Assembly (NCBI GenBank): GCA_019247305.1
Contig: JAFAPC010000094.1
Location: 1-64,000 of the forward strand
Reading direction: 5' to 3'
Length of the DNA: 64,000 nt
From: Pseudonocardiales bacterium
GTDB taxonomy: Bacteria; Actinomycetota; Actinomycetes; Mycobacteriales; Pseudonocardiaceae
The notes beneath the pieces are model-generated. The model was given only the letters and a program-made list of their open reading frames with translations. It was not told the origin of the DNA and did no database searches. How positions within the stretch are numbered: position 1 is the stretch's first letter; each line of letters opens with the position of its first letter. A program made the position numbers and the translations under genes. This document shows, piece after piece, positions 1-64,000 of the stretch.

Positions 1-1412
1 TTATCCAGCTGAGTACGCACCCAGGCTTCCACCGTCCACGGCGCCGCCACCGCCCGGCGCCGCCGGGCGGCCGCTGCGCGCTGCTGGGCAGGCGCGGTGA
101 GACCGACCACGATGGCCTCGGCCTGATCGACTAGGTCGAACGGGTTGACCGTGCGGCACACCGGGGCCAGGATCTCGGCCGCACCGCACATGTCGGACAG
201 GATCACCTCGGCGTCGCGGGTATTGACCAGCGACGCCTCGAAGGTGCTGAGGTTCTGACCGTCCACGGTGGAGTTAAACATCAGCAGGTCGGCTCGCTGG
301 AAGCAAGCGATGGTGTGGTCGACGTCGTTGTCGCAGTGCCGGCGCACCACGTCTGGACCCAGCTCGGCATTGGCCTCGGCGATTGCGGCCTCGACACGGC
401 GCACGTAGTCGTTGTTGGCCGCTACGTACAGCCGGTTGGGATTCATTCGCACCAGCATCTTAGTGCCGCGCAGGCGCTCGTCGGAACGCACCGCGAGCCG
501 GAAAGCCCGCACCGCGCGCGCGGCGTTCTTCATGGGATCGGTGCGTCCGCTATGGACGACCAGCGGCGCCTGCCCCACCCACTCCGCGATACCGGCCGGC
601 AACCGAGGTTTCAGGCCACGCAAGGTCAGCGGGCTATAGCCGAGCGGCATCGTGCGCACCCGGCACCGCCGGCCGCGCCAGCGCACCAGACCCGAGCCGC
701 GGTCGGCGTCGGCGTCGGGCACCAGATCGGTCACGCAGTCCAGAAAGTTGCGCGTCCACCGGCCGGCGAAAAACCCGATCGTGGTAGCGGACAGCATCCC
801 TTCCAGCAGTGCGGTCCGCATTGGCTTCGGCAGCACCCGCCAGTAGTCGGGCGACGGCCACGGGATGTGCACGAACAGCAAGATCGGCGCATCAGGTCGC
901 TGTGCGCGCAGCCGCGCCGGAACCCCGCTGAGCTGGTAGTCGTGCACCAGGTACACGGGGTCGCTCACACCGGAGGAATGGGTCAGCAATGCCTGCGCGA
1001 AGTCGCGGGTGAATTCCTCGAAGCGCTCCATCGCCTGGTAGGTCTCGACGCCGAAGGTGGGGGTGGTCCAGCGGTCCCAGCCGTAGTTGTTGGCGGCCCA
1101 TAACAGCTCCGCGGTGAGGAAGTTCTGCACCACCTTGAACGTCGCGCGGTCGTGCCGCAACAACCGGACCCGGATGTCCCGGCCGGAGGGCAGACTCAGC
1201 ACGAGGCCATCGGGGTGATCCGCGGCGGCCCGGTGGTCGTCGTCGGTGTCTGCGCTGGCGATCCAGGACACGCCGAGCACGCCAGCCTGTTCCGCGACCA
1301 CGTTGCCGGTGCCGCCGGGCGCAAGCCAGGGCCGCAACACGCCGGTGTCTGGGTCGGGCGCATAGCTGACCGGGGCCCGTTTGCTGGCCAGGAACAGATG
1401 GCGATCAGCCAC
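1..1412 (-). CDS. VldE/ValL-like pseudoglycosyltransferase (GT20, trehalose-6-phosphate synthase fold); runs off left edge
   Basis: Continuous open frame from GTG at 1412 to window edge (not in ORF track because no stop). Translation contains VHDYQLSGVP, LLFVHIPWPSPDYWRVLPK, RTMPLGYSPLTL, VVHSGRTDPMKNAARAVRAF, MLVRMNPNRLYV, DLLMFNSTVDGQNLSTFEASLVN; the DGQNLSTFEA segment matches VldE as I remember it rather than OtsA (DGMNLVAKEY). Confidence 0.85.
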   Translation of the reverse strand, partial: MADRHLFLASKRAPVSYAPDPDTGVLRPWLAPGGTGNVVAEQAGVLGVSWIASADTDDDHRAAADHPDGLVLSLPSGRDIRVRLLRHDRATFKVVQNFLTAELLWAANNYGWDRWTTPTFGVETYQAMERFEEFTRDFAQALLTHSSGVSDPVYLVHDYQLSGVPARLRAQRPDAPILLFVHIPWPSPDYWRVLPKPMRTALLEGMLSATTIGFFAGRWTRNFLDCVTDLVPDADADRGSGLVRWRGRRCRVRTMPLGYSPLTLRGLKPRLPAGIAEWVGQAPLVVHSGRTDPMKNAARAVRAFRLAVRSDERLRGTKMLVRMNPNRLYVAANNDYVRRVEAAIAEANAELGPDVVRRHCDNDVDHTIACFQRADLLMFNSTVDGQNLSTFEASLVNTRDAEVILSDMCGAAEILAPVCRTVNPFDLVDQAEAIVVGLTAPAQQRAAAARRRRAVAAPWTVEAWVRTQLD

Positions 1413-1451
1413 GGCTGTCCCCCTCCAGCGCTCCTTGTGCTCCGGTGGCGA

Positions 1452-2337
1452 TCAGCGTGCTGCTGGCCTCGAGCACATATCCACCGGATGGAGTCCCTTC
1501 AGTTCGGGGCGGTCCCCGGCGCGCTCGCTGTGCAGGCAAGCGTTGCGGGGCCGGCAGGCATAGGCGGTGCTGTGCCGGGGCGTCGGTCGGACCAGGTCCG
1601 GGTCGACGTCGTAGGCTTCGGCGATATGCCGTGCCCAGGCGACCCGGGTGAGCCGCCGCGGCCCCCCGAGGGCACGATCCCGGTGTGCTCGGAGTCGAGC
1701 AGGGCGGTGGTCCATGCGGCGACGTCGTCCACCAGAACCGGGCTGTTCCAGTGATCATTGGGCACTGCGACCGGCTGGCCGGCGCTGAGCCGCTGCGCGC
1801 AGAGGGTGAAGAAGTTGGGCCGCAGGCCAACCCGGTGCCAGCCGTAGACCAGACTCACCCGCAACGCGAGGGCGTTACCGGTGGTCAGCAACTCCTTCTC
1901 GGCGGCGAGCTTGGCCCGGCCGTAGGCGTTGGCGGGCTCGGTGGGCTCGGACTCGGCACAACTCTTCTTACGACCAGGAAAGACTATTGTCGGTGGAAAT
2001 CAGCACCACACGGCGGCCGTCGAGAACCTCGGCAAGATGGCGGGCGCCGTCCCAGTGCACGGCGAGGGCCTGCTCCGGGTTGGCCTCACACCAGGTGATA
2101 TCCGAGGGGCCGTGCACCGCGACCACCGCGTCCGGGCGAGTGCTGCGGACCACGGTGCGGACGCGGTCCCGGTCGCTGACGTCGACCGAAAGCCAGTCCG
2201 GGTTCGGTGTCTCGTGGCTCGACGGTGGGCATCGCGAGCTCAGGCGTGGCGCGGTGACCAAGCGCGCGCAGCCGCCGGCCGACGTACCCGGCAATGTAGC
2301 CCGCACCCACGACGAGCACGCGTAACCGATCACTCAC
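1452..2337 (-). pseudogene. NAD(P)-dependent epimerase/dTDP-4-dehydrorhamnose reductase-like, broken into at least 3-4 frames
   Basis: Consecutive pieces in different frames: VSDRLRVLVVGAGYIAGYVGRRLRALGHRAT / WLSVDVSDRDRVRTVVRSTRPDAVVAVHGPSDITWCEANPEQALAVHWDGARHLAEVLDGRRVVLISTDN / KKSCAESEPTEPANAYGRAKLAAEKELLTTGNALALRVSLVYG / GGPRRLTRVAWARHIAEAYDVDPDLVRPTP. Confidence 0.75.
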
Positions 2338-2409
2338 GCTGCCCCCTACGGCCCGCTGTGTGACACCCAACCCGCCGTCGACGGGGCGGTTGCTTCTGGT
2401 AGCGGCACG

Positions 2410-3669
2410 TCACGACAGTTCCGCGGAGGGCGTGGTGGACGGACCTCGGTGCTGGGCTGGGTCGGTGCTGGGCAGCAGGCGCACTACCTGGGCGCCCGCC
2501 GCCACGAGCGTTCCGCCCAGCGCCACCAGACCCAGTGCCGTGGACAGACCCAGCCAGCCAGCGAGCGTGCCGACCAGCGGCGGACTCAGCAGAAACCCCG
2601 CGTAACAGACCATGGTCACCAACGAGATCGCCGTGGACCGTCGCGCAGGACTGACTGCCCGCCCGGCCACGCTGAGCAGAGTCGGCACCACCGGCGCCAA
2701 GCCGATGCCGGCCAGCGCGAAGCCGAGCAACGCCCACGACGGGTGCGCTGCGGTGGCCCCGATGGCCAGGCCCACGGCGCCGAGCGTTCCGCCGAGCGCG
2801 ACCAGCGCGCGATCGCTGTACCGTGCACCCCGCCACTGCGTAAGCATCCGGCCCGCCGACAGGCCAGCCATGTACGCCGTGGGTGCGATGCTGGCGAGCA
2901 ACGGGCCCGCGCTAAGCTGCTGTTCCAGGTGAAGCGCACTCCACTGCTCGACGGCGTTTTCCATCAGCAGCACGGTCGCGCCGACCGCGCCGACCAGCAG
3001 CAGCGTCTTGTAGAGCTGGCGCGGGCGCGAACCGCCCGGCACCGCGCCCGGCACCGCGCCGGGCGCGAACCCACCGTGCGAGTCGAGTGCGAGCACCGCG
3101 CTCCCGGCCACCAGCACCGCGATCACCACGAGCACGCTCAGCGAGGAGGCGCCCAGCTTCCGGGCTAGGCCGACGGCTGGCGCGGCGGCCACCATGGCCA
3201 GCGGGGTTGCCGCGTGCACCTTGTTGAACAGCCTCTGGCCGTCGGTGGCTTCCTGGGCAGCCGTCGTCGCGTTCAGCGCGACTTCGATCATCCCGCTTGA
3301 GCCGCCGACCACGAGCAGCGCCACGGTGAAGGCCAGCGGGGACGGCGCCCACCCGGTCAGCACGATGCCCAGCGCGAATGCCGCAGTCACCAGAGGCAGG
3401 GTGTACTGCGCCAGCCGCTGGACCAGCCACCCGGCGCCCAGCATGGCCGGCACTGCGGCGATCGGAATGGCAAACAACGCCAACCCGAGCTGCTGGTCGG
3501 TCAACGCAAGCTTCGCCTTGATCTCAGGGATCAGTGCGGCCCAGCCACCCCAGAACAATCCCCAGCTTGCGGCCACCGCCAGGAGTCCGAGCACCCTGCC
3601 GTTGCCGTGCCGCACGAAGACTCCCTCAGCATCAAGGCTGATTAGGGCGCTTCCCAGGATATCGATCAA
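2410..3669 (-). CDS. MFS transporter
   Basis: 419-aa intact ORF with about 12 hydrophobic segments, WGLFWGGWAALIPEIKAKLALTDQQLGLALFAIP, typical MFS layout. Confidence 0.8.
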   Translation of the reverse strand: MIDILGSALISLDAEGVFVRHGNGRVLGLLAVAASWGLFWGGWAALIPEIKAKLALTDQQLGLALFAIPIAAVPAMLGAGWLVQRLAQYTLPLVTAAFALGIVLTGWAPSPLAFTVALLVVGGSSGMIEVALNATTAAQEATDGQRLFNKVHAATPLAMVAAAPAVGLARKLGASSLSVLVVIAVLVAGSAVLALDSHGGFAPGAVPGAVPGGSRPRQLYKTLLLVGAVGATVLLMENAVEQWSALHLEQQLSAGPLLASIAPTAYMAGLSAGRMLTQWRGARYSDRALVALGGTLGAVGLAIGATAAHPSWALLGFALAGIGLAPVVPTLLSVAGRAVSPARRSTAISLVTMVCYAGFLLSPPLVGTLAGWLGLSTALGLVALGGTLVAAGAQVVRLLPSTDPAQHRGPSTTPSAELS

Positions 3670-3736
3670 TCGTCAGCCGGGTGGCGCGGTAGCGTGGCCT
3701 TCGGGTACGGCAGCGAGTAACGGGGAGCCATCCCAC

Positions 3737-4666
3737 GTGAGATACTGGGCGATCGACGCCGGTGGCAGCGGTACGTCGGCCCTACTCGACGACGGAACCC
3801 GGTGGCGACGAGGTTCGGTGAACCCCGCGTCAGTGGGCGCCCAGATAGCGGATACCGAGCTGCGGAACCTGTTTCGGGCCATCGCCGAGCAGACCCGCGA
3901 TGGCCAGCTGGCACTCGGGTGACTGGCGACGGCCACCGTGGACGCCGACGCGCCGAGCAGCGAGTTGGAGCGGCTGACCACACTCGCTAGCCAAGCCGGG
4001 ATAACCGGCCGGCTGGTGATCTCCAGGGACATCGTGCCGGTGCTGGTCGCCCCCCGCTGTCCGGCCGGGGTGTGGCCGTAGTATGCGGCACCGGCTCGGG
4101 TTTCCTGGCCGGTGACGGTGTCCACGCGCTCCTGTCTGTCTGTCGGCGGCTGCGAGTATCTGGGCAGCGACGAGGGCAGCGCGTTCGCGATCGGCCTGGA
4201 CGGCCTGCGAGCCGCCGTGCGTGACGCGGACGGGCGCGGCGTGCCGACCGCATTGCAGAAGGCGCTGGCCGAGTACGCTGGCGCCACGGTGCAGGAGCTG
4301 GCCCGGCGGCTGGCTGCGGAACCGTTCCCCAAAGCGCCGGTTGCCGCGTTGTCGGCAATCGTGTGTCGGTGCTGGCTGAGCGGGGACGAGGCGGCCAGCG
4401 AGGTCGTGCGGACCGCGCTGGACCACCTGGTCGACGGGGTGCGCGCGGCACGGGACCGGGCCAAGTTGACCGGAGACTGGTCGGCGGCGCTGACCGGGGG
4501 CGTGTTCCGGGGCTTCCCGGAGTTTGCCGAGGCGCTACGGACGCGGATCGTTGCCGAGCTGGGTGCCCATCGCCTGCCGACCATCGTTGACGATCCGGTC
4601 GGGATCGTGCTGGCCGCGCTGCGCTGCCACCAGGATCGGCTGCCGGAGAGCCTGGCCGAACGGTGA
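3737..4666 (+). pseudogene. BadF/BadG-type sugar/cyclitol kinase, disrupted
   Basis: VRYWAIDAGGSGTSALLDDG...QLALG*LATATVDADAPSSELERLTTLASQAGITGRLVISRDIVPVLVAP then frameshift in a C6 run to SGRGVAVVCGTGSGFLAGDGV, another frameshift to VGGCEYLGSDEGSAFAIGLDGLRAAVRD... Confidence 0.75.
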
Positions 4667-4716
4667 GCATGGATCCGAACGGTGGGCGGGGACCCGAGCG
4701 CTGGGCAGGGTAGCTG

Positions 4717-5469
4717 ATGGCGCACCACCACAATCACGCTCCCGGGGTGGAGCATGCGAACGGACCGATCCGGCTGGGCCTGTGTCTGGCTGCATTCGTG
4801 CCCGCCGGGCTGACGGGGGCGCTGGGCACGGTGCGCTTGGCGGCTGTGCTGGGCGCTGAGCTGGCCAGGGTGATGCTGGGCGTGCCCGACGTGGCCCGCT
4901 GGCTGTCCTGGAGGGGCAGCACGGTGAGCTGGCAGGACAACATCAACGCCTGGGTGGCGGCGGCCGCACCGGTGCTGGAGCTCGCTGATAGGCTAGGTGT
5001 GCAGCTCGTGGTGGAGCCGCATCCCAAGCAGGTCGTCTACGACCCGGCCAGCGCGCGGGCACTGCTGGCCGCAGTGGACAGGGTGAAGCCGGCTGGGGTG
5101 AAGCTGTGCCTCGACCCGGCGAACGTGGCTGCGGTGGGCCACAATCCGGTGCACGCGGTACGCGGATGGGGTAAGCACTTGGCGGCGGTGCACGCCAAGG
5201 ATCTCCAGTTCTGGCGCCAGCCGGAGGACCCGCGCGGAGCGGGCTGGTCGCGCTACGGGCCAGGACCGGCGATCCGGTTCCGCGCGCTGGGCTCCGGTGA
5301 GTTGCCCTGGTCGGCCATTGTGGCCGCGCTGCTCGACGAGGAGTATCGCGGAGTGGTCTACGTGGAGCACGAGGACGCCTTGCTGCCCACGGAGCAAGGG
5401 GTGGCGAACTCGCTTGCGGTGCTGCGCCGGCTGCTCCCCGCGGCGAGTCCGCAAGGGAGAACCTGGTGA
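4717..5469 (+). CDS. Sugar phosphate isomerase/epimerase-like TIM barrel, probably internally deleted near the N terminus
   Basis: WQDNINAWVAAAAPVLELADRLGVQLVVEPHPKQVVYDPASARALLAAV..GVKLCLDPANVAAVGHNP..VHAKDLQ..YVEHED; N-terminal strand-1 motif IRLGLCLAAF is followed almost directly by VRLAAVLGAELARVML. Confidence 0.65.
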   Translation: MAHHHNHAPGVEHANGPIRLGLCLAAFVPAGLTGALGTVRLAAVLGAELARVMLGVPDVARWLSWRGSTVSWQDNINAWVAAAAPVLELADRLGVQLVVEPHPKQVVYDPASARALLAAVDRVKPAGVKLCLDPANVAAVGHNPVHAVRGWGKHLAAVHAKDLQFWRQPEDPRGAGWSRYGPGPAIRFRALGSGELPWSAIVAALLDEEYRGVVYVEHEDALLPTEQGVANSLAVLRRLLPAASPQGRTW

Positions 5470-6672
5470 GCCGGTACGGACTGCGGGCTGGGCTGCTGGC
5501 CGGAGGGCCTCGGTGAACGCATGGGGCCGTTGACCTCGCGGGTCTGTAAGCCGCTGGTGCCCTACGGCGCCTCCTGCCGTCTGGTGGACTTCAGCCTGGC
5601 CAACGCGGTGCGCTCGGGCGTGCCCGAGGTGGTGCTGCTGTCGTTGCACCGCGAATCCGACCTCGTGCTGCACCTGCTGCAGCACTGGGATGACTACCCC
5701 GGCACGAGAATTCACTTCGGACCGCACGACGAGCTGCTGCGGTCGGCGGGTGGGCTCAAACCGGGCGAAACACTGCCTCCCCGGCCGGCCGAGCGGGGCA
5801 CCGCGGACGCGCTGCTGGCCAACGCCGAGTACCTGTTCGCCCCCGGCGCGACCGACCTGCTAGTACAGCATGCCGACCATGTGTACCTGTTTGACTACCG
5901 GCCGATGGTGGCCGCGCATCGCGCTTCCGGCACCGACTCCACCATCGGGGTACAGCGCATCGACCTGCCGTACGTGAAGCTGTTCGGGATGGTCGACGTG
6001 GACGACGCTCTGCGGGTCCGAGCGCTGGTCGCGAAACCGTCGAACCCCACCTCCGACCTCATCTTCACCGCGTTCTGCCTGTTCCGTATCGAAGCACTCC
6101 GGGACGTGCTGGCTGACCTCACGGCGCGCGGCGCAGACGGCTGGCAGCATGACATCAGCCGGGACGTGCTGCCCGAAATGATTGCGCAGGGGCGACCGGT
6201 GTCGGCGTTCCCGATCTCCGGTTACTGGACTGACATCGGCGCAGTGCAGCGGTACCACTCCGAGCAGCTGAAGCTGCTGGAGCTGCCGATGGACCCGACG
6301 CGGCTGCCGCGCACGCTGTCCGGCACCGCACCGCGCTATCTATCCGCTATTGACAGCCTGCTGGGAACGGAGCCGCCCACCGGCGCGGTGATCGAGCACA
6401 GCGCCCTCCATCCGGGTTGCCGGGTCCAGCCAGGCGCCACGGTGCTGCGTTCGGTAGTGCTGCCCGGTGCGACGGTGGCCCCAGGCGTTACGGTGCGCGA
6501 CACCATCGTGCTCGCGGGCGAGCATATCGTTACCGACCGCAGCGGGTTAGCGAAGCTGCTGCCCGGCCCGGGTGCTCCCGCTGGCACGACTGGCACGACT
6601 GGCACGGGCAGCCCTCACTGCGGCGTGGATCTCCTCCTCGGTCACGTCGTCGACGATCACTGTCTTCCCTAA
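5466..6672 (+). pseudogene. GlgC/ValB-like sugar-1-phosphate nucleotidyltransferase with N-terminal frameshift
   Basis: GTG at 5466 reads VSRYGLRAGLLAGGPR*; the GERMGPLTSRVCKPLVPYGASCRLVDFSLANA continuation is in another frame. Remaining 383 aa match ADP-glucose pyrophosphorylase-like proteins (GYWTDIGAVQRYHSEQLKLL, C-terminal hexapeptide-like repeat). Confidence 0.7.
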
Positions 6673-7743
6673 CCCGACGGGCAGCACGAACCGGAGCCGG
6701 CCGTCGCGAATCTTGCGGATCTGCCTCAGCGCGGCAACCGTACGATCAGGGTCGAGCGCTACGGGCAGGCTCGCCAGCGTGGTGGGCAGGCCGACGGTTC
6801 TAGCAGGCTGGTGATCCGTCGCAGGGTCACCGTGGCCAGCAAGCCACGGTGCTCGGCGATCCGGGCGGGCGCAGGCCATGCCCAACGCCACTGCCTCACC
6901 GTGCAGCACGGGCCCGTAGCCGGTGGCCGTCTCCACCGCATGCCCGATGGTGTGGCCGAAGTTCAGCGGACGCTGCAGGTCGTCCTCGTACGGATCTTTG
7001 GCGATCAAGCTGCACTTGATGACGCTCGCGCCGTGCACGAGTTGGGCGCAGGCGAGCAGATCGCCGGTCAGGATGTCAGCATGCTTGCGCTCGATGAACT
7101 CGAACAACTCCGGTGAGCCGATGATGCCCTTCTTGATCGCTTCTGCCAGTCCGGCCCGCAGGTGCCGACCATCCAGCGTGCTCAAGTACCCGACGTTGGA
7201 GATCACCGCCTTCGGCTGGTAGAAAGCGCCGATCAAGTTCTTCGCCGTGGCGTGGTTCACGGCCACCTTGCCGCCCAGCGCCGCATCGACGTGGGCTAGC
7301 AGGGTGGTGGGCACGTTGATGTAGGGCATGCCACGCATGTAGGCGCTTGCCACCCAGCCCACGGTGTCGATCACTACGCCCCCACCGACCGCGAGCACGA
7401 TGTCGCGGCGGACGAGCGCGGTGCCGGCCAGCCAGTCCAGCAGCTCCGATGCGGTCTTGAGGCTCTTGCTGGCCTCCCCCGCGGGGAAGGAGGTCATGGC
7501 GACATTCAGCCCGGCCTCGACCAGCCGATGGGCCAGCCGACCGGCGTGCAACCTGGCCACCGAGTCGTCGGTGATCAGTGCGACCCGCCTGCCGGCGATC
7601 TCACCGCATAACCGCCGCACCGCGGCCGACTCATCCTGGCACACGAAGATCGGGTATTCGTCGCGCCGCTGCGCCGAAGCGATGATCTCGACTTCCGGGT
7701 CTTGCCGGATAAACTGTTCTGACGTTTGAATGTAAGTAGTCAT
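6547..7743 (-). CDS. Sugar-phosphate cyclase (dehydroquinate synthase superfamily; sedoheptulose-7-phosphate cyclase candidate) with an out-of-phase internal patch
   Basis: VGGGVVIDTVGWVASAYMRGMPYINVPTTLLAHVDAALGGKVAVNH, LNFGHTIGHAVETATGYGPVLHGEAVALGMA; residues after GMAC are read out of phase for about 25 codons and then return to frame. Confidence 0.75.
   Translation of the reverse strand: MTTYIQTSEQFIRQDPEVEIIASAQRRDEYPIFVCQDESAAVRRLCGEIAGRRVALITDDSVARLHAGRLAHRLVEAGLNVAMTSFPAGEASKSLKTASELLDWLAGTALVRRDIVLAVGGGVVIDTVGWVASAYMRGMPYINVPTTLLAHVDAALGGKVAVNHATAKNLIGAFYQPKAVISNVGYLSTLDGRHLRAGLAEAIKKGIIGSPELFEFIERKHADILTGDLLACAQLVHGASVIKCSLIAKDPYEDDLQRPLNFGHTIGHAVETATGYGPVLHGEAVALGMACARPDRRAPWLAGHGDPATDHQPARTVGLPTTLASLPVALDPDRTVAALRQIRKIRDGRLRFVLPVGLGKTVIVDDVTEEEIHAAVRAARASRASRASGSTRAGQQLR
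6582..6608. repeat. 9-bp tandem repeat (tggcacgac) x2 plus partial third copy in the convergent overlap of the nucleotidyltransferase and cyclase ORFs
   Basis: Direct reading: tggcacgac tggcacgac tggcacggg. Confidence 0.85.
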
Positions 7744-7857
7744 GTATTCCCCATTCCCGAAGCTTCCGCGGCATCTCGTAGCGCCGGTTGCAGCTGCTCC
7801 TTTCACTGGAACACACAAACGCGCTGCAGGGCTGAGTTTGGCCAGCGCTCCAGGACG

Positions 7858-8448
7858 CTATGTCAGAAGGCCCTCACGACCACGGTGCCGTTCGAACAGG
7901 GCGAGGGCCGCTATCGAGGGAGCGTCTTTGAACCGCCCCTCCACGATCAGTCGCCAGACCTCCTCTTCGGAGAACCAGCGGCTCACCAGTCCCATCTCCT
8001 CCTCGTCGAGCCTCGCCTCGCCGAGGAGGAGATGGGTGGCGAGGAGAACATTGAACCCTTGATCACAGTAGCCGTAGGATCCGAAAAGATGACCGAGCCA
8101 AACAAGTGAACCAGCTCGTAGCCCGGTCTCTTCCTGGAGCTCACCTGCGGCGAGCGCGACGGGGTCGGCATCCGGCTGGCCTTCCCACGATCCTTGGGGG
8201 AACTCCCAATACCGTCCCCTTACCGGGTAGCGATACTGTTCGACGAGATGAAAGCCGCCATTTGAATGGGGGATGATAAGCGAGAAGTCCGGCTTCTCAA
8301 CAACTCCGAAGATTCCTTCGTGACCGTCAAAACGTAATGTTTCGTCCTCGCGAACCGTCATCCATCGATTGCGGTAAATAACCTTCGAGCTAGTCGCAAC
8401 CAACTCGTGGTGCGGAAAAGAAGCTGTCGCAGGGAGATTTTCAGGCAT
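7858..8448 (-). CDS. NUDIX hydrolase (ADP-ribose pyrophosphatase-like)
   Basis: EFPQGSWEGQPDADPVALAAGELQEETGLRAG contains the NUDIX box GX5EX7REUXEEXGU-like motif. Confidence 0.85.
   Translation of the reverse strand: MPENLPATASFPHHELVATSSKVIYRNRWMTVREDETLRFDGHEGIFGVVEKPDFSLIIPHSNGGFHLVEQYRYPVRGRYWEFPQGSWEGQPDADPVALAAGELQEETGLRAGSLVWLGHLFGSYGYCDQGFNVLLATHLLLGEARLDEEEMGLVSRWFSEEEVWRLIVEGRFKDAPSIAALALFERHRGREGLLT
7991..8036. repeat. Perfect 15-bp inverted repeat with 16-nt loop inside the NUDIX coding sequence
   Basis: cccatctcctcctcg ... cgaggaggagatggg. Confidence 0.9.
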
Positions 8449-8549
8449 GCGACCACCATAGCCTGGCCTGGGCAAGGCTGCAACAGGTACGCTAAATCGT
8501 CAGTTACTCCGAACCGCCGAGACGGGCGGCTCCCGTGGCTTTCGCCGCG

Positions 8550-8867
8550 CTATGGGTGGAACTGTCGTGTGTGGGTGGCATGGTCGATCCACGCGGTAAG
8601 GAATCGTTCCGGCGCGATATCGCCAGGAGAGCGTCTGATCAGGGCGCCCTGCAGTGGGTAGTAGGTCAGTAGTGCAAAGAGCACGAGCGCGGTCGCCTCA
8701 GGATCGGCGACCTCAAGCGCGTCAGGGTTGCGCTGGGAGCTAATCCAGGCATCCCCAGCGCGATAGAGGTTTGCGAGCACGTCTTGCCACATCTGCTCAC
8801 ACAGGTCCAACTCGCGCAGCATGATCCAGACCGGCTTCCGGTCATCGTCGATCCTGGGGTCGCTCAC
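8550..8867 (-). CDS. TetR-type C-terminal domain-like fragment without HTH
   Basis: EVADPEATALVLFALLTYYPLQGALIRRSPGDIAPERFLTAWIDHA resembles a TetR ligand domain C terminus. Confidence 0.4.
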   Translation of the reverse strand: MSDPRIDDDRKPVWIMLRELDLCEQMWQDVLANLYRAGDAWISSQRNPDALEVADPEATALVLFALLTYYPLQGALIRRSPGDIAPERFLTAWIDHATHTRQFHP

Positions 8868-9136
8868 CGCTGTCGTAGCCAGCGCTGTCCGAGCGAGCGG
8901 ATTTCGGCGAGATCAGTCCAGCCTGTTGGTGCTACCGGGATGGTGTCCAGGACCCCTGCTGTTGTGGTGTGGTCGCCGATCCGGTGGCCGTGCAACACGT
9001 AGGCCACGGGGTCTCCGCGCCGCCACCGGATGGTGTACCCCTCGTGTCGGGGGCGGTCCAGGAACACCCATCCCACTAGCCCTGTCTTCAGCGTGGCGCC
9101 GCCGTGGTGACGGGGTGCTGGTGTCACCTCCGGCAC
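8864..9136 (-). CDS. Hypothetical protein
   Basis: 90-aa ORF overlapping 8550-8867 by 4 nt. Confidence 0.4.
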   Translation of the reverse strand: MPEVTPAPRHHGGATLKTGLVGWVFLDRPRHEGYTIRWRRGDPVAYVLHGHRIGDHTTTAGVLDTIPVAPTGWTDLAEIRSLGQRWLRQR

Positions 9137-9607
9137 CGCTTCAGGCCATCCAGGGCGCAGCGCTTGGTGTCAGGCTCAAGGTGTGCCGTCACTGCCGTGT
9201 GGTCGTCTGCCTCGTGCATCGTGCTGGCGCCCCCAAGCGTTCTGCTCGTCGTGCGTGGGTGGCCCCCAAGGGCTGGGGCGGGTCTGTCCTAGAACAGCGC
9301 GCGGTTCGGGGATCGGTGCCCGCCAGTGGTGTGGACCTGCGCTGGGGAGGAGTGCGCAAGGCCTACTGGCAAGGGCACCAACCGTGCGCTGGGGTAGCCC
9401 GTGCGTCCCGGCCCTTAGGGGCCAGCAGCGACGCTAAAGACCAGCTGGTCGCAGCGCGCCGTACAAAGTGTCCAATGCCCCGATTCAGGACAGTGACGGC
9501 GCGTCGGTAGAGTTTTTACCGGCGGAACGTGCTCATAGCCCGCTTTATGCGGGGGCAGATACGAAAGGTTTCATCTCACTCTGGGCTTGGAGTATGATGC
9601 GGTGGCT

Positions 9608-10855
9608 ATGGACGATGCGAGTGAACGGCGGCGGGAGATCGGCCGGCGGGTTGCCCAGTGGCGGGTCCGCCGTGGTCTTAGCCGTGGGCGGTTCGCTGAG
9701 TTGTGCGAGCGGTCACTGAGTTGGGTAGACAAAGTCGAGAGTGGTGAGCGGGGCCTGCTCCGGCTGCCGATGCTCGAACGGGTGGCCGAAGTCCTGCATG
9801 TCTCGGTGGAGACCCTGGCTGACACCGCTGAGATCCGCCAAGCCAGGCACTGTTTAGATCTCTTTGAGGTTTCCGCTATCCGGTCTGCCCTGCAATCCTA
9901 TCAGGCCATCAGTCGCGTGTTCATTCCCTCGGCCGCTGAGCCCCCGGATCTTGATCGGCTCACCCAACAGGTCACTTATGCTTGGACAGTCTACCAGAAT
10001 GCCCATTGGCCCTTGCTTGGCCAGACGTTGCCGCGTTTGCTCACCACCGCTCAGGCGGCCGTTGCCGCGTATCCCGGTACAGATGATCAGGCGCGACGTG
10101 CCCGCACGCTCTTGTCACAGGCATACCAGGTGACCGCCTCAACACTCATCAAGCTCGATGAATTTGATCTTGCTTGGTTGGCTGCTGAGCGGGGTTTCGT
10201 GCTCGCTGAGGAAACTGGTGACAGTTTACTGATCGGTGCTGCGGCGCGCCAGGTCGTCCGGAGTCTCATGTTCCTGAAACATTACGATCAGTCGCTGGAA
10301 CTCGTGCGGGTTAGCATTGACCGTCTGGAGCCAGAGCGCGACAGCGGCTCACCGGCGTACCTCTCGCTCTACGGGATGCTGTTCCTCGGGGGATCGGTGT
10401 GCGCCGCTCGCGCTAGCAAGCCTGCGGTAGCTCGTGATTTGTTGGACGAAGGTCACAGCGTCGCCCGCCAACTTGGGTACGACGGCAACGAGTACTTCAC
10501 CGCTTTCGGCCCGACCAATGTCCACTTGTATCGGGTCGGGGTTCAGCTCCGGCTCGGTGACGGTGTTGGCGTCCTCAGCGCCGCCCGTCAGGTTCCGCCG
10601 AATGATCTCAGTCGGCTCCCCAAGGAACGGCGTTCCAGTTACTATCTCGACGTCGCGTGGGGTCACAGCCTCGCTGGCCATCCTGATGACGCCGTCAGTG
10701 CGTTACTCACGACCGAAAACTTATTTCCGGATGTGGTACGCTGTCGCCCCTTTGCCATTGACCTTATTGATACGCTCCGGCGTAGTGCGTCAGGTACGCG
10801 CGCCCAGGAGTTGAAACAGCTCGCCGCCCGAGCTGGCCTCAAGGATGACGACTGA
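9608..10855 (+). CDS. XRE-family HTH regulator with TPR-like C terminus (copy 1)
   Basis: MDDASERRREIGRRVAQWRVRRGLSRGRFAELCERSLSWVDKVESGERGLLRLPMLERVAEVLHVSVETLAD HTH, helical repeats after. Confidence 0.85.
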   Translation: MDDASERRREIGRRVAQWRVRRGLSRGRFAELCERSLSWVDKVESGERGLLRLPMLERVAEVLHVSVETLADTAEIRQARHCLDLFEVSAIRSALQSYQAISRVFIPSAAEPPDLDRLTQQVTYAWTVYQNAHWPLLGQTLPRLLTTAQAAVAAYPGTDDQARRARTLLSQAYQVTASTLIKLDEFDLAWLAAERGFVLAEETGDSLLIGAAARQVVRSLMFLKHYDQSLELVRVSIDRLEPERDSGSPAYLSLYGMLFLGGSVCAARASKPAVARDLLDEGHSVARQLGYDGNEYFTAFGPTNVHLYRVGVQLRLGDGVGVLSAARQVPPNDLSRLPKERRSSYYLDVAWGHSLAGHPDDAVSALLTTENLFPDVVRCRPFAIDLIDTLRRSASGTRAQELKQLAARAGLKDDD

Positions 10856-10932
10856 ACCGGCAGCTGTACTTCATGGTCTGCGTTTCCCCACGGCGGATCC
10901 GTGACCGCTTAAGGCGTTGACGTGCGGACACA

Positions 10933-13881
10933 TCACGGGCAAGGTGGGTGGTAGGGCAGATCCGGCGGCACGTCCTGTTTCCACTTCGCGGGTGTGAGAG
11001 TATTCGCCGTGGTCGCGCAGATCCGCTGGATCGCTTGCTCGACGTTCATCCCCCACATCCGCACAGTCCGGTCATCGCTGCCGCTGGCCAGAGTGTGCCC
11101 ATCAGGGCTGAACACTACCGCGTTGACCCAGTCGGCGTGCCCGGTCAACACGCCCAGGAGGATGGGGTGGGTTGGGTCGGTGAGGTTCCACAGCCGCACG
11201 GTTCGGTCGGCGCTGCCGGTGGCCAGGGTGCGCCCATCAGGGCTGAACGCTACCGAACGGACGGTATTGGTGTGCCCGGTCAAGACGCCCAGGGGTGTGG
11301 GGTGGGTTGGGTCGGTGAGGTTCCACAGCCGCACGGTCTGGTCGCGGCTGCCGGTGGCCAGGATGTGCCCATCGGGGCTGAACACTACCGCGCTGACGGC
11401 ACTGGTGTGGCCCCTGAGGAATCGCCCGAGGCGCGTGGGGTGGGTCGGATCGGTAACGTTCCACAGCCGCACGGCCTGGTCGTCGCTGCTGGCCAGGGTG
11501 CGCCCATCCGGGCTGAACGCTACCGCGCTAACAGTGCTGGTGTGCCCATCCGGGCTGACCACCACCGCGTCGCCAGTATTGGCGTGCCCGGTCAACACGC
11601 TCAGGAGGATGGGGTGGGTTGGGTCGGTGAGGTTCCACAGCTGCACGGTCCGGTCGCCGCTGCCGGTGGCCAGGATGTGCCCGTCGGCGCTGAATGCCAC
11701 CGAGAAGACCGCGTTGGTGTGGCCGGTCAAAGGTAGGCCCAGCGGGATGGGGTGGGTTGGGTCGGTGACGTCCCAGAGTCGCGCGGTCCGGTCAGCACTG
11801 CCAGTGGCCAGGGTGCGCCCGTTCGGGCTGAATGCTATCGAGAAGACGGAATCGGTGTGCCCGGTCAAGACGACCAGGGGTGTGGGGTGGGTTGGGTCGG
11901 TGAGGTTCCACAGCCGCACGGTTCGGTCGGCGCTGCCGGTGGCCAGGGTGCGCCCATCCGGGCTGAACGCCACCGCGTTGACAGTGCTGGGGTGAGCGGT
12001 CCGCAGCGCTGGGGGAATATCCCACAGTCGTACGGTGTGGTCGTTGCTGGCGGTGGCCACGGTATGCCCATCGGCACTGAACGCCACTGCGGTGACATAG
12101 TTGGTGTGGCCGGTCAGGGGTAGGCCCAGCAGCGTGGGGTGGGTTGGATCGATGACGTTCCACAGCCGCACGGTTCGGTCGGCGCTGCCGGTGGCCAGGG
12201 TATGCCCATCCGGACTGAATGCCACCGCACCGACGGTGTTGATGTGCCCGGTCAAGACGCCCAGTGGGGTGGGCTGGGCGGGGTCGGTGACGTCCCAGAG
12301 TCGCGCGGTCCGGTCGGCGCTGCCAGTGGCCAAGGTGTGCCCATCCGGGCTGAACGCCACCGAGAAGACGGCGTTGGTGTGGTCGGTTAGGGGTGCGCCC
12401 AACGGCGTGGGATGGGCCGGATCAGCGACGTTCCACAGCCGCGCGGTCCGGTCGAAGCTGCCGGTGGCCAGGGTATGCCCATGAGGGCTGAACGCCACCG
12501 AGAAGACGGTGCTGGTGTGCCCGGTCAGGGGTGCGCCCAGCGGGATAGGATGGGTCAGGTCGGTGACGTCCCATAGTCGCGCGGTCCGGTCGACGCTGCC
12601 GGTAGCCACAATGTGCCCATCCGGGCTAAACGCCACCGCGAAGACGGCGTCGGTGTACCCGGTCAACACGCCCAGGGGTGTGGGGTGGGTCGGGTCGGTG
12701 ACGTTCCACAACCGCACAGTCCGGTCGTTGCTGGCGGTAGCCAGAGTGTGCCCATCCGGGCTGAATGCCACCGTACCGACGGTTCGGGTGTGCCCGGTCA
12801 AGACGCCCAGCGGGGTGGGGTGGGTCGGGTCGGTGACGTTCCACAGCCGCGCGGTCCGGTCGGCGCTGCCGGTGGCCAAGGTATGCCCATCCGGGCTGAA
12901 CGCCACCCCTCTGACCGAGTTGGTGTGAGCAGTCAGCGGGGTGGACAAGGCGGCGCTCGCATCGGTAACCAGCGTCGGGTAGAGGTCCGGAGTTGGTCGC
13001 ATACGGTAGGCGGTGAGGTCGAGTTGCGCCGCCAGGGAGACGTCACTGCCGCGTAGCTGATCAGCCTCCGCGGTGATCTGGTTGAAGAGGGCGATGTCGC
13101 GTTCGCTCCGCGCGGCGGCGCGTTGTTGGAAGGCGAGGACTGCGGCCCCGACTAGGACGATGCCGACACCCCAAGCCAACCGTTTGGTGCGGCGGTGCTG
13201 GCGGATGTGCTCGCCCACCAGGGTGTCCTTGGAGACCTCGCGGACGGCGGCGGCGATGTCGGCCACGCACCCTTGCCACCGGGGGTTGGACTTGGACACC
13301 TGGTCCACCTTGTGCCACCAGCGCAGGTCCACCCAGCGAGGTTCTTCGCGGGAAGCCTCGCGCAGCGCGGGTGGGAGGGCTGCTGTCGTTTCGTCACCGG
13401 GCGCGTCGTCGGCCCAGGGGAGTTTTCCGTCGGTGAGCACTAGGAGCAGCCGTTGTGGTGACTTGTTGTCTAGCCACCACTGCACCTCGCGGTTGACCCA
13501 TGTGGAGCGAGCGGCCTGTGGTGAGGCCATCAGGACCAGCCACGCTGAGGCGGCTAGCGCTTCCACGATGGAGGTCCACAGGCCTGGATTGGCGGCCAGG
13601 TTGGTGGTGTCCCGGAAGATCCGCAGGGCTCGCGGTCGGTACCAGGGGGTGGCGAATCGCTCCAATCCGGCCTGCAACGCTGGGGCGAGGGTACCGTCCA
13701 GAGCGTGGCTATAGGAGATGAACGCGTCATACCCCGAGGTCGCCGGACGAGCACCATTCCGAGAGAGCAGGTTCCGGGCGGCGCGGGCCTGGCTAGCAGC
13801 GGGTGCTTCCGCGTGAGCGGAGTCCCCTGTGGGCTGCAGTGGCGTGAGGAGATCCGGGAGTTCCTCTCCGGAGGGCCCCAC
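10933..13881 (-). CDS. TIR domain - TM - 14x WD40 repeat protein
   Basis: SGYDAFISYSHALDG..FRDTTNLAANPGLWTSIVEALAASAWLVLMASPQAARSTWVNREVQWW (TIR), RLAWGVGIVLVGAAVLAF (TM), then 14 copies of LTGHT..V.AVAFSPDGHTLATGSADRTVRLWNVTDPTHPTPLG. Confidence 0.85.
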   Translation of the reverse strand: MGPSGEELPDLLTPLQPTGDSAHAEAPAASQARAARNLLSRNGARPATSGYDAFISYSHALDGTLAPALQAGLERFATPWYRPRALRIFRDTTNLAANPGLWTSIVEALAASAWLVLMASPQAARSTWVNREVQWWLDNKSPQRLLLVLTDGKLPWADDAPGDETTAALPPALREASREEPRWVDLRWWHKVDQVSKSNPRWQGCVADIAAAVREVSKDTLVGEHIRQHRRTKRLAWGVGIVLVGAAVLAFQQRAAARSERDIALFNQITAEADQLRGSDVSLAAQLDLTAYRMRPTPDLYPTLVTDASAALSTPLTAHTNSVRGVAFSPDGHTLATGSADRTARLWNVTDPTHPTPLGVLTGHTRTVGTVAFSPDGHTLATASNDRTVRLWNVTDPTHPTPLGVLTGYTDAVFAVAFSPDGHIVATGSVDRTARLWDVTDLTHPIPLGAPLTGHTSTVFSVAFSPHGHTLATGSFDRTARLWNVADPAHPTPLGAPLTDHTNAVFSVAFSPDGHTLATGSADRTARLWDVTDPAQPTPLGVLTGHINTVGAVAFSPDGHTLATGSADRTVRLWNVIDPTHPTLLGLPLTGHTNYVTAVAFSADGHTVATASNDHTVRLWDIPPALRTAHPSTVNAVAFSPDGRTLATGSADRTVRLWNLTDPTHPTPLVVLTGHTDSVFSIAFSPNGRTLATGSADRTARLWDVTDPTHPIPLGLPLTGHTNAVFSVAFSADGHILATGSGDRTVQLWNLTDPTHPILLSVLTGHANTGDAVVVSPDGHTSTVSAVAFSPDGRTLASSDDQAVRLWNVTDPTHPTRLGRFLRGHTSAVSAVVFSPDGHILATGSRDQTVRLWNLTDPTHPTPLGVLTGHTNTVRSVAFSPDGRTLATGSADRTVRLWNLTDPTHPILLGVLTGHADWVNAVVFSPDGHTLASGSDDRTVRMWGMNVEQAIQRICATTANTLTPAKWKQDVPPDLPYHPPCP

Positions 13882-14143
13882 CGGTCACTCCCTGGTCCTG
13901 ACCTGCGGACCACGACCGGTCTCATCCGCCCGGTTATTGCCGAACGACGTGGACGTCAACCTCGCCAGTACCGGATCCACGTCCCCTCCCGTCATCGCGC
14001 GTACCGGCGATTTTACTCCGCGTACCCGAACATCGACCGCCCATCGACGCGGCCATCCGGGCCAGCCTCGCGATCCTGAGGCTTGCACGCGGCTGCTGGA
14101 CGCGTGGTTGAAGATCCAAAGCCATGATTCTTCTGCGCGGCGC

Positions 14144-14785
14144 TCACTCCTTGCTCGATGCGAAGAAAGTCAGCAGTCGATCGCGGATGAACGCCGCCGA
14201 TTTCTCTGGTGGCCGCTGAGTGCAGTTCACGCGTAGCACATCGAAACCAGCTTGAATCAAGCGATCGGTTGCTTGGTGGTAGAAACGGACTTCGGCATGG
14301 CTACTACCGGACGTGCGCTGGAAGCGGTTATGTGGTTCGCGTTCCGCCAGTCGTTCCGAGATGATGTCGGGATCCGCTTCGAGGATGACCGTGAGGTCTG
14401 GTCGATCGATTTCGGCGTTGAGCTGCCACAGGAAGGCCAGATCAATGCCGTCGAAGCGTTGCATCACCAGACCCGAGGGGATGTAGCGGTCGCTGATGAC
14501 CGTCTTACCGGCTTCCGTCTGCGGCCGGATTTCATGCTCGATGTGATGATATCGGTCTGCCGCGTACAAGCACGCGAGTGCGTGCCCGGTCACCGATTCA
14601 GTCAGCTCCCGGCACAGCTTGCCGATTGGTCCATTCGACGGTTCAGCCGTGACATGCACGTCCTCACCATTGGCGACGAGCATCTGCGCCAGATGTCGGA
14701 CGATGGTGGATTTACCCACACCACTCGGACCGTCAACGCTGACGAACATGCCTCGTTCCTGGTCAGAAAAGAGACGGGACTTCAT
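14144..14785 (-). CDS. Thymidylate kinase-like P-loop kinase
   Basis: MFVSVDGPSGVGKSTIVRHLAQML ... VISDRYIPSGLVMQRFDGID ... EADPDIISERLAEREPHNRFQ. Confidence 0.8.
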   Translation of the reverse strand: MKSRLFSDQERGMFVSVDGPSGVGKSTIVRHLAQMLVANGEDVHVTAEPSNGPIGKLCRELTESVTGHALACLYAADRYHHIEHEIRPQTEAGKTVISDRYIPSGLVMQRFDGIDLAFLWQLNAEIDRPDLTVILEADPDIISERLAEREPHNRFQRTSGSSHAEVRFYHQATDRLIQAGFDVLRVNCTQRPPEKSAAFIRDRLLTFFASSKE

Positions 14786-15356
14786 CGCGGTCGTCTCCCG
14801 GCTTGTGATTGCAGAGTTCCTGCAGCGACCGTGGGGTTCCGTCTCCGCGGGTGGCGAGCCGCATGAAAAGCCGCGCCGCAACCAGCACGTCATAGGTCGC
14901 CCGATGGGGTGAGAGACCGTCCGGCAAGCCGTCGGCGAGTGAGAAAGAAGTGACCAACGCGCCGAGCTGGTAGCTCATTTGGTTCGGCAGCAGGCGCTTG
15001 GCGAGTTTAAGCGTATCGAAGACCTCGGGACACGTCCACTCGCCCAGGTGGCGCTGCAACACACCGACATCGACGTGCGCGTTGTGGGCGACCAGCGCCG
15101 AGTCCTCAAGACAGCGGCGTACCTCATCCTCGATTTCGGCGAACGTGGGCGCGTGGGCGACGTCGTCGTTCGTCAGGCCGTGGATGCGCGTCGCGAAGTA
15201 CTTGATGGGGCGCCTGGGCTTCACAAGCCAGCTCGTCGGCTGACCCATCACGCCCCCGACGATCGGGACGACGGCCACCTCGACTAGGTCGGGCGGCTGC
15301 TGGCCGTTGCCCTCGACATCGACTACCGCATAGCGCAGGCTCGTCCAGTCACTCAT
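14763..15356 (-). CDS. DEDDh-type 3'-5' exonuclease
   Basis: YAVVDVEGNGQQPPDLVEVAVV ... IHGLTNDDVAHAPTF ... LVAHNAHVDVGVLQRHL ... HRATYDVLVAARLF. Confidence 0.8.
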   Translation of the reverse strand: MSDWTSLRYAVVDVEGNGQQPPDLVEVAVVPIVGGVMGQPTSWLVKPRRPIKYFATRIHGLTNDDVAHAPTFAEIEDEVRRCLEDSALVAHNAHVDVGVLQRHLGEWTCPEVFDTLKLAKRLLPNQMSYQLGALVTSFSLADGLPDGLSPHRATYDVLVAARLFMRLATRGDGTPRSLQELCNHKPGDDRDEVPSLF

Positions 15357-16523
15357 CTGTTCGGGTGCCCTTCCATCCAATGTCGGCACGACCATGCCGT
15401 CGCGCATGGTGCGGGTGGCGTTCGTCGTGTATCTGGAAGCCAAGCGCGTGTTGCAGGTAATAGCGCGGTTGTTCCGTGCTCAGCCCGGACACGACAGCTG
15501 CTCGTTCGGTAATGTCTACGACCTTCAGCTCAGCAGCTTCAGGCAACACGCGGGCGACCTCGTGTATCCGTTTGACAGTCGGTACGCGGTGTACGCGATG
15601 TGCGCGCTGGCACAAGTCGAGCTGACTCAGCGGGCAGATGTCGCAGAGTTCATGAATGCCGTAGTGCCCGTTGTAGTCAGGCAGCCCATGCGCGTACGAC
15701 ACGGCGCACGAGGTCTTGCGGAACAACGAGGCCGAATCCGAAAACGCATTGAGCACCCGACACTCAAGCGTCTCGGTCATGATCTTCCGGCGTGTCGTCT
15801 CGCTGTAGGGTTTAGGCAACCCGTTCGCCTGGTAATATGCGGCAATCTGATCGCGGTAGAACAGGCCGGTGAACACTGTGGCGTCGGCATGCTGGCTTAG
15901 TGTATACGCGCGGGTAAGGTGCTCGTCGGTGTCGTTTAAACCAGGTACGAGCGGTCGCCAGTACAGGATGGTGCGGTATCGGCGGTGCGTCGGCGTGCTC
16001 ATGAGTTTCAGCGACTCAGCGACTCAGCGGCAACGTGCGACGGGTACGGTTCGATCTGTTTGTTGTCGATGCCGGAGTAGGTGAAGAGTAGCGTGATCTT
16101 GAGATGTGTGAGCTGGTTGAGCCAGTCTCTGTCTCCTAGCTTCATCTGGTGGCGCGTAATGACGAGGACATGGTTGCGCAGTCTGCGCCGGTCCAAGTCT
16201 TGAAGCACGGCGACGGTGTGTGGTCGCACTGCCGGCAGGAACGGGTCGGTTGCCCGGTTGAAAATTTGCAGCGGTGTTACGTGAGGTTGGAAGTATCGGT
16301 GACGAATGAGCTGTTCAACCGCATCAGCGTCACTCATCAGGGCACGCGGTTGGTGCTGATCCCACAGGCCATAGGTATGCCGAATGCAGTAGGCACAACC
16401 CAGCGGGCAGCCCTGAATGTGGTTCAGACTCAGGTCGCTCTTGCGGTATTCGACAACTTCCCGAGCGCGCTCTGGCAAGCGCTCAAGCTGCTCTCGGCTG
16501 AGCAGTGAAACGAAAGTGCTCAC
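15349..16523 (-). pseudogene. Radical SAM protein, split by an 8-bp tandem duplication
   Basis: SLNHIQGCPLGCAYCIRHTYGLW (CxxxCxxC), stop at ..VAAESLSR*; next frame continues ESLKLMSTPTHRRYRTILYWRPLVPGLNDTDEHL. Removing one gcgactca copy at 16011-16026 restores a single frame. Confidence 0.8.
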
Positions 16524-16792
16524 CTGGTCCTTCTTTCCACGTAGCCGACAAGGTGGAGCGCCCTCTCGGGAGCGTAGCGGCGCGTGATCGTGCTCGACGA
16601 CGGAGTCGCCGCGATCCGTGACGCGCTGACCCAACAGGACAGGATATGTACACCTCGCTCAGCTCAGGCACGTCGCGGGTGGTAACGCCCACGCCGACAT
16701 CGTAGCTCATCATGATCTTTACGTTCCGCCCGTTGTAGACGGTGATGATGATCACTCTAACCTTCGGTGTCACACTCTGCTCCCGGGTCCGG

Positions 16793-18389
16793 CCCAATGC
16801 CACGTAGCCTAAGGTGATCATGCTGCTCGGGGGTCGATGGTGCGGATGTTGATCGTGGGTGGGTCGGGGTGGCGGATGGCGGTCTTGTGGGGCTTTTTGA
16901 CGCGGTAGTTGTTGTGCCGGGCTCGCTTGACCGCGCGTGGGCAGGTCCTGTGCCGCCGAGCCGGGTTGATCTTGGCCGTGATGTCGGCCAGGACGTGGGG
17001 GCAAAGCGAGGTCCCAGTCCTTAGGGGGAAAAGCCCGCCGTACCCCTACCGGGCGGTGCGGCGGGCGATGCGCAGGACCCGGGTGAAAGAGACCCGGTCG
17101 GGATCGAGGTCGGCGGCCTCGGCGGCTCGGGTGGTCAGGTCGCTGATCGCGTGGTGGACCAGCAGAGCGGCTCAGATCTCTTGATAGACCAGCTCGGGCA
17201 GCTTCGAGCGCAGCACCCGCCCGGGTCCCCGCAGGTGAGTCTTGAGCTGGTCATTGCCAGTCTCTTCCTCCCACCGCTGGTGATAGGCCGCGGCGAGCTC
17301 ATCGGCGCGGGCTTCGGCCGGGTCGACGATGGTGGTCAACAACGCGATCAGCTCGCCGGTGCCGTTGCCCTCGCGGTCGGGCACGTCGTATTCCACGACC
17401 CGCACCAGATGCGCCTGGTCCGGATCCAGACCCTCGCCCTCGCCGTTGCCCTCGGCGATTCGGCGGGCAGCCTCCAGCATCGCCGCGCGGCGGCGGGCAC
17501 CCCGGATCGCGGGGTTGATCAGCACCGACAGGTAGGTGCCATCATCACCTACCATCACCATCGGCACATCGAGCTGGGTAGGAGCCCGCCACACCAGCGC
17601 CGCCCCCGTGCTCGCGGCCAGGCCCCACGCGTCAAAGGAATAGAAGTTGCGGTCGGCGGTGAGCAGCTCATCACGACCCAGCCGTGGATAAAGCCGGTTG
17701 GCCAGGGTCTTCTCCCCGACCGACGAGGCCCCGACCTCAGCGGCCACGAACGCATGCGTGCCGCACTCAGCTAGGGCCACCACCCGCGCCTTAGGAAACG
17801 CCGAGCGGACATCCCCGGACCCGGCGTAGCCAAACTCCGCGGCATTGCCCTCGGTGTCGGGCACATCGACATCGAACCCGTCGATCGCCAACAACCGCCA
17901 TCTCCGCAGCCACGCCCCCCGCGTCAACGTGGTCGCCACCGGACCAGCGACCTGCTCGAACACCTCCGCCAACACCTTCGGGCCCAACCGCTTACCAGCC
18001 TGAGTAATCCCCGACGACGTCGGCACCGACCACCCAGCGTCCCAGCACCCCCACGCCGACAACGACCCCGTGACCTTGGTCGCGACCTCGGTGTAGTCAT
18101 CCTCGGCGAACAGACACAACCCCATCGTCAGATACGCCGTCACATGCGCCGGCAACTTACCGTCCGAACGCTTAGCGCCAGCCCCACAGGCCGCCACCGC
18201 GACATCCACCGCATCGCGGGGCACCGCTGTGACCAACACCCCCAACGACACCTGATCCAGCCGCACCACCACACCTTCACCCATGATCGGTGACCGTGTC
18301 AGCCACCCCCACGAACATCACGATGCCACGCCGAGCAACAGAAAAACAGCAAGCCAAAACATGATCAAACTAGGCTACGTGGCATTGGG
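16793..18389 (-). mobile_element. IS4-type insertion sequence with terminal inverted repeats and 6-bp target-site duplication
   Basis: Left end cccaatgccacgtagccta..tgatcatg, right end its reverse complement catgatcaaactaggctacgtggcattggg; flanking gtccgg at 16787-16792 and 18390-18395. Confidence 0.85.
16830..18284 (-). pseudogene. IS4-type transposase with premature stops
   Basis: 370-aa ORF (17172-18284) ends LPELVYQEI* with in-frame continuation AALLVHHAISDLTTRAAEAADLDPDRVSFTRVLRIARRTAR*GYGG...LADITAKINPARRHRTCPRAVKRARHNNYRVKKP. Confidence 0.75.
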
Positions 18390-18561
18390 GTCCGGCCGGC
18401 CGTATCACGCTTGCTCGGACGGCCCGATTCGATGACGGCGTGCGCCTGAATTTCTCGGGTGGTGCAGCGCCGGCCGAACGGGGTGAGGGTGCCTGGCTGG
18501 GCGAACCTGCTGATAGGCTGCGCTATGCAGAAGATACATAACCCTTCTTTGGAGTACGGCA

Positions 18562-19824
18562 GTGGCTCTGGACGACGCGAGTGAACGGCGGCGGGAGATC
18601 GGTCGGCGGGTTGCTCGGTGGCGGGTCCGCCGTGGCCTGACGCGGCGGCGGTTCGCTGAGTTGTGCGAGCGGTCGTTAAGCTGGGTAGACAAGGTGGAGA
18701 GCGGTGAGCGGGGCCTGCTCCGGCTGCCGATGCTCGAACGGGTGGCTGAGGTTCTCCACGTCTCGGTCGAGGACCTGGCTGACACCGCCGAGGTCCGCCA
18801 AGCCGGGCACTGTTTAGATGTCTTTGAGATTTCCGCTATTCGGTCTGCCGTGCAGTCTTATCAGGCCATCAGTCGGGTGTTCGTGCCCTCGTCCACTGAG
18901 CTCACGGAGCCTCCGGATCTTGACCGGCTCGCTCAGCAGGTCACCTACACTTTTACCGTTTTTCAGAATGCCCATTGGCCCTTGCTCGGCCAGACGTTGC
19001 CGCGTCTGCTCACCACCGCTCAGACGGCCGTCGCCGCTTACCCCGGCACGGATGATCAGGCGCGACGTGCTCGCTCGCTGCTGTCGCAGGCATACCAGGT
19101 GACCGCCTCCACGCTCATCAAAATCGAAGAATTTGATCTTGCATGGTTGGCTGCTGAGCGGGGTTTTGTGCTTGCTGAGGAGACCGGCGACAGTTTGCTG
19201 ATCAGTTCTGCAGCACGCCGGGTCGCGGCGGTGCTCATGGAGATGAAGCATTACGATGAGGCACTCGAACTCATGCGGGCCAACATTGACCGTCTGGAGC
19301 CAGAACGCGGCGACGGCTCACCGGCGTACCTGTCGGTTTACGGGATGCTGTTCCTCAGAGGAGCGGAGATCGCTTCTCATGCCCGCAAGCCTTCGGTAGC
19401 TCGTGATTTGCTGGATGAAGGCGACAGTGTCGCTCGCCAGCTTGGTTACGATGGGAACGAACACTTTACCGCTTTCGGCCTGACCAATGTTCGCTTGCAT
19501 GAGGTCGGGATTCTGCTCAACCTTGGTGACGGTGCCCGCGCCCTCAACGCCGCCCGTCGAGTCATACCCGATGATCTCAGTCGCTTACCCAAGGAACGGC
19601 GGGCCAGTTACTATCTCGCCGTAGCACGAGGTCACAGCCTCACCGGTCAGTCTGATGACGCCGTCGACGCATTGCTCACGGCCGAGAGCCTGTTTCCGGA
19701 CGAGATACGCTGCCGCCCTTACGCCATCAACATCGTCAATGGTCTCCGGCGTAGTGCTTCGGGTACCCGCTCGCAAGAGTTGGAACAGCTCGCCGCCCGA
19801 GCTGGCCTCACGGATGAGGACTGA
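18562..19824 (+). CDS. XRE-family HTH regulator with TPR-like C terminus (copy 2, paralog of 9608-10855)
   Basis: Near-identical HTH and colinear similarity across full length with 9608-10855. Confidence 0.85.
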   Translation: MALDDASERRREIGRRVARWRVRRGLTRRRFAELCERSLSWVDKVESGERGLLRLPMLERVAEVLHVSVEDLADTAEVRQAGHCLDVFEISAIRSAVQSYQAISRVFVPSSTELTEPPDLDRLAQQVTYTFTVFQNAHWPLLGQTLPRLLTTAQTAVAAYPGTDDQARRARSLLSQAYQVTASTLIKIEEFDLAWLAAERGFVLAEETGDSLLISSAARRVAAVLMEMKHYDEALELMRANIDRLEPERGDGSPAYLSVYGMLFLRGAEIASHARKPSVARDLLDEGDSVARQLGYDGNEHFTAFGLTNVRLHEVGILLNLGDGARALNAARRVIPDDLSRLPKERRASYYLAVARGHSLTGQSDDAVDALLTAESLFPDEIRCRPYAINIVNGLRRSASGTRSQELEQLAARAGLTDED

Positions 19825-19877
19825 GCCGACAGCGCTTAACATGACGATCCTGCCCACTCTGCGCGGTGCGAGCCTGA

Positions 19878-20411
19878 TCAGCTTAACCCAGCCGCCGCCA
19901 GCACCTGCAGGATCGCCACGTTGTCGCGCTCGGCTGCGGTGGCGACTGCCCCGATCAGCGGGAACAGCGCTTTAGCCAGCAGCAGCGTGTCCGAAAACAT
20001 CGGCAAGGCGTCAAGCTTATCCACCTGGTACCAGCTGAACGGGTGGACCGGCTCGCTGACGGGTATCGGTGAGTTCGCGATCGCCATGTATTGGTGGTCG
20101 ATGTGAACATGTGGTTCGCCCAGATGGTTGTCAGCGGGCACCACCATCTCAGTGATCCACCACGGCGGTGGCACCGGCGGGTGCGGAGACCCCGCCGGCA
20201 GTGTCGCGGACGGACCCGCCAGCAACCGCACCCGCAGCCCAGATTCCTCCGTGGCCTCGCGCACGGCGGCCTCGGCTGGCGTCTCGTCGGGCTCGACGTG
20301 CCCACCCACGACCATATGCCGCCGCAACCGCGGATGCTCGATCAAACCCAATCGCCACCCCTCAGCGAACTCACAAAAGACAAAAGTCGAGGCTGTAGCG
20401 TGTTTGATCAT
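19878..20411 (-). CDS. NUDIX hydrolase
   Basis: GGHVEPDETPAEAAVREATEESGLRVRLL. Confidence 0.85.
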   Translation of the reverse strand: MIKHATASTFVFCEFAEGWRLGLIEHPRLRRHMVVGGHVEPDETPAEAAVREATEESGLRVRLLAGPSATLPAGSPHPPVPPPWWITEMVVPADNHLGEPHVHIDHQYMAIANSPIPVSEPVHPFSWYQVDKLDALPMFSDTLLLAKALFPLIGAVATAAERDNVAILQVLAAAGLS

Positions 20412-20657
20412 AATTACGCTCCGTGGTCGTCGCGGTACTGTCCGTCAGGGAGCCTGCCAGACCACTGAACACCGCCCTGAGCCGCCCGTTCACACCACGC
20501 CGCGTCTTCGCTCTTTTCGCCGCTGGGCGGCCCGATCGACCAGGGGAGACTCCAGCTGTCGCAGATCAGGTGCGGCGTGCTGGTCCAGTCACCCTGACAG
20601 CGGCCCAGGGCGTGGTCGCACGGTTCCGCGGAACCGCGCCCACGCACGAGGGCACCA

Positions 20658-20850
20658 TCACGGGCATGGCGGACGATAGGGCAGATCCGACGACACGTAC
20701 TGCGCCCACGTCGCCGAGGCGAGGGTGTTCGCGGTAGTAGCGCAGATCCGCTGGATCGCCTGGTCGACGTCCATCCCCCATAGCCGTACGGTCCGGTCGT
20801 CGCTGCCGGTGGCCAGGATATGTCCATTGGGGCTGAACGCCACTGAAGAT
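20658..20850 (-). pseudogene. WD40 C-terminal remnant paralogous to the tail of 10933-13881
   Basis: SSVAFSPNGHILATGSDDRTVRLWGMDVDQAIQRICATTANTLASATWAQYVSSDLPYRPPCP* vs ..ASGSDDRTVRMWGMNVEQAIQRICATTANTLTPAKWKQDVPPDLPYHPPCP*. Confidence 0.85.
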
Positions 20851-20981
20851 CCCGGATCATGAGCCCCTAGCGGCAGGCAGACCTGCCCTGCGCACCCCAG
20901 CCCCGGATGATCAGGGTCGTGAGAAGCGGGGTGGCAGCGTCGGCCGAACGAGGTAAGGATGTCGGGCCGGGCGGCTAGGGT

Positions 20982-21323
20982 GTGCGCATGGTCTCTCCCA
21001 CCGCACTCCCGAACCCCGCGCCGGTGCCCCCACCGCCGGAACCGCAGGCCATCCGCGCGTGCCTGACGCCTGATGTCGCCACCGAGTTCGACCGCGAGTG
21101 GGAGATCGTGCTGGAGCGCGCGAAGCAGGCCAAAGACCTCGCCCCGGTCCATGACCTGCTGCACAAGTGGCGGCACTTCGCGTACTCGGAGCTTAGAGAA
21201 CCCGGCACCTACTTCCGTATGCTGGCCACCGCTGCGCACACGCTAGCGACCGGCAAAGCCCCGGCCGGCAGTGTCTCGGCTAAGGACATCCAGGCGCTGA
21301 TCGACCGGCGGCTGGGCCGGTAA
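20982..21323 (+). CDS. DUF6247-like protein, probable antitoxin
   Basis: ACLTPDVATEFDREWEIVLERAKQAKDLAPVHDLLHKWRHFAYSELREPGTYFRML; adjacent to RelE-like ORF. Confidence 0.65.
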   Translation: MRMVSPTALPNPAPVPPPPEPQAIRACLTPDVATEFDREWEIVLERAKQAKDLAPVHDLLHKWRHFAYSELREPGTYFRMLATAAHTLATGKAPAGSVSAKDIQALIDRRLGR

Positions 21324-21578
21324 GTGTACCGCGTTATCACCTACCCCGAGGCTGCTGAGCAGATCGCTGCGCTTCCCACCGAGGCGCTGGATGGCTACGC
21401 CGAAGTCCTCGATGCGCTGGGGCGACAGCCGTGGAGCGGTCGGCCGCAGCACGAGGACAACCCGGAGGGCGCTGTGCGGCGGTGGGTATTGGGGCCGGGT
21501 GGCGCCGGGCAGGTGGTATATCTGGTGCTCGAGGGTCAGCGCGAGGTTCACGTGATTCTCGTGCAGTGGTGGGGCTGA
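21324..21578 (+). CDS. RelE/ParE-like toxin candidate
   Basis: VYRVITYPEAAEQIAALPTEALDGYAEVLDAL...VVYLVLEGQREVHVILVQWWG, directly follows 20982-21323. Confidence 0.65.
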   Translation: MYRVITYPEAAEQIAALPTEALDGYAEVLDALGRQPWSGRPQHEDNPEGAVRRWVLGPGGAGQVVYLVLEGQREVHVILVQWWG

Positions 21579-21727
21579 CCGGGCGCACCTGGATGATCAA
21601 GGCCGTGGGGAGCAGGCTGCCGATGGTCAGCGACGGTGCTGAGAGCTGCGGCTGATCACAATGGGGCCAGGCTGCGGCCCGTACACTCAGATGAACGGCA
21701 GGGCGGGATCACGGCGAAGGAGCGGAA

Positions 21728-23023
21728 TTGGCCAGGCGGGCGGGCTCCAGCGGCACCGATGCGGACGTGATCGTGGTGGGAGCCGGGCCGGCGGGCTCGA
21801 CGGCTGCGGCGTACCTGGCCCGGGCCGGGCTGGACGTCCTACTGCTGGAGAAGTCCACCTTCCCCCGGGAGAAGGTGTGCGGGGACGGGCTGACCCCGCG
21901 GGGCATCAAGCAGCTGATCGACCTGGGCATCGATACCAGCACCGAGGCCGGCTGGGTGCACAACCGAGGCCTGCGGATGGTCGGCGGGGGGGTGGCGGTC
22001 GAGCTGCCCTGGCCCGAGCTGGCCAGCTTCCCGTCCTACGGCGCAGTCCGCCCACGGCGGGACTTCGACGAGATGCTGGCGCGCCACGCCGAGCGGGCCG
22101 GGGCCCGGCTGCACGAGCTCAGCACGGTCACCGAGGCGATCACCGATGAGCGCACCGGGCGGGTCGTCGGCGTGCGGGGGCGCCAAGGGCCGGACAAGGC
22201 GCCGATGGCCTACCGCGCCCCGCTCACGCTGGCCTGCGACGGGGTCAGCGCCCGGCTCGCGCTCAGCCTGGGGATAGACAAGCGGGCGGACCGGCCGATG
22301 GGCGTCGCGGTGCGCCGCTACTACACCAGCCCGCGCACCCATGACGACTTCTTGGAAAGCCACCTCGAGCTCTGGGACCACACCGCCGGGCCGCAGCCCA
22401 GGCTGTTGCCCGGCTACGGCTGGATCTTCGGGATGGGCGACGGGACGTCCAACGTCGGCCTGGGAACCGTGTCGGCGTCCTGGGCGTACGGCAAGACCGA
22501 CTACCGGGCGCTGCTGCGGTCCTGGTTGGAGAGCACCCCGCAGGAGTGGGGGTTTCACGAGGGCAACGCGATCGGCAAGATCGCCGGAGCGGCCCTGCCG
22601 ATGGGCTTCAACCGCACCCCGCACTACCGGGACGGCCTGCTGCTGGTGGGAGACGCCGGTGGGATGGTCAATCCGTTCAACGGCGAGGGCATCGCCTACG
22701 CCATGCAGTCCGCCCAGCTTGCCGCGGAGTGCACGATCCAGGCGCTGGCCCGGGCCGAGGACTCGGGCCGGGAGCGCGCGCTGCGGCGCTACCCGGCCGC
22801 GCTCCGCGAGGAGCTGGGGGGGTATTTTCGGTTGGGCACCGCGTTCAGCTGGTTGATTAGCCAGCCCGGTGTGATGCGAGCCCTCACGCGGCACGGCCCG
22901 CCGCGCCCGACCCTGCGACGTTTCGTCCTCAAGCTTTTGGCCAACCTCTATGACAGCCGCGATGGCGACACGATGGATCGGGTGATCACGGCGCTGAACC
23001 GGCTGACACCCAGCGGGGGATGA
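21728..23023 (+). CDS. Geranylgeranyl reductase family FAD oxidoreductase
   Basis: DVIVVGAGPAGSTAAAYLARAGLDVLLLEKSTFPREKVCGDGLTPRGIKQL; GDAGGMVNPFNGEGIAYAMQSA. Confidence 0.85.
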   Translation: MARRAGSSGTDADVIVVGAGPAGSTAAAYLARAGLDVLLLEKSTFPREKVCGDGLTPRGIKQLIDLGIDTSTEAGWVHNRGLRMVGGGVAVELPWPELASFPSYGAVRPRRDFDEMLARHAERAGARLHELSTVTEAITDERTGRVVGVRGRQGPDKAPMAYRAPLTLACDGVSARLALSLGIDKRADRPMGVAVRRYYTSPRTHDDFLESHLELWDHTAGPQPRLLPGYGWIFGMGDGTSNVGLGTVSASWAYGKTDYRALLRSWLESTPQEWGFHEGNAIGKIAGAALPMGFNRTPHYRDGLLLVGDAGGMVNPFNGEGIAYAMQSAQLAAECTIQALARAEDSGRERALRRYPAALREELGGYFRLGTAFSWLISQPGVMRALTRHGPPRPTLRRFVLKLLANLYDSRDGDTMDRVITALNRLTPSGG

Positions 23024-23048
23024 GACCCAGACCAACCGGTCACGATAA

Positions 23049-23088
23049 CCCCTGAGTCAGGATAATGCCTGATCGGGGTCGGATTTTT
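23049..23088 (+). terminator. Hairpin plus T-run, candidate intrinsic terminator between the reductase and nuoA
   Basis: cccctgagtcagg-ataatg-cctgatcgggg then tcggattttta. Confidence 0.5.
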
Positions 23089-23171
23089 AGGTTAGCCTCG
23101 AAGCACCGCGTGATCAGCCTGCACGTAGGCTGGACGCGGTACGTTCACGAGGCGGGAAGGAAGGAACGCGA

Positions 23172-23537
23172 GTGCTGCAGTCCTACGTTCCTTTGGTGCT
23201 GATGCTGCTGCTGGCGGCAGGCTTTGCTGTCTTCTCCGTTGTCGCTGCCCCCTACCTGGGGCCGCGCCGGTACAACAGGGCCAAGCTGGATGGCTACGAG
23301 TGCGGGATCGAGCCATCCCCCCAGCCGGTGGCGGGGGCCGGGCGGATGCCGGTCGCCTACTACCTCACCGCGATGCTGTTCATCCTGTTCGACATCGAGA
23401 TGGTGTTCTTGTACCCGTTCGCGGTAGCGGCCGACGCGCTGGGCGTCTTCGGCCTGGTGGAGATCGCCCTGTTCATCGTGACCCTCGGCTTCGCCTACGC
23501 CTACGTGTGGCGACGCGGCGGGCTGGACTGGAACTGA
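23172..23537 (+). CDS. nuoA: NADH-quinone oxidoreductase subunit A
   Basis: [38 protein letters not shown]. Confidence 0.95.
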
Positions 23538-23539
23538 TC

Positions 23540-24109
23540 ATGGGTCTGGAAGAAAAGCTGCCCAGCGGGATCCTGTTGACCAACGTGGAGAAGCTGGTGA
23601 ACTGGACCCGCAAGTCGTCGCTGTGGCCGGCTACGTTCGGGTTGGCCTGCTGCGCGATCGAGATGATGACCACCGGGGCACCCCGGTATGACTTGGCCCG
23701 ATTCGGGATGGAGGTGTTCCGGGCCTCCCCGCGTCAGGCGGACTTGATGATCGTGGCCGGTCGGGTGAGCAACAAGATGGCCCCGGTGCTGCGCCAAATC
23801 TATGACCAGATGCCCGAGCCGCGCTGGGTGCTCGCGATGGGTGTGTGTGCCTCCAGCGGAGGAATGTTCAACAACTACGCGATCGTGCAGGGCGTGGACC
23901 ACATCGTTCCGGTGGACATGTACCTGCCCGGTTGCCCGCCCCGTCCGGAGATGCTCATCGACGCGATCCTCAAACTGCACGCCAAGATCATGGATGAGCC
24001 GCTGGGACCTAAGCGAGCCGCGCTGAAAGCCGAACGAGGCGAGCACACTGAGCTGGTGCCCTCGTCAGTGCGCTACGCGCCCAAGGGCTCTGGGGCGCGG
24101 AAGCCGTGA
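23540..24109 (+). CDS. nuoB: NADH-quinone oxidoreductase subunit B
   Basis: [24 protein letters not shown]-like [27 protein letters not shown]. Confidence 0.95.
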
Positions 24110-24870
24110 GCGACGTGGCGACTCAGGACACCAGCAAGGATCTCGCCTCCGGGCAGCCCAGTTCCGCCGAGCTGAACCCAGCTGAGCAGGCCGAGCACGC
24201 CGGTCGCGGCGGGGTGGTGGCCGGCCGTGCCCGGCAGGGCATGTTCGGCGTCCGCGACTCCGGAGACACCTCCGGGTACGGCGGGGTGCGGCTGCCGGCG
24301 TATGCACCGGCCCCGGCGCAGCGGCCTTATGGCGGGTGGTTCGACGAGTTCACCGACGAGCTGCTGGCCGCGATGGTCGAGCGGAGCGTGCCCGCCGCGG
24401 CCATCCAGCAGGTCACCGTGGACCGCGGGGAGATCACCTACTACGTCCGCCGGGAGCATCTGGTGGCGCTGTGCCGCACCCTGCGAGACGACCCGGCGCT
24501 GCGCTTCGAGTTGTGCAGCTCAGTGTCTGGCGTGGACTACGGCCCTGAGGTCGCGCAGCGGCTGCACGCCGTCTATCACCTCACCTCGATGACCTACCGG
24601 CGCCGGATCCGGCTTGAGGTTGCCGTGGACGTCGAGGACGCCCACGTGCCCAGCGTGATCGAGGTCTACCCGACCGCGGACTGGCAGGAGCGGGAGACCT
24701 GGGACATGTTCGGCATTGTCTTCGACGGCCACCCGGCGCTCACCCGCATCCTCATGCCCGATGACTGGGACGGCCACCCGCAGCGCAAGGACTATCCACT
24801 CGGCGGGATCCCGGTGGAATACAAGGGCGCCGAGATCCCGCCGCCGGACCAGCGGAGGGCCTACTCCTGA
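24106..24870 (+). CDS. nuoC: NADH-quinone oxidoreductase subunit C
   Basis: [47 protein letters not shown]. Confidence 0.95.
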
Positions 24871-26321
24871 TGGCTCCGCACCAGCACACCGAGCACCAGC
24901 ACACCGAGCACCAGCACACCGAGCAAGCGCACACTGGGCGAGCGCAGAGCCGGACCGAGCCCGCCCACACCGTCGCCAGCGGAACAACCGACACCGTCAG
25001 TGACACCGGCCCGGACCCCTACGCCGCCACGGCCCGGGAGACCACCGAAGGTCGGGTGTACACGGTCACCGGCGGCGACTGGGACAGCCTGCTGGAGGAC
25101 TGGCGCCACGACGAGCGCATCGTCGTCAACATGGGGCCGCAGCATCCCTCCACGCACGGCGTGTTGCGGTTGGTCCTGGAGCTGGAGGGGGAAGTCGTCA
25201 CCCAGGCCCGCTCGGTGATCGGCTACCTGCACACCGGGATTGAGAAGAACTGCGAGTACCGCACCTGGACCCAGGGCGTGACCTTCGTCACGCGCGCGGA
25301 CTACCTCGCGCCGCTGTTCAACGAGGCCGCCTACTGCCTGGCCACCGAGAAGCTGCTGGGGATCACCGCGCCGCGGCGCGCGCAGGTGATCCGGGTGCTG
25401 CTCATGGAGCTCAACCGGGTCGGCTCGCACCTGGTGGCCATCGCCACCGGCGGGATGGAGCTCGGCGCGCTCACCGGGATGACCGCCGGGTTCCGTGAGC
25501 GCGAGGAGGTCCTGCACCTGCTGGAGTTCCTCACCGGCCTGCGGATGAACCACGCGTTCATCCGGCCCGGCGGCGTCGCCCAGGACCTGCCCGAGGGCTA
25601 CGACACCAAGGTTCGGGACTTCCTGAAGGTGATGAATTCCCGGCTGGGCGACTACGACCGGTTACTCACCGGCCAGCCGATCTGGAAGCAGCGGCTGCAG
25701 AACGTGGGCTACCTGCCGCTGGATGGGTGCCTGCAGCTGGGCATCACCGGCCCGATCCTGCGCTGCGCCGGCCTGGAGTGGGACCTGCGCAAGGTCGAGC
25801 CCTACTGCGGCTACGAGGAGTACGAGTTCGAGGTCCCCATCTCCACCGACGCCGACTGCTACGCCCGCTACCTGCTGCGCGTTGAGGAGATCCACCAGTC
25901 ACTCAAGATCGTGACCCAGTGCCTGGACAAGCTGGAGCCCGGCCCGGTGATGGTGGCCGACCCCAAGATCGCGTGGCCGGCCCAGCTGTCCATCGCCTCC
26001 GACGGGATGGGCAACTCCCTCGCGCACGTCCGTAAGATCATGGGACAGTCCATGGAGGCGCTGATCCACCACTTCAAGCTGGTCACCGAGGGGTTCGCGG
26101 TGCCACCGGGCCAGGCCTACTCGGTCGTGGAGTCCCCCCGCGGTGAGCTGGGGTACCACCTGGTCTCCGACGGCGGCACCCGGCCGCTACGGGTGCACGT
26201 GCGGGACCCCAGCTTCGTCAACCTGCAGTCCCTGCCGGCGATGTGCGAAGGCGGGCTGATCGCCGACGTCATCGCCGCGGTGGCCTCGATCGATCCGGTG
26301 ATGGGAGGGGTGGACCGGTGA
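24870..26321 (+). CDS. nuoD: NADH-quinone oxidoreductase subunit D with His-rich N-terminal extension
   Basis: [23 protein letters not shown] terminus [23 protein letters not shown]. Confidence 0.95.
24879..24923 (+). repeat. 15-bp tandem repeat x3 (caccagcacaccgag) at the 5' end of nuoD
   Basis: Three exact consecutive copies by direct reading. Confidence 0.9.
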
Positions 26322-27061
26322 GTGCCGCCACGAACTCGGAGGCCGACGCCAGCGTGTTCGACGAGCTGACCTGGCAGCAGGCGCAGGAGATCATCGCGCG
26401 GTATCCGCAGCCCCGATCGGCGCTGCTGCCTCTGCTGCACCTGGTGCAGAGCGTGCAGGGGTACGTCAGCCAGGAGGGCATCGCGTTCTGTGCGCAGCTG
26501 CTGGAGATCACCACCGCCGAAGTGAGCGCGGTGGTCACCTTCTACACCATGTACAAGCGCACCCCCGGGGGTGAGCACCTAGTCAGTGTGTGCACCAACA
26601 CGCTGTGCGCGGTGTTAGGCGGCGAGGAGATCTACACTCGGCTGTGCGAGCGGCTCGGAGTCGGCCATGAGGAGACCGCGGGAGCGCCGGGCTCGCCCGG
26701 CTCGGTCACCTTGGAGCACGCCGAATGCCTGGCCGCCTGCGACCTGGCCCCGGTGCTGCAGGTGAACTACGAGTTCTACGACAACCAGACCCCGGAGTCC
26801 GCCGTGGCGTTGGTGGACGCGCTGCGCCGCGGGGAGCGGCCCGCGCCGACCCGCGGTGCGCCGCTGACCGACTGGCGCCACGCCGAGCTGCAGCTGGCCG
26901 GTTTTTTCGGGGAACCCTCCCAGCTGCGCGAGGCGGTGGATGGGCCCTCGGCGGCGCCGGAGACGCTGGCCGGCAACCGGCTCGCCGAGCAGAAGGGCTG
27001 GCAGGCTCCGGCGATGCCGGAGCAGGCCCCGCCGCTACCGACCGTTGCCGAGAAGAAGTGA
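26318..27061 (+). CDS. nuoE: NADH-quinone oxidoreductase subunit E
   Basis: [50 protein letters not shown] start at 26318. Confidence 0.9.
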
Positions 27062-27090
27062 CCAATGCCGATGTGCGAGCAGGAGGAGCG

Positions 27091-28428
27091 GTGACCGAGC
27101 GGACGCTCACGCCGGTGGTAACCGGACGCTGGGGCTCGCCCACGTCGTGGACTCTCGACACCTACACCCAGCTTGAGGGCTACACCGCGCTGCGCACCGC
27201 GCTGGCCGCCGATCCCGATCAGCTGATCCAGCTGGTCAAGGACTCGGGCCTGCGGGGACGGGGCGGAGCCGGCTTTCCCGCCGGCCTGAAGTGGAGCTTC
27301 ATCCCGCAGCCCAAACCGGGCGAGCAGGCTACCGGGGCGGCGGCCAAACCCAAGTACCTGGTAGTCAACGCGGACGAGGGCGAGCCGGGCACCTGTAAGG
27401 ACGTGCCGCTGATGATGGCCGACCCGCACTCGCTGATCGAAGGCTGCATCATCACCAGCTACGCGATCCGGGCGCATGAGTGCTACATCTACGTCCGCGG
27501 TGAGATGCTGCACTGCAACCGCCGGCTGCACCAGGCCGTCGCCGAGGCCTACCAGGCCGGTTACCTGGGCAAAGACATTCTCGGCTCCGGGTTCGACCTC
27601 GATGTCATCATTCACGCCGGCGCGGGCGCCTACATCTGCGGGGAGGAGACCGCGCTGCTCGACTCGCTGGAGGGCCGGCGTGGCCAGCCCCGGCTCAAGC
27701 CGCCGTTCCCGGCCACCTCCGGGCTCTACGCCGCACCCACCGTGGTGAACAACGTCGAGACCATCTGCAGTGTGCCCTACATCGTCAACGGCGGGTCGGA
27801 CTGGTTCCGCCAGATGGGTACCGAAAAATCCCCCGGCCCGAAGATTTATTCGATCTCCGGGCACGTGCAGCGGCCGGGGCAGTACGAGGCCGGCCTGGGC
27901 ATCACGCTGCGCGAGTTGCTGGACATGGCCGGGGGGATGAAGGGCGGGGAGCTGAAGTTCTGGACGCCAGGCGGGTCGTCCACCCCGCTGCTGACCGCCG
28001 AGCACCTGGACATCCCGCTGGACTTCGAGGGTGCCGCGGCGGCCGGCTCCATGCTGGGCACCACCGCGATCATGGTCTTCAACACGAGCGTGAGCGTGCC
28101 GTGGGCGGTGATGAAATGGACCGAGTTCTATGAGCACGAGTCCTGCGGTAAGTGCACGCCGTGCCGGGAGGGCGTCTACTGGCTGGCCCAGATCCTGCAG
28201 CGAATGCTGCGCCGGGAGGGCACCCCAACCGATGTGGAGACGATGCTGGACGTCTGCGACAACATCCTGGGCCGGTCGTTCTGCGCGCTCGGGGACGGCG
28301 CAGCCAGCCCCATCATGAGTGGCATCAAGTACTTCCGGCAGGAGTTCCTGGACCTGTGCGCCGAACAACCCGACCAACCCGGCCTCGGCAGCCAGGGCAG
28401 GTTGACGTTAGTGGAGTCGCACCGATGA
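27091..28428 (+). CDS. nuoF: NADH-quinone oxidoreductase subunit F
   Basis: [44 protein letters not shown]. Confidence 0.95.
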
Positions 28429-30944
28429 CGCTGGCAGCGCAGGCCGCCACACCGCCCGGCGCAGGCCCGGACCCGCGGCCCGTCCCGGAGGGGCACGTGC
28501 GGCTGACCATTGACGGCCGCCAGGTCGACGCACCCCGCGGCGAGCTGGTGATCCGTACCTGCGAGCGGCTGGGCACCATCGTGCCGCGGTTCTGTGACCA
28601 CCCGCTGCTCGAGCCGGCCGGTGCCTGCCGGCAGTGCCTGGTCGAGGTGGAGATGGGCGGACGCCCGATGCCCAAGCCGCAGGCCAGCTGCACCCTGACC
28701 GTGGCCGAGGGCATGGTAGTGAAGACCCAGCACACCTCAGCGGTGGCGGACAAGGCGCAGCAAGGTGTCATGGAGCTGCTGCTGATCAACCACCCGCTGG
28801 ACTGCCCGATCTGCGACAAGGGCGGCGAGTGCCCCCTGCAGAACCAGGCGTTATCCAACGGCCGGGCAGACTCCCGGTTCACCGACACCAAGCGGACCTT
28901 CGCCAAACCGATCCCGATCTCTACCCAGGTGCTGCTGGACCGCGAGCGCTGCGTGCTCTGCCAGCGCTGCACCCGGTTCTCCGAGCAGATCGCCGGGGAC
29001 GCGTTCATCGAGATGTTCGAACGCAGCGCGCAGCAGCAGGTCGCCGTGGCCGCCGATCAGCCCTTCCAGTCTTACTTCTCCGGCAACACCATCCAGATCT
29101 GCCCGGTCGGGGCGCTGACCAGCGCCGCCTACCGGTTCCGGTCCCGGCCCTTTGATCTGGTCTCCACCCGCGGAGTGTGTGAACACTGCGCCAGCGGCTG
29201 CGCGCTGCGCACCGACTGGCGGCGCGGTATCGTGCTGCGCCGCCTGGCCGGTCATGACCCGCAGGTCAACGAGGAGTGGAACTGCGACAAGGGCCGCTTC
29301 GCCTTCACCTACGCCAGCGCCGCAGATCGGATCACCCAACCGCTGCTGCGGGATTCTTCCGGTGAGCTCACGCCGGCGTCGTGGACCGCGGCGCTGCAGG
29401 CAGCAGCCACCGGGTTGCTGGCCGCCCGGGATCGCGGTGTCGGGGTCCTCACCGGCGGTCGGCTGACCGTGGAGGACGCCTACGCCTACGCGAAGTTCGC
29501 CCGCCTCGCGCTGGCCACCAACGACATCGACTTCCGGGCCCGACCGCACTCGGCCGAAGAGCTGGACTTCCTCGCCGCCCACGTGGTCGGCCGCAGCCCG
29601 GACACCGGAGGCGTGACCTACGACGAGCTGTCCGCCGCCCCCGCAGCGCTCTGCGTGGCTTTCGAACCCGAGGAAGAGTCACCGATCGTGTACCTGCGGC
29701 TGCGCCGCGCCGCCCGGGACCGCCACATGCCGGTGTGGCACCTCGGCCAGTTCACCACCCCCGCGGTGCGCCGGACCTTCGGCACCCTGCTGCGTGTCGT
29801 ACCCGGCGCTGAGCCCGACGCCCTGGACACCCTGGCGGGCCCCGTGCGCGAGGCGTTGGGTGCGCCGGGAGCGGTGCTGCTGGTCGGTGAGCGCGCCGCC
29901 GAGGTCCCCGGGCTGTACTCCGCGGTGGCCCGGCTGGCCGCGGCGACCGGTGCCCGAATCGCCTGGATCCCACGACGGGCCGGCGAGCGGGGCGCCGTGG
30001 CCGCCGGGGCGCTGCCCACGCTGCTCCCCGGCGGCCGGCCGGTCACCGATCCGAGCGCCCGCGCCGAGGTCGAGCGCGCCTGGGGCGTGTCGCTGCCGAG
30101 CCGGCCCGGGCGGGACACCGCGGGGATCCTCGCCGCCGCGGCGGCGGGGCAGCTGGGTGGGCTGGTCATCGGTGGTGTGGATCCCGCCGACCTACCAGAC
30201 CCGGCCCTAGCCGAACAAGCGCTGAACCGGGCCGGCTTCGTGGTGAGCCTGGAGCTGCGGCTCTCGGCGGTGACGAGGGCGGCGAACGTCGTGCTGCCGA
30301 TCGCCTCCGCGCTGGAAAAAGCCGGCAGCTACCTCGACTGGGAGGGTCGGCGCCGGGAGTTCACCACCACGCTCAGCTTCGGGACCGGGCATGGGCAGGC
30401 GCTGCGCGCGGGCTTGCCGGACTGCCGCGTGCTGGACAGTCTCGCCGTGGAGATGGACGTCGATTTGTTCACCCAGACTCCCGCCGCGGCCTGGGCCGGT
30501 TTCGCCGCGCTCGGCAGCTACCGTGAGCTGAGCTGGGAGTCCCCGCAGGTTCCCGCCGCGCCGATGCCGGAGCCCGGCGCGGGGCAAGCCGTGCTGGCTA
30601 CCTGGCGCCGGCTGCTGGACAACGGGTCACTGCAGGACGGCGAGCCGCACCTGGCCGGCACCGCCCGGGCCGCGCTCGCTCTGCTCTCCGAGGACAGCGC
30701 GGCCCATCTCGGCGTGCGCCTCGGACACCCGGTCACGGTGTCCACGCAGCGGGGTTCGGTGACGTTGCCCGCCGCAGCCGCCGATCTGCCCCCGGGTGTG
30801 GTGTGGGTGCCGGGTAACTCGGGACCCGCGACCCTGCGGAGCAGCCTCGGTGCTGGACACGGCAGCGTGGTCACCGTGCGCAGCGGGGACGCCGCGGTGA
30901 CCGACAACCCGATCTCCACCCCGACCCGGGGAGGCACGCCATGA
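28425..30944 (+). CDS. nuoG: NADH-quinone oxidoreductase subunit G
   Basis: [43 protein letters not shown]. Confidence 0.95.
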
Positions 30945-32245
30945 CGCCCACCGGGGCACTGCTGGCCACCAACCCGCTGTGGCTCACCGTCCTGAAAGTC
31001 ATTGTGATCTTCGCGTTCCTCATGGTCATGACGTTGTTCATGATCTGGATGGAGCGGCGGGTGGTCGGGCGCATGCAGCACCGTCTCGGTCCCAACCGGG
31101 TGGGGCCCTTCGGGCTGCTGCAGTCCCTGGCTGACGGGCTCAAGCTGGCGTTCAAGGAGGACATCCAGCCGGTGCTGGCTGATCGTTGGGTGTACGTGCT
31201 GGCCCCGGTGATCTCCACGATCACCGCGTTCACCGCGTTCGCCGTGATCCCGCTCGGCGGCCAGGTGTCCATCTTCGGGCAGCAAACCGTCCTGCAGGTC
31301 GCCGACCTGCCGGTCGGGGTGCTCGTGGTGCTGGCCTGCTCGTCGCTGGGGGTCTACGGGATTGTACTGTCCGGCTGGTCCTCAGGCTCGCCCTACCCGC
31401 TGCTGGGTTCCCTGCGCTCCGCCGCCCAGGTGATCTCCTACGAGATCGCCCTCGGTATGTCCATCGTCGCGGTGATCCTGTACTCGGGCTCGCTGTCCAC
31501 CGCCGACATCGTGGCTGCCCAGACGCGCCAGTGGTGGTTTGTGTTCCTGCTATTCCCCAGCTTCGTGGTGTTCTGCGTGTCGATGGTGGGGGAGACCAAC
31601 CGCGCGCCCTTCGACCTGCCCGAAGCGGAATCGGAGCTAGTCGGTGGTTTTCACACTGAGTACTCCTCCCTGAAGTTCGCGCTGTTCTTCCTCGCCGAGT
31701 ACGTCAACATGGTCACCGTCTCGGCGATGGCGACCACGCTGTTCCTCGGCGGCTGGCACGCTCCCTGGCCGCTGGCCGGGGGAGTGGCCGACCGTGGCTG
31801 GTGGGGTTTGCTGTGGTTCCTCAGCAAGCTGTTGGTCTTCCTGTTCGTGTTCATTTGGCTGCGCGGCACCCTGCCTCGGCTGCGCTACGACCAGTTCATG
31901 GCGCTGGGCTGGAAGCTGCTGGTGCCGGGCAGCCTGGTGTGGATCGTGCTGGTCTCCGGCGCTCGCGCGTTGCGCAGCGCCGCCGTCACTCCCCGCGAGG
32001 TGCTGGTGGTGGGTGGCATCGTGCTGGTCATGTTGCTGGTCGTCGCGTTCCTGCTGCCCCAGCACGGCCCAGCGCAGCCGGATCCCGGGCAGCCGGGGGC
32101 AGCCGGGGGCAGCCGGGAGGTGCCCAGCGCCGGCTCGGACTACCCATTGCCCCCACTGGACCTGGTGATACCGGCCCCGCCGCCCCGGCGCGCCCCCGTG
32201 AGCCTCCCAGCGGGAAGGAAGGAGAACGGCCATGGGACTGCTTGA
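30941..32245 (+). CDS. nuoH: NADH-quinone oxidoreductase subunit H
   Basis: [57 protein letters not shown]. Confidence 0.95.
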
Positions 32246-32774
32246 TCCGGTCAAGGGGTTCGGCGTCACCTTCTCGACGATGTTCCGCAAGGTCGTGACC
32301 GAGGAGTACCCCGAGGTCAAAAAAATCACCGCACCGCGGTACCACGGCCGCCACCAGCTCAACCGGCACCCGGACGGGCTGGAGAAATGCGTGGGGTGCG
32401 AGCTGTGCGCCTGGGCCTGCCCAGCGGACGCGATCTACGTCGAGGGCGCGGACAACACCGAGGAAGCCCGCTACTCCCCCGGAGAGCGCTACGGTGTGAT
32501 CTACCAGATCAACTACCTGCGGTGCATCGGCTGTGGGCTGTGCATCGAGGCCTGCCCGACCCGCGCGTTGACCATGACCAACGAGTACGAGGTGGCCGAC
32601 GACAACCGCCAGGACCTCATCTACACCAAAGAGGACCTGCTGGCGCCGCTGCTGCCCGGGATGGAGCAACCCCCGCACCCGATGCGGCTGGGCGAGTCCG
32701 AGCAGGACTACTACGTGCAAGGCCCGACGTTGGATCGGTCGGGGTCGGGTGCGGTGGGCGAGGAGCACCGGTGA
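32232..32774 (+). CDS. nuoI: NADH-quinone oxidoreductase subunit I
   Basis: [43 protein letters not shown]. Confidence 0.95.
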
Positions 32775-33604
32775 CCCCCATGGACACTATTGGTCTCGGG
32801 GAGACCATCACGTTCTGGATCCTGGGTCCGCTCGCTCTGGCCGGAGGGCTGGGCATGGTGTTCGCCCGCAACGCGGTGCACTCGGCGCTGTGGCTGGCGC
32901 AGACCATGCTGTGCCTAGGCGCGCTGTACCTGGTGCAACAAGCGCCGTTTCTGGGGTTCGTTCAGATCATCGTCTACACCGGCGCGATCATGATGCTGTT
33001 CTTGTTCGTGCTCATGCTGGTGGGCCGGCAAAGCGCCGACTCGGTGGTGGAGGTGCTGCGCGGACAGCGGGTCGCCGCCGCACTAGGCGGAATCGGCCTG
33101 GCCGTGCTGCTGGTGGGGATGCTGGGCCGGGCCTTCGCCGGGGTTCCTGCGGTGGGGTTGGCCGGAGTCAACAGCGCCGGTGGTGGCAACGTCGCCAATC
33201 TCGGCCGAGTGCTCTACACCGACTATCTGTTCCCCTTCGAGCTCACCTCAGCACTGCTGATCACCGCCGCCCTCGGCGCGATGGTGCTCGCCTTCACCGA
33301 GCGCGGCAAGCAGGGCAGACTCACCCAGCGGGAGCGGGTAGAGGCCCGGCTGCGCAGCGGCCGTCCCTCTCCGCTGCCCGGCCCGGGCGTGTTCGCCACC
33401 ATGAACTCGGTGGCCACTCCGGCTCTGCTGCCCGATGGCTCACCAGCCCCCGAGTCGCGCTCCGCCCTGCTGGAATCCACCGCCCCCGACCGCCTGGAAC
33501 GCGACGTGCGCAGTGTTGCTGGCGCCGGTCTCGATCCTCCTCGACGCGCCCTGCCCGAGCCCGAGCAGGTGCCATCCACCCCAGCGGAGCCGGAGGGCCG
33601 GTGA
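32771..33604 (+). CDS. nuoJ: NADH-quinone oxidoreductase subunit J
   Basis: [47 protein letters not shown]. Confidence 0.9.
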
Positions 33605-33605
33605 G

Positions 33606-33905
33606 GTGACCCCGACGTACTATCTGCTGCTGTCCGCACTGCTGTTCACCATCGGCGCCACCGGTGTGCTGGTACGCCGCAACGCGGTCGTGGTATTCAT
33701 GTGCATCGAGCTGATGCTCAACGCGGTGAACCTGACCCTGATCACCTTTGCCAGGATCAACGGCACGCTGGACGGGCAGATCATGGCGTTCTTCGTGATG
33801 GTCGTGGCCGCCGCCGAGGTTGTCGTGGGCCTGGCCATCATCATGGCAATCTTCAAAACCCGCCGCTCGGCCTCAGTCGACGACGCCAACCTCCTCAAGT
33901 ACTGA
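33606..33905 (+). CDS. nuoK: NADH-quinone oxidoreductase subunit K
   Basis: [32 protein letters not shown]. Confidence 0.95.
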
Positions 33906-34011
33906 GGTGCATCCCGCTTTAGTCGCCTGACTCGCGCTGCGATCTCGCTGGCACTGAGCCAGTCGTCGGCCTGGACCCGGAGCACCCGAGCGCCGATGCC
34001 AGCCTCCTCGA

Positions 34012-34326
34012 CTAGGCGACCTCGCTGGCGGCAGCCAGCCGCCGGAGGCGGTCGGCGTCAGCGGCGAGGCGCTCGATTCCCTCCCGCAAGGACATGCCCT
34101 GCTCACTGGCCAATCCCTGCAGCACCCACCCCCGAATCAGCGCACCCACCGGTACCCCCGCCCGCGCTGCAACCTCCTCAATCGCGGCAAACGCCTCGGC
34201 CGGCAGTCGCACCGACTGCACCACGGAACGGCCACGCCGCTCGCCCGTGACGTGCTCCGGCAATGGCTCGTCCCGGGTGGCCTCTGACTCAGCCTGCGCC
34301 CTCTCGACTTCCTGCTTCGCGTCCAT
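34012..34326 (-). CDS. Ribbon-helix-helix-like antitoxin candidate
   Basis: SVRLPAEAFAAIEEVAARAGVPVGALIRGWVLQGL; start ATG overlaps stop of upstream ORF (ATGA). Confidence 0.6.
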   Translation of the reverse strand: MDAKQEVERAQAESEATRDEPLPEHVTGERRGRSVVQSVRLPAEAFAAIEEVAARAGVPVGALIRGWVLQGLASEQGMSLREGIERLAADADRLRRLAAASEVA

Positions 34327-34607
34327 CACTGCGCCTCCCGATAACGCCGCTGATCCGCCGGATTGGACTCCCAACCATTCGCCCCGTAGTGGGTCTCCTC
34401 ACCCTGGTGGACCAAGATGACGGTGAGAATCGCCCGCCGGCTGTGGCTATAACCGATCACCCGAACACTGCGGTTTGACCGGCTAGCCGGGTCTGGGTCA
34501 AACCAGACAGCATCAATGTCATTGACAGCCTCATCAGCCTCCGCGGTGGCCACCTTGTGGTTGTCCCACATGTGCTGCGCGCCGTAGGTCCAGTCAGCAC
34601 CCGACAC
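34326..34607 (-). CDS. BrnT-like toxin candidate
   Basis: MWDNHKVATAEADEAVNDIDAVWFDPDPASRSNRSVRVIGYSHSRRAILTVILVHQ. Confidence 0.5.
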   Translation of the reverse strand: MSGADWTYGAQHMWDNHKVATAEADEAVNDIDAVWFDPDPASRSNRSVRVIGYSHSRRAILTVILVHQGEETHYGANGWESNPADQRRYREAQ

Positions 34608-34673
34608 AACTACAAGTCTACTACATCAGACCCCACATTGGATGGCGGCACCCGCCCCTTCGGAAGCGAGCGT

Positions 34674-34699
34674 GCAGGTTTGGATCCTGCCCGGGGCAC
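34674..34699 (+). other. tRNA 3'-end-like fragment (T-arm plus acceptor 3' strand)
   Basis: gcagg-tttggat-cctgc perfect 5-bp/7-nt T-arm, followed by ccggggcac; no matching 5' acceptor upstream. Confidence 0.4.
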
Positions 34700-35090
34700 T
34701 ACAGACCTTGTATTTCCTCAAGTCAACCCAGGTCCTATACGGAAACGCCAGGCTTGGCCGAACGTGAGCCCCTCAGTTCAGATCAGTTCCAGTTGGTGGT
34801 ATCCTCCCGGGTCCTGCACATCGCTGGCCAACGCAGGTCGCGCCGGTAGTCGTCCAGGGTTCGGCTGCTGTAGCGAGCGAGGAACGCCGCTGCCAGCTGC
34901 GCCTCATCGGCTTGGAGCGGACGTTGTCGACGGAAGGTTGTTCCTAAGCGCTGACGATTCTCAGATTGGGCCCGCGTTCTGGTCGGTTGCTGCGATGCCG
35001 CATGACACTGGCATGCTCGATGTGATGGCCTCGTACGAGGCTGTGTCGATCAGAGTGGGCTCGACGCCGTGCGTCCCAATGAGAGGCAGT

Positions 35091-36290
35091 ATGTTGTCCG
35101 AAGCCTTGGAGCCGGTGAACCCCTTCCACGAAGGGGCGGCCGGCAAGTATTTCGTCGGCCGGGATGATCAGCTCAAGCGCTTCACCCGCGCCCTCACCGC
35201 TCTCCGCAAGGCTGAGCCCGCCCATCTCTACGTCGCTGGCGTCAACGGCCGCGGCAAGACCTCGTGCCTCGAGAAGCTCGTCGAGATGGCCCGGGAGAGC
35301 GACATCTTGGCGGTCAGGGTTGCACTAGACGGCGGTGTGCGCGCGCAGCAGCAGATCCTGGCCATGTTCGAGAAGCTGCTCCGCAAGGTCGACGAGATCC
35401 ATAAGGAAATGGCCGGTGCGCCCCGTCTCATCGCCGAGTGGAAGCAGTCGAGCGGCTCGCCGTTCCATCTGCCCGGTTCCGGGCGGCTGCAGAACGACCA
35501 TTTGTTGCAGGACCTTACCCATGTCAGAGACGTCATCGCCGAGCTGGGTTTCCGGCATCTCGTCCTGTGCATTGACGAGGGCGAGCGGATCGAGCCGTAC
35601 GCACTATCGGCGCTGAAGAACGCGCTGCTGGAGCTCAAGGAGTACCTTGTCGTGCTCTCGGTCCGGCTAGCCGAGGACCACGGGGATCCGGTACGGGCAG
35701 GCAAGCTGAAGCTGGAGGAGATCGCCGCGGCCGCCGATCGGGATCTGGGGGCAGCTCGCCTCTTCGTCGGCGGGGTCGGGCTGGGCTCATTCACAGCCGA
35801 GCAGGCGCGGTACTGCATCACACGCCGCCTGGAGGACAACGCCATCCGTTTCGATGACGCGGTGATCGACCTCATCGTCCGCGTGGCGGAGGGACTTCCC
35901 GACCGGATCATCTCCTATGCCCACCAGGTGTATGACCGGACTGAGGCCGCCGAGACCGACATCGCGACCGTGGAGATCTTCCGTCAAACCTTTGTCGCCC
36001 TGCACAAGCTCGAACTCGACGAGGCCAATGCGCTGTCCGCACAGTCGACGAGCTCCGATCGCCGGACACTGCGTGAGCTGGCCCGGCACGATGTACCGCT
36101 TACCCCACTGGACCTGGCGAGGAAGCTTTATGCCGACGCCTCGGCGGACGTGCTGGAGCCGGTGGCAGATGCGCTCAGGGGTGTGCTGGATAGGGTCGGC
36201 GACACTTTCTGTGTGAGTACCGATGGGCGCTACCTGGTCCCCGACCCCGTCCGCCGATATGCCCTAGAGATCTCGATGGAGCCGGAATGA
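35091..36290 (+). CDS. AAA/Orc-like P-loop ATPase (gene A of three-gene operon)
   Basis: KYFVGRDDQLKRFTRALTALRKAEPAHLYVAGVNGRGKTSCLEKL; LGFRHLVLCIDEGERIEPYALSALKNALLEL. Confidence 0.75.
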   Translation: MLSEALEPVNPFHEGAAGKYFVGRDDQLKRFTRALTALRKAEPAHLYVAGVNGRGKTSCLEKLVEMARESDILAVRVALDGGVRAQQQILAMFEKLLRKVDEIHKEMAGAPRLIAEWKQSSGSPFHLPGSGRLQNDHLLQDLTHVRDVIAELGFRHLVLCIDEGERIEPYALSALKNALLELKEYLVVLSVRLAEDHGDPVRAGKLKLEEIAAAADRDLGAARLFVGGVGLGSFTAEQARYCITRRLEDNAIRFDDAVIDLIVRVAEGLPDRIISYAHQVYDRTEAAETDIATVEIFRQTFVALHKLELDEANALSAQSTSSDRRTLRELARHDVPLTPLDLARKLYADASADVLEPVADALRGVLDRVGDTFCVSTDGRYLVPDPVRRYALEISMEPE

Positions 36291-37900
36291 GCACCGGGCA
36301 GTGGCTCGACCTGCTCAGCGCAACTGAGGAGCACCTCATCCCCGCGGACCTGCGCGCGGCCGCCGAGTTCTTGCTGTATGCCCGGAACCCGGGCGAAGGG
36401 TGGGGTGACTACCCCAAGGTCCCCACCGATCTGCAGGTGACCGCTCAGGTGATCGGCGCGCTGCAGGTCCTGCGGCACCCGAAGACGAGGGAGCTGGCCA
36501 CCAGCGTCGCCGCATGGGCGCACAAGCACTACCTCGAGCGGATGCCGGCCACCGCCCAGGACGCTATCGGGTTGCTGATCCTCGCCTCGGCGGACCAGGA
36601 CATCGACGGCCGTTATCCGGAGGAACTGCGGTCGACCCTGCGCGCGGCTCTGAAGCATCTGGACAGTGATCGGGTGTCGACCCTAACTCTGGCCCAGGCA
36701 GTGCTGGCCACCGAGCCTTGGCCGGACGAGCACAAGAAACGGGTTCAGCCTTGGGTAGACGAGCTGGTACGCCGCGGCCAGGGAGCAGACGCCTGGCACA
36801 AGGCGAGACTGCCCGAGGAGTCGTTGCCGGTGACCTCGCTGGCCGTCCGCGCGCTCGCACCATGGAAGCACCTCAACGCGGTCGAGGCGGTGGTCCAGCG
36901 TGGCCTTGAGTATTTGCATTCCCACCTGCACGAGAGCGGCTGGGAGTCCCGGGCGCTGTCGGGCACCTACGCACTCACGCTGGTGCTGCGTGCGCTTGCC
37001 ACTGACGCCGACTGTGAGCCGGAGCTGTTCGAGAAGGGCCTCGATTTGCTCCGTTCGCGGCAGCGTTCGGACGGAGGTTGGACCGGGGGCGAGCTGGAAC
37101 ACGGGAGCAGTAGCGTCGAGCACACCGCGGCGGCCATCACGGCGCTCACCGAGTCCGGCGCCTGCCGCTACGTGCCGCTCCTCGCGACGCGCTCCATCGT
37201 CCGTCAGCTGACTACCTCGCTCGACGAGGTCACCAAACGCCAAGCTGCTCTCCAGGAGAACATCGATAGCCAGGTGGAGGAACGCCTGGGCCGCGCCATC
37301 ACCGAACGCCAGCAACTCAGACGACGCCTTCAGGAACGTGAGTCCGAGCTCAGGCAACTCTACCGACTCCTCGATGAGAAGGAGCCTTTGTCCGAGGCGA
37401 AGAGCTCGTTGGTTTCGAGCCGTGCAGTCACGGCACGCCGGCTCCTTATCCTTATCCTTAGCACTGGCGGCTTGGCTCTAGTAATTCTATCCTATCGCCA
37501 CAATGCCACCTTCGCTTCCTTGGTTCTTAGTGTCACCGCCGCCCTCGGCGCCCTCATAATTTCTGTCTCAACATTAACCTTTGGACGTAGCCCCACCCGA
37601 GAGAGCACGCTGGAGAGTCTAAGTGCAAAGCGCTCCCGGCAGCTTGTCGACCACTTCATGGACGCCACCGAGGATCTGCCTGCGGTGGTACGGGAAGAGA
37701 TAGTTTATCGGCTCGCGCGGGATAGCTCCGATCTACCTCCCGACCTATTCCTACGATTCCTCACCGAGCTGACCAGCAAACAGTTGCACATCGATCGCGA
37801 AGCCGATCGGCGACTGCGCTCCTGGATGGAGGAGTTCGCGAGGGTGGAACCGCAGGACCGCCGTGCACTCATAGCCCGACTGCGCAGGGCCATCCTGTGA
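36287..37900 (+). CDS. Terpenoid-cyclase/prenyltransferase-type alpha-toroid repeat protein with coiled coil and two TM helices (gene B)
   Basis: RNPGEGWGDYPKVPTDLQVTAQVIGALQVL; RQRSDGGWTGGELEHGSSSVEHTAAAITALTE; coiled coil KRQAALQENIDSQVEERLGRAITERQQLRRRLQERESELRQLYRLL; TM LLILILSTGGLALVIL and SLVLSVTAALGALIISVSTL. ATGA overlap with 36290. Confidence 0.65.
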   Translation: MSTGQWLDLLSATEEHLIPADLRAAAEFLLYARNPGEGWGDYPKVPTDLQVTAQVIGALQVLRHPKTRELATSVAAWAHKHYLERMPATAQDAIGLLILASADQDIDGRYPEELRSTLRAALKHLDSDRVSTLTLAQAVLATEPWPDEHKKRVQPWVDELVRRGQGADAWHKARLPEESLPVTSLAVRALAPWKHLNAVEAVVQRGLEYLHSHLHESGWESRALSGTYALTLVLRALATDADCEPELFEKGLDLLRSRQRSDGGWTGGELEHGSSSVEHTAAAITALTESGACRYVPLLATRSIVRQLTTSLDEVTKRQAALQENIDSQVEERLGRAITERQQLRRRLQERESELRQLYRLLDEKEPLSEAKSSLVSSRAVTARRLLILILSTGGLALVILSYRHNATFASLVLSVTAALGALIISVSTLTFGRSPTRESTLESLSAKRSRQLVDHFMDATEDLPAVVREEIVYRLARDSSDLPPDLFLRFLTELTSKQLHIDREADRRLRSWMEEFARVEPQDRRALIARLRRAIL

Positions 37901-38670
37901 GGCGAGCCCTGTGGACGCTCGCGGTCACACTGTTGGGAGTCCTCGCCATCATCCCCGCGCCCGCCGCCGCGGATCCGCATTCGTCCGGGCTGATCCAGGT
38001 GGACGCGTTCGTCCGGGGCGAGGGCAGCACCGCGCAGGTGGTCGCCACCGTGCGTAACCTGACCAATGCGGCGATCGACACGCTCCGGGTGGAGCTGTGG
38101 GGAGGCGGCAAGTTCCTCGCGGCCACCGATCGCACCGCACTGCCCGCCAAGCAGTCGACCGTGATCACCCTGTCCACCGACAAACCCGACGAATCCTACC
38201 TGATCGTCACTGCTCGCTCGGACAAGATCTCCGACCAAGTGGCCATGACGCCCCTCGGTAGGCCGAAGGCGGACTTAGTCCCGGACCCGCTGCTCGTCGC
38301 CGTAACGACCTCGTTGCTGAGCCTTCTGGGAGTCGGCCTCGGCTCGATACTCACCCACGTGACCACCTACAGACGCGAGAAACACCGGATGCGCTTCGAG
38401 GCGCGCAAGAGCGACACCGAACGGTACGCCCCCGCATACCGCGAATTCCTCGACTATTGGAGGTCGAGTATCAGCCTCTCCCAATTGGAGAGTGGCTTCG
38501 GGCAGATGCGCAGCAAGGCCTTCGTGCCCGAGAACATACTCACCCTGTACAACGAGACCGTGACCACACTGCGCGATACTGCGGCCACCGCGGATACCAA
38601 GAAGGCAGCCGCGCAGCGACTCTACGCCGCCATCGACGAACTCACCGGTACCAAAGCCAATGCCGGGTAG
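37897..38670 (+). CDS. Secreted beta-domain with TM and cytoplasmic tail, signal peptide (gene C)
   Basis: MRRALWTLAVTLLGVLAIIPAPAAA signal; VDAFVRGEGSTAQVVATVRNLTNAAIDTLRVELWGGGKFLA beta-rich; TM LLVAVTTSLLSLLGVGLGSILT; GTGA overlap with 37900. Confidence 0.65.
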   Translation: MRRALWTLAVTLLGVLAIIPAPAAADPHSSGLIQVDAFVRGEGSTAQVVATVRNLTNAAIDTLRVELWGGGKFLAATDRTALPAKQSTVITLSTDKPDESYLIVTARSDKISDQVAMTPLGRPKADLVPDPLLVAVTTSLLSLLGVGLGSILTHVTTYRREKHRMRFEARKSDTERYAPAYREFLDYWRSSISLSQLESGFGQMRSKAFVPENILTLYNETVTTLRDTAATADTKKAAAQRLYAAIDELTGTKANAG

Positions 38671-38955
38671 TACCGTAGGCAACCCTCAGTGAGCAACTCA
38701 CATCTATATGAGCACACAGTCTTTGAATGACGCATGCAAACGTCTGCTCGTCGGACGAGCGGGCACAATCCTCCACCACAGTCGGGCCATGACACAAACG
38801 CTCGAAAGAAGGTGTCGGCGCCTCGATTACGCCACAGGCATGACCCATCTGCACCGGCACACGGGTGACTCCGCGTGGACAACGTCCCAAGCGGTGCGGT
38901 CCCACCGCGTGACCGCACGAGATGGGATGATGGTCGTGAATGGAGGTGATCTGAG

Positions 38956-39153
38956 GTGACGAGCACGTCTGAGCAGCCTGAGTTCCGATCAGTGGACGAC
39001 TTTGTCCCCACCGATGAGCTAGTCCGTCGTCAGGGTGTGCAGCCGATTACTTCGGTGAACGCGCTCGTGCTCGATGACCCCTTCGAGTCCGACGACGAGT
39101 ACACGGAGTTCCTCACCGACCTGTACGCGTCCCGGCGCTCTGCCATACCGTGA
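38956..39153 (+). CDS. VapB-like antitoxin candidate
   Basis: 65-aa ORF overlapping PIN-domain ORF by 4 nt. Confidence 0.6.
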   Translation: MTSTSEQPEFRSVDDFVPTDELVRRQGVQPITSVNALVLDDPFESDDEYTEFLTDLYASRRSAIP

Positions 39154-39545
39154 GCGTCGTCCTCGACGCCGACGTCGCCTCGTCGCTTCTGCGTCGGCGC
39201 ATCCCGGACACCATGGCTCGCCAGCTTGCTGGCAACGTCCCCGCCGTCACGTTCGTGACCGTGGGAGAGCTGACCAAATGGACGCTCGCACGACAATGGG
39301 GACCCCGGAATCTGGCCACCATGCGTACGTTTCTCGCGGGACTCGTCGTGCTAACCTACGATCAACGCGTGGCCTCACGCTGGGGCGAGTTTCAAGCGTA
39401 CGCCCAGCTTCGCGGCAGGCCAAGACCCGTCAACGACGCGTGGATCGCCGCGTGCTGTCTGGTGCGGGAGCTGCTACTCGCAACCTTCAACACGAAGGAC
39501 TTCCTCGACTTCGCCCAGTACGACGGGCTCGTGCTGCTGTCGTAG
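39150..39545 (+). CDS. PIN-domain toxin (VapC-like)
   Basis: MSVVLDADVASSLLRRR ... TVGELTKWTLARQWG ... RPRPVNDAWIAACCLVRELLLATFNTKDFLDF. Confidence 0.85.
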   Translation: MSVVLDADVASSLLRRRIPDTMARQLAGNVPAVTFVTVGELTKWTLARQWGPRNLATMRTFLAGLVVLTYDQRVASRWGEFQAYAQLRGRPRPVNDAWIAACCLVRELLLATFNTKDFLDFAQYDGLVLLS

Positions 39546-40109
39546 ATCGAGACCCGTTGTTGACCCCGACGGCGATGTGGAGGCACGCGCGGCGCGTCGT
39601 GCATACGGTAATACGGTATGATCTCGCTCCGCTCACCTTCATGGCCAATGAGCTGTTGACGCTGGCTCCTCCTGATGCTGGTGGAGCGCCGGGGGTTCAC
39701 AGCGGAGTCAACCTCGCTCGGGGATGCCGAAGCGGCGGCGCAGGCTGCCCAGTTCCCACACTGGGCGGCGGGCTCGCTGGTCCAGAGTGCTCAGCCGATC
39801 CCGGGCGATGGGATCGTTGCGGATCCCGGTCGGCGCGAGGCGGTCGGCGGTTTCCGGGCGGCGATCTTCTCGGCTTCATCCAGGTGTACTCGCGTGTTAC
39901 CGCGCGAGACCCCGGATCGGTGACCCGCGTGGGGAGGTTCCTTGGCTAGTGTGAACGGTCGTCGACCGGAGGCCAGAAGCGAGCGAAGCTGATCGTGACA
40001 CCACCGTCGACGCCTCGTTCGCTGGCGGCGGGCGGATGGCGCGGCTACGTCGATGGCACCTCGGCGCCACGGAACTGTCGGTCTGAGGAGCTACCGTCGC
40101 GCTGTGCCC

Positions 40110-40307
40110 ATGAAGGTCAGCGAGATTGTCCGCTTCCGGGAGCAGGATGGCTGGATACTCAAGCGGGTCAGTGGCTCGCATCGCCATTTCACCCATCCCG
40201 CCAAACCAGGTCTCGTGACTGTTGCCGGCAAGCCGAGCGCGACGTTGAAGCCAAAGACCGAAGCGAGCATCCTGAGACAGGCAGGTCTGAGAAGGGAGCG
40301 GCCTTGA
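40110..40307 (+). CDS. hicA: HicA-like mRNA interferase
   Basis: MKVSEIVRFREQDGWILKRVSGSHRHFTHPAKPGLVTVAGKPSATLKPKTEASILRQAGL. Confidence 0.85.
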   Translation: MKVSEIVRFREQDGWILKRVSGSHRHFTHPAKPGLVTVAGKPSATLKPKTEASILRQAGLRRERP

Positions 40308-40531
40308 GAGGATACGTGGTCGTGTTCGAGGGAGACGACGAGGTGGGGTACTCCGCGTACTCGCCAGATCTGCCGGGTGTCGTGGTGGCGGCTGACACGC
40401 GTGCTGAGACCGAGCAGCTCATGCGGCAAGCAATGGCTGAGCACCTCAGCATGCTTCGTGAGACCGGGCAACCAGTACCGGAGCCTGCCGACGCCGCCGA
40501 CGTCACCATCCTCGATCCGGCGGCTGCCTAG
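40304..40531 (+). CDS. hicB: HicB-like antitoxin
   Basis: RGYVVVFEGDDEVGYSAYSPDLPGVVVAADTRAETEQLMRQAMAEHL; TTG start overlaps hicA stop (TTGA). Confidence 0.8.
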   Translation: MRGYVVVFEGDDEVGYSAYSPDLPGVVVAADTRAETEQLMRQAMAEHLSMLRETGQPVPEPADAADVTILDPAAA

Positions 40532-40636
40532 CGACCGACGGAGAATACCGAGTCGGTGACGGGAGTGTCTCGCTTCCCACGATGATGACGAGCCCGCGAG
40601 TGAACCGCCGCGTTCACGACCTGGATGGGTGGGTTG

Positions 40637-43600
40637 CTACGGGGCGGGCTGGCCTTGGTGGACGAGTTCGGCAACGACCAGATCGGGCTCGGTGTAGCAG
40701 CGCCATGCCGGTATTCGATGTACGGTCACTGTGTCGGGCGCTACGTCGATCGACGCCAGAACCTTGCGGAGTCCTCGCCCATCGGCGTCACCGTTGGGGT
40801 CATCCACCACGAGCGCCACCGTGCCCGCTGGACTGGCCGTCATGATGTCGTACCGGCGGCTCGCCATCATGACGTCGCGATTGACGGGCAGGCCACTGTG
40901 GCGCAACGCATCGTGGAGCCAGTCTGCCGCCGAAAGGGACGCGGTTGTGCTGGTCTGTCCGTTGGTGGATCCGTTGGTGGCTCCGCGCGTCAGCTCCGTC
41001 AGCAGGCCTTGCTGGCTCGCCCACCACTCATGGTCACCCACCACGACGAGCTGTGACCGGGCCCGGGTGATGGCAACATTCCAGAGATTGGTCTGGTGGA
41101 CCAGCCAGTTCCGGGTGCGGTCCCGCACGCCGTGCGCGCCGACCGGAGAGATCACCATGATGTCCCGCTCGCCGCCTTGGAAGCGGTGGATGGTCCCGCA
41201 CCCGACCTCGGATTCCGGAAATCCGGCCTTCTTGAGAGCTGCGGCGAGCTGGCGCTGGTGGGTGGCCAGCGGCGTCACCACCCCGATCGATGCACTCGGG
41301 TAGGCCGCTCGCAGGCGCTGCACTTCCGCGACCACCGCATCGAGCTCTGGTTCGTTGGCGCCGGAGCCGCTGGCATTATGCCGGAATGCGCCCTCGACGT
41401 GCTGCCATCGCACCGCCGGCTCGGCCGGTGCGGTGAGCCGGGCCGGGTCGGTCAGGACGGTGAGGCGCCCCTGGTACACGTGTCGGTTCGGCGCAGCGAC
41501 GATGTCGGGGTGACACCGGTAGTGTTCGTCGAGCAGGTGGGTTCGGCCGGCGACGGCGGCGAATGCGTCGTAGCCGGAGTACCGGGTGTAGGCTAACCGT
41601 CGCGACTCGAGCCACTCGCGGTTCAGTCCCGCCTCGGCTTGGTGCCTCAGCTCCTCCTTCGCTGGCAAGGTAATCACCGGGGCAAGTTGTCGGGGGTCCC
41701 CGATGATCAGGGCTCGCTTGGCGCGGTAGAGCATCGGCAGGATGGCCGGGATGCTGCACTGTGCCGCCTCGTCGATGACGACGAGGTCGAACAGCGCCGG
41801 TTGCGGTGGCAGCACGCGCGCGGACATCGTCGTGGTCGCCCAGGCGGGCAGCGGATGGAGCAGCTCCCTGAACCGCGACCACGGTTTCGGCTTCTCCTTC
41901 GACATCTCGTCGCTGCGGAACCGCAGTACGTCGGCGCCATCACGGATCCGGCGGGCAAGCTGGGCCCGCAAGAGCCTTCGGCTGTGCTCCGGGCGCTCCA
42001 CGGTGACCAGTTCAACCAGTCGTGACCAGGTGGTGGTGTCGCCCGGTAGTTCGGCGAGCCGGCGCCGGCCGGTACGCCAGCGCAGCTCGACGGTGACTCG
42101 GTGGGCGAACGCCTCCATCGCCGCGCGGTCAGTCAGACGGAACGCGCGCAGCCGCCAGCGCCACCACCAGCCGAACACGCCACCACGCGCCGCCCGGTCC
42201 GCCCAGTCCACGAGAGTAACGAGCTTCGTCTCGTCTGTCGGCACGGTGAGTTCATCACGGTCACCGGCCTGCTGCTCGGTGGCGAGTTCGGCAAGATCCC
42301 GCTCCAGGAGACGTCGCTCGTCGAGCTCGGTGCGCAGCGCCGCGATCTCCTGGTGGATGAGGCGCAGCTCTGCCTCAGTGGTCCGCTCGTTGCCGGACCG
42401 GCCGTTGGCGTGAGCGGTGAGCAGCTCGGCGAGCAGCGTCGGCTCCTGGCCTTGATACTCTCGATTGCCGGTCCGCATCACAAAGCCGGGGCTGACCATC
42501 TCGGTGCTGCGCTTGATCACCTCATTCACGGCCGGGTTGTTGGTGGAGCCGACCAGGACGCTGTGTCCCGCTGCGGTGGCGGTGGCGACCAGAGCAGTGA
42601 CGAGCTGACTTTTCCCGGTGCCGGGTGGCCCTTGCGCGACGGTGAGCCGATGGGACATCGCGGCCTGGATGATCTGCTCCTGAGTCTCGTTGAGCCGGTC
42701 CGGCGCCACGATGGTCACCGGCGCGGCAGGCGCCTGATCGGCCGCAGTCTCTCCGGTCAGCGTGCCGAGAGCGGTCGTGGCGATCTTCGCGGGATCGACC
42801 GCGATCGAGTCGCGCAGGTCCTCGATCAACCGCCGCTGTGCCGTGTCCTTGGGGTCGACGCGATAGAGCACTGCGGTGTTCTGCACCCGGTTGAGGGGCC
42901 CGGCGCTCACTGTCCCCGTGAGGGTGGCCGGATTAAGGGGAACTGCGGCCGCGACGCCGAGCACCTCCATCAAGCGCCGGACCGTCTCCCCGAGCGCAGC
43001 GACCTCGCCCGGGACGAAGGTTTCTTCGACCCGCTGGACCAGGTCGTCAATCTCCACGTCGCTCAGCTGGAGATGCCGGGCGAGCGCCCGGTTGGGTTGG
43101 GGCGGCAGCGTGGCGAGCAGCCCGCCATCCGAGGTGAGCGTCACGTCGCAAACGAGCAGCGGCGCGAACCGGGGCCCTGAGTTCCTCCGCTCGCCGGGCA
43201 GGACGAGCACCGGGTACCCGTACCGCAGCTGGTGACCGTCAGCCGCACATCGCTGACCGAAGGCGGCGACTTCCGGGGCTCCACCCCGGTCCATCGCCGT
43301 GCGGACAAACACCCGCTCTGGACCCTCCGGCATCGGCTGATACGTCTGCCGCGCGTTGATGTCGATGAAGGATCCCAACACCGCCTCTCGCTCCATACCG
43401 GAGACGTAGTAGCGCAGCAGCCGCCGCCATTGGTCCGCATCGAACTCTTGGTCGGCGTCGGTGCCTGGGCGCCGCAGCGTGGTGTGAGGCCCGGTCTCGC
43501 ATGCCGGCTCGACCGTCACCAGCTTGATGGGCTCGGTGACCCCTTCGCTCGATTCGACTGGCCGCCGGTGCGGATCGCGAGCTAGCTGTCCGTGCGCGTA

Positions 43601-44236
43601 CCGCGCCAGGTCATTCGTGGTGATCCACACTTCGCCGTTCGGGGTCGCTGCCGCACCCCGCAGTCCGGTGAGCATCATCTCGGTGAAGACCGAGGGGCGA
43701 TCGTCCCCCTGGGTCTTAGCTGCTCTCGCGTGCGTACTGGAGGTGAGGATGAACGTGCCATGCTGGCGCACCCCCCGGCGCGGCTCCTGCCGGAGGCCAC
43801 CGCGGAACCGGTTGCGCGCCCCAAATGCACCAGAAAAGCAGCAGTCCAGCAACACCACCTTCTGGCTGGCGCGGGTGATGTTCAGCAGGTGCCGCAGCAC
43901 GCCGTCGGTGTCCAGCGCGGTGGTGTGCAGGTGCTCGCACCGGGTGTCGGTCGCGGCGAGAAACACCGATTCACGGTCCAGCTCGCTCATCAACCCGTGC
44001 CCCGAGTAGTACACCAGAGCGAGATCACCCACTCGGCGAGCGCCGAAGAAGTCTTCGAGAACCGCGGTCAGCCGCTCCCGGTCGAGATCGGCATGCGCAT
44101 CAACGCTGTCGAAAGCGCCGACGGCATCGAGCAGCGCTTTGAGCTGGTCGACATCCTGACGTACCCCAGGCAGCGCCGCCAGTGTCCGGTCAGCGTGGAA
44201 CGTGGCGGTGCCCAGCAGCAGGGCATGGCGGCCCAT
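40637..44236 (-). CDS. Caspase-like peptidase / superfamily 1 (Dna2/Upf1-type) helicase / C-terminal nuclease-like fusion
   Basis: Caspase VYYSGHG and VVLLDCCFSGAFG; helicase TVAQGPPGTGKSQLVTAL, LFDLVVIDEAAQCSIPAILPML, IHRFQGGERDIMVIS, NVAITRARSQLVVVGD; C terminus LHDALRHSGLPVNRDVMMASRRYDIMTAS resembles Vsr/PD-(D/E)XK fold. Confidence 0.8.
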   Translation of the reverse strand: MGRHALLLGTATFHADRTLAALPGVRQDVDQLKALLDAVGAFDSVDAHADLDRERLTAVLEDFFGARRVGDLALVYYSGHGLMSELDRESVFLAATDTRCEHLHTTALDTDGVLRHLLNITRASQKVVLLDCCFSGAFGARNRFRGGLRQEPRRGVRQHGTFILTSSTHARAAKTQGDDRPSVFTEMMLTGLRGAAATPNGEVWITTNDLARYAHGQLARDPHRRPVESSEGVTEPIKLVTVEPACETGPHTTLRRPGTDADQEFDADQWRRLLRYYVSGMEREAVLGSFIDINARQTYQPMPEGPERVFVRTAMDRGGAPEVAAFGQRCAADGHQLRYGYPVLVLPGERRNSGPRFAPLLVCDVTLTSDGGLLATLPPQPNRALARHLQLSDVEIDDLVQRVEETFVPGEVAALGETVRRLMEVLGVAAAVPLNPATLTGTVSAGPLNRVQNTAVLYRVDPKDTAQRRLIEDLRDSIAVDPAKIATTALGTLTGETAADQAPAAPVTIVAPDRLNETQEQIIQAAMSHRLTVAQGPPGTGKSQLVTALVATATAAGHSVLVGSTNNPAVNEVIKRSTEMVSPGFVMRTGNREYQGQEPTLLAELLTAHANGRSGNERTTEAELRLIHQEIAALRTELDERRLLERDLAELATEQQAGDRDELTVPTDETKLVTLVDWADRAARGGVFGWWWRWRLRAFRLTDRAAMEAFAHRVTVELRWRTGRRRLAELPGDTTTWSRLVELVTVERPEHSRRLLRAQLARRIRDGADVLRFRSDEMSKEKPKPWSRFRELLHPLPAWATTTMSARVLPPQPALFDLVVIDEAAQCSIPAILPMLYRAKRALIIGDPRQLAPVITLPAKEELRHQAEAGLNREWLESRRLAYTRYSGYDAFAAVAGRTHLLDEHYRCHPDIVAAPNRHVYQGRLTVLTDPARLTAPAEPAVRWQHVEGAFRHNASGSGANEPELDAVVAEVQRLRAAYPSASIGVVTPLATHQRQLAAALKKAGFPESEVGCGTIHRFQGGERDIMVISPVGAHGVRDRTRNWLVHQTNLWNVAITRARSQLVVVGDHEWWASQQGLLTELTRGATNGSTNGQTSTTASLSAADWLHDALRHSGLPVNRDVMMASRRYDIMTASPAGTVALVVDDPNGDADGRGLRKVLASIDVAPDTVTVHRIPAWRCYTEPDLVVAELVHQGQPAP

Positions 44237-44601
44237 CAGGACCGCTCCCGTTCGATGACGCTCTGCATGACCTCGATGATCGTCTCCGCCTCACCTCGGG
44301 TGGGACGGTCGATGGTGAGCTCGATGTCACCGACCTTGAGGTGTACCCGGCGCCCAGCATTGCGGTTGGTGAACGCCACGGCACCGTCGATGAGCACGCG
44401 CAGATCTGCGATTAATACGCTGAGCGTGGCGAGGGCGACGTCGGTCACACCCTTGTCACCCGGCGTGGCGGGCACAGGCACATAGTCCACCTCGCCTGCC
44501 GCACGGAGCTCGTCGGCGAGCTCCGTCCTCAGCCGCTCCAGGACGAAGTCGTCATCCTCAGCGGTGGTCGTGAACCCCACCAGCACCCGTATCTGCGCCA
44601 A
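44236..44601 (-). CDS. EACC1-like effector-associated constant component
   Basis: VLIADLRVLIDGAVAFTNRNAGRRVHLKVGDIELTIDRPTRGEAETIIEVMQSVIE; TGATG coupling to the caspase-helicase ORF. Confidence 0.65.
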   Translation of the reverse strand: MAQIRVLVGFTTTAEDDDFVLERLRTELADELRAAGEVDYVPVPATPGDKGVTDVALATLSVLIADLRVLIDGAVAFTNRNAGRRVHLKVGDIELTIDRPTRGEAETIIEVMQSVIERERS

Positions 44602-44718
44602 CGTAGCCTCCCCGGGAGATCAGTCCGGTCAGCCTACGACAAGTGATCGTTCACCGAAGTCCGGCCAGTCAGGTCCGTGACAGCGCATGGAGGAACCCGC
44701 CGGCTGATATTCACACAC

Positions 44719-46167
44719 TCACCTGCTGCCGAGTCCCAGCGCCGCCAGGTGTTCATCCAACGCCTGGACAGCCGGGGTGTGCTCCCATGGCTGTAGCTGG
44801 GCACGGGCGGCCCGTACTTTTTTAGTCCGTCGTGCCGACGGGGCTTGAGTCGCGAGTAGCGCGCCGTCGCCAATAACTCTGACGGCCTCTTCGATCTCGC
44901 CGGATTGGAGGTGTGCAGTGCCCAAGCGAAGCGTACAGACAGCCAAACTGCCCACGAAAGAATTGTCGAACAGTTGCAGTCCCGTGTTGGCCTTGGCGGC
45001 GGCTTCCTGCGGCTTGCCCAGTTGCAGCAGGCACTCGCTCTGATGGCTGGCGAGTAATCCCTCATGGTACCAGTAGGCTGGCGATTCGGGAGACACCTGG
45101 CCGGCTGATGCTGCCAGCCCAGCCTGTGCCCGGTCGAACTCCGCCATGCACTCCTTGTACTGAGCGTCAACCGCGTAAGCGATACCAGCGCGATCAGCGA
45201 CGCAGACCTGGAGCAGCACATCATCGGTCCTGCCCGCCAGGCTCTGGGCTGCTGCGGCGAAGTCGAGACCGGCGGGTGCCTTACCGTGGCAGGAAGCAAA
45301 GTAACTCATACTGCACAGCGCGTAGATAGCAAGCTCGGTGTTGCGGGCCTTGTGCGCTGCCGCCCGGGCCTGGTCGCAATAATGCATGGCATTGTCGACG
45401 TCGTCGAGATTGAAAAAGTGGAATCCGGCAGAGGTCGACATATCGCTGTAGACCGACAAGAGGCGGGGACGAAGCGGCGCCGGGCAGCCTGTCAGCAGGG
45501 AATTGACCAGCTGGCGTTGGGCAAGCACGGTGTGCAGCACTGCCTGCGGCCCGAGGGTGTCCTCTTGTCGTTTGCAGTGCTGGAGTATGGACTCAATATG
45601 GTTGATGACCTGGGCGTCCACCCGGCCTGGTGCGGCAAGAGCCTGCGTCAGGCGCTCCTGCTCCTCGGGATCCAGGCTGCTCCCCGGAGAAGCAGCGACG
45701 GTGCTGGATGCCTGATCAGACAACTGAAATAGCCCCCGACGGTTCACCGCATCTGCCCATTCCTGGAGAAACTTCGTGAATTGCTCGTAGAGCTCATCTC
45801 CCGATCTGGCCGGTGCCGCGCTGCTCAGGAACGCGAGATACACCAGCGGTCCCATCACACCCTCCGCCAGCAGCGTCGCAGCAGCAGCCGTGGTCACGCT
45901 CGCCAGAGCGTCCTGCTCGGCCACCTCATCAGCGTTCTGGCTGAGGTCCGTGGTGGTCGTGGCGCGCAGCGCCTTCGCTGCAGCGTACGCCTCGGCCAGC
46001 TCGGCTTCCCGCCTTCGCTGCTCATAGTCCTGCTGGGCGGCGCGTACTCGCTCGTATTCGGCTAGCAGCGCACCGTCAGCCTTGAGTGGCGTCTCTGCGG
46101 CGATCAGACAAGCACCCGAATGGAGTTGTCGACGTGGAATTTGAGGGCGATCGGGCGGACTACCCAA
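44719..46167 (-). CDS. TPR-like helical repeat protein (regulator-type C-terminal architecture, no HTH seen)
   Basis: Repeats such as DNAMHYCDQARAAAHKARNTELAIYALCSMSYFAS, WYHEGLLASHQSECLLQLGKPQEAAAKANTGLQLF. Confidence 0.6.
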   Translation of the reverse strand: MGSPPDRPQIPRRQLHSGACLIAAETPLKADGALLAEYERVRAAQQDYEQRRREAELAEAYAAAKALRATTTTDLSQNADEVAEQDALASVTTAAAATLLAEGVMGPLVYLAFLSSAAPARSGDELYEQFTKFLQEWADAVNRRGLFQLSDQASSTVAASPGSSLDPEEQERLTQALAAPGRVDAQVINHIESILQHCKRQEDTLGPQAVLHTVLAQRQLVNSLLTGCPAPLRPRLLSVYSDMSTSAGFHFFNLDDVDNAMHYCDQARAAAHKARNTELAIYALCSMSYFASCHGKAPAGLDFAAAAQSLAGRTDDVLLQVCVADRAGIAYAVDAQYKECMAEFDRAQAGLAASAGQVSPESPAYWYHEGLLASHQSECLLQLGKPQEAAAKANTGLQLFDNSFVGSLAVCTLRLGTAHLQSGEIEEAVRVIGDGALLATQAPSARRTKKVRAARAQLQPWEHTPAVQALDEHLAALGLGSR

Positions 46168-46866
46168 GCGCGGGAAAACCCCGCAGGGTCTCCGTCGAAA
46201 GCACGGAGGACGTTACTGAGGACGTGGTCGTCCAGACAGATCGGGAACAGGTCTGGATGTCCTGGCCGCCGTTTACCTGGGAAGCGATCTTGGATCCGGT
46301 GCAAGTTGCTGACCTGATGCATGTGCTGGTGTTCGCTCGGGAGGAGGCGATGAGGGACGGTGGCAGTAGCCGGTAGGAGGCCCTCTCCGGGGGACGATTG
46401 TTCGGGCGATCACTTACAGGACTGTGCACCTGGAAGCAACGTCATGGGTAAAGGAAGGCTCAGCCGTTAGACCATCGACGCACCGAGGATGCCGGTCATG
46501 GCGGCCGAGCTGTGAGAGCAAGCAGCAACGAGAACTGGGAGTCACGGTCGTTTCAATGCCTGCCCCTGCGTTTCCAGGAGTTGAGGGGCACCCAGGCACG
46601 GGGGATCAGCACCGACTGAACACAGCGGTAACAATTGGCAAGTCCATCTTCCAGCGATATTCACAGAACTCCATCTCAAAGATCATGGAAGCGCTCGGAA
46701 ATCCTGGTGTCCATGAGATTTGGCGACTGTACCGTGCGAACCTCAAGAGCCCGACAGCCCCTGGACCTTGATCAGCAGCACCTAGCTTTGATCGTCACGG
46801 CGTGCCGCCTGGCACTTGTGTGCCTGAGCAACCAGACTATGTGCCGAAGCGCTAGGAGGCAGTGAC

Positions 46867-47682
46867 GTGGACGAAGAGCAGATGCAGGTACTCGTTACGG
46901 TGAAAGCTTACCCGCAACCCTCACGTACCTACGGCGAGACTGTCTGCGTAGCAGGAGTCAGGGTAGACACATCGGCGTCAAGCTGGATCAGACTCTACCC
47001 CGTCGCTTATCGAGATCTTTCATTCGTCGATCGATTCAAAAAGTACCAGATCCTGAAGCTCGGTGCGTTCCGCTCTCCTTCTGATCAACGGCCGGAAAGC
47101 TACAAACCTAACATTTCAAGCGTTATTCTTGGTGACTCGCTCGGCACCACGCACGGATGGCGGGAACGGTGGCAGCATCTCGACTCTCTCGCCGGGGCTA
47201 CGACGTCGTGCGAGTTGCTCGCACGACAGGGAACGCCAGCGGCTCCGTCTCTGGGCCTCATTAAACCCCGCGAAGTCATTAGACTCGACGTTGAACCCAA
47301 TGACGCATTTTCCGAAGACAAGCAGCGATTGGCTGAGTTGGCCGCCGCTGGTGATTTATTTACGGCCGAGCGAAGCGTGCTGGAACCGGCTCCATACCGG
47401 CTAAAGTATCACTACTTTTGTATGGAGCCTGGCTGTAATGGGCACACCCAAACGCTTATCAACTGGGAAGCCGGTGAAGCTGCCCGTAGCTGGAAGCAAA
47501 TGGGCTACGCTGAAAATGAGTTACCGGAACGCTTGAAGCAGAAATTCTTTGACCAGATGTGTGCCGTCGACCGTGATACGTACTTCTTCCTCGGCAACCA
47601 GCACCAGCATCCCAAGAGTTTCCTGGTGCTCGGTGTCTTCTGGCCTCCGGCGGGCAGCCGACCGGCGCCAACTCTCTTCTGA
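46867..47682 (+). CDS. Conserved-looking hypothetical protein
   Basis: 271-aa ORF VLVTVKAYPQPSRTYGETVCVAGVRVDTSASSWIRLYPVAYRDL; abuts a DUF488 gene tail-to-tail. Confidence 0.6.
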   Translation: MDEEQMQVLVTVKAYPQPSRTYGETVCVAGVRVDTSASSWIRLYPVAYRDLSFVDRFKKYQILKLGAFRSPSDQRPESYKPNISSVILGDSLGTTHGWRERWQHLDSLAGATTSCELLARQGTPAAPSLGLIKPREVIRLDVEPNDAFSEDKQRLAELAAAGDLFTAERSVLEPAPYRLKYHYFCMEPGCNGHTQTLINWEAGEAARSWKQMGYAENELPERLKQKFFDQMCAVDRDTYFFLGNQHQHPKSFLVLGVFWPPAGSRPAPTLF

Positions 47683-48132
47683 CTAGAGATGTTCGACGGC
47701 TAAGGCAGGATCAATGCCTAGTAGCGCTTCACTCACGATAAAGCGATGGCACGTGGTGGCGTCTTGCTCAAAGCACAGGAGCGCGACCCGTTGTTTGTAT
47801 ACCACTGACCACAGCTTACCCAGCGCCTCCTGGGCATCGGGACGCTGCAACAAATCCCTGAACCGCGTCCGGCTCTGGGCAACGCCTTGTCGGAACGCAT
47901 CGCGGTTGTCGCGGGGGTTGCCGAGCGCTGGCATGTGCAGGTACCAGATGTTTGCTTGTTCCAACTGGTTTGCCAGGTGCCGCTTCGATAGGCCGGGCTT
48001 GCGACTGAGAGGCGTCAGCCGCACATCCACAAGGGCAGTGACGTGGGCCTGGGCCAGCTCCGAGAGTAGCTCGTTCGCCGTGCGTCCTTCGTACCCGATG
48101 GTCAGGATGCTGTAGGTCTCTAGTGTCTGCAT
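47683..48132 (-). CDS. DUF488 family protein
   Basis: SILTIGYEGRTANELLSELAQAHVTALVDVRLTPLSRKPGLSKRHLANQL ... ALLCFEQDATTCHRFIVSEAL. Confidence 0.8.
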   Translation of the reverse strand: MQTLETYSILTIGYEGRTANELLSELAQAHVTALVDVRLTPLSRKPGLSKRHLANQLEQANIWYLHMPALGNPRDNRDAFRQGVAQSRTRFRDLLQRPDAQEALGKLWSVVYKQRVALLCFEQDATTCHRFIVSEALLGIDPALAVEHL

Positions 48133-48503
48133 TGCTGCATCATGCCAGTAGAGCGTTGGCCTGGTCACGCACCGCGCCGGTGTGGTGACCTTTCGTGTAG
48201 TAGTTGGCCGCAGCGTCCTGAATCTTTTGCACCATACACGATCTCAGTGTGCACCAAGCATATCGTCGGCAGAGAACGACAGTGGCACAGCCCATGGCCA
48301 AAATACGGGCAGGGACAGTGAGGCAGACACCCTGCGCTGACTGGAAGAGGAGCTACGGGACGTGTAGACGCAGAGCGAAGGTGGCAACCCGGCTGGGCTG
48401 ACGGGGGCCTGGAACGACACCGGGGTGATCTCCTGGAAGAGATCATTCCTCAACTGACCGGCCACTCGATCCCTGGTCGGTGGGTGTTCGAGTAGGACCA
48501 CTT

Positions 48504-48579
48504 TGGTGCCGGCGGTGGGATTCGAACCCACACTGGCGGGTTCCTAGGACCCGGGCCTCTGCCGTTGGGCTACGCCGGC
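48504..48579 (-). tRNA. Class I tRNA with encoded CCA, isotype uncertain (loop CCUAGGA)
   Basis: GCCGGCG-TA-GCCCAACGGCAGAGGC-C-CGGGT-CCTAGGA-ACCCG-CCAGT-GTGGG-TTCGAAT-CCCAC-CGCCGGC-ACCA, all stems pair. Confidence 0.8.
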
Positions 48580-48619
48580 GTGCGGTGACGAACGTGCTGG
48601 GTGAGCACAGGGTACGGCC

Positions 48620-49093
48620 TCAGACTCCGAGGTCTTTGCGGAGTTTAGCGACGTGGCCGGTGGCGCGGACGTTGTACAGTGCCTGGTCGATCCGGCCCGC
48701 TGCGTTGATCACGAAGGTGGAGCGGATGACGCCGGTGACCGTCCGGCCGTACATCTGCTTCTCGCCGTAGGCACCGTAAGCGGTGAGCACGCCACGGTCG
48801 GTATCCGACAGCAGCGGGAAGGGCAGGCCGTGGGCGTCGCGGAACTTCGCCAGCTTCGCTGGCGGGTCCGGGGAGATGCCGAGGACCGCGAAGCCGGCCG
48901 CGTCCAGCTCGGCGAGGTTGTCCCGGAAATCGCAAGCCTGCGTGGTGCAGCCGGGAGTGCCAGCGGCCGGGTAGCAGTAGAGCACCACGGATCGGCCGCG
49001 GTAGTCCGACAGCGAGACGGGGTGGCCATCGGCGTCGGGCAGAGTGAACTCCGGGGCGGTATCGCCAGGGGACAGCAGGGTGTGCTCGCTCAT
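48620..49093 (-). CDS. bcp: Thioredoxin-dependent peroxiredoxin (BCP/AhpC-TSA)
   Basis: GDTAPEFTLPDADGHPVSLSDYRGRSVVLYCYPAAGTPGCTTQACDFRD. Confidence 0.9.
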   Translation of the reverse strand: MSEHTLLSPGDTAPEFTLPDADGHPVSLSDYRGRSVVLYCYPAAGTPGCTTQACDFRDNLAELDAAGFAVLGISPDPPAKLAKFRDAHGLPFPLLSDTDRGVLTAYGAYGEKQMYGRTVTGVIRSTFVINAAGRIDQALYNVRATGHVAKLRKDLGV

Positions 49094-49188
49094 GACCTCA
49101 AACGCTACCGCTGCCCAGGGGTAGCGTCGCAGCCCGGTCGCACCGTGCCCTACGGTATGCCGCACGCCGACCCGCCCGAGGAGGACTC

Positions 49189-49410
49189 ATGGCCCGCGAC
49201 GCCGACACCATCGAACGCGACATCGAGCAGGCCCGTGATGAGCTGGCCGCCACCCTGCAAGAGATCGGCAACCGGGCTGATCCGCAACGCGTGGTCGCGG
49301 CCGGCAAGGAACAGGTGGAAGCCACCCTGGCCAAGCCGGTGGTGCGCTACTCGCTGATGGGCCTCGGCGCGCTCATCGTATTGGCGCTGCTGCGTCAGCT
49401 CTTCCGCTGA
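49189..49410 (+). CDS. DUF3618 membrane protein
   Basis: DADTIERDIEQARDELAATLQEIGNRADPQRVVAAGKEQVEATLAKPVVRYSLMGLGALIVLALL. Confidence 0.85.
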   Translation: MARDADTIERDIEQARDELAATLQEIGNRADPQRVVAAGKEQVEATLAKPVVRYSLMGLGALIVLALLRQLFR

Positions 49411-51140
49411 GCCTCCAGCGCCACTAAAGCGAAGGACTCACCGTCGATCCGCACGGCGTTCCCCACGGGGGTGGCCGCTGCGGAGTTGAACAGCACCTGC
49501 GTGGGCAGGCCATCGAGCGCTACGGTGGCCGGTGCTGGGCTCAGGTTGATCACCACCCGCAGCCTGCCGCGGTGCAGGACTAGCGTGCGGGCGTGCTCAT
49601 CCACGTCGACGCTCAGGGCATCCAGCCGAGGGTCGGACAGCTCTGGGTAGCGCTGTCGCAGCGAGATCAGGCTCTGGTAGGTGAGCATGAGGCTGGCGTG
49701 CGGCTCAGTATCAAGCTCGGACCAGTCCAGCTGGGAACGTCGAAAGCTCTGCTCGTCGTTCGGGTCGGGTACCTCCGTGTCGTCCCAGCCATGCTCGGTG
49801 AACTCGGCATAACGGCCGGCCTGGATGGCGTCGCGCAGCTGTTTCTCGGGCATGTAGGAGAAGAACTGGAACGGGGTGGTCGCGCCCCACTCCTCACCCA
49901 TGAAGATCATCGGCGTGTAGGGGGAGAACAGCACGAGTGCCGCGCCGCAGGCCAGCAGGCCCGGCGACAGGGTGGCCGAGATCCGGTCGCCGATGGCGCG
50001 GTTGCCCACCTGGTCGTGATTCTGTAGGTAGGCGATGAACTGCCAGCCGAGCAGGTGCGCGGTGTCCACTGGGCGGCCGTGGGTGCGCTGCCGGAAGCTT
50101 GACCAGCGCCCGTCATGGAAGAACGCGCTGCGCAGGGTGCGGGCCAGATCGGGCAGCGCGCCGAAGTCGGCGTAGTAGCCCTGCCGTTCCCCGGTCAGCG
50201 TGGCGTGTAGGCAATGGTGGATGTCGTCATCCCACTGCGCACTCAGCCCGTAGCCCCCGGCGGCCCGCGGGGTGATCAGCCGGGGGTCGTTGAGGTCGGA
50301 CTCAGCGATCAGCGACAGCGGCCGTCGCAGGTGCGCGGCCAGCGCGTCCACCTGGGCGGCCAGCTCCTCCAGCAGGTGGGTGGCCCGCGTGTCGCGCAGG
50401 GCGTGCACGGCATCCAGGCGTAGCCCGTCCACGTGGTAGTCGCGCAGCCACTCCAGCACGTTGTCGATGACGTAGCGGCGCACCTCGTCGGAATGCGGGC
50501 CGTCCAGGTTGAGCGTTGGGCCCCAGATGGTGCTCCCGGCGAAGTAGGGGCCGAAGCGGTCCAGGTACGCCCCGGATGGGCCAAGGTGGTTGTACACCAC
50601 GTCGAGAATCACGCCCAGCCCCATATTATGGCAGGCGTCCACGAAACGCTTGAAGGCCACCGGCCCGCCATAGTTCTCGGTGACGGCGTACCAGCCGACC
50701 CCGTCGTAACCCCAGTTGCGGGGCCCGTCGACGGCGTTGACCGGCATCACCTCGACCAGATCGACGCCCAGCTCAGCGAGGTGCTCCAGGTACTCGATCG
50801 CGGAGTCGAAGGTGCCGTCTGGGGTGAACGTCCCGATGTGCAGCTCGTAGAGCACGCTGCCCGCCAGCGCGCGGCCACTCCAGAGCTGGTCGGTCCAGCC
50901 AAAGGCGCGGTGGTCGTAGACCCGTGACGGCGCATGCACCCCATTCGGCTGCCACCGGGACCGCGGGTCCGGCAGCGGGGTGTCCTCCTCATCCAGCCGG
51001 AACGCGTAGTCGCTGCCGGGCCCGGCGCCGGGGACAGGGGCGCACCACCAACCGCCGGACGAACGCGTCATCTCGTACTCGGTGCCGTTCACCACGACCC
51101 GTACTCGCTTGCGCTGTGGGGCCCACACCGTGAAGTCCAT
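49395..51140 (-). CDS. treZ: Malto-oligosyltrehalose trehalohydrolase
   Basis: DGVGWYAVTENYGGPVAFKRFVDACHNMGLGVILDVVYNHLGPSG ... VDGLRLDAVHAL ... LIAESDLNDPRL; starts MDFTVWAPQRKRV. Confidence 0.9.
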   Translation of the reverse strand: MDFTVWAPQRKRVRVVVNGTEYEMTRSSGGWWCAPVPGAGPGSDYAFRLDEEDTPLPDPRSRWQPNGVHAPSRVYDHRAFGWTDQLWSGRALAGSVLYELHIGTFTPDGTFDSAIEYLEHLAELGVDLVEVMPVNAVDGPRNWGYDGVGWYAVTENYGGPVAFKRFVDACHNMGLGVILDVVYNHLGPSGAYLDRFGPYFAGSTIWGPTLNLDGPHSDEVRRYVIDNVLEWLRDYHVDGLRLDAVHALRDTRATHLLEELAAQVDALAAHLRRPLSLIAESDLNDPRLITPRAAGGYGLSAQWDDDIHHCLHATLTGERQGYYADFGALPDLARTLRSAFFHDGRWSSFRQRTHGRPVDTAHLLGWQFIAYLQNHDQVGNRAIGDRISATLSPGLLACGAALVLFSPYTPMIFMGEEWGATTPFQFFSYMPEKQLRDAIQAGRYAEFTEHGWDDTEVPDPNDEQSFRRSQLDWSELDTEPHASLMLTYQSLISLRQRYPELSDPRLDALSVDVDEHARTLVLHRGRLRVVINLSPAPATVALDGLPTQVLFNSAAATPVGNAVRIDGESFALVALEAQRKS

Positions 51141-51201
51141 AAGCACCGATCTTGTCAGGGTTGGGTGGCATTGTCTTGGCCATGACGATCGTGTCGTGGC
51201 C

Positions 51202-51816
51202 ATGACGACCGCGAGGGGGCAGCATGGGGGCGTGGCTACCGGGCTGGACGGGTTTGGCCTCGCGGGCGAGTTCACCGTCGAGGATCTTGAGCGGATGCCC
51301 GAGGACGGGCGCCGCTACGAGCTGCTCGACGGGGTACTCCTGGTGAGCCCGGCACCGGGAGTATGGCACCAGGAAGTAGTGCTTGCACTGGCAATCAGGC
51401 TTCGGGACGCGTGCCCGCCAGGATTGCACGTGGTCATCGCCCCGTTCGAGTGGCGCAGCAGCCGCCGGACCGCGCTGCAACCCGACGTGCTGGTCGCGCG
51501 GCACGCGGATCTGCTCGCCGTCGAGGGCGGGAAGTTCCTCGGAGCGCCTCCGGTGCTCGCCGTGGAGGTGCTCTCACCGAGTACCCGGCGGATCGATCGA
51601 TTATCGAAGCTGTCGGCCTACGAGGAAGCCGGTGTCGCCTCGTACTGGCTAGTTGATCCGGACCCGCAAGCACCCTCGTTGCACGCACTGGATCTGGTGG
51701 ACGGTCGCTATGTTGCGGTCGGGTGCCCCTCGGGGGAGCAGGCGTGGGACGCGCAGCGGCCGTTCCCCGTCACCATCCGCCCCACGGACCTCGTCGCCGG
51801 CCTGCGTCGAGACTGA
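51202..51816 (+). CDS. Uma2 (DUF820) family putative restriction endonuclease-fold protein, copy 1
   Basis: DLERMPEDGRRYELLDGVLLVSPAPGVWHQEV ... LQPDVLVARHADLL ... APPVLAVEVLSPSTRRIDRLSKLSAYEEAGVASYWLVDPD. Confidence 0.85.
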   Translation: MTTARGQHGGVATGLDGFGLAGEFTVEDLERMPEDGRRYELLDGVLLVSPAPGVWHQEVVLALAIRLRDACPPGLHVVIAPFEWRSSRRTALQPDVLVARHADLLAVEGGKFLGAPPVLAVEVLSPSTRRIDRLSKLSAYEEAGVASYWLVDPDPQAPSLHALDLVDGRYVAVGCPSGEQAWDAQRPFPVTIRPTDLVAGLRRD

Positions 51817-51823
51817 CGGTGCG

Positions 51824-53218
51824 CTACGTGCCGCGCGGCGCGAGCGCCATGATGTCCTCGGCGGTGATCGCCAGCACATCAGGGGGGACGTTGTCGACGC
51901 GCTCGCGGGCGCACAACACCAGCCGCACTGTTGCCGGGTCAGCTTCAGGCACCGCGCTGACCTTCGCGGTGAGCGCGCGGATTATCCGGGTAGCGTCCAT
52001 CCGGGCGGCCCACTTCGCCTCGCCGACGAGGACGGGGACCCGGGCTCGCCCGGCCAGAGCCACCGCATCGATCTCCACTGTGCCGTCCGCGGACCACCAG
52101 GGACCGACCGCGACAATGCCGTCACCGAACTTGCCCTGCGCAGCCAGAACACGCAGGTGCGTCCGGAACATCTCCTCCCAGCGGGGGCCGAGGAGCTCAG
52201 GCAAGCTCTCGAGGAGCACCGGCAGGATGGCCTCTCCGAGCCCACGCTCGATCTCCGCGCGGAATCGGGCGAGCACTTGCAGCCAAAACGCGAGGAAGTT
52301 GTCTGCCACCCGGTAGTGGACACGTCGAGATCGTTCGGTATCAGTAACGGGGACCACCCGTTCCACCAACCGCAGCGCGATGAGCCGCTCCAGCGTGCGG
52401 GTCGGCTCGGCGCGCAGCGCATCCTTGATCTCACCATGTTTGGTCCGTCCCGCCGCGATCGCATGCAGCACCGCCGAGGGATATTCGCCCCGTTCGGTCT
52501 CGGTCGCCAGCACTAGCTGCCCCTCGGTGAGCAGCGGCGCACCGGGGCGGCAGGCGAGTCGCAGCAGGTTGCTCGCCAGGTCGGCGTCCTGGTCCCACCA
52601 CGACAAGTACAGGGGCATCCCCCCGAGCAGCCCGTAGACGGTGGCCCGGTCCGTGGCGGACAGTCGGGGAAGCAGCAGCGCCGCCTCGGCCGGCTGGAAC
52701 GGATGCACCTGGAGGGACAGCCCAAAACGGCCGTAGAGCGGGGCCCGTTGCTCCTGGAGGGCCTCCATGTGCCGGACCGCCGACCCGCACAACAGCAGAC
52801 GCAGCCGGGTGCGCCCAGCGGCCCGATCCAGGAAGGCACGGAGCACCCCGGGTAACTCCGGTGAGGTCAGCGTCAGCTCCGGGAACTCGTCCAGCACCAC
52901 AAGCAGGGTCTCGTCAGCGGCCAGCTGGGCGAGTCCGTCGAACGCATCATCCCAGTCGGCGTAGGGACGGGCGAGCAGGTCCCGAAGCTGGTGCGGGGCC
53001 ACCCGGTGCACTTGCCGGGACAGTTGCGCCAGCTCGCCGCCAGCTGGCCGGCCCGCCCCCGTGTGGAACACCGTGCGGCGATCGGCGGCGAAGTGCTGCA
53101 CCAGGGCGGTCTTGCCGACCCTGCGCCGCCCCCAGACCACGGCGGCTGGCGAGTCGCTGCGCCACCAGCGCTCCAGCGCCGAGAGCTCCTCATGCCGGTT
53201 GACGAACATGACCCCCAT
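51824..53218 (-). CDS. Archaeal-type AAA ATPase with DUF234-like C-terminal nuclease-fold domain
   Basis: FVNRHEELSALERWW..VVWGRRRVGKTALVQHF ... LLVVLDEFPEL ... EIDAVALAGRARVPVLVGEAKWAAR. Confidence 0.8.
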   Translation of the reverse strand: MGVMFVNRHEELSALERWWRSDSPAAVVWGRRRVGKTALVQHFAADRRTVFHTGAGRPAGGELAQLSRQVHRVAPHQLRDLLARPYADWDDAFDGLAQLAADETLLVVLDEFPELTLTSPELPGVLRAFLDRAAGRTRLRLLLCGSAVRHMEALQEQRAPLYGRFGLSLQVHPFQPAEAALLLPRLSATDRATVYGLLGGMPLYLSWWDQDADLASNLLRLACRPGAPLLTEGQLVLATETERGEYPSAVLHAIAAGRTKHGEIKDALRAEPTRTLERLIALRLVERVVPVTDTERSRRVHYRVADNFLAFWLQVLARFRAEIERGLGEAILPVLLESLPELLGPRWEEMFRTHLRVLAAQGKFGDGIVAVGPWWSADGTVEIDAVALAGRARVPVLVGEAKWAARMDATRIIRALTAKVSAVPEADPATVRLVLCARERVDNVPPDVLAITAEDIMALAPRGT

Positions 53219-53359
53219 TCCACGCCTTCTGTCACTAGCAGTCGACGTAACTTACGCCAACCGTTAGTTGTCGCGTTTCGCGGGCCGGTCGGCTCGGAGC
53301 GGCAGCCGCCGGAAGACAACTTTCCGATCTTGTCAGGGTTGGGTGGCATTGTCTTGGCC

Positions 53360-54084
53360 ATGACTACAGCGAGGGAGCAGCATGGGGGCATGGCTACCGG
53401 GGTGGACGGGTTCGGCCTCGCGGGGGAGTTCACTGTCGAGGATCTTGAGCGGATGCCTGAGGACGGGCGCCGCTACGAGTTGCTGGACGGGATACTCCTG
53501 GTGAGCCCGGTGCCGGGCTATGGCATCAGGAGGCTGCGGGGACGCTGTACCGGCTGCTCTACCACGCATGCCCGCCGGAGTTGCACGTGGTGATCGCGCC
53601 GTTCGAGTGGCGGCGTGGGCGCAGGACCGCATTGCAGCCGGACGTGCTGGTGGCCCGTCGGGACGATCTGTTGGCCGTTGGCAGCAGTGGGTTTCTGGGG
53701 CAACCTCCGGTGCTGGCCGTGGAGGTGCTCTCGCCGAGTAGCCAGCGGATTGATCGGCTGTCGAAGCTGTCGGTCTACGAGGAAGCCGGTGTCGCCTCGT
53801 ACTGGCTCGTTGACCCAGACCCGCAAGCGCCCTCGTTGCACGCACTGGATCTGGTGGACGGCAGTTATGTCGGCGTCGGGTGTCCCTCCGGGGAGCGGGC
53901 CTGGGAAGCGCAGCGCCCGTTCCCCGTCACCATCCGCCCCGCAGACCTCGTCGCCGGCCTGCGTCGAACCGTGACCGTGCATGGTCCATCGCTGGACCTC
54001 GGCAGGCCATTCTTGGCGCCTTCACCGAGGATGCCGGAGGGCTGGATCGGCCTCGGATGCGCAGGCGCTGACCCGCACGGCTAA
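53360..54084 (+). pseudogene. Uma2 copy 2, frameshifted
   Basis: MTTAREQHGGMATGVDGFGLAGEFTVEDLERMPEDGRRYELLDGILLVSPVPG then 1-nt deletion relative to copy 1 (ccgggctatgg vs ccgggagtatgg); rest LHVVIAPFEWRRGRRTALQPDVLVARRDDLL... in another frame. Confidence 0.85.
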
Positions 54085-54098
54085 TCCTCGGTCGGGCG

Positions 54099-57000
54099 TT
54101 ATCCAAGGCGGTAGACCCTCCGCAGCGTCTCAGTACACACGTCGTCGAGTTCAGGCATGTCCGGAATAGCCGCGTCGACGAAGGCGAAGTGGACCGTGCG
54201 CCGAGATGTGGGGTCTTGGACTGCCTGGGCCAGAGCGGTGATGATCGTTTGCCGGACCCGTTTCGGGGTGACGGTGTTCTCGCCGATCTCGCCCAGCAAC
54301 TGAGCGGCGGCCCAGGCAGTGGTGACGCTCGGCCCGACCAGCGCACTCACCAGGTCGTCGATGAGGCTGCTATCGACGCTGCGCAGCCGGGTGATGGCTT
54401 CAAGGGCCGCTTGCCGGACGGTTGGCGCGGTGTCGCGCAGCATCTGCCGCAGAGCTTGCAGCACGATCGGTGAGCCGTGTCTCAGCACTCCGAGAAGATC
54501 GGCCGCAGCTGCCCGGCCAGGGAAGCTGTTGTGGTGCAGCCCCGCCTGGGCCAGCAGGCGGCTGAGGGTCTCCTTGTCCAGGTGGTTTATAGTGTCGTCC
54601 GCTTTGTCTGCGTGCTGGCGGAAGGTGTCGGGGTTCGTCTGGGCCGCAGCGGCGAGTGCCTCCAGGACACAGCTGCATTCCGTGGAGCCGCAGTCGTCCT
54701 GCGGCGCTCGGGCCAGCAAATCACGGGCCCACATCGTGAGCAGGCCGGTCCACGGCCAGTTGGACTGTCTTGGTCGCCGACGGTAGGTCTGGAAGACTGA
54801 GATAGCTAGTGCGGTATGGTTGAACTCGGCTATGTAGGATGCACCGAGCCGGTGCAGGGCGCTGCGCAGCTGGGCCTCATCGCTCATTGCCAGAATCGCG
54901 CCGAGGGTCGTCCCCACCTCATCCCACAGCGCCCGGGAGGCCCGCAGGCCGCTATCTCGATCCAGGGTGCCGTCGGTCGCGGCGAGCGCGTCGCCCGCTG
55001 CGGCGAACACGTCCGCTATTTGCACTGGCAGGACCCGCACGGCGCGTAGTGGCTCCGGATCGATGGCGCGCAGCGTTGAGTGCAGCGTTGCCCAGCGCTT
55101 CCAGCCGATCTGTAACTTCCCTGCGGACGTCGTGAAGTCGCCGTCACTGTCGGTGGACTGGTACAGCATGTGGGCGCAGGCGATCAGGATCAGGCGTTGC
55201 AGCGGCGGGCTAGCGTGCCGCAGCCGGTCCAGCATGAGCGTCCAGACTGGTGTCGTCGCCCAGTGAATGCCGCTGATGATCCAGGATGCGACTGGGCCCG
55301 ACTCGTCGTCCTGTTCCACCGCGTCGCACCAGGCGGACAGCGCCTCCGGATCATCGTGCAGGAGCCTTTGGCAGTGCCAGGTGAACACCAGCGCCGCGCC
55401 TGGGGCGGACCAGTTTTGATCGTGGGCGAACTGGGCAAGCTGGGCGACTGCTGTCGCTCCCATGCCGGTCACCGAGACGCACACGCCGCCTGGTCCGCCG
55501 GGGAGGACACAGTTTCGGGCCCTGGCTCTGAGCAGGTCGTCCTCGGCGAGCAGCAGTTCGGTGATCGGGGTGGCGGTCTCGGCACTGAGGCCGGCGCGCT
55601 CGGCCAGCAGCAGCGCCGCGATCTGCCGGACCGCTGCCGCGGGGTGGGCAAGCCAGCAGCGCACGGTCGGCTCGGCGTCGTAGTCCATGCGTACCAGCCG
55701 GCTGAGCAGCGGGCTCAGGCACTTCGACCCGGCCAAGGCCAAGGCCGCGGCGATGCTCCGCGCCACGGGCCCGGTGCACTGGATGACCGGCTCGGTCTGC
55801 ACCTCGAGAACCCGCCGGACCGTGCCGGGTGAGGGCTCGGCGGCCAGAGCCCGCCAGACCTCGGCGACTTGGTCCTGCTGGCTGGCCCGCACCAGGTTAG
55901 TGGCGCGAGCGTAGAGCGCGACGGGGACGAACGCCTGCACCAGGGTCTCATTGCCGCCGCAAAGGGTCGGCAGATGTGCAGCGATCGCGGTGCCCCAGCG
56001 GCCCAGGACATGCGCGGACTCCTGGTCGGACGTGGCGATCCCGGCCAGCAGCCCCTCGATCGCGGCCTGGCAGGCCGGTCGGTCGGGGAACATCTCGCGG
56101 CTGAGCCGGAGCAGTTCGAGCTGCTCGGCGCGGGAGCCGATCAGCCGGATTCGGTCAAGCGCGGCGATGGCCAGGTCGTCGAGCGCCTCAGCGGGCACGA
56201 AGCGGGTCAGCCTGAGCAGGGCCCGAGCCCCGGCGGCAGGGTCTGCGATCGAGCTTGCCAGGTTCCGGCAGGCGGACACGTGCCGCGTGCGGTCCTGCGC
56301 CGGACCGAGCAGCGCGAGCCGCTCGCGCAGCTGGAACGCTTGCACCGAGTCGGAAACCTCGCCGATGCACTGTTTCGCCTCCCGGAGCGCTGCGCGACGG
56401 CCGGCCGGAAAGAGTTCCGCGATGCGCAGCAAGGCCCGGCCGCGGTGCCACGGGTCTTCCACGGCGCAGGCCACCTCGTACAGGTGGTCGACGCGCTGCG
56501 GCACCTCAGCCAGGTGATCATCGAGGTAAGTGATGTACGCCAGGAGCGCATCCTTGTCCTGGCCCCAGAAACGCGCCCAAAGGATGACGGACACTTCGAC
56601 TGCGACGTCCGGATTTTCCGCGAACAAGAGCTGGAATAGGTGCCCGACTTGCCAGCCCAAGATGGCGCCCATCTCCGTCGGCAGGTTTACCAGCTGGTCT
56701 AGGACAGCCAGCGGGATATCAGCCTCGCCACGGTAGGGAAACGCCAGCGGGTCGGATGGCCACCAGTGGGCGTACCGGCGGTAGCCGTTGTTCCAGGCAG
56801 AACCCTGGGCGTTGAGCGCGGCGAGCATCATCGGGCCCGGATACTGGGTCGCGGCGTCAGCGAAGTTCTTCGCGTCGTAACCGGGATCCTCCGCCCAGCC
56901 GCCGATGCGCTGGGCTATCTCCTCGGTCAGCACCCGGGCTCGATGGCGTTCGGGCATGTCGTCAAGTTCTGCGAACAGGCTGATCGGGCGAGCGCCGACC

Positions 57001-60000
57001 ATGTGGAGGACTTTCGTCAGTGCGGCGGCCAGCAGTTCCCAGTTCTCGGCCGTGAGGTTCGCGGCGGTCCTGGCCAGCGCTGTCGCCGCGTGCGGCGCGG
57101 CGCGTACCGCTGCGTCAGCCAGGCCCGGGATCAAGGCGGCGATCCGCCGCGCGGCCAGCTCGGTCGCGGGCGAGCGATTCGCCAGGGCTGCACTGGCTGG
57201 GTGCCCCAGCGCCCAGAGCGCGAGCAACGCGTCGGCGCTATGCATGGTGTCGTCGGCGCTCAGCGACGTGTGCAGCGACCTGGTCAGCGCCGCTAGGTCG
57301 TCGTCACGCAGCGCCCGGACGATCTGCCGGGTCAGCGGAGAGTCGCGGGTGATCGCCGCCGCGTCGAACTGCGGCGGGGCGGCGAACCTGCGCGTGATCT
57401 CCTCGCCCTCCGTCTTGTGGTACTTGGCCATCTCGAGGTCAGGATCCTCACGTCCCCAGCGGGGGGCGAAGTAGGCCGCGAACTCACTGCGCGAGGTGTC
57501 CTCGAGCCGCAGGTAACCAGACCTGCGCTCGAATTCGTCCAGCGCGGCTGTGGCCCCGAGGTTCCAGCAGCCGCCATAGACGGTGAGCATCAGCGAGAGC
57601 CACCGCGGGCTGCGGCGGATCTGGTCGACCAGGTCGGGTTCGGCCCGCAGCGTCTCCCGCATGGCGAGGATTCCGGTGCCCCAGGCCGGAGCCAGCCGGG
57701 ACTGCGGCGTCCCATCCTGGGGAAATGTTGCGGGAGAGACCATCAGCCCCAGCGTCTCGGTGATGGGGGAGCCCAGCTCGTGCCGGTCCCAGCGCGGGGC
57801 AGCGTTCATCAGAGCCACCCCCAGAGCCGGGCTGGTCGCGTCGAGGCTGCGGATCAGCCGGGCTGCGGCGCACGGCAGGGCTGGGTCGCCGTCGGCCGAC
57901 TGGTCGAGCGCCGTGATCAGGACGGCGTCGACATGCCCGGCGTGCTCGCCGGTGCGCAGCGTGGCCAGTGCGGTTTCGAGCAGTTCGCGCACTCTGGGCA
58001 GGCGCTGATTGCGGGACAGCAGGCTGTAACTGGTCAGCAACTGCCGGGCGGTGCGCTGCACGACCTGGGCGGGCACGTTGGTCATCTGCGGCACGGCGGC
58101 CGCCAGCAGCAGCGCTGTTTCCGGGAAGAGCTGTGCCAGCGGGCCGTCTTGGGCCAGCAGGTTTTTTACCAGGTCGGCCATCTCTTCCTGGTGCTCCAGG
58201 TTCATCAGGCCGATGGCCATGAGAATCGGTTCGCGCCACCGGGGATCTCCCAGGTGCTCCAGAACCCGGCTCGCCCGCTGCGCGGAGTCGGCAATCAGGT
58301 GCCGCGCGGCCAGGAACTCCTGGAAGCTCTGGTGCGCGAAACGGAACGCCTCCGGCCCGCTTTCCACCAGCAGTCCCAGCTCGACCGCCATGATCTTCAG
58401 TAGCGAGTCCACGGCGGCGCGCAGTTTCGGGCTGGGAGGCTCCGGGTCGGTCCCCTCAATACGGGCCACCTCGGCCAGCAGCCGACTGCGGAACTCCGGC
58501 GACCGGATAACCCCGTTCGGCTTGGTCTCATGGATGTGCGCGGCGACAGCCGGCAGTGCGTCGAGAATGGCGTGGTAATGCTCCTCGCTGTAGGTGCCGC
58601 TCAGCCGCAGGGACCAGACCTTGGCCAGCGTTTGGACCGCCGACTGATACACCTCGACCCGCTGGGACGGCAAGGTGTTGCCCTGGTTCAGGAACACGCT
58701 GACGATCACTCCGGCCAGCAGCGGATTAGTGGCCAGGCCGCGCACGTAGTGATTCTCTGGCAGGCCGAGCAGGCCGAGCAGTTCCTGGGCGGCCTGCTCG
58801 GCGGCCTGCGGATCAGCGGGCGCGTTCCGCTGGCGGGCCAGCTCCGCGAGTACCTCTGCGAGTCGATGGTGCACGAACACCTCAAGGGCGGGGTCCGTCA
58901 TCGCCTCGATAGTCACCTGGGTGAGGTCGGCCGGCAGCGGGGCGAGCTGGTATCCCGCAATCCGGCTGGTGGTGATCAGCTTGTTCGACACCGACACCGA
59001 CACCGACACCGACGGCACATCGCGGACCCAGGTGTTGATGAACTCTGTGACCGCGTCCGCCATCGGAACCCGCTCCGCGGCCGGGACCTGGTCGAGCCCG
59101 TCCAGGAGGACTAGGGCGCGGTGCTCCCGCAGGGCTGCGCCGAACAGCTGGGCGAGGATCTCCGGCGGAATCGGCATGCCCTTGCCATAACCGGCCACAT
59201 CGTCCCGCCACAGCGGACGGCGCTTGTCCCAGGAATGGTGGCCGAGGAACTCCAGCAGGGTGCGCCGCTGGCCGGGCGGGCAGTGCTGACAATCGGCCGC
59301 ATAGTCGCCGATGCCCACCAGAATGGGCAGCAACGGCGTGCCGAGGACGAAGGGCTCATCGCCAGCGGAGACGTCCATCAGGGCGCCGGGGACACTGACC
59401 ACAGTGTCCCCGGCTATCAGGGCCTTGGCATGCAGCAGGGCCAGCCAGCGCATGATCGTGGTCTTGCCGCTGCCCGGGTCGCCCAAGATCACCGCTTCGC
59501 GGTCGCGGCGGTAGAGTTGCCCGATAGTGAGCACCTCGTCGCCGTCGGCCTGGTAGCGCTTGAGCCCCGCGGGGACCCCGAAGTAGTCCGCGACCGGCAG
59601 ATCGGAGGCGAGCTGCCAGCGGGACGGGTTCTCCTCGGCGGCCAGATCCCGGGCAGAGCGTTCCCCGTACAGTTCCCGCCACAGGTTGTCCCTGGCCGCC
59701 TCCCGCTCGTCGGCGCTGCTGTAATCGACCTTGAGCCCGACGTATACGCGCTCAAGGTCGATTTTCATCGCCCCGCGGCTCTTCGCCAGACCGGTGACGG
59801 TGAGCCGCTCGTGCATCTGGACCACCCAGGCCAGGTAACTCCTGGCGGCCTCAGCGAGTACCTCCGGCGGGAACGGGTTGTCCCCTGCTATCAGCTCGCT
59901 GGGGCTGGCCGGCAGGCCGATCAGCGCCGTGAGCTCGGCCATCCGATTTGGGGACAGCTTCCTGTACCACTGATCAATCGGGCTCGCGGTGAGCGTACCT

Positions 60001-60596
60001 AGGCCCTCACTCAGGTGATGCGTGAAGACTACGCCAATGAGGTAGCCGCCGCTGAACACCGCGGCGCCCGACATCCCCTCCCACGGCGATCGGGTGGGAT
60101 CGGGGTGGCCCGCTGGCGGGTCGACCCTGAGTCCTATAGTGCCGCCGCGTCGGCCCGACCATTGGCTCCCGGACCCGTACGCGTAGCAATACTCGCGGTA
60201 CTGCGAAGCCCGGCCGTCAGCGAGCGGATGATCAGGGTCATCGCGGAGCTTGAACAGGGGAAACCCGAGCGCCTCGCACTCCGCCCGGGGCTGGGTCATG
60301 GACCCGAACCGCACTGGCTCCACAACGGGCATCGCCCCCGGTGGCACGACCGAGGATTCGACGACGCGAAGCACCGCGATGTCCAAGCCCGGGTCCGACC
60401 AGGCCACCTCGGCCGCCGCGGTCCACTCGTCCTCCTGGTCAGCGTCGAGCCGCAGCCCGACCGACACCGCTTCGCGCAGCCCGTGCTCGACGGTCAGCAC
60501 ATAGCCGGTCGCCACGAGATAGCCGGAGCAGCGGGCAGGCTGGGCTGCGGTACGCGTGACGGTGACTTCAGCGACCCTGGACGGCTCCAGGCTCAT
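54099..60596 (-). CDS. Trypsin-like protease / NACHT NTPase / HEAT-like repeat giant protein (2165 aa)
   Basis: Trypsin triad context LTVEHGLRE, GLDIAVLRV, GMSGAAVFSGG; NACHT AVILGDPGSGKTTIMRWLALL, ALVLLDGLDQVPAAERVPMADAV, NKLITTSRIAGYQL; long helical C terminus. Confidence 0.85.
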   Translation of the reverse strand: MSLEPSRVAEVTVTRTAAQPARCSGYLVATGYVLTVEHGLREAVSVGLRLDADQEDEWTAAAEVAWSDPGLDIAVLRVVESSVVPPGAMPVVEPVRFGSMTQPRAECEALGFPLFKLRDDPDHPLADGRASQYREYCYAYGSGSQWSGRRGGTIGLRVDPPAGHPDPTRSPWEGMSGAAVFSGGYLIGVVFTHHLSEGLGTLTASPIDQWYRKLSPNRMAELTALIGLPASPSELIAGDNPFPPEVLAEAARSYLAWVVQMHERLTVTGLAKSRGAMKIDLERVYVGLKVDYSSADEREAARDNLWRELYGERSARDLAAEENPSRWQLASDLPVADYFGVPAGLKRYQADGDEVLTIGQLYRRDREAVILGDPGSGKTTIMRWLALLHAKALIAGDTVVSVPGALMDVSAGDEPFVLGTPLLPILVGIGDYAADCQHCPPGQRRTLLEFLGHHSWDKRRPLWRDDVAGYGKGMPIPPEILAQLFGAALREHRALVLLDGLDQVPAAERVPMADAVTEFINTWVRDVPSVSVSVSVSNKLITTSRIAGYQLAPLPADLTQVTIEAMTDPALEVFVHHRLAEVLAELARQRNAPADPQAAEQAAQELLGLLGLPENHYVRGLATNPLLAGVIVSVFLNQGNTLPSQRVEVYQSAVQTLAKVWSLRLSGTYSEEHYHAILDALPAVAAHIHETKPNGVIRSPEFRSRLLAEVARIEGTDPEPPSPKLRAAVDSLLKIMAVELGLLVESGPEAFRFAHQSFQEFLAARHLIADSAQRASRVLEHLGDPRWREPILMAIGLMNLEHQEEMADLVKNLLAQDGPLAQLFPETALLLAAAVPQMTNVPAQVVQRTARQLLTSYSLLSRNQRLPRVRELLETALATLRTGEHAGHVDAVLITALDQSADGDPALPCAAARLIRSLDATSPALGVALMNAAPRWDRHELGSPITETLGLMVSPATFPQDGTPQSRLAPAWGTGILAMRETLRAEPDLVDQIRRSPRWLSLMLTVYGGCWNLGATAALDEFERRSGYLRLEDTSRSEFAAYFAPRWGREDPDLEMAKYHKTEGEEITRRFAAPPQFDAAAITRDSPLTRQIVRALRDDDLAALTRSLHTSLSADDTMHSADALLALWALGHPASAALANRSPATELAARRIAALIPGLADAAVRAAPHAATALARTAANLTAENWELLAAALTKVLHMVGARPISLFAELDDMPERHRARVLTEEIAQRIGGWAEDPGYDAKNFADAATQYPGPMMLAALNAQGSAWNNGYRRYAHWWPSDPLAFPYRGEADIPLAVLDQLVNLPTEMGAILGWQVGHLFQLLFAENPDVAVEVSVILWARFWGQDKDALLAYITYLDDHLAEVPQRVDHLYEVACAVEDPWHRGRALLRIAELFPAGRRAALREAKQCIGEVSDSVQAFQLRERLALLGPAQDRTRHVSACRNLASSIADPAAGARALLRLTRFVPAEALDDLAIAALDRIRLIGSRAEQLELLRLSREMFPDRPACQAAIEGLLAGIATSDQESAHVLGRWGTAIAAHLPTLCGGNETLVQAFVPVALYARATNLVRASQQDQVAEVWRALAAEPSPGTVRRVLEVQTEPVIQCTGPVARSIAAALALAGSKCLSPLLSRLVRMDYDAEPTVRCWLAHPAAAVRQIAALLLAERAGLSAETATPITELLLAEDDLLRARARNCVLPGGPGGVCVSVTGMGATAVAQLAQFAHDQNWSAPGAALVFTWHCQRLLHDDPEALSAWCDAVEQDDESGPVASWIISGIHWATTPVWTLMLDRLRHASPPLQRLILIACAHMLYQSTDSDGDFTTSAGKLQIGWKRWATLHSTLRAIDPEPLRAVRVLPVQIADVFAAAGDALAATDGTLDRDSGLRASRALWDEVGTTLGAILAMSDEAQLRSALHRLGASYIAEFNHTALAISVFQTYRRRPRQSNWPWTGLLTMWARDLLARAPQDDCGSTECSCVLEALAAAAQTNPDTFRQHADKADDTINHLDKETLSRLLAQAGLHHNSFPGRAAAADLLGVLRHGSPIVLQALRQMLRDTAPTVRQAALEAITRLRSVDSSLIDDLVSALVGPSVTTAWAAAQLLGEIGENTVTPKRVRQTIITALAQAVQDPTSRRTVHFAFVDAAIPDMPELDDVCTETLRRVYRLG
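58987..59012. repeat. Hexanucleotide repeat (gacacc)x4 inside the NACHT ORF (encodes VSVSVSVS)
   Basis: gacacc gacacc gacacc gacacc gacgg by direct reading. Confidence 0.85.
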
Positions 60597-60910
60597 CGCT
60601 CTCGCTCCCCGACCAGCCCGGAGACCAGCGGCGAGATACCGGTTGTGCCGAGCCTGGGGGTGAGTGTCAGCGTGATTTGCTGGGTAGCAGTGCGGTCCGC
60701 ATTGGCTTGTGTTCCGAGTTCCGCGACCAAGAACCGCGCCTTAGCGCCGGCCTGCCCTCCTGTCTCGATGGCCACCGACAGCTCGAGCTCGATCGGGCCG
60801 AGTTCGAAGCGCAGGGTCGCATCCTTGGCCGTTGTGATCGCGCACTCAAGCTCGGTCCGCAGATCCTGGATGACTTTGGCTAACTCCACCCCTGCGGTCC
60901 TCCTCTTCAC
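60593..60910 (-). CDS. Trypco2-like trypsin co-occurring domain protein
   Basis: VELAKVIQDLRTELECAITTAKDATLRFELGPIELELSVAIETGGQAGAKARFLVAELG..QQITLTLTP; overlaps the trypsin-NACHT start by 4 nt. Confidence 0.7.
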   Translation of the reverse strand: MKRRTAGVELAKVIQDLRTELECAITTAKDATLRFELGPIELELSVAIETGGQAGAKARFLVAELGTQANADRTATQQITLTLTPRLGTTGISPLVSGLVGERER

Positions 60911-60920
60911 TGACCAGCTG

Positions 60921-61325
60921 TCATTCGGCTTTGATGACTCTCCATTTGCCCTCGTCTGCCGGGCCGTTACTTGCGGCAATATCAATTATGTTTGCGGCAA
61001 TATCATGGGCTTTCTCCGCATCTGGTATGCCAATCATTGCCTCGTCGTCGAAGTTATATTCTGTTTTCATCTTATGGCGAACTTCCTCGGATGGCTCACC
61101 TTCGCCCGCCTCTATGATGACCCCATAGTCTTCCGGGTAGAACGTGCCACTGCCCTGCGCGGCCATGAAGGACTGGAGCTGATCAGCTCGAACCGCCACA
61201 TAGGCATAGATAGGAGACCCATCAGGATCTTCCCCGCGTATCAGGAGTATGCACACCGTTTTCTCTGCGATAATTCGTTCGGCGAGGGTAAGTCTCTTTT
61301 CCAAGGTCAAATCCAATTCATCCAA
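60921..61325 (-). CDS. Hypothetical acidic protein upstream of the Trypco2/NACHT genes
   Basis: 134-aa ORF MDELDLTLEKRLTLAERIIAEKTVCILLIRGEDPDGSPIYAYVAVRADQLQSFMAAQG. Confidence 0.55.
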   Translation of the reverse strand: MDELDLTLEKRLTLAERIIAEKTVCILLIRGEDPDGSPIYAYVAVRADQLQSFMAAQGSGTFYPEDYGVIIEAGEGEPSEEVRHKMKTEYNFDDEAMIGIPDAEKAHDIAANIIDIAASNGPADEGKWRVIKAE

Positions 61326-61582
61326 TTCTTGACGGCATGAGCACTCTTGATTGTAAGTACATATTTGCGCTCATGCTCACATGTCGGCTAGGTGGCTCAG
61401 TCGGGTCAAGTTTACGGCGTTTGGGCCGATCTTCATCAGCGAGATTGACCGAATGGGAGCCCTGCATGCGGCGACGAGGCGCGGGTCCAGGATTCCCGAA
61501 GCTACGGCCAACCGCAAAGTGACTGAGCGTAGTCGTGGGCCTCGTATCCGCGGAGGGGCTTGACCAGTTGTGGCTGTGGTTT

Positions 61583-61832
61583 GGGTGGGACCGGAACACG
61601 CCAGAAAGGGGCCGCAGTGATCGTTTCTCCCGGTCAGGGAGACGTGGGGTCGGCTGAGCGGACATGGTGGCCGGTGATGGTTCCTGCGATAACGGCGGGA
61701 TCAGCCTCGGGGCGTGCTGCGCATCGTGCCTATCACGGACCACGGCAAACCTGCCGTCTTAAGACAAGACCACTACTCACCGGAATCACCGGAACACGCG
61801 TAGCAGGTTTCCGCTGTCTTCCGGTCCCACCC
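61583..61832. repeat. MITE-like 250-bp element with 14-bp perfect terminal inverted repeats
   Basis: gggtgggaccggaa at 61583-61596 and ttccggtcccaccc at 61819-61832; weaker similarity extends inward. Confidence 0.55.
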
Positions 61833-62025
61833 TGGTAGGAAGAGAACCGAAGCGGCGGCCTCTGCGACCAGGCCGCGCATGAGTGCGTTCATGACCTTGG
61901 AACCTCCACGCGCCGTACCACCTGTGGCAGTAATCATAGACCCAAGTAGCACTCAATCGTGTTATCTCACAAGAGTAATTCTGACACCCAGAGTAACAAC
62001 AATGACGACCGGTGAGCAGCTACGC

Positions 62026-62690
62026 TCATTTCAGCGTTACACTCCACCCCGTCCCCGAAGCAGTAGCCAGCCTCCCCCACTTGTTCCGCTCTCCTCGATC
62101 GTCCAGCCGCCAAGTCGGGATGCTGCCGTCGGCCTGGGCTAGGGCTAGGACGTCGAGGCGGAGAGCACCGCGGAGCACGAGGGCCTCCTGCGGTCCGGTG
62201 TTGCGGTTGCTGGTCTGGGGGCGGGCCTGCTCAGGCGCCTCGACGGTGAAACCGATGTGCTCAAGGAGGGCCCTCCCGGGTGCCCACCCAAGCGGGGTGG
62301 TCGCCGTTACACGGCGAATCCGGGACTCACGGGCGCGCTAGATCAACGCCTCGGCGAGGTCATCACCTATCCTCTGTCGCCGGTAATCGGGGTGCACGAG
62401 GAACAGGCCGACCGCAGCAGCAGCCGGCTGCGGATGGTCGAGTACGACATCGACCAGGCCGATCACAGTTCGCCGCAGATGACCACGAGCAACCGCTTAG
62501 CGTCTGGTTCCGCCCCCTCTGGCAGGGCATAGGACAGGCTCTGCACGTCTCCCGGCGCTGACGGGCTGCCGGTCGCGGCGACGAAGTAGTCCTCGCCTGC
62601 CGCGAAGAGCGCCCGTACCCCCGGCTCGTCCTCCGGCACGAATTCCCTCACCTCGAGGTCCGGACGGGGCGTGAACCGCAACACGATCAT
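62026..62690 (-). pseudogene. GNAT acetyltransferase, frameshift plus TAG
   Basis: MIVLRFTPRPDLEVREFVPEDEPGVRALF..LLVVICGEL* then other frame VIGLVDVVLDHPQPAAAAVGLFLVHPDYRRQRIGDDLAEALI*RARESRIRRVTATTPLGWAPGRALLEHIGFTVE. Confidence 0.75.
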
Positions 62691-62849
62691 GCCTCCCCGG
62701 AATTGGTCATCATGCTGCACCGAACGCTTCCCGCCCGCGAGCACCTCGCGGCCCAGCGAACGCGATCACCAGTCTCGACGCCCGTGAAAGCGGAGCTCCC
62801 CTTGTCCCGGTCTCCGTCTCAGCCAGCACCAGGGCTAAGCCTGGCACGT

Positions 62850-63160
62850 TTACTGCAATCCGAGCACGATGCGTAGGGCAGTGTCGATTTCTGCTATTTC
62901 GTGCAACGCGAGCCGTCCGACTCGATCGCCGAGTCGCTGTGGGTCCACGGCGGTCGTTTGCCCTACGAGGACTCGGGTTATCCGTCCGTCAATCTTGATC
63001 TCCGGTCGGAACGACGCGGACCGGGCGGCGGTGGACGTAGGGGCGACGAGCCAGGTGGATAGCGGGAGCAGGTCAGATTGCACACGGCGAGCCGCGCCCC
63101 TTGTTGTTCATGGCCACGCGCCTCGCGCGAGGCTCGCAGTCGGTGCACGTCACCACGCAC
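62850..63160 (-). pseudogene. MazF/PemK-like toxin, frameshifted
   Basis: MRGDVHRLRASREARGHEQQGARLAV then frameshift to VQSDLLPLSTWLVAPTSTAARSASFRPEIKIDGRITRVLVGQTTAVDPQRLGDRVGRLALHEIAEIDTALRIVLGL. Confidence 0.75.
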
Positions 63161-63380
63161 GCAGCGGCGCCAGGTCAGCGAGGACCTGCCGGGCCTCTGC
63201 GGCGTCGGCGGGATCCTGGGCCAGCGCGATGGCCTCAGCCCGCAGCCGCGCTGCCTCGCGCCGCTGCGCCTCGTGGATCAACGCCTCCCGGATGGCCGCA
63301 GAGGCCGTCGTCCCGTCCGCGGTGAGAGCAGCCAGGGCGCGTGCGCTCTCGTCGTCGGGTCGGAAGATGATCGTGGCCAT
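63150..63380 (-). CDS. RHH-type antitoxin partner of the MazF-like toxin
   Basis: MATIIFRPDDESARALAALTADGTTASAAIREALIHEAQRREAARLRAEAIAL. Confidence 0.65.
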   Translation of the reverse strand: MATIIFRPDDESARALAALTADGTTASAAIREALIHEAQRREAARLRAEAIALAQDPADAAEARQVLADLAPLRAW

Positions 63381-63384
63381 GTGA

Positions 63385-64000
63385 TCAGTCGGCGAGGAGT
63401 AGGGCGACGGGGTAGCGGGTGAGCAGCTCAGCCAGCGGCACGCTCTGCGACGTGGAGAAGCCGGTGAGCGCGTCGGTCCAGGAGCCTTCGGGCAACGCTA
63501 GCGCGGTCTGGCCCCAGCCGCCGCGGGCAGCCAGCCCGACGGGGAGCCGGGTGGCGACCGCGACCACCCTGTTGCGCCCGAAGGCGACGGCGTGCCGGGC
63601 GGCCGGGCCGGTGGCGCGCAGCGGGATGTAGCCGGTGAAGCGCTCGGGATGCTCGCGCCGGGCGCGCAGGGCGCGGGAGACCACGAGCAGCTTGGCCGCG
63701 CCCGAGTCGTCGACCTCGGGCAGCCAGCCACTGTCGATCCGCGCCAGCAGCTCAGCCCGGAGAGTGAAGTCCACCGGTCGACGGTTGTCCGGATCCACCA
63801 GCGATAGATCCCACAGCTCACCGCCCTGGTAGGTGTCCGGCACACCGGGCATCATCAGCTGCACCAGCACCGCGGACAGCGAGTTCGACCGCCCGGGCGG
63901 GATGATCCGGGCCGCCACCTGCGCCACCGCGGAGCGCAACGCGGGGTCCTCCACCGCGGCATCGGCGAGGGCATGCAGGGCTGACTCGAACGGCTCATTC
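63385..64000 (-). CDS. treY: Malto-oligosyltrehalose synthase C-terminal part; runs off right edge
   Basis: VLVQLMMPGVPDTYQGGELWDLSLVDPDNRRPVDFTLRAELL..WTDALTG. Confidence 0.9.
   Translation of the reverse strand, partial: NEPFESALHALADAAVEDPALRSAVAQVAARIIPPGRSNSLSAVLVQLMMPGVPDTYQGGELWDLSLVDPDNRRPVDFTLRAELLARIDSGWLPEVDDSGAAKLLVVSRALRARREHPERFTGYIPLRATGPAARHAVAFGRNRVVAVATRLPVGLAARGGWGQTALALPEGSWTDALTGFSTSQSVPLAELLTRYPVALLLAD

Follow-up and report, generated by a model that had tools for sequence, protein, structure and literature searches.

A three-gene operon from a Pseudonocardiales bacterium as a candidate membrane-tethered, ATPase-switched conflict module

Three overlapping genes, here called A, B, and C, lie together in the window (the whole stretch of DNA analysed, 64,000 nucleotides from a Pseudonocardiales bacterium). 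Our preferred reading, held tentatively, is that they form one operon for a membrane-tethered conflict module of an abortive-infection-like kind, switched by a STAND-type ATPase. A would be the switch, B the transducer or two-transmembrane (two-TM) effector, and C the envelope-facing partner.

An earlier note had described a trio of genes joined by ATGA and GTGA overlaps, and this was borne out by exact coordinates and coding-like composition. A (35091-36290), B (36287-37900), and C (37897-38670) are codirectional on the + strand; ATGA at 36287-36290 holds the stop of A and the start of B, and GTGA at 37897-37900 holds the stop of B and the start of C. GC content by codon position (about 0.61-0.69, 0.47-0.50, and 0.75-0.84) is coding-like in all three frames, the values for A being taken over its whole open frame from 34557 and not from 35091. 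The reading frame of A stays open upstream as far as 34557; support for a start at 35091 comes from relatives whose proteins start a few positions ahead of a shared NPF/NPY motif. The overlaps argue for a single transcript and coupled translation. The claim that they also imply a fixed stoichiometry was overstated, since gene overlaps of 4 nt abound in bacterial operons and indicate coupling only. A sequence scan around the trio found no promoter or terminator consensus.

What kind of protein is the proposed switch? The features of A are as follows.

35091..36290, + strand: gene A, 399-aa Orc/STAND-type AAA+ ATPase (Pfam, alignment)
35238..35261, + strand: Walker A motif GVNGRGKT, aa 50-57 (sequence, alignment)
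35562..35585, + strand: Walker B region LCIDEGER with catalytic D162-E163 (both invariant in the alignment)
35892..35900, + strand: GxP motif GLP, aa 268-270 (G268 and P270 invariant in the alignment)
36063..36287, + strand: C-terminal region, probable winged helix (position after the ATPase, alignment with Orc-like relatives)

A scores above the cut-off with the Pfam models AAA_16 (E=2.3e-10) and BrxC_BrxD (4.6e-6, 26.2 bits against a cut-off of 22.2) and gives a weak match to Orc1/Cdc6. In an alignment with three relatives from other actinobacteria, the Walker A residues G50, G53, G55, K56, and T57 are invariant, and R223 is invariant too. The GxP motif is typical of STAND NTPases. At the sequence level, A carries the motifs expected of an active STAND/Orc-type AAA+ ATPase. 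For its C-terminal region, position and the Orc-like alignment make a winged helix probable; a Pfam scan of that region alone gave no match.

A has a family of its own outside the operon, made up of stand-alone actinobacterial ATPases with which it shares about 24% identity. A profile built from A and its relatives detects such an ATPase, about 400 aa long, in 114 of the 150 family genomes searched, the source genome among them. The stand-alone Orc-like ATPase (MDPVRNPFAPGAGQRPPELAGRD...) shares the fold, length, and motifs of A and aligns over the full length; it differs in being a single gene, whereas A sits in a trio, and the copy in the source genome (G000:C16:3423-4619) is only 23.6% identical to A. 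The five loci of the stand-alone gene that were read contain no B- or C-like neighbours. A-based searches for the trio returned only stand-alone or unrelated ATPases, and a genome scan with profile patterns of A gave at least seven distant ATPases among the matches listed. We regard A as a diverged relative of this conserved ATPase that was recruited into the operon, with recruitment presumably running in that direction. Because its closest relatives are a conserved stand-alone family, a housekeeping origin of A is suggested, and this counts against the conflict-module reading.

The second gene, B, has the following features.

36287..37900, + strand: gene B, 537-aa toroid / coiled-coil / two-TM / tail protein (Pfam, hydropathy, model)
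36329..37171, + strand: B alpha-toroid domain (PF13243, motif scan)
37172..37384, + strand: B coiled coil, about aa 296-366 (continuous helix in the model, weak matches to coiled-coil families)
37439..37579, + strand: B transmembrane hairpin, aa 385-403 and 409-431 (hydropathy 1.96 and 2.28, with peaks at 385-403 and 409-427)
37580..37897, + strand: B predicted cytosolic helical tail, aa 432-537 (helical in the model, with pLDDT 53-72 across the final 80 residues)

The toroid was recognized through the squalene-hopene-cyclase C domain, PF13243, which scores 28.4 bits (cut-off 26.1) for the N-terminal 295 aa of B alone and 26.0 bits for the whole protein. A motif scan of B found one canonical QW motif, QRSDGGW, and no DXDD motif of class II cyclases. 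The structural model of B is helical throughout but poor (mean pLDDT 46.9), the best-modelled internal stretch being the continuous helix at 296-363, and a fold search from this low-confidence model returned nothing at E <= 0.001. A Pfam scan of the tail segment assigned it to no family. Because B has no signal peptide and positive residues flank the hairpin on both outer sides, its toroid and tail should lie in the cytosol (N-in/C-in).

Could B be an enzyme? The absence of DXDD and the single QW motif make a class II cyclase unlikely, and in view of the missing DXDD we treat the toroid as a scaffold for binding instead. A reading in which the operon serves terpenoid biosynthesis, with B as the cyclase and A and C as accessories, draws on the fact that the squalene-hopene cyclase domain is the best Pfam domain of B. 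It is very improbable, given that B lacks DXDD, that its toroid spans about 280 aa against 631 aa for the squalene-hopene cyclase chains matched, and that no terpene genes were seen nearby; a terpene cyclase function for B was rejected on the first two of these grounds.

A distinctly unlikely alternative keeps the toroid as a ligand-binding domain. The toroid would bind a small ligand, either hydrophobic or corrinoid, as terpene cyclases and intrinsic factor do with their related folds, and the module would serve as a reporter for an isoprenoid lipid carrier or for a lipid-directed antibiotic. B does match cyclase and SCO2321-family toroids, yet the match to the SCO2321 family (NCBIfam NF053823) reaches 37.4 bits against a cut-off of 300, B has just the one canonical QW motif and no DXDD, and the model of B is too poor to reveal a cavity. 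SCO2321 family identity was itself discarded, as that name applies to toroid proteins and not to an A-B-C system.

The third gene adds a part that faces the outside of the cell.

37897..38670, + strand: gene C, 257-aa predicted type I membrane protein (hydropathy, model)
37897..37971, + strand: C signal peptide, aa 1-25, ending PAPAAA/D (hydropathy 2.02 at aa 7-25)
37993..38253, + strand: C extracytoplasmic Ig/CARDB-like beta-sandwich, aa 33-119 (model, Foldseek)
38293..38349, + strand: C transmembrane helix, aa 133-151 (hydropathy 1.93)
38350..38667, + strand: C cytosolic helical tail (model)

Folded alone, C forms a seven-strand sandwich at 33-119 with pLDDT mostly 80-90. Foldseek matches this sandwich to the CARDB domain of PF1109 (3idu) and to other Ig-like sandwiches at E of about 2e-4 to 1e-3, while the Pfam CARDB model scores 13.6 bits, below its cut-off. 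The cytosolic part opens right after the transmembrane segment with the strongly positive YRREKHRMR. In the model, a long helix at 131-189 spans the membrane segment and is followed by helices at 194-207, 212-226, and 232-250. Sequence and model together make C a type I membrane protein whose binding-type domain lies outside. The domain reading of A, B, and C offered in the earlier note has thus been confirmed by the Pfam and NCBIfam matches, by hydropathy, and by the models of B and C.

The layout of C bears on the chief rival to a conflict module, a somewhat unlikely envelope sensor or homeostasis complex without a defence role. C would sense the state of the cell wall or surface from outside, B would relay across the membrane, and A would be an ATP-dependent remodelling or signalling switch. 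An Ig-like domain outside, one transmembrane helix, and a helical tail inside are typical of sensors, and a conserved stand-alone chromosomal family is where the relatives of A belong. A homeostatic complex would, however, be expected in congeners, and B was not found in the ten that were sampled; the neighbours of the trio, moreover, are conflict genes.

Does the trio occur anywhere else? No orthologs of B were found in 396 phylum, 299 order, and 297 family genomes (samples that overlap in part), nor in genome contigs scanned with exact 8-residue patterns, nor among plasmids, phages, and IMG/VR. C had no match in plasmids, weak matches only in 247 class genomes, no match besides the source genome in 112 family genomes, and none among the four congeners searched. 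Several candidates were set aside. Of the B-like matches that were read, nine are full-length terpene-cyclase-type proteins, one is a toroid protein of a different layout beside transporter genes, and one is a chance match in another reading frame. Mycobacterial matches to C look like DnaN, which a PDB search returned too, and none of the remaining C-match loci among the matches listed has a matching layout. The trio thus appears to be an orphan at the search depth reached, a status that is not absolute, as single-sequence searches may overlook fast-evolving relatives. No model of Pfam, NCBIfam, PADLOC, or PHROGs places the trio or any member in a system, so the description of the combination as unrecognised stands; the A-B-C combination was not found described in the literature searched either. 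The word "system," if taken to mean a recurring unit, found no support: as far as was searched, the gene order A-B-C is unconserved outside the source genome, an outcome that the earlier note had itself named as a refutation.

The left flank of the trio calls for some caution. In congeners, nuoL-M-N directly follow nuoK. In the source genome, contig C150 carries nuoL but no second nuoK end, and the left flank therefore represents either a rearrangement or a break in the assembly rather than a clean insertion. With the nuoK/nuoL junction broken, the clean-insertion reading of an empty-site comparison with congeners was dropped. The source assembly is fragmented (206 contigs, 87.7% complete, 6.9% estimated contamination), and a misjoin at nuoK may therefore have occurred; the trio and its right-hand neighbours are independent of that junction.

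These features lend something to an unlikely reading in which the three genes have no joint function and are co-transcribed by chance, in a lineage-specific, fast-decaying neighbourhood beside a genome rearrangement. The trio directly adjoins the broken junction in a fragmented and partly contaminated assembly, and its relatives were not found in the searches made. Against this stand three open frames whose composition is coding-like, the start-stop overlaps at each of the two junctions, the intact ATPase motifs of A, and the matching membrane layouts of B and C.

The genes to the right of the trio are the following.

38956-39545: small ORF and overlapping PIN/VapC-like gene, beginning 0.3 kb downstream of C
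40053-40307: HicA gene
40637-44236, opposite strand: caspase-SF1 helicase fusion (NCBIfam caspase_w_EACC1 at 139.6 bits, cut-off 140)
51824-53218: ATPase_2/DUF234 protein (PADLOC PDC-S27 match, 3e-31)
54099-60596: trypsin-NACHT-HEAT protein, its start overlapping the Trypco2 gene
60593-60985: Trypco2 gene (1.8e-21)

The HicA, PIN/VapC-like, and caspase-helicase genes all lie within 7 kb of the trio, the last about 2 kb away, and the Trypco2 and trypsin-NACHT-HEAT pair lies within 24 kb. The start of the caspase-helicase gene overlaps a 121-aa gene whose own Trypco2 match is marginal (0.081). NTP-dependent conflict systems of actinobacteria include EACC1-caspase and Trypco among their components (eLife 2020;9:e52696). 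Because chromosomal genes (an AhpC-type peroxiredoxin and a treZ-type amylase) are interspersed among the conflict genes, the neighbourhood is mixed and not a pure island.

How, then, might the proposed conflict module work? The domains, motifs, predicted topology, overlaps, and neighbours are read from the sequence; beyond these, we infer that A, B, and C form a complex that meets a cue, delivers an output, and serves in defence. A would oligomerize on ATP once it or the toroid of B meets the cue. Through the coiled coil, oligomerization would push or cluster the transmembrane hairpin of B, while the tail and outside domain of C would anchor the assembly to the envelope and gate it. As its output, the module would perturb the membrane or send another host-arresting signal.

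The conflict-module reading draws on the following evidence. (i) A has intact Walker A and B motifs and a GxP motif. (ii) Hydropathy outlines the topology of B and C, the charges suiting an N-in/C-in B and a type I C, and the modelled fold of C is an Ig-like sandwich. (iii) The toroid of B is above the Pfam cut-off when isolated and has no DXDD. (iv) The HicA, PIN/VapC-like, caspase-helicase, Trypco2, and trypsin-NACHT-HEAT genes are nearby, and a defence-type role would fit such neighbours. (v) Presence is patchy, with B missing from ten sampled congeners and C from the four searched, and the GC content of the trio is 64-65% compared with 69% in the adjoining nuo genes. Counted against it, besides the suggested origin of A, are that B matches no model of a recognised effector and that the neighbours are separate units on either strand. 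The lack of recurrence also counts against it, as it places joint function and defence association beyond a test by phylogenetic pattern.

One bolder speculation, which we regard as doubtful, is that the trio represents the first case of a novel kind of bacterial immune or cell-death complex. Its STAND ATPase would drive a toroid-capped two-TM protein that is coupled to an Ig-like surface subunit, wiring an inside switch to an outside sensor across the membrane. If the proposed working is true, a membrane-spanning layout would be added to the STAND-ATPase conflict systems, with an Ig-like domain outside and an ATPase inside linked through a non-catalytic toroid of the terpene-cyclase type. Actinobacterial immunity, rich in orphan operons, would gain a concrete, testable three-gene construct.

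How does the trio compare with known systems? Defence ATPases of the STAND/Orc-Cdc6 type (BrxC/D, archaeal ATPase_2, nSTAND) have a motif order like that of A, consistent with its BrxC_BrxD and AAA_16 matches, whereas A is short and carries no fused sensor repeats or effector. As to BREX, PglX, PglZ, and other BREX genes were absent from the neighbouring proteins scanned, and A is not assigned to that system. The two-TM hairpin of B, between a coiled coil and a helical tail, presumably resembles the SLATT-type two-TM effectors. No SLATT model matched B, however, at E<=1 for the whole protein or E<=10 for the segment, nor did other 2TM effector models, and its N-terminal toroid has no counterpart there. 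With squalene-hopene cyclase and SCO2321-type toroid proteins, B has in common the alpha-toroid repeats and a QW motif; unlike them, it is without DXDD, has a toroid of half the length, and is fused to a coiled coil and a transmembrane hairpin. EACC1-caspase System 4, a membrane-associated two-gene system (eLife 2020;9:e52696), shares the logic of a multi-gene, membrane-linked conflict unit. Its order, an EACC1 gene and then a caspase-domain gene, is not that of A, B, and C, which include neither (the caspase at 40637-44236 is a neighbour) and bring their own ATPase and two membrane proteins. The layout of the trio is named by no library used, while ATPase-switched multi-gene systems as such are already known.

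The genes A, B and C of the trio are closely surrounded by three toxin-antitoxin-like pairs, which are listed here with the other features of the window under discussion.

Neighbouring features in the window
34012-34607 (-), BrnT/RHH-like pair, weak
38956-39545 (+), PIN/VapC-like pair
40053-40531 (+), HicA and possible HicB pair
40637-44601 (-), caspase-SF1 helicase fusion gene overlapping an upstream 121-aa gene
51824-53218 (-), ATPase_2 and DUF234 protein, PADLOC PDC-S27 match (3e-31)
53581-54084, Uma2-family gene, adjoining the preceding gene
54099-60985 (-), trypsin-NACHT-HEAT gene overlapping a Trypco2 gene

The nuo operon of the source genome is split, with other genes 3' of nuoK (window 33435-33905; contigs C204 and C150 are concerned) and nuoL apart from it on C150, whereas five congeners have nuoL-M-N immediately 3' of nuoK. 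In the congener G1074 (L115), about 8 kb separates nuoK from nuoL (coordinates 10186-10279 and 18337-18822), bordered by a second copy of the nuoK 3' end (94 bp, 90% identity to the window nuoK), a possible integration site.

A conserved stand-alone AAA ATPase occurs in 114 of 150 genomes from the family, the source genome among them (C16, 3423-4619; L171), and the five loci read (L171, L172-L175) have no neighbour in common.

Beyond the window, C204 (95958-102386; L062) encodes a 2142-aa protein with, by eye, a DUF4062-like N terminus (RVYVSSTYQDLK), possibly a further conflict NTPase.

The 1199-aa caspase-helicase fusion scores 139.6 bits against caspase_w_EACC1, and its helicase part is MkoC-like. 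The 121-aa gene 5' of it matched no EACC1 model and may encode an EACC1-like partner. The 2165-aa trypsin-NACHT-HEAT protein and Trypco2 (Pfam, 1.8e-21) are a Kaur-type conflict pair. Trypco is a component of actinobacterial conflict systems (eLife 2020;9:e52696).
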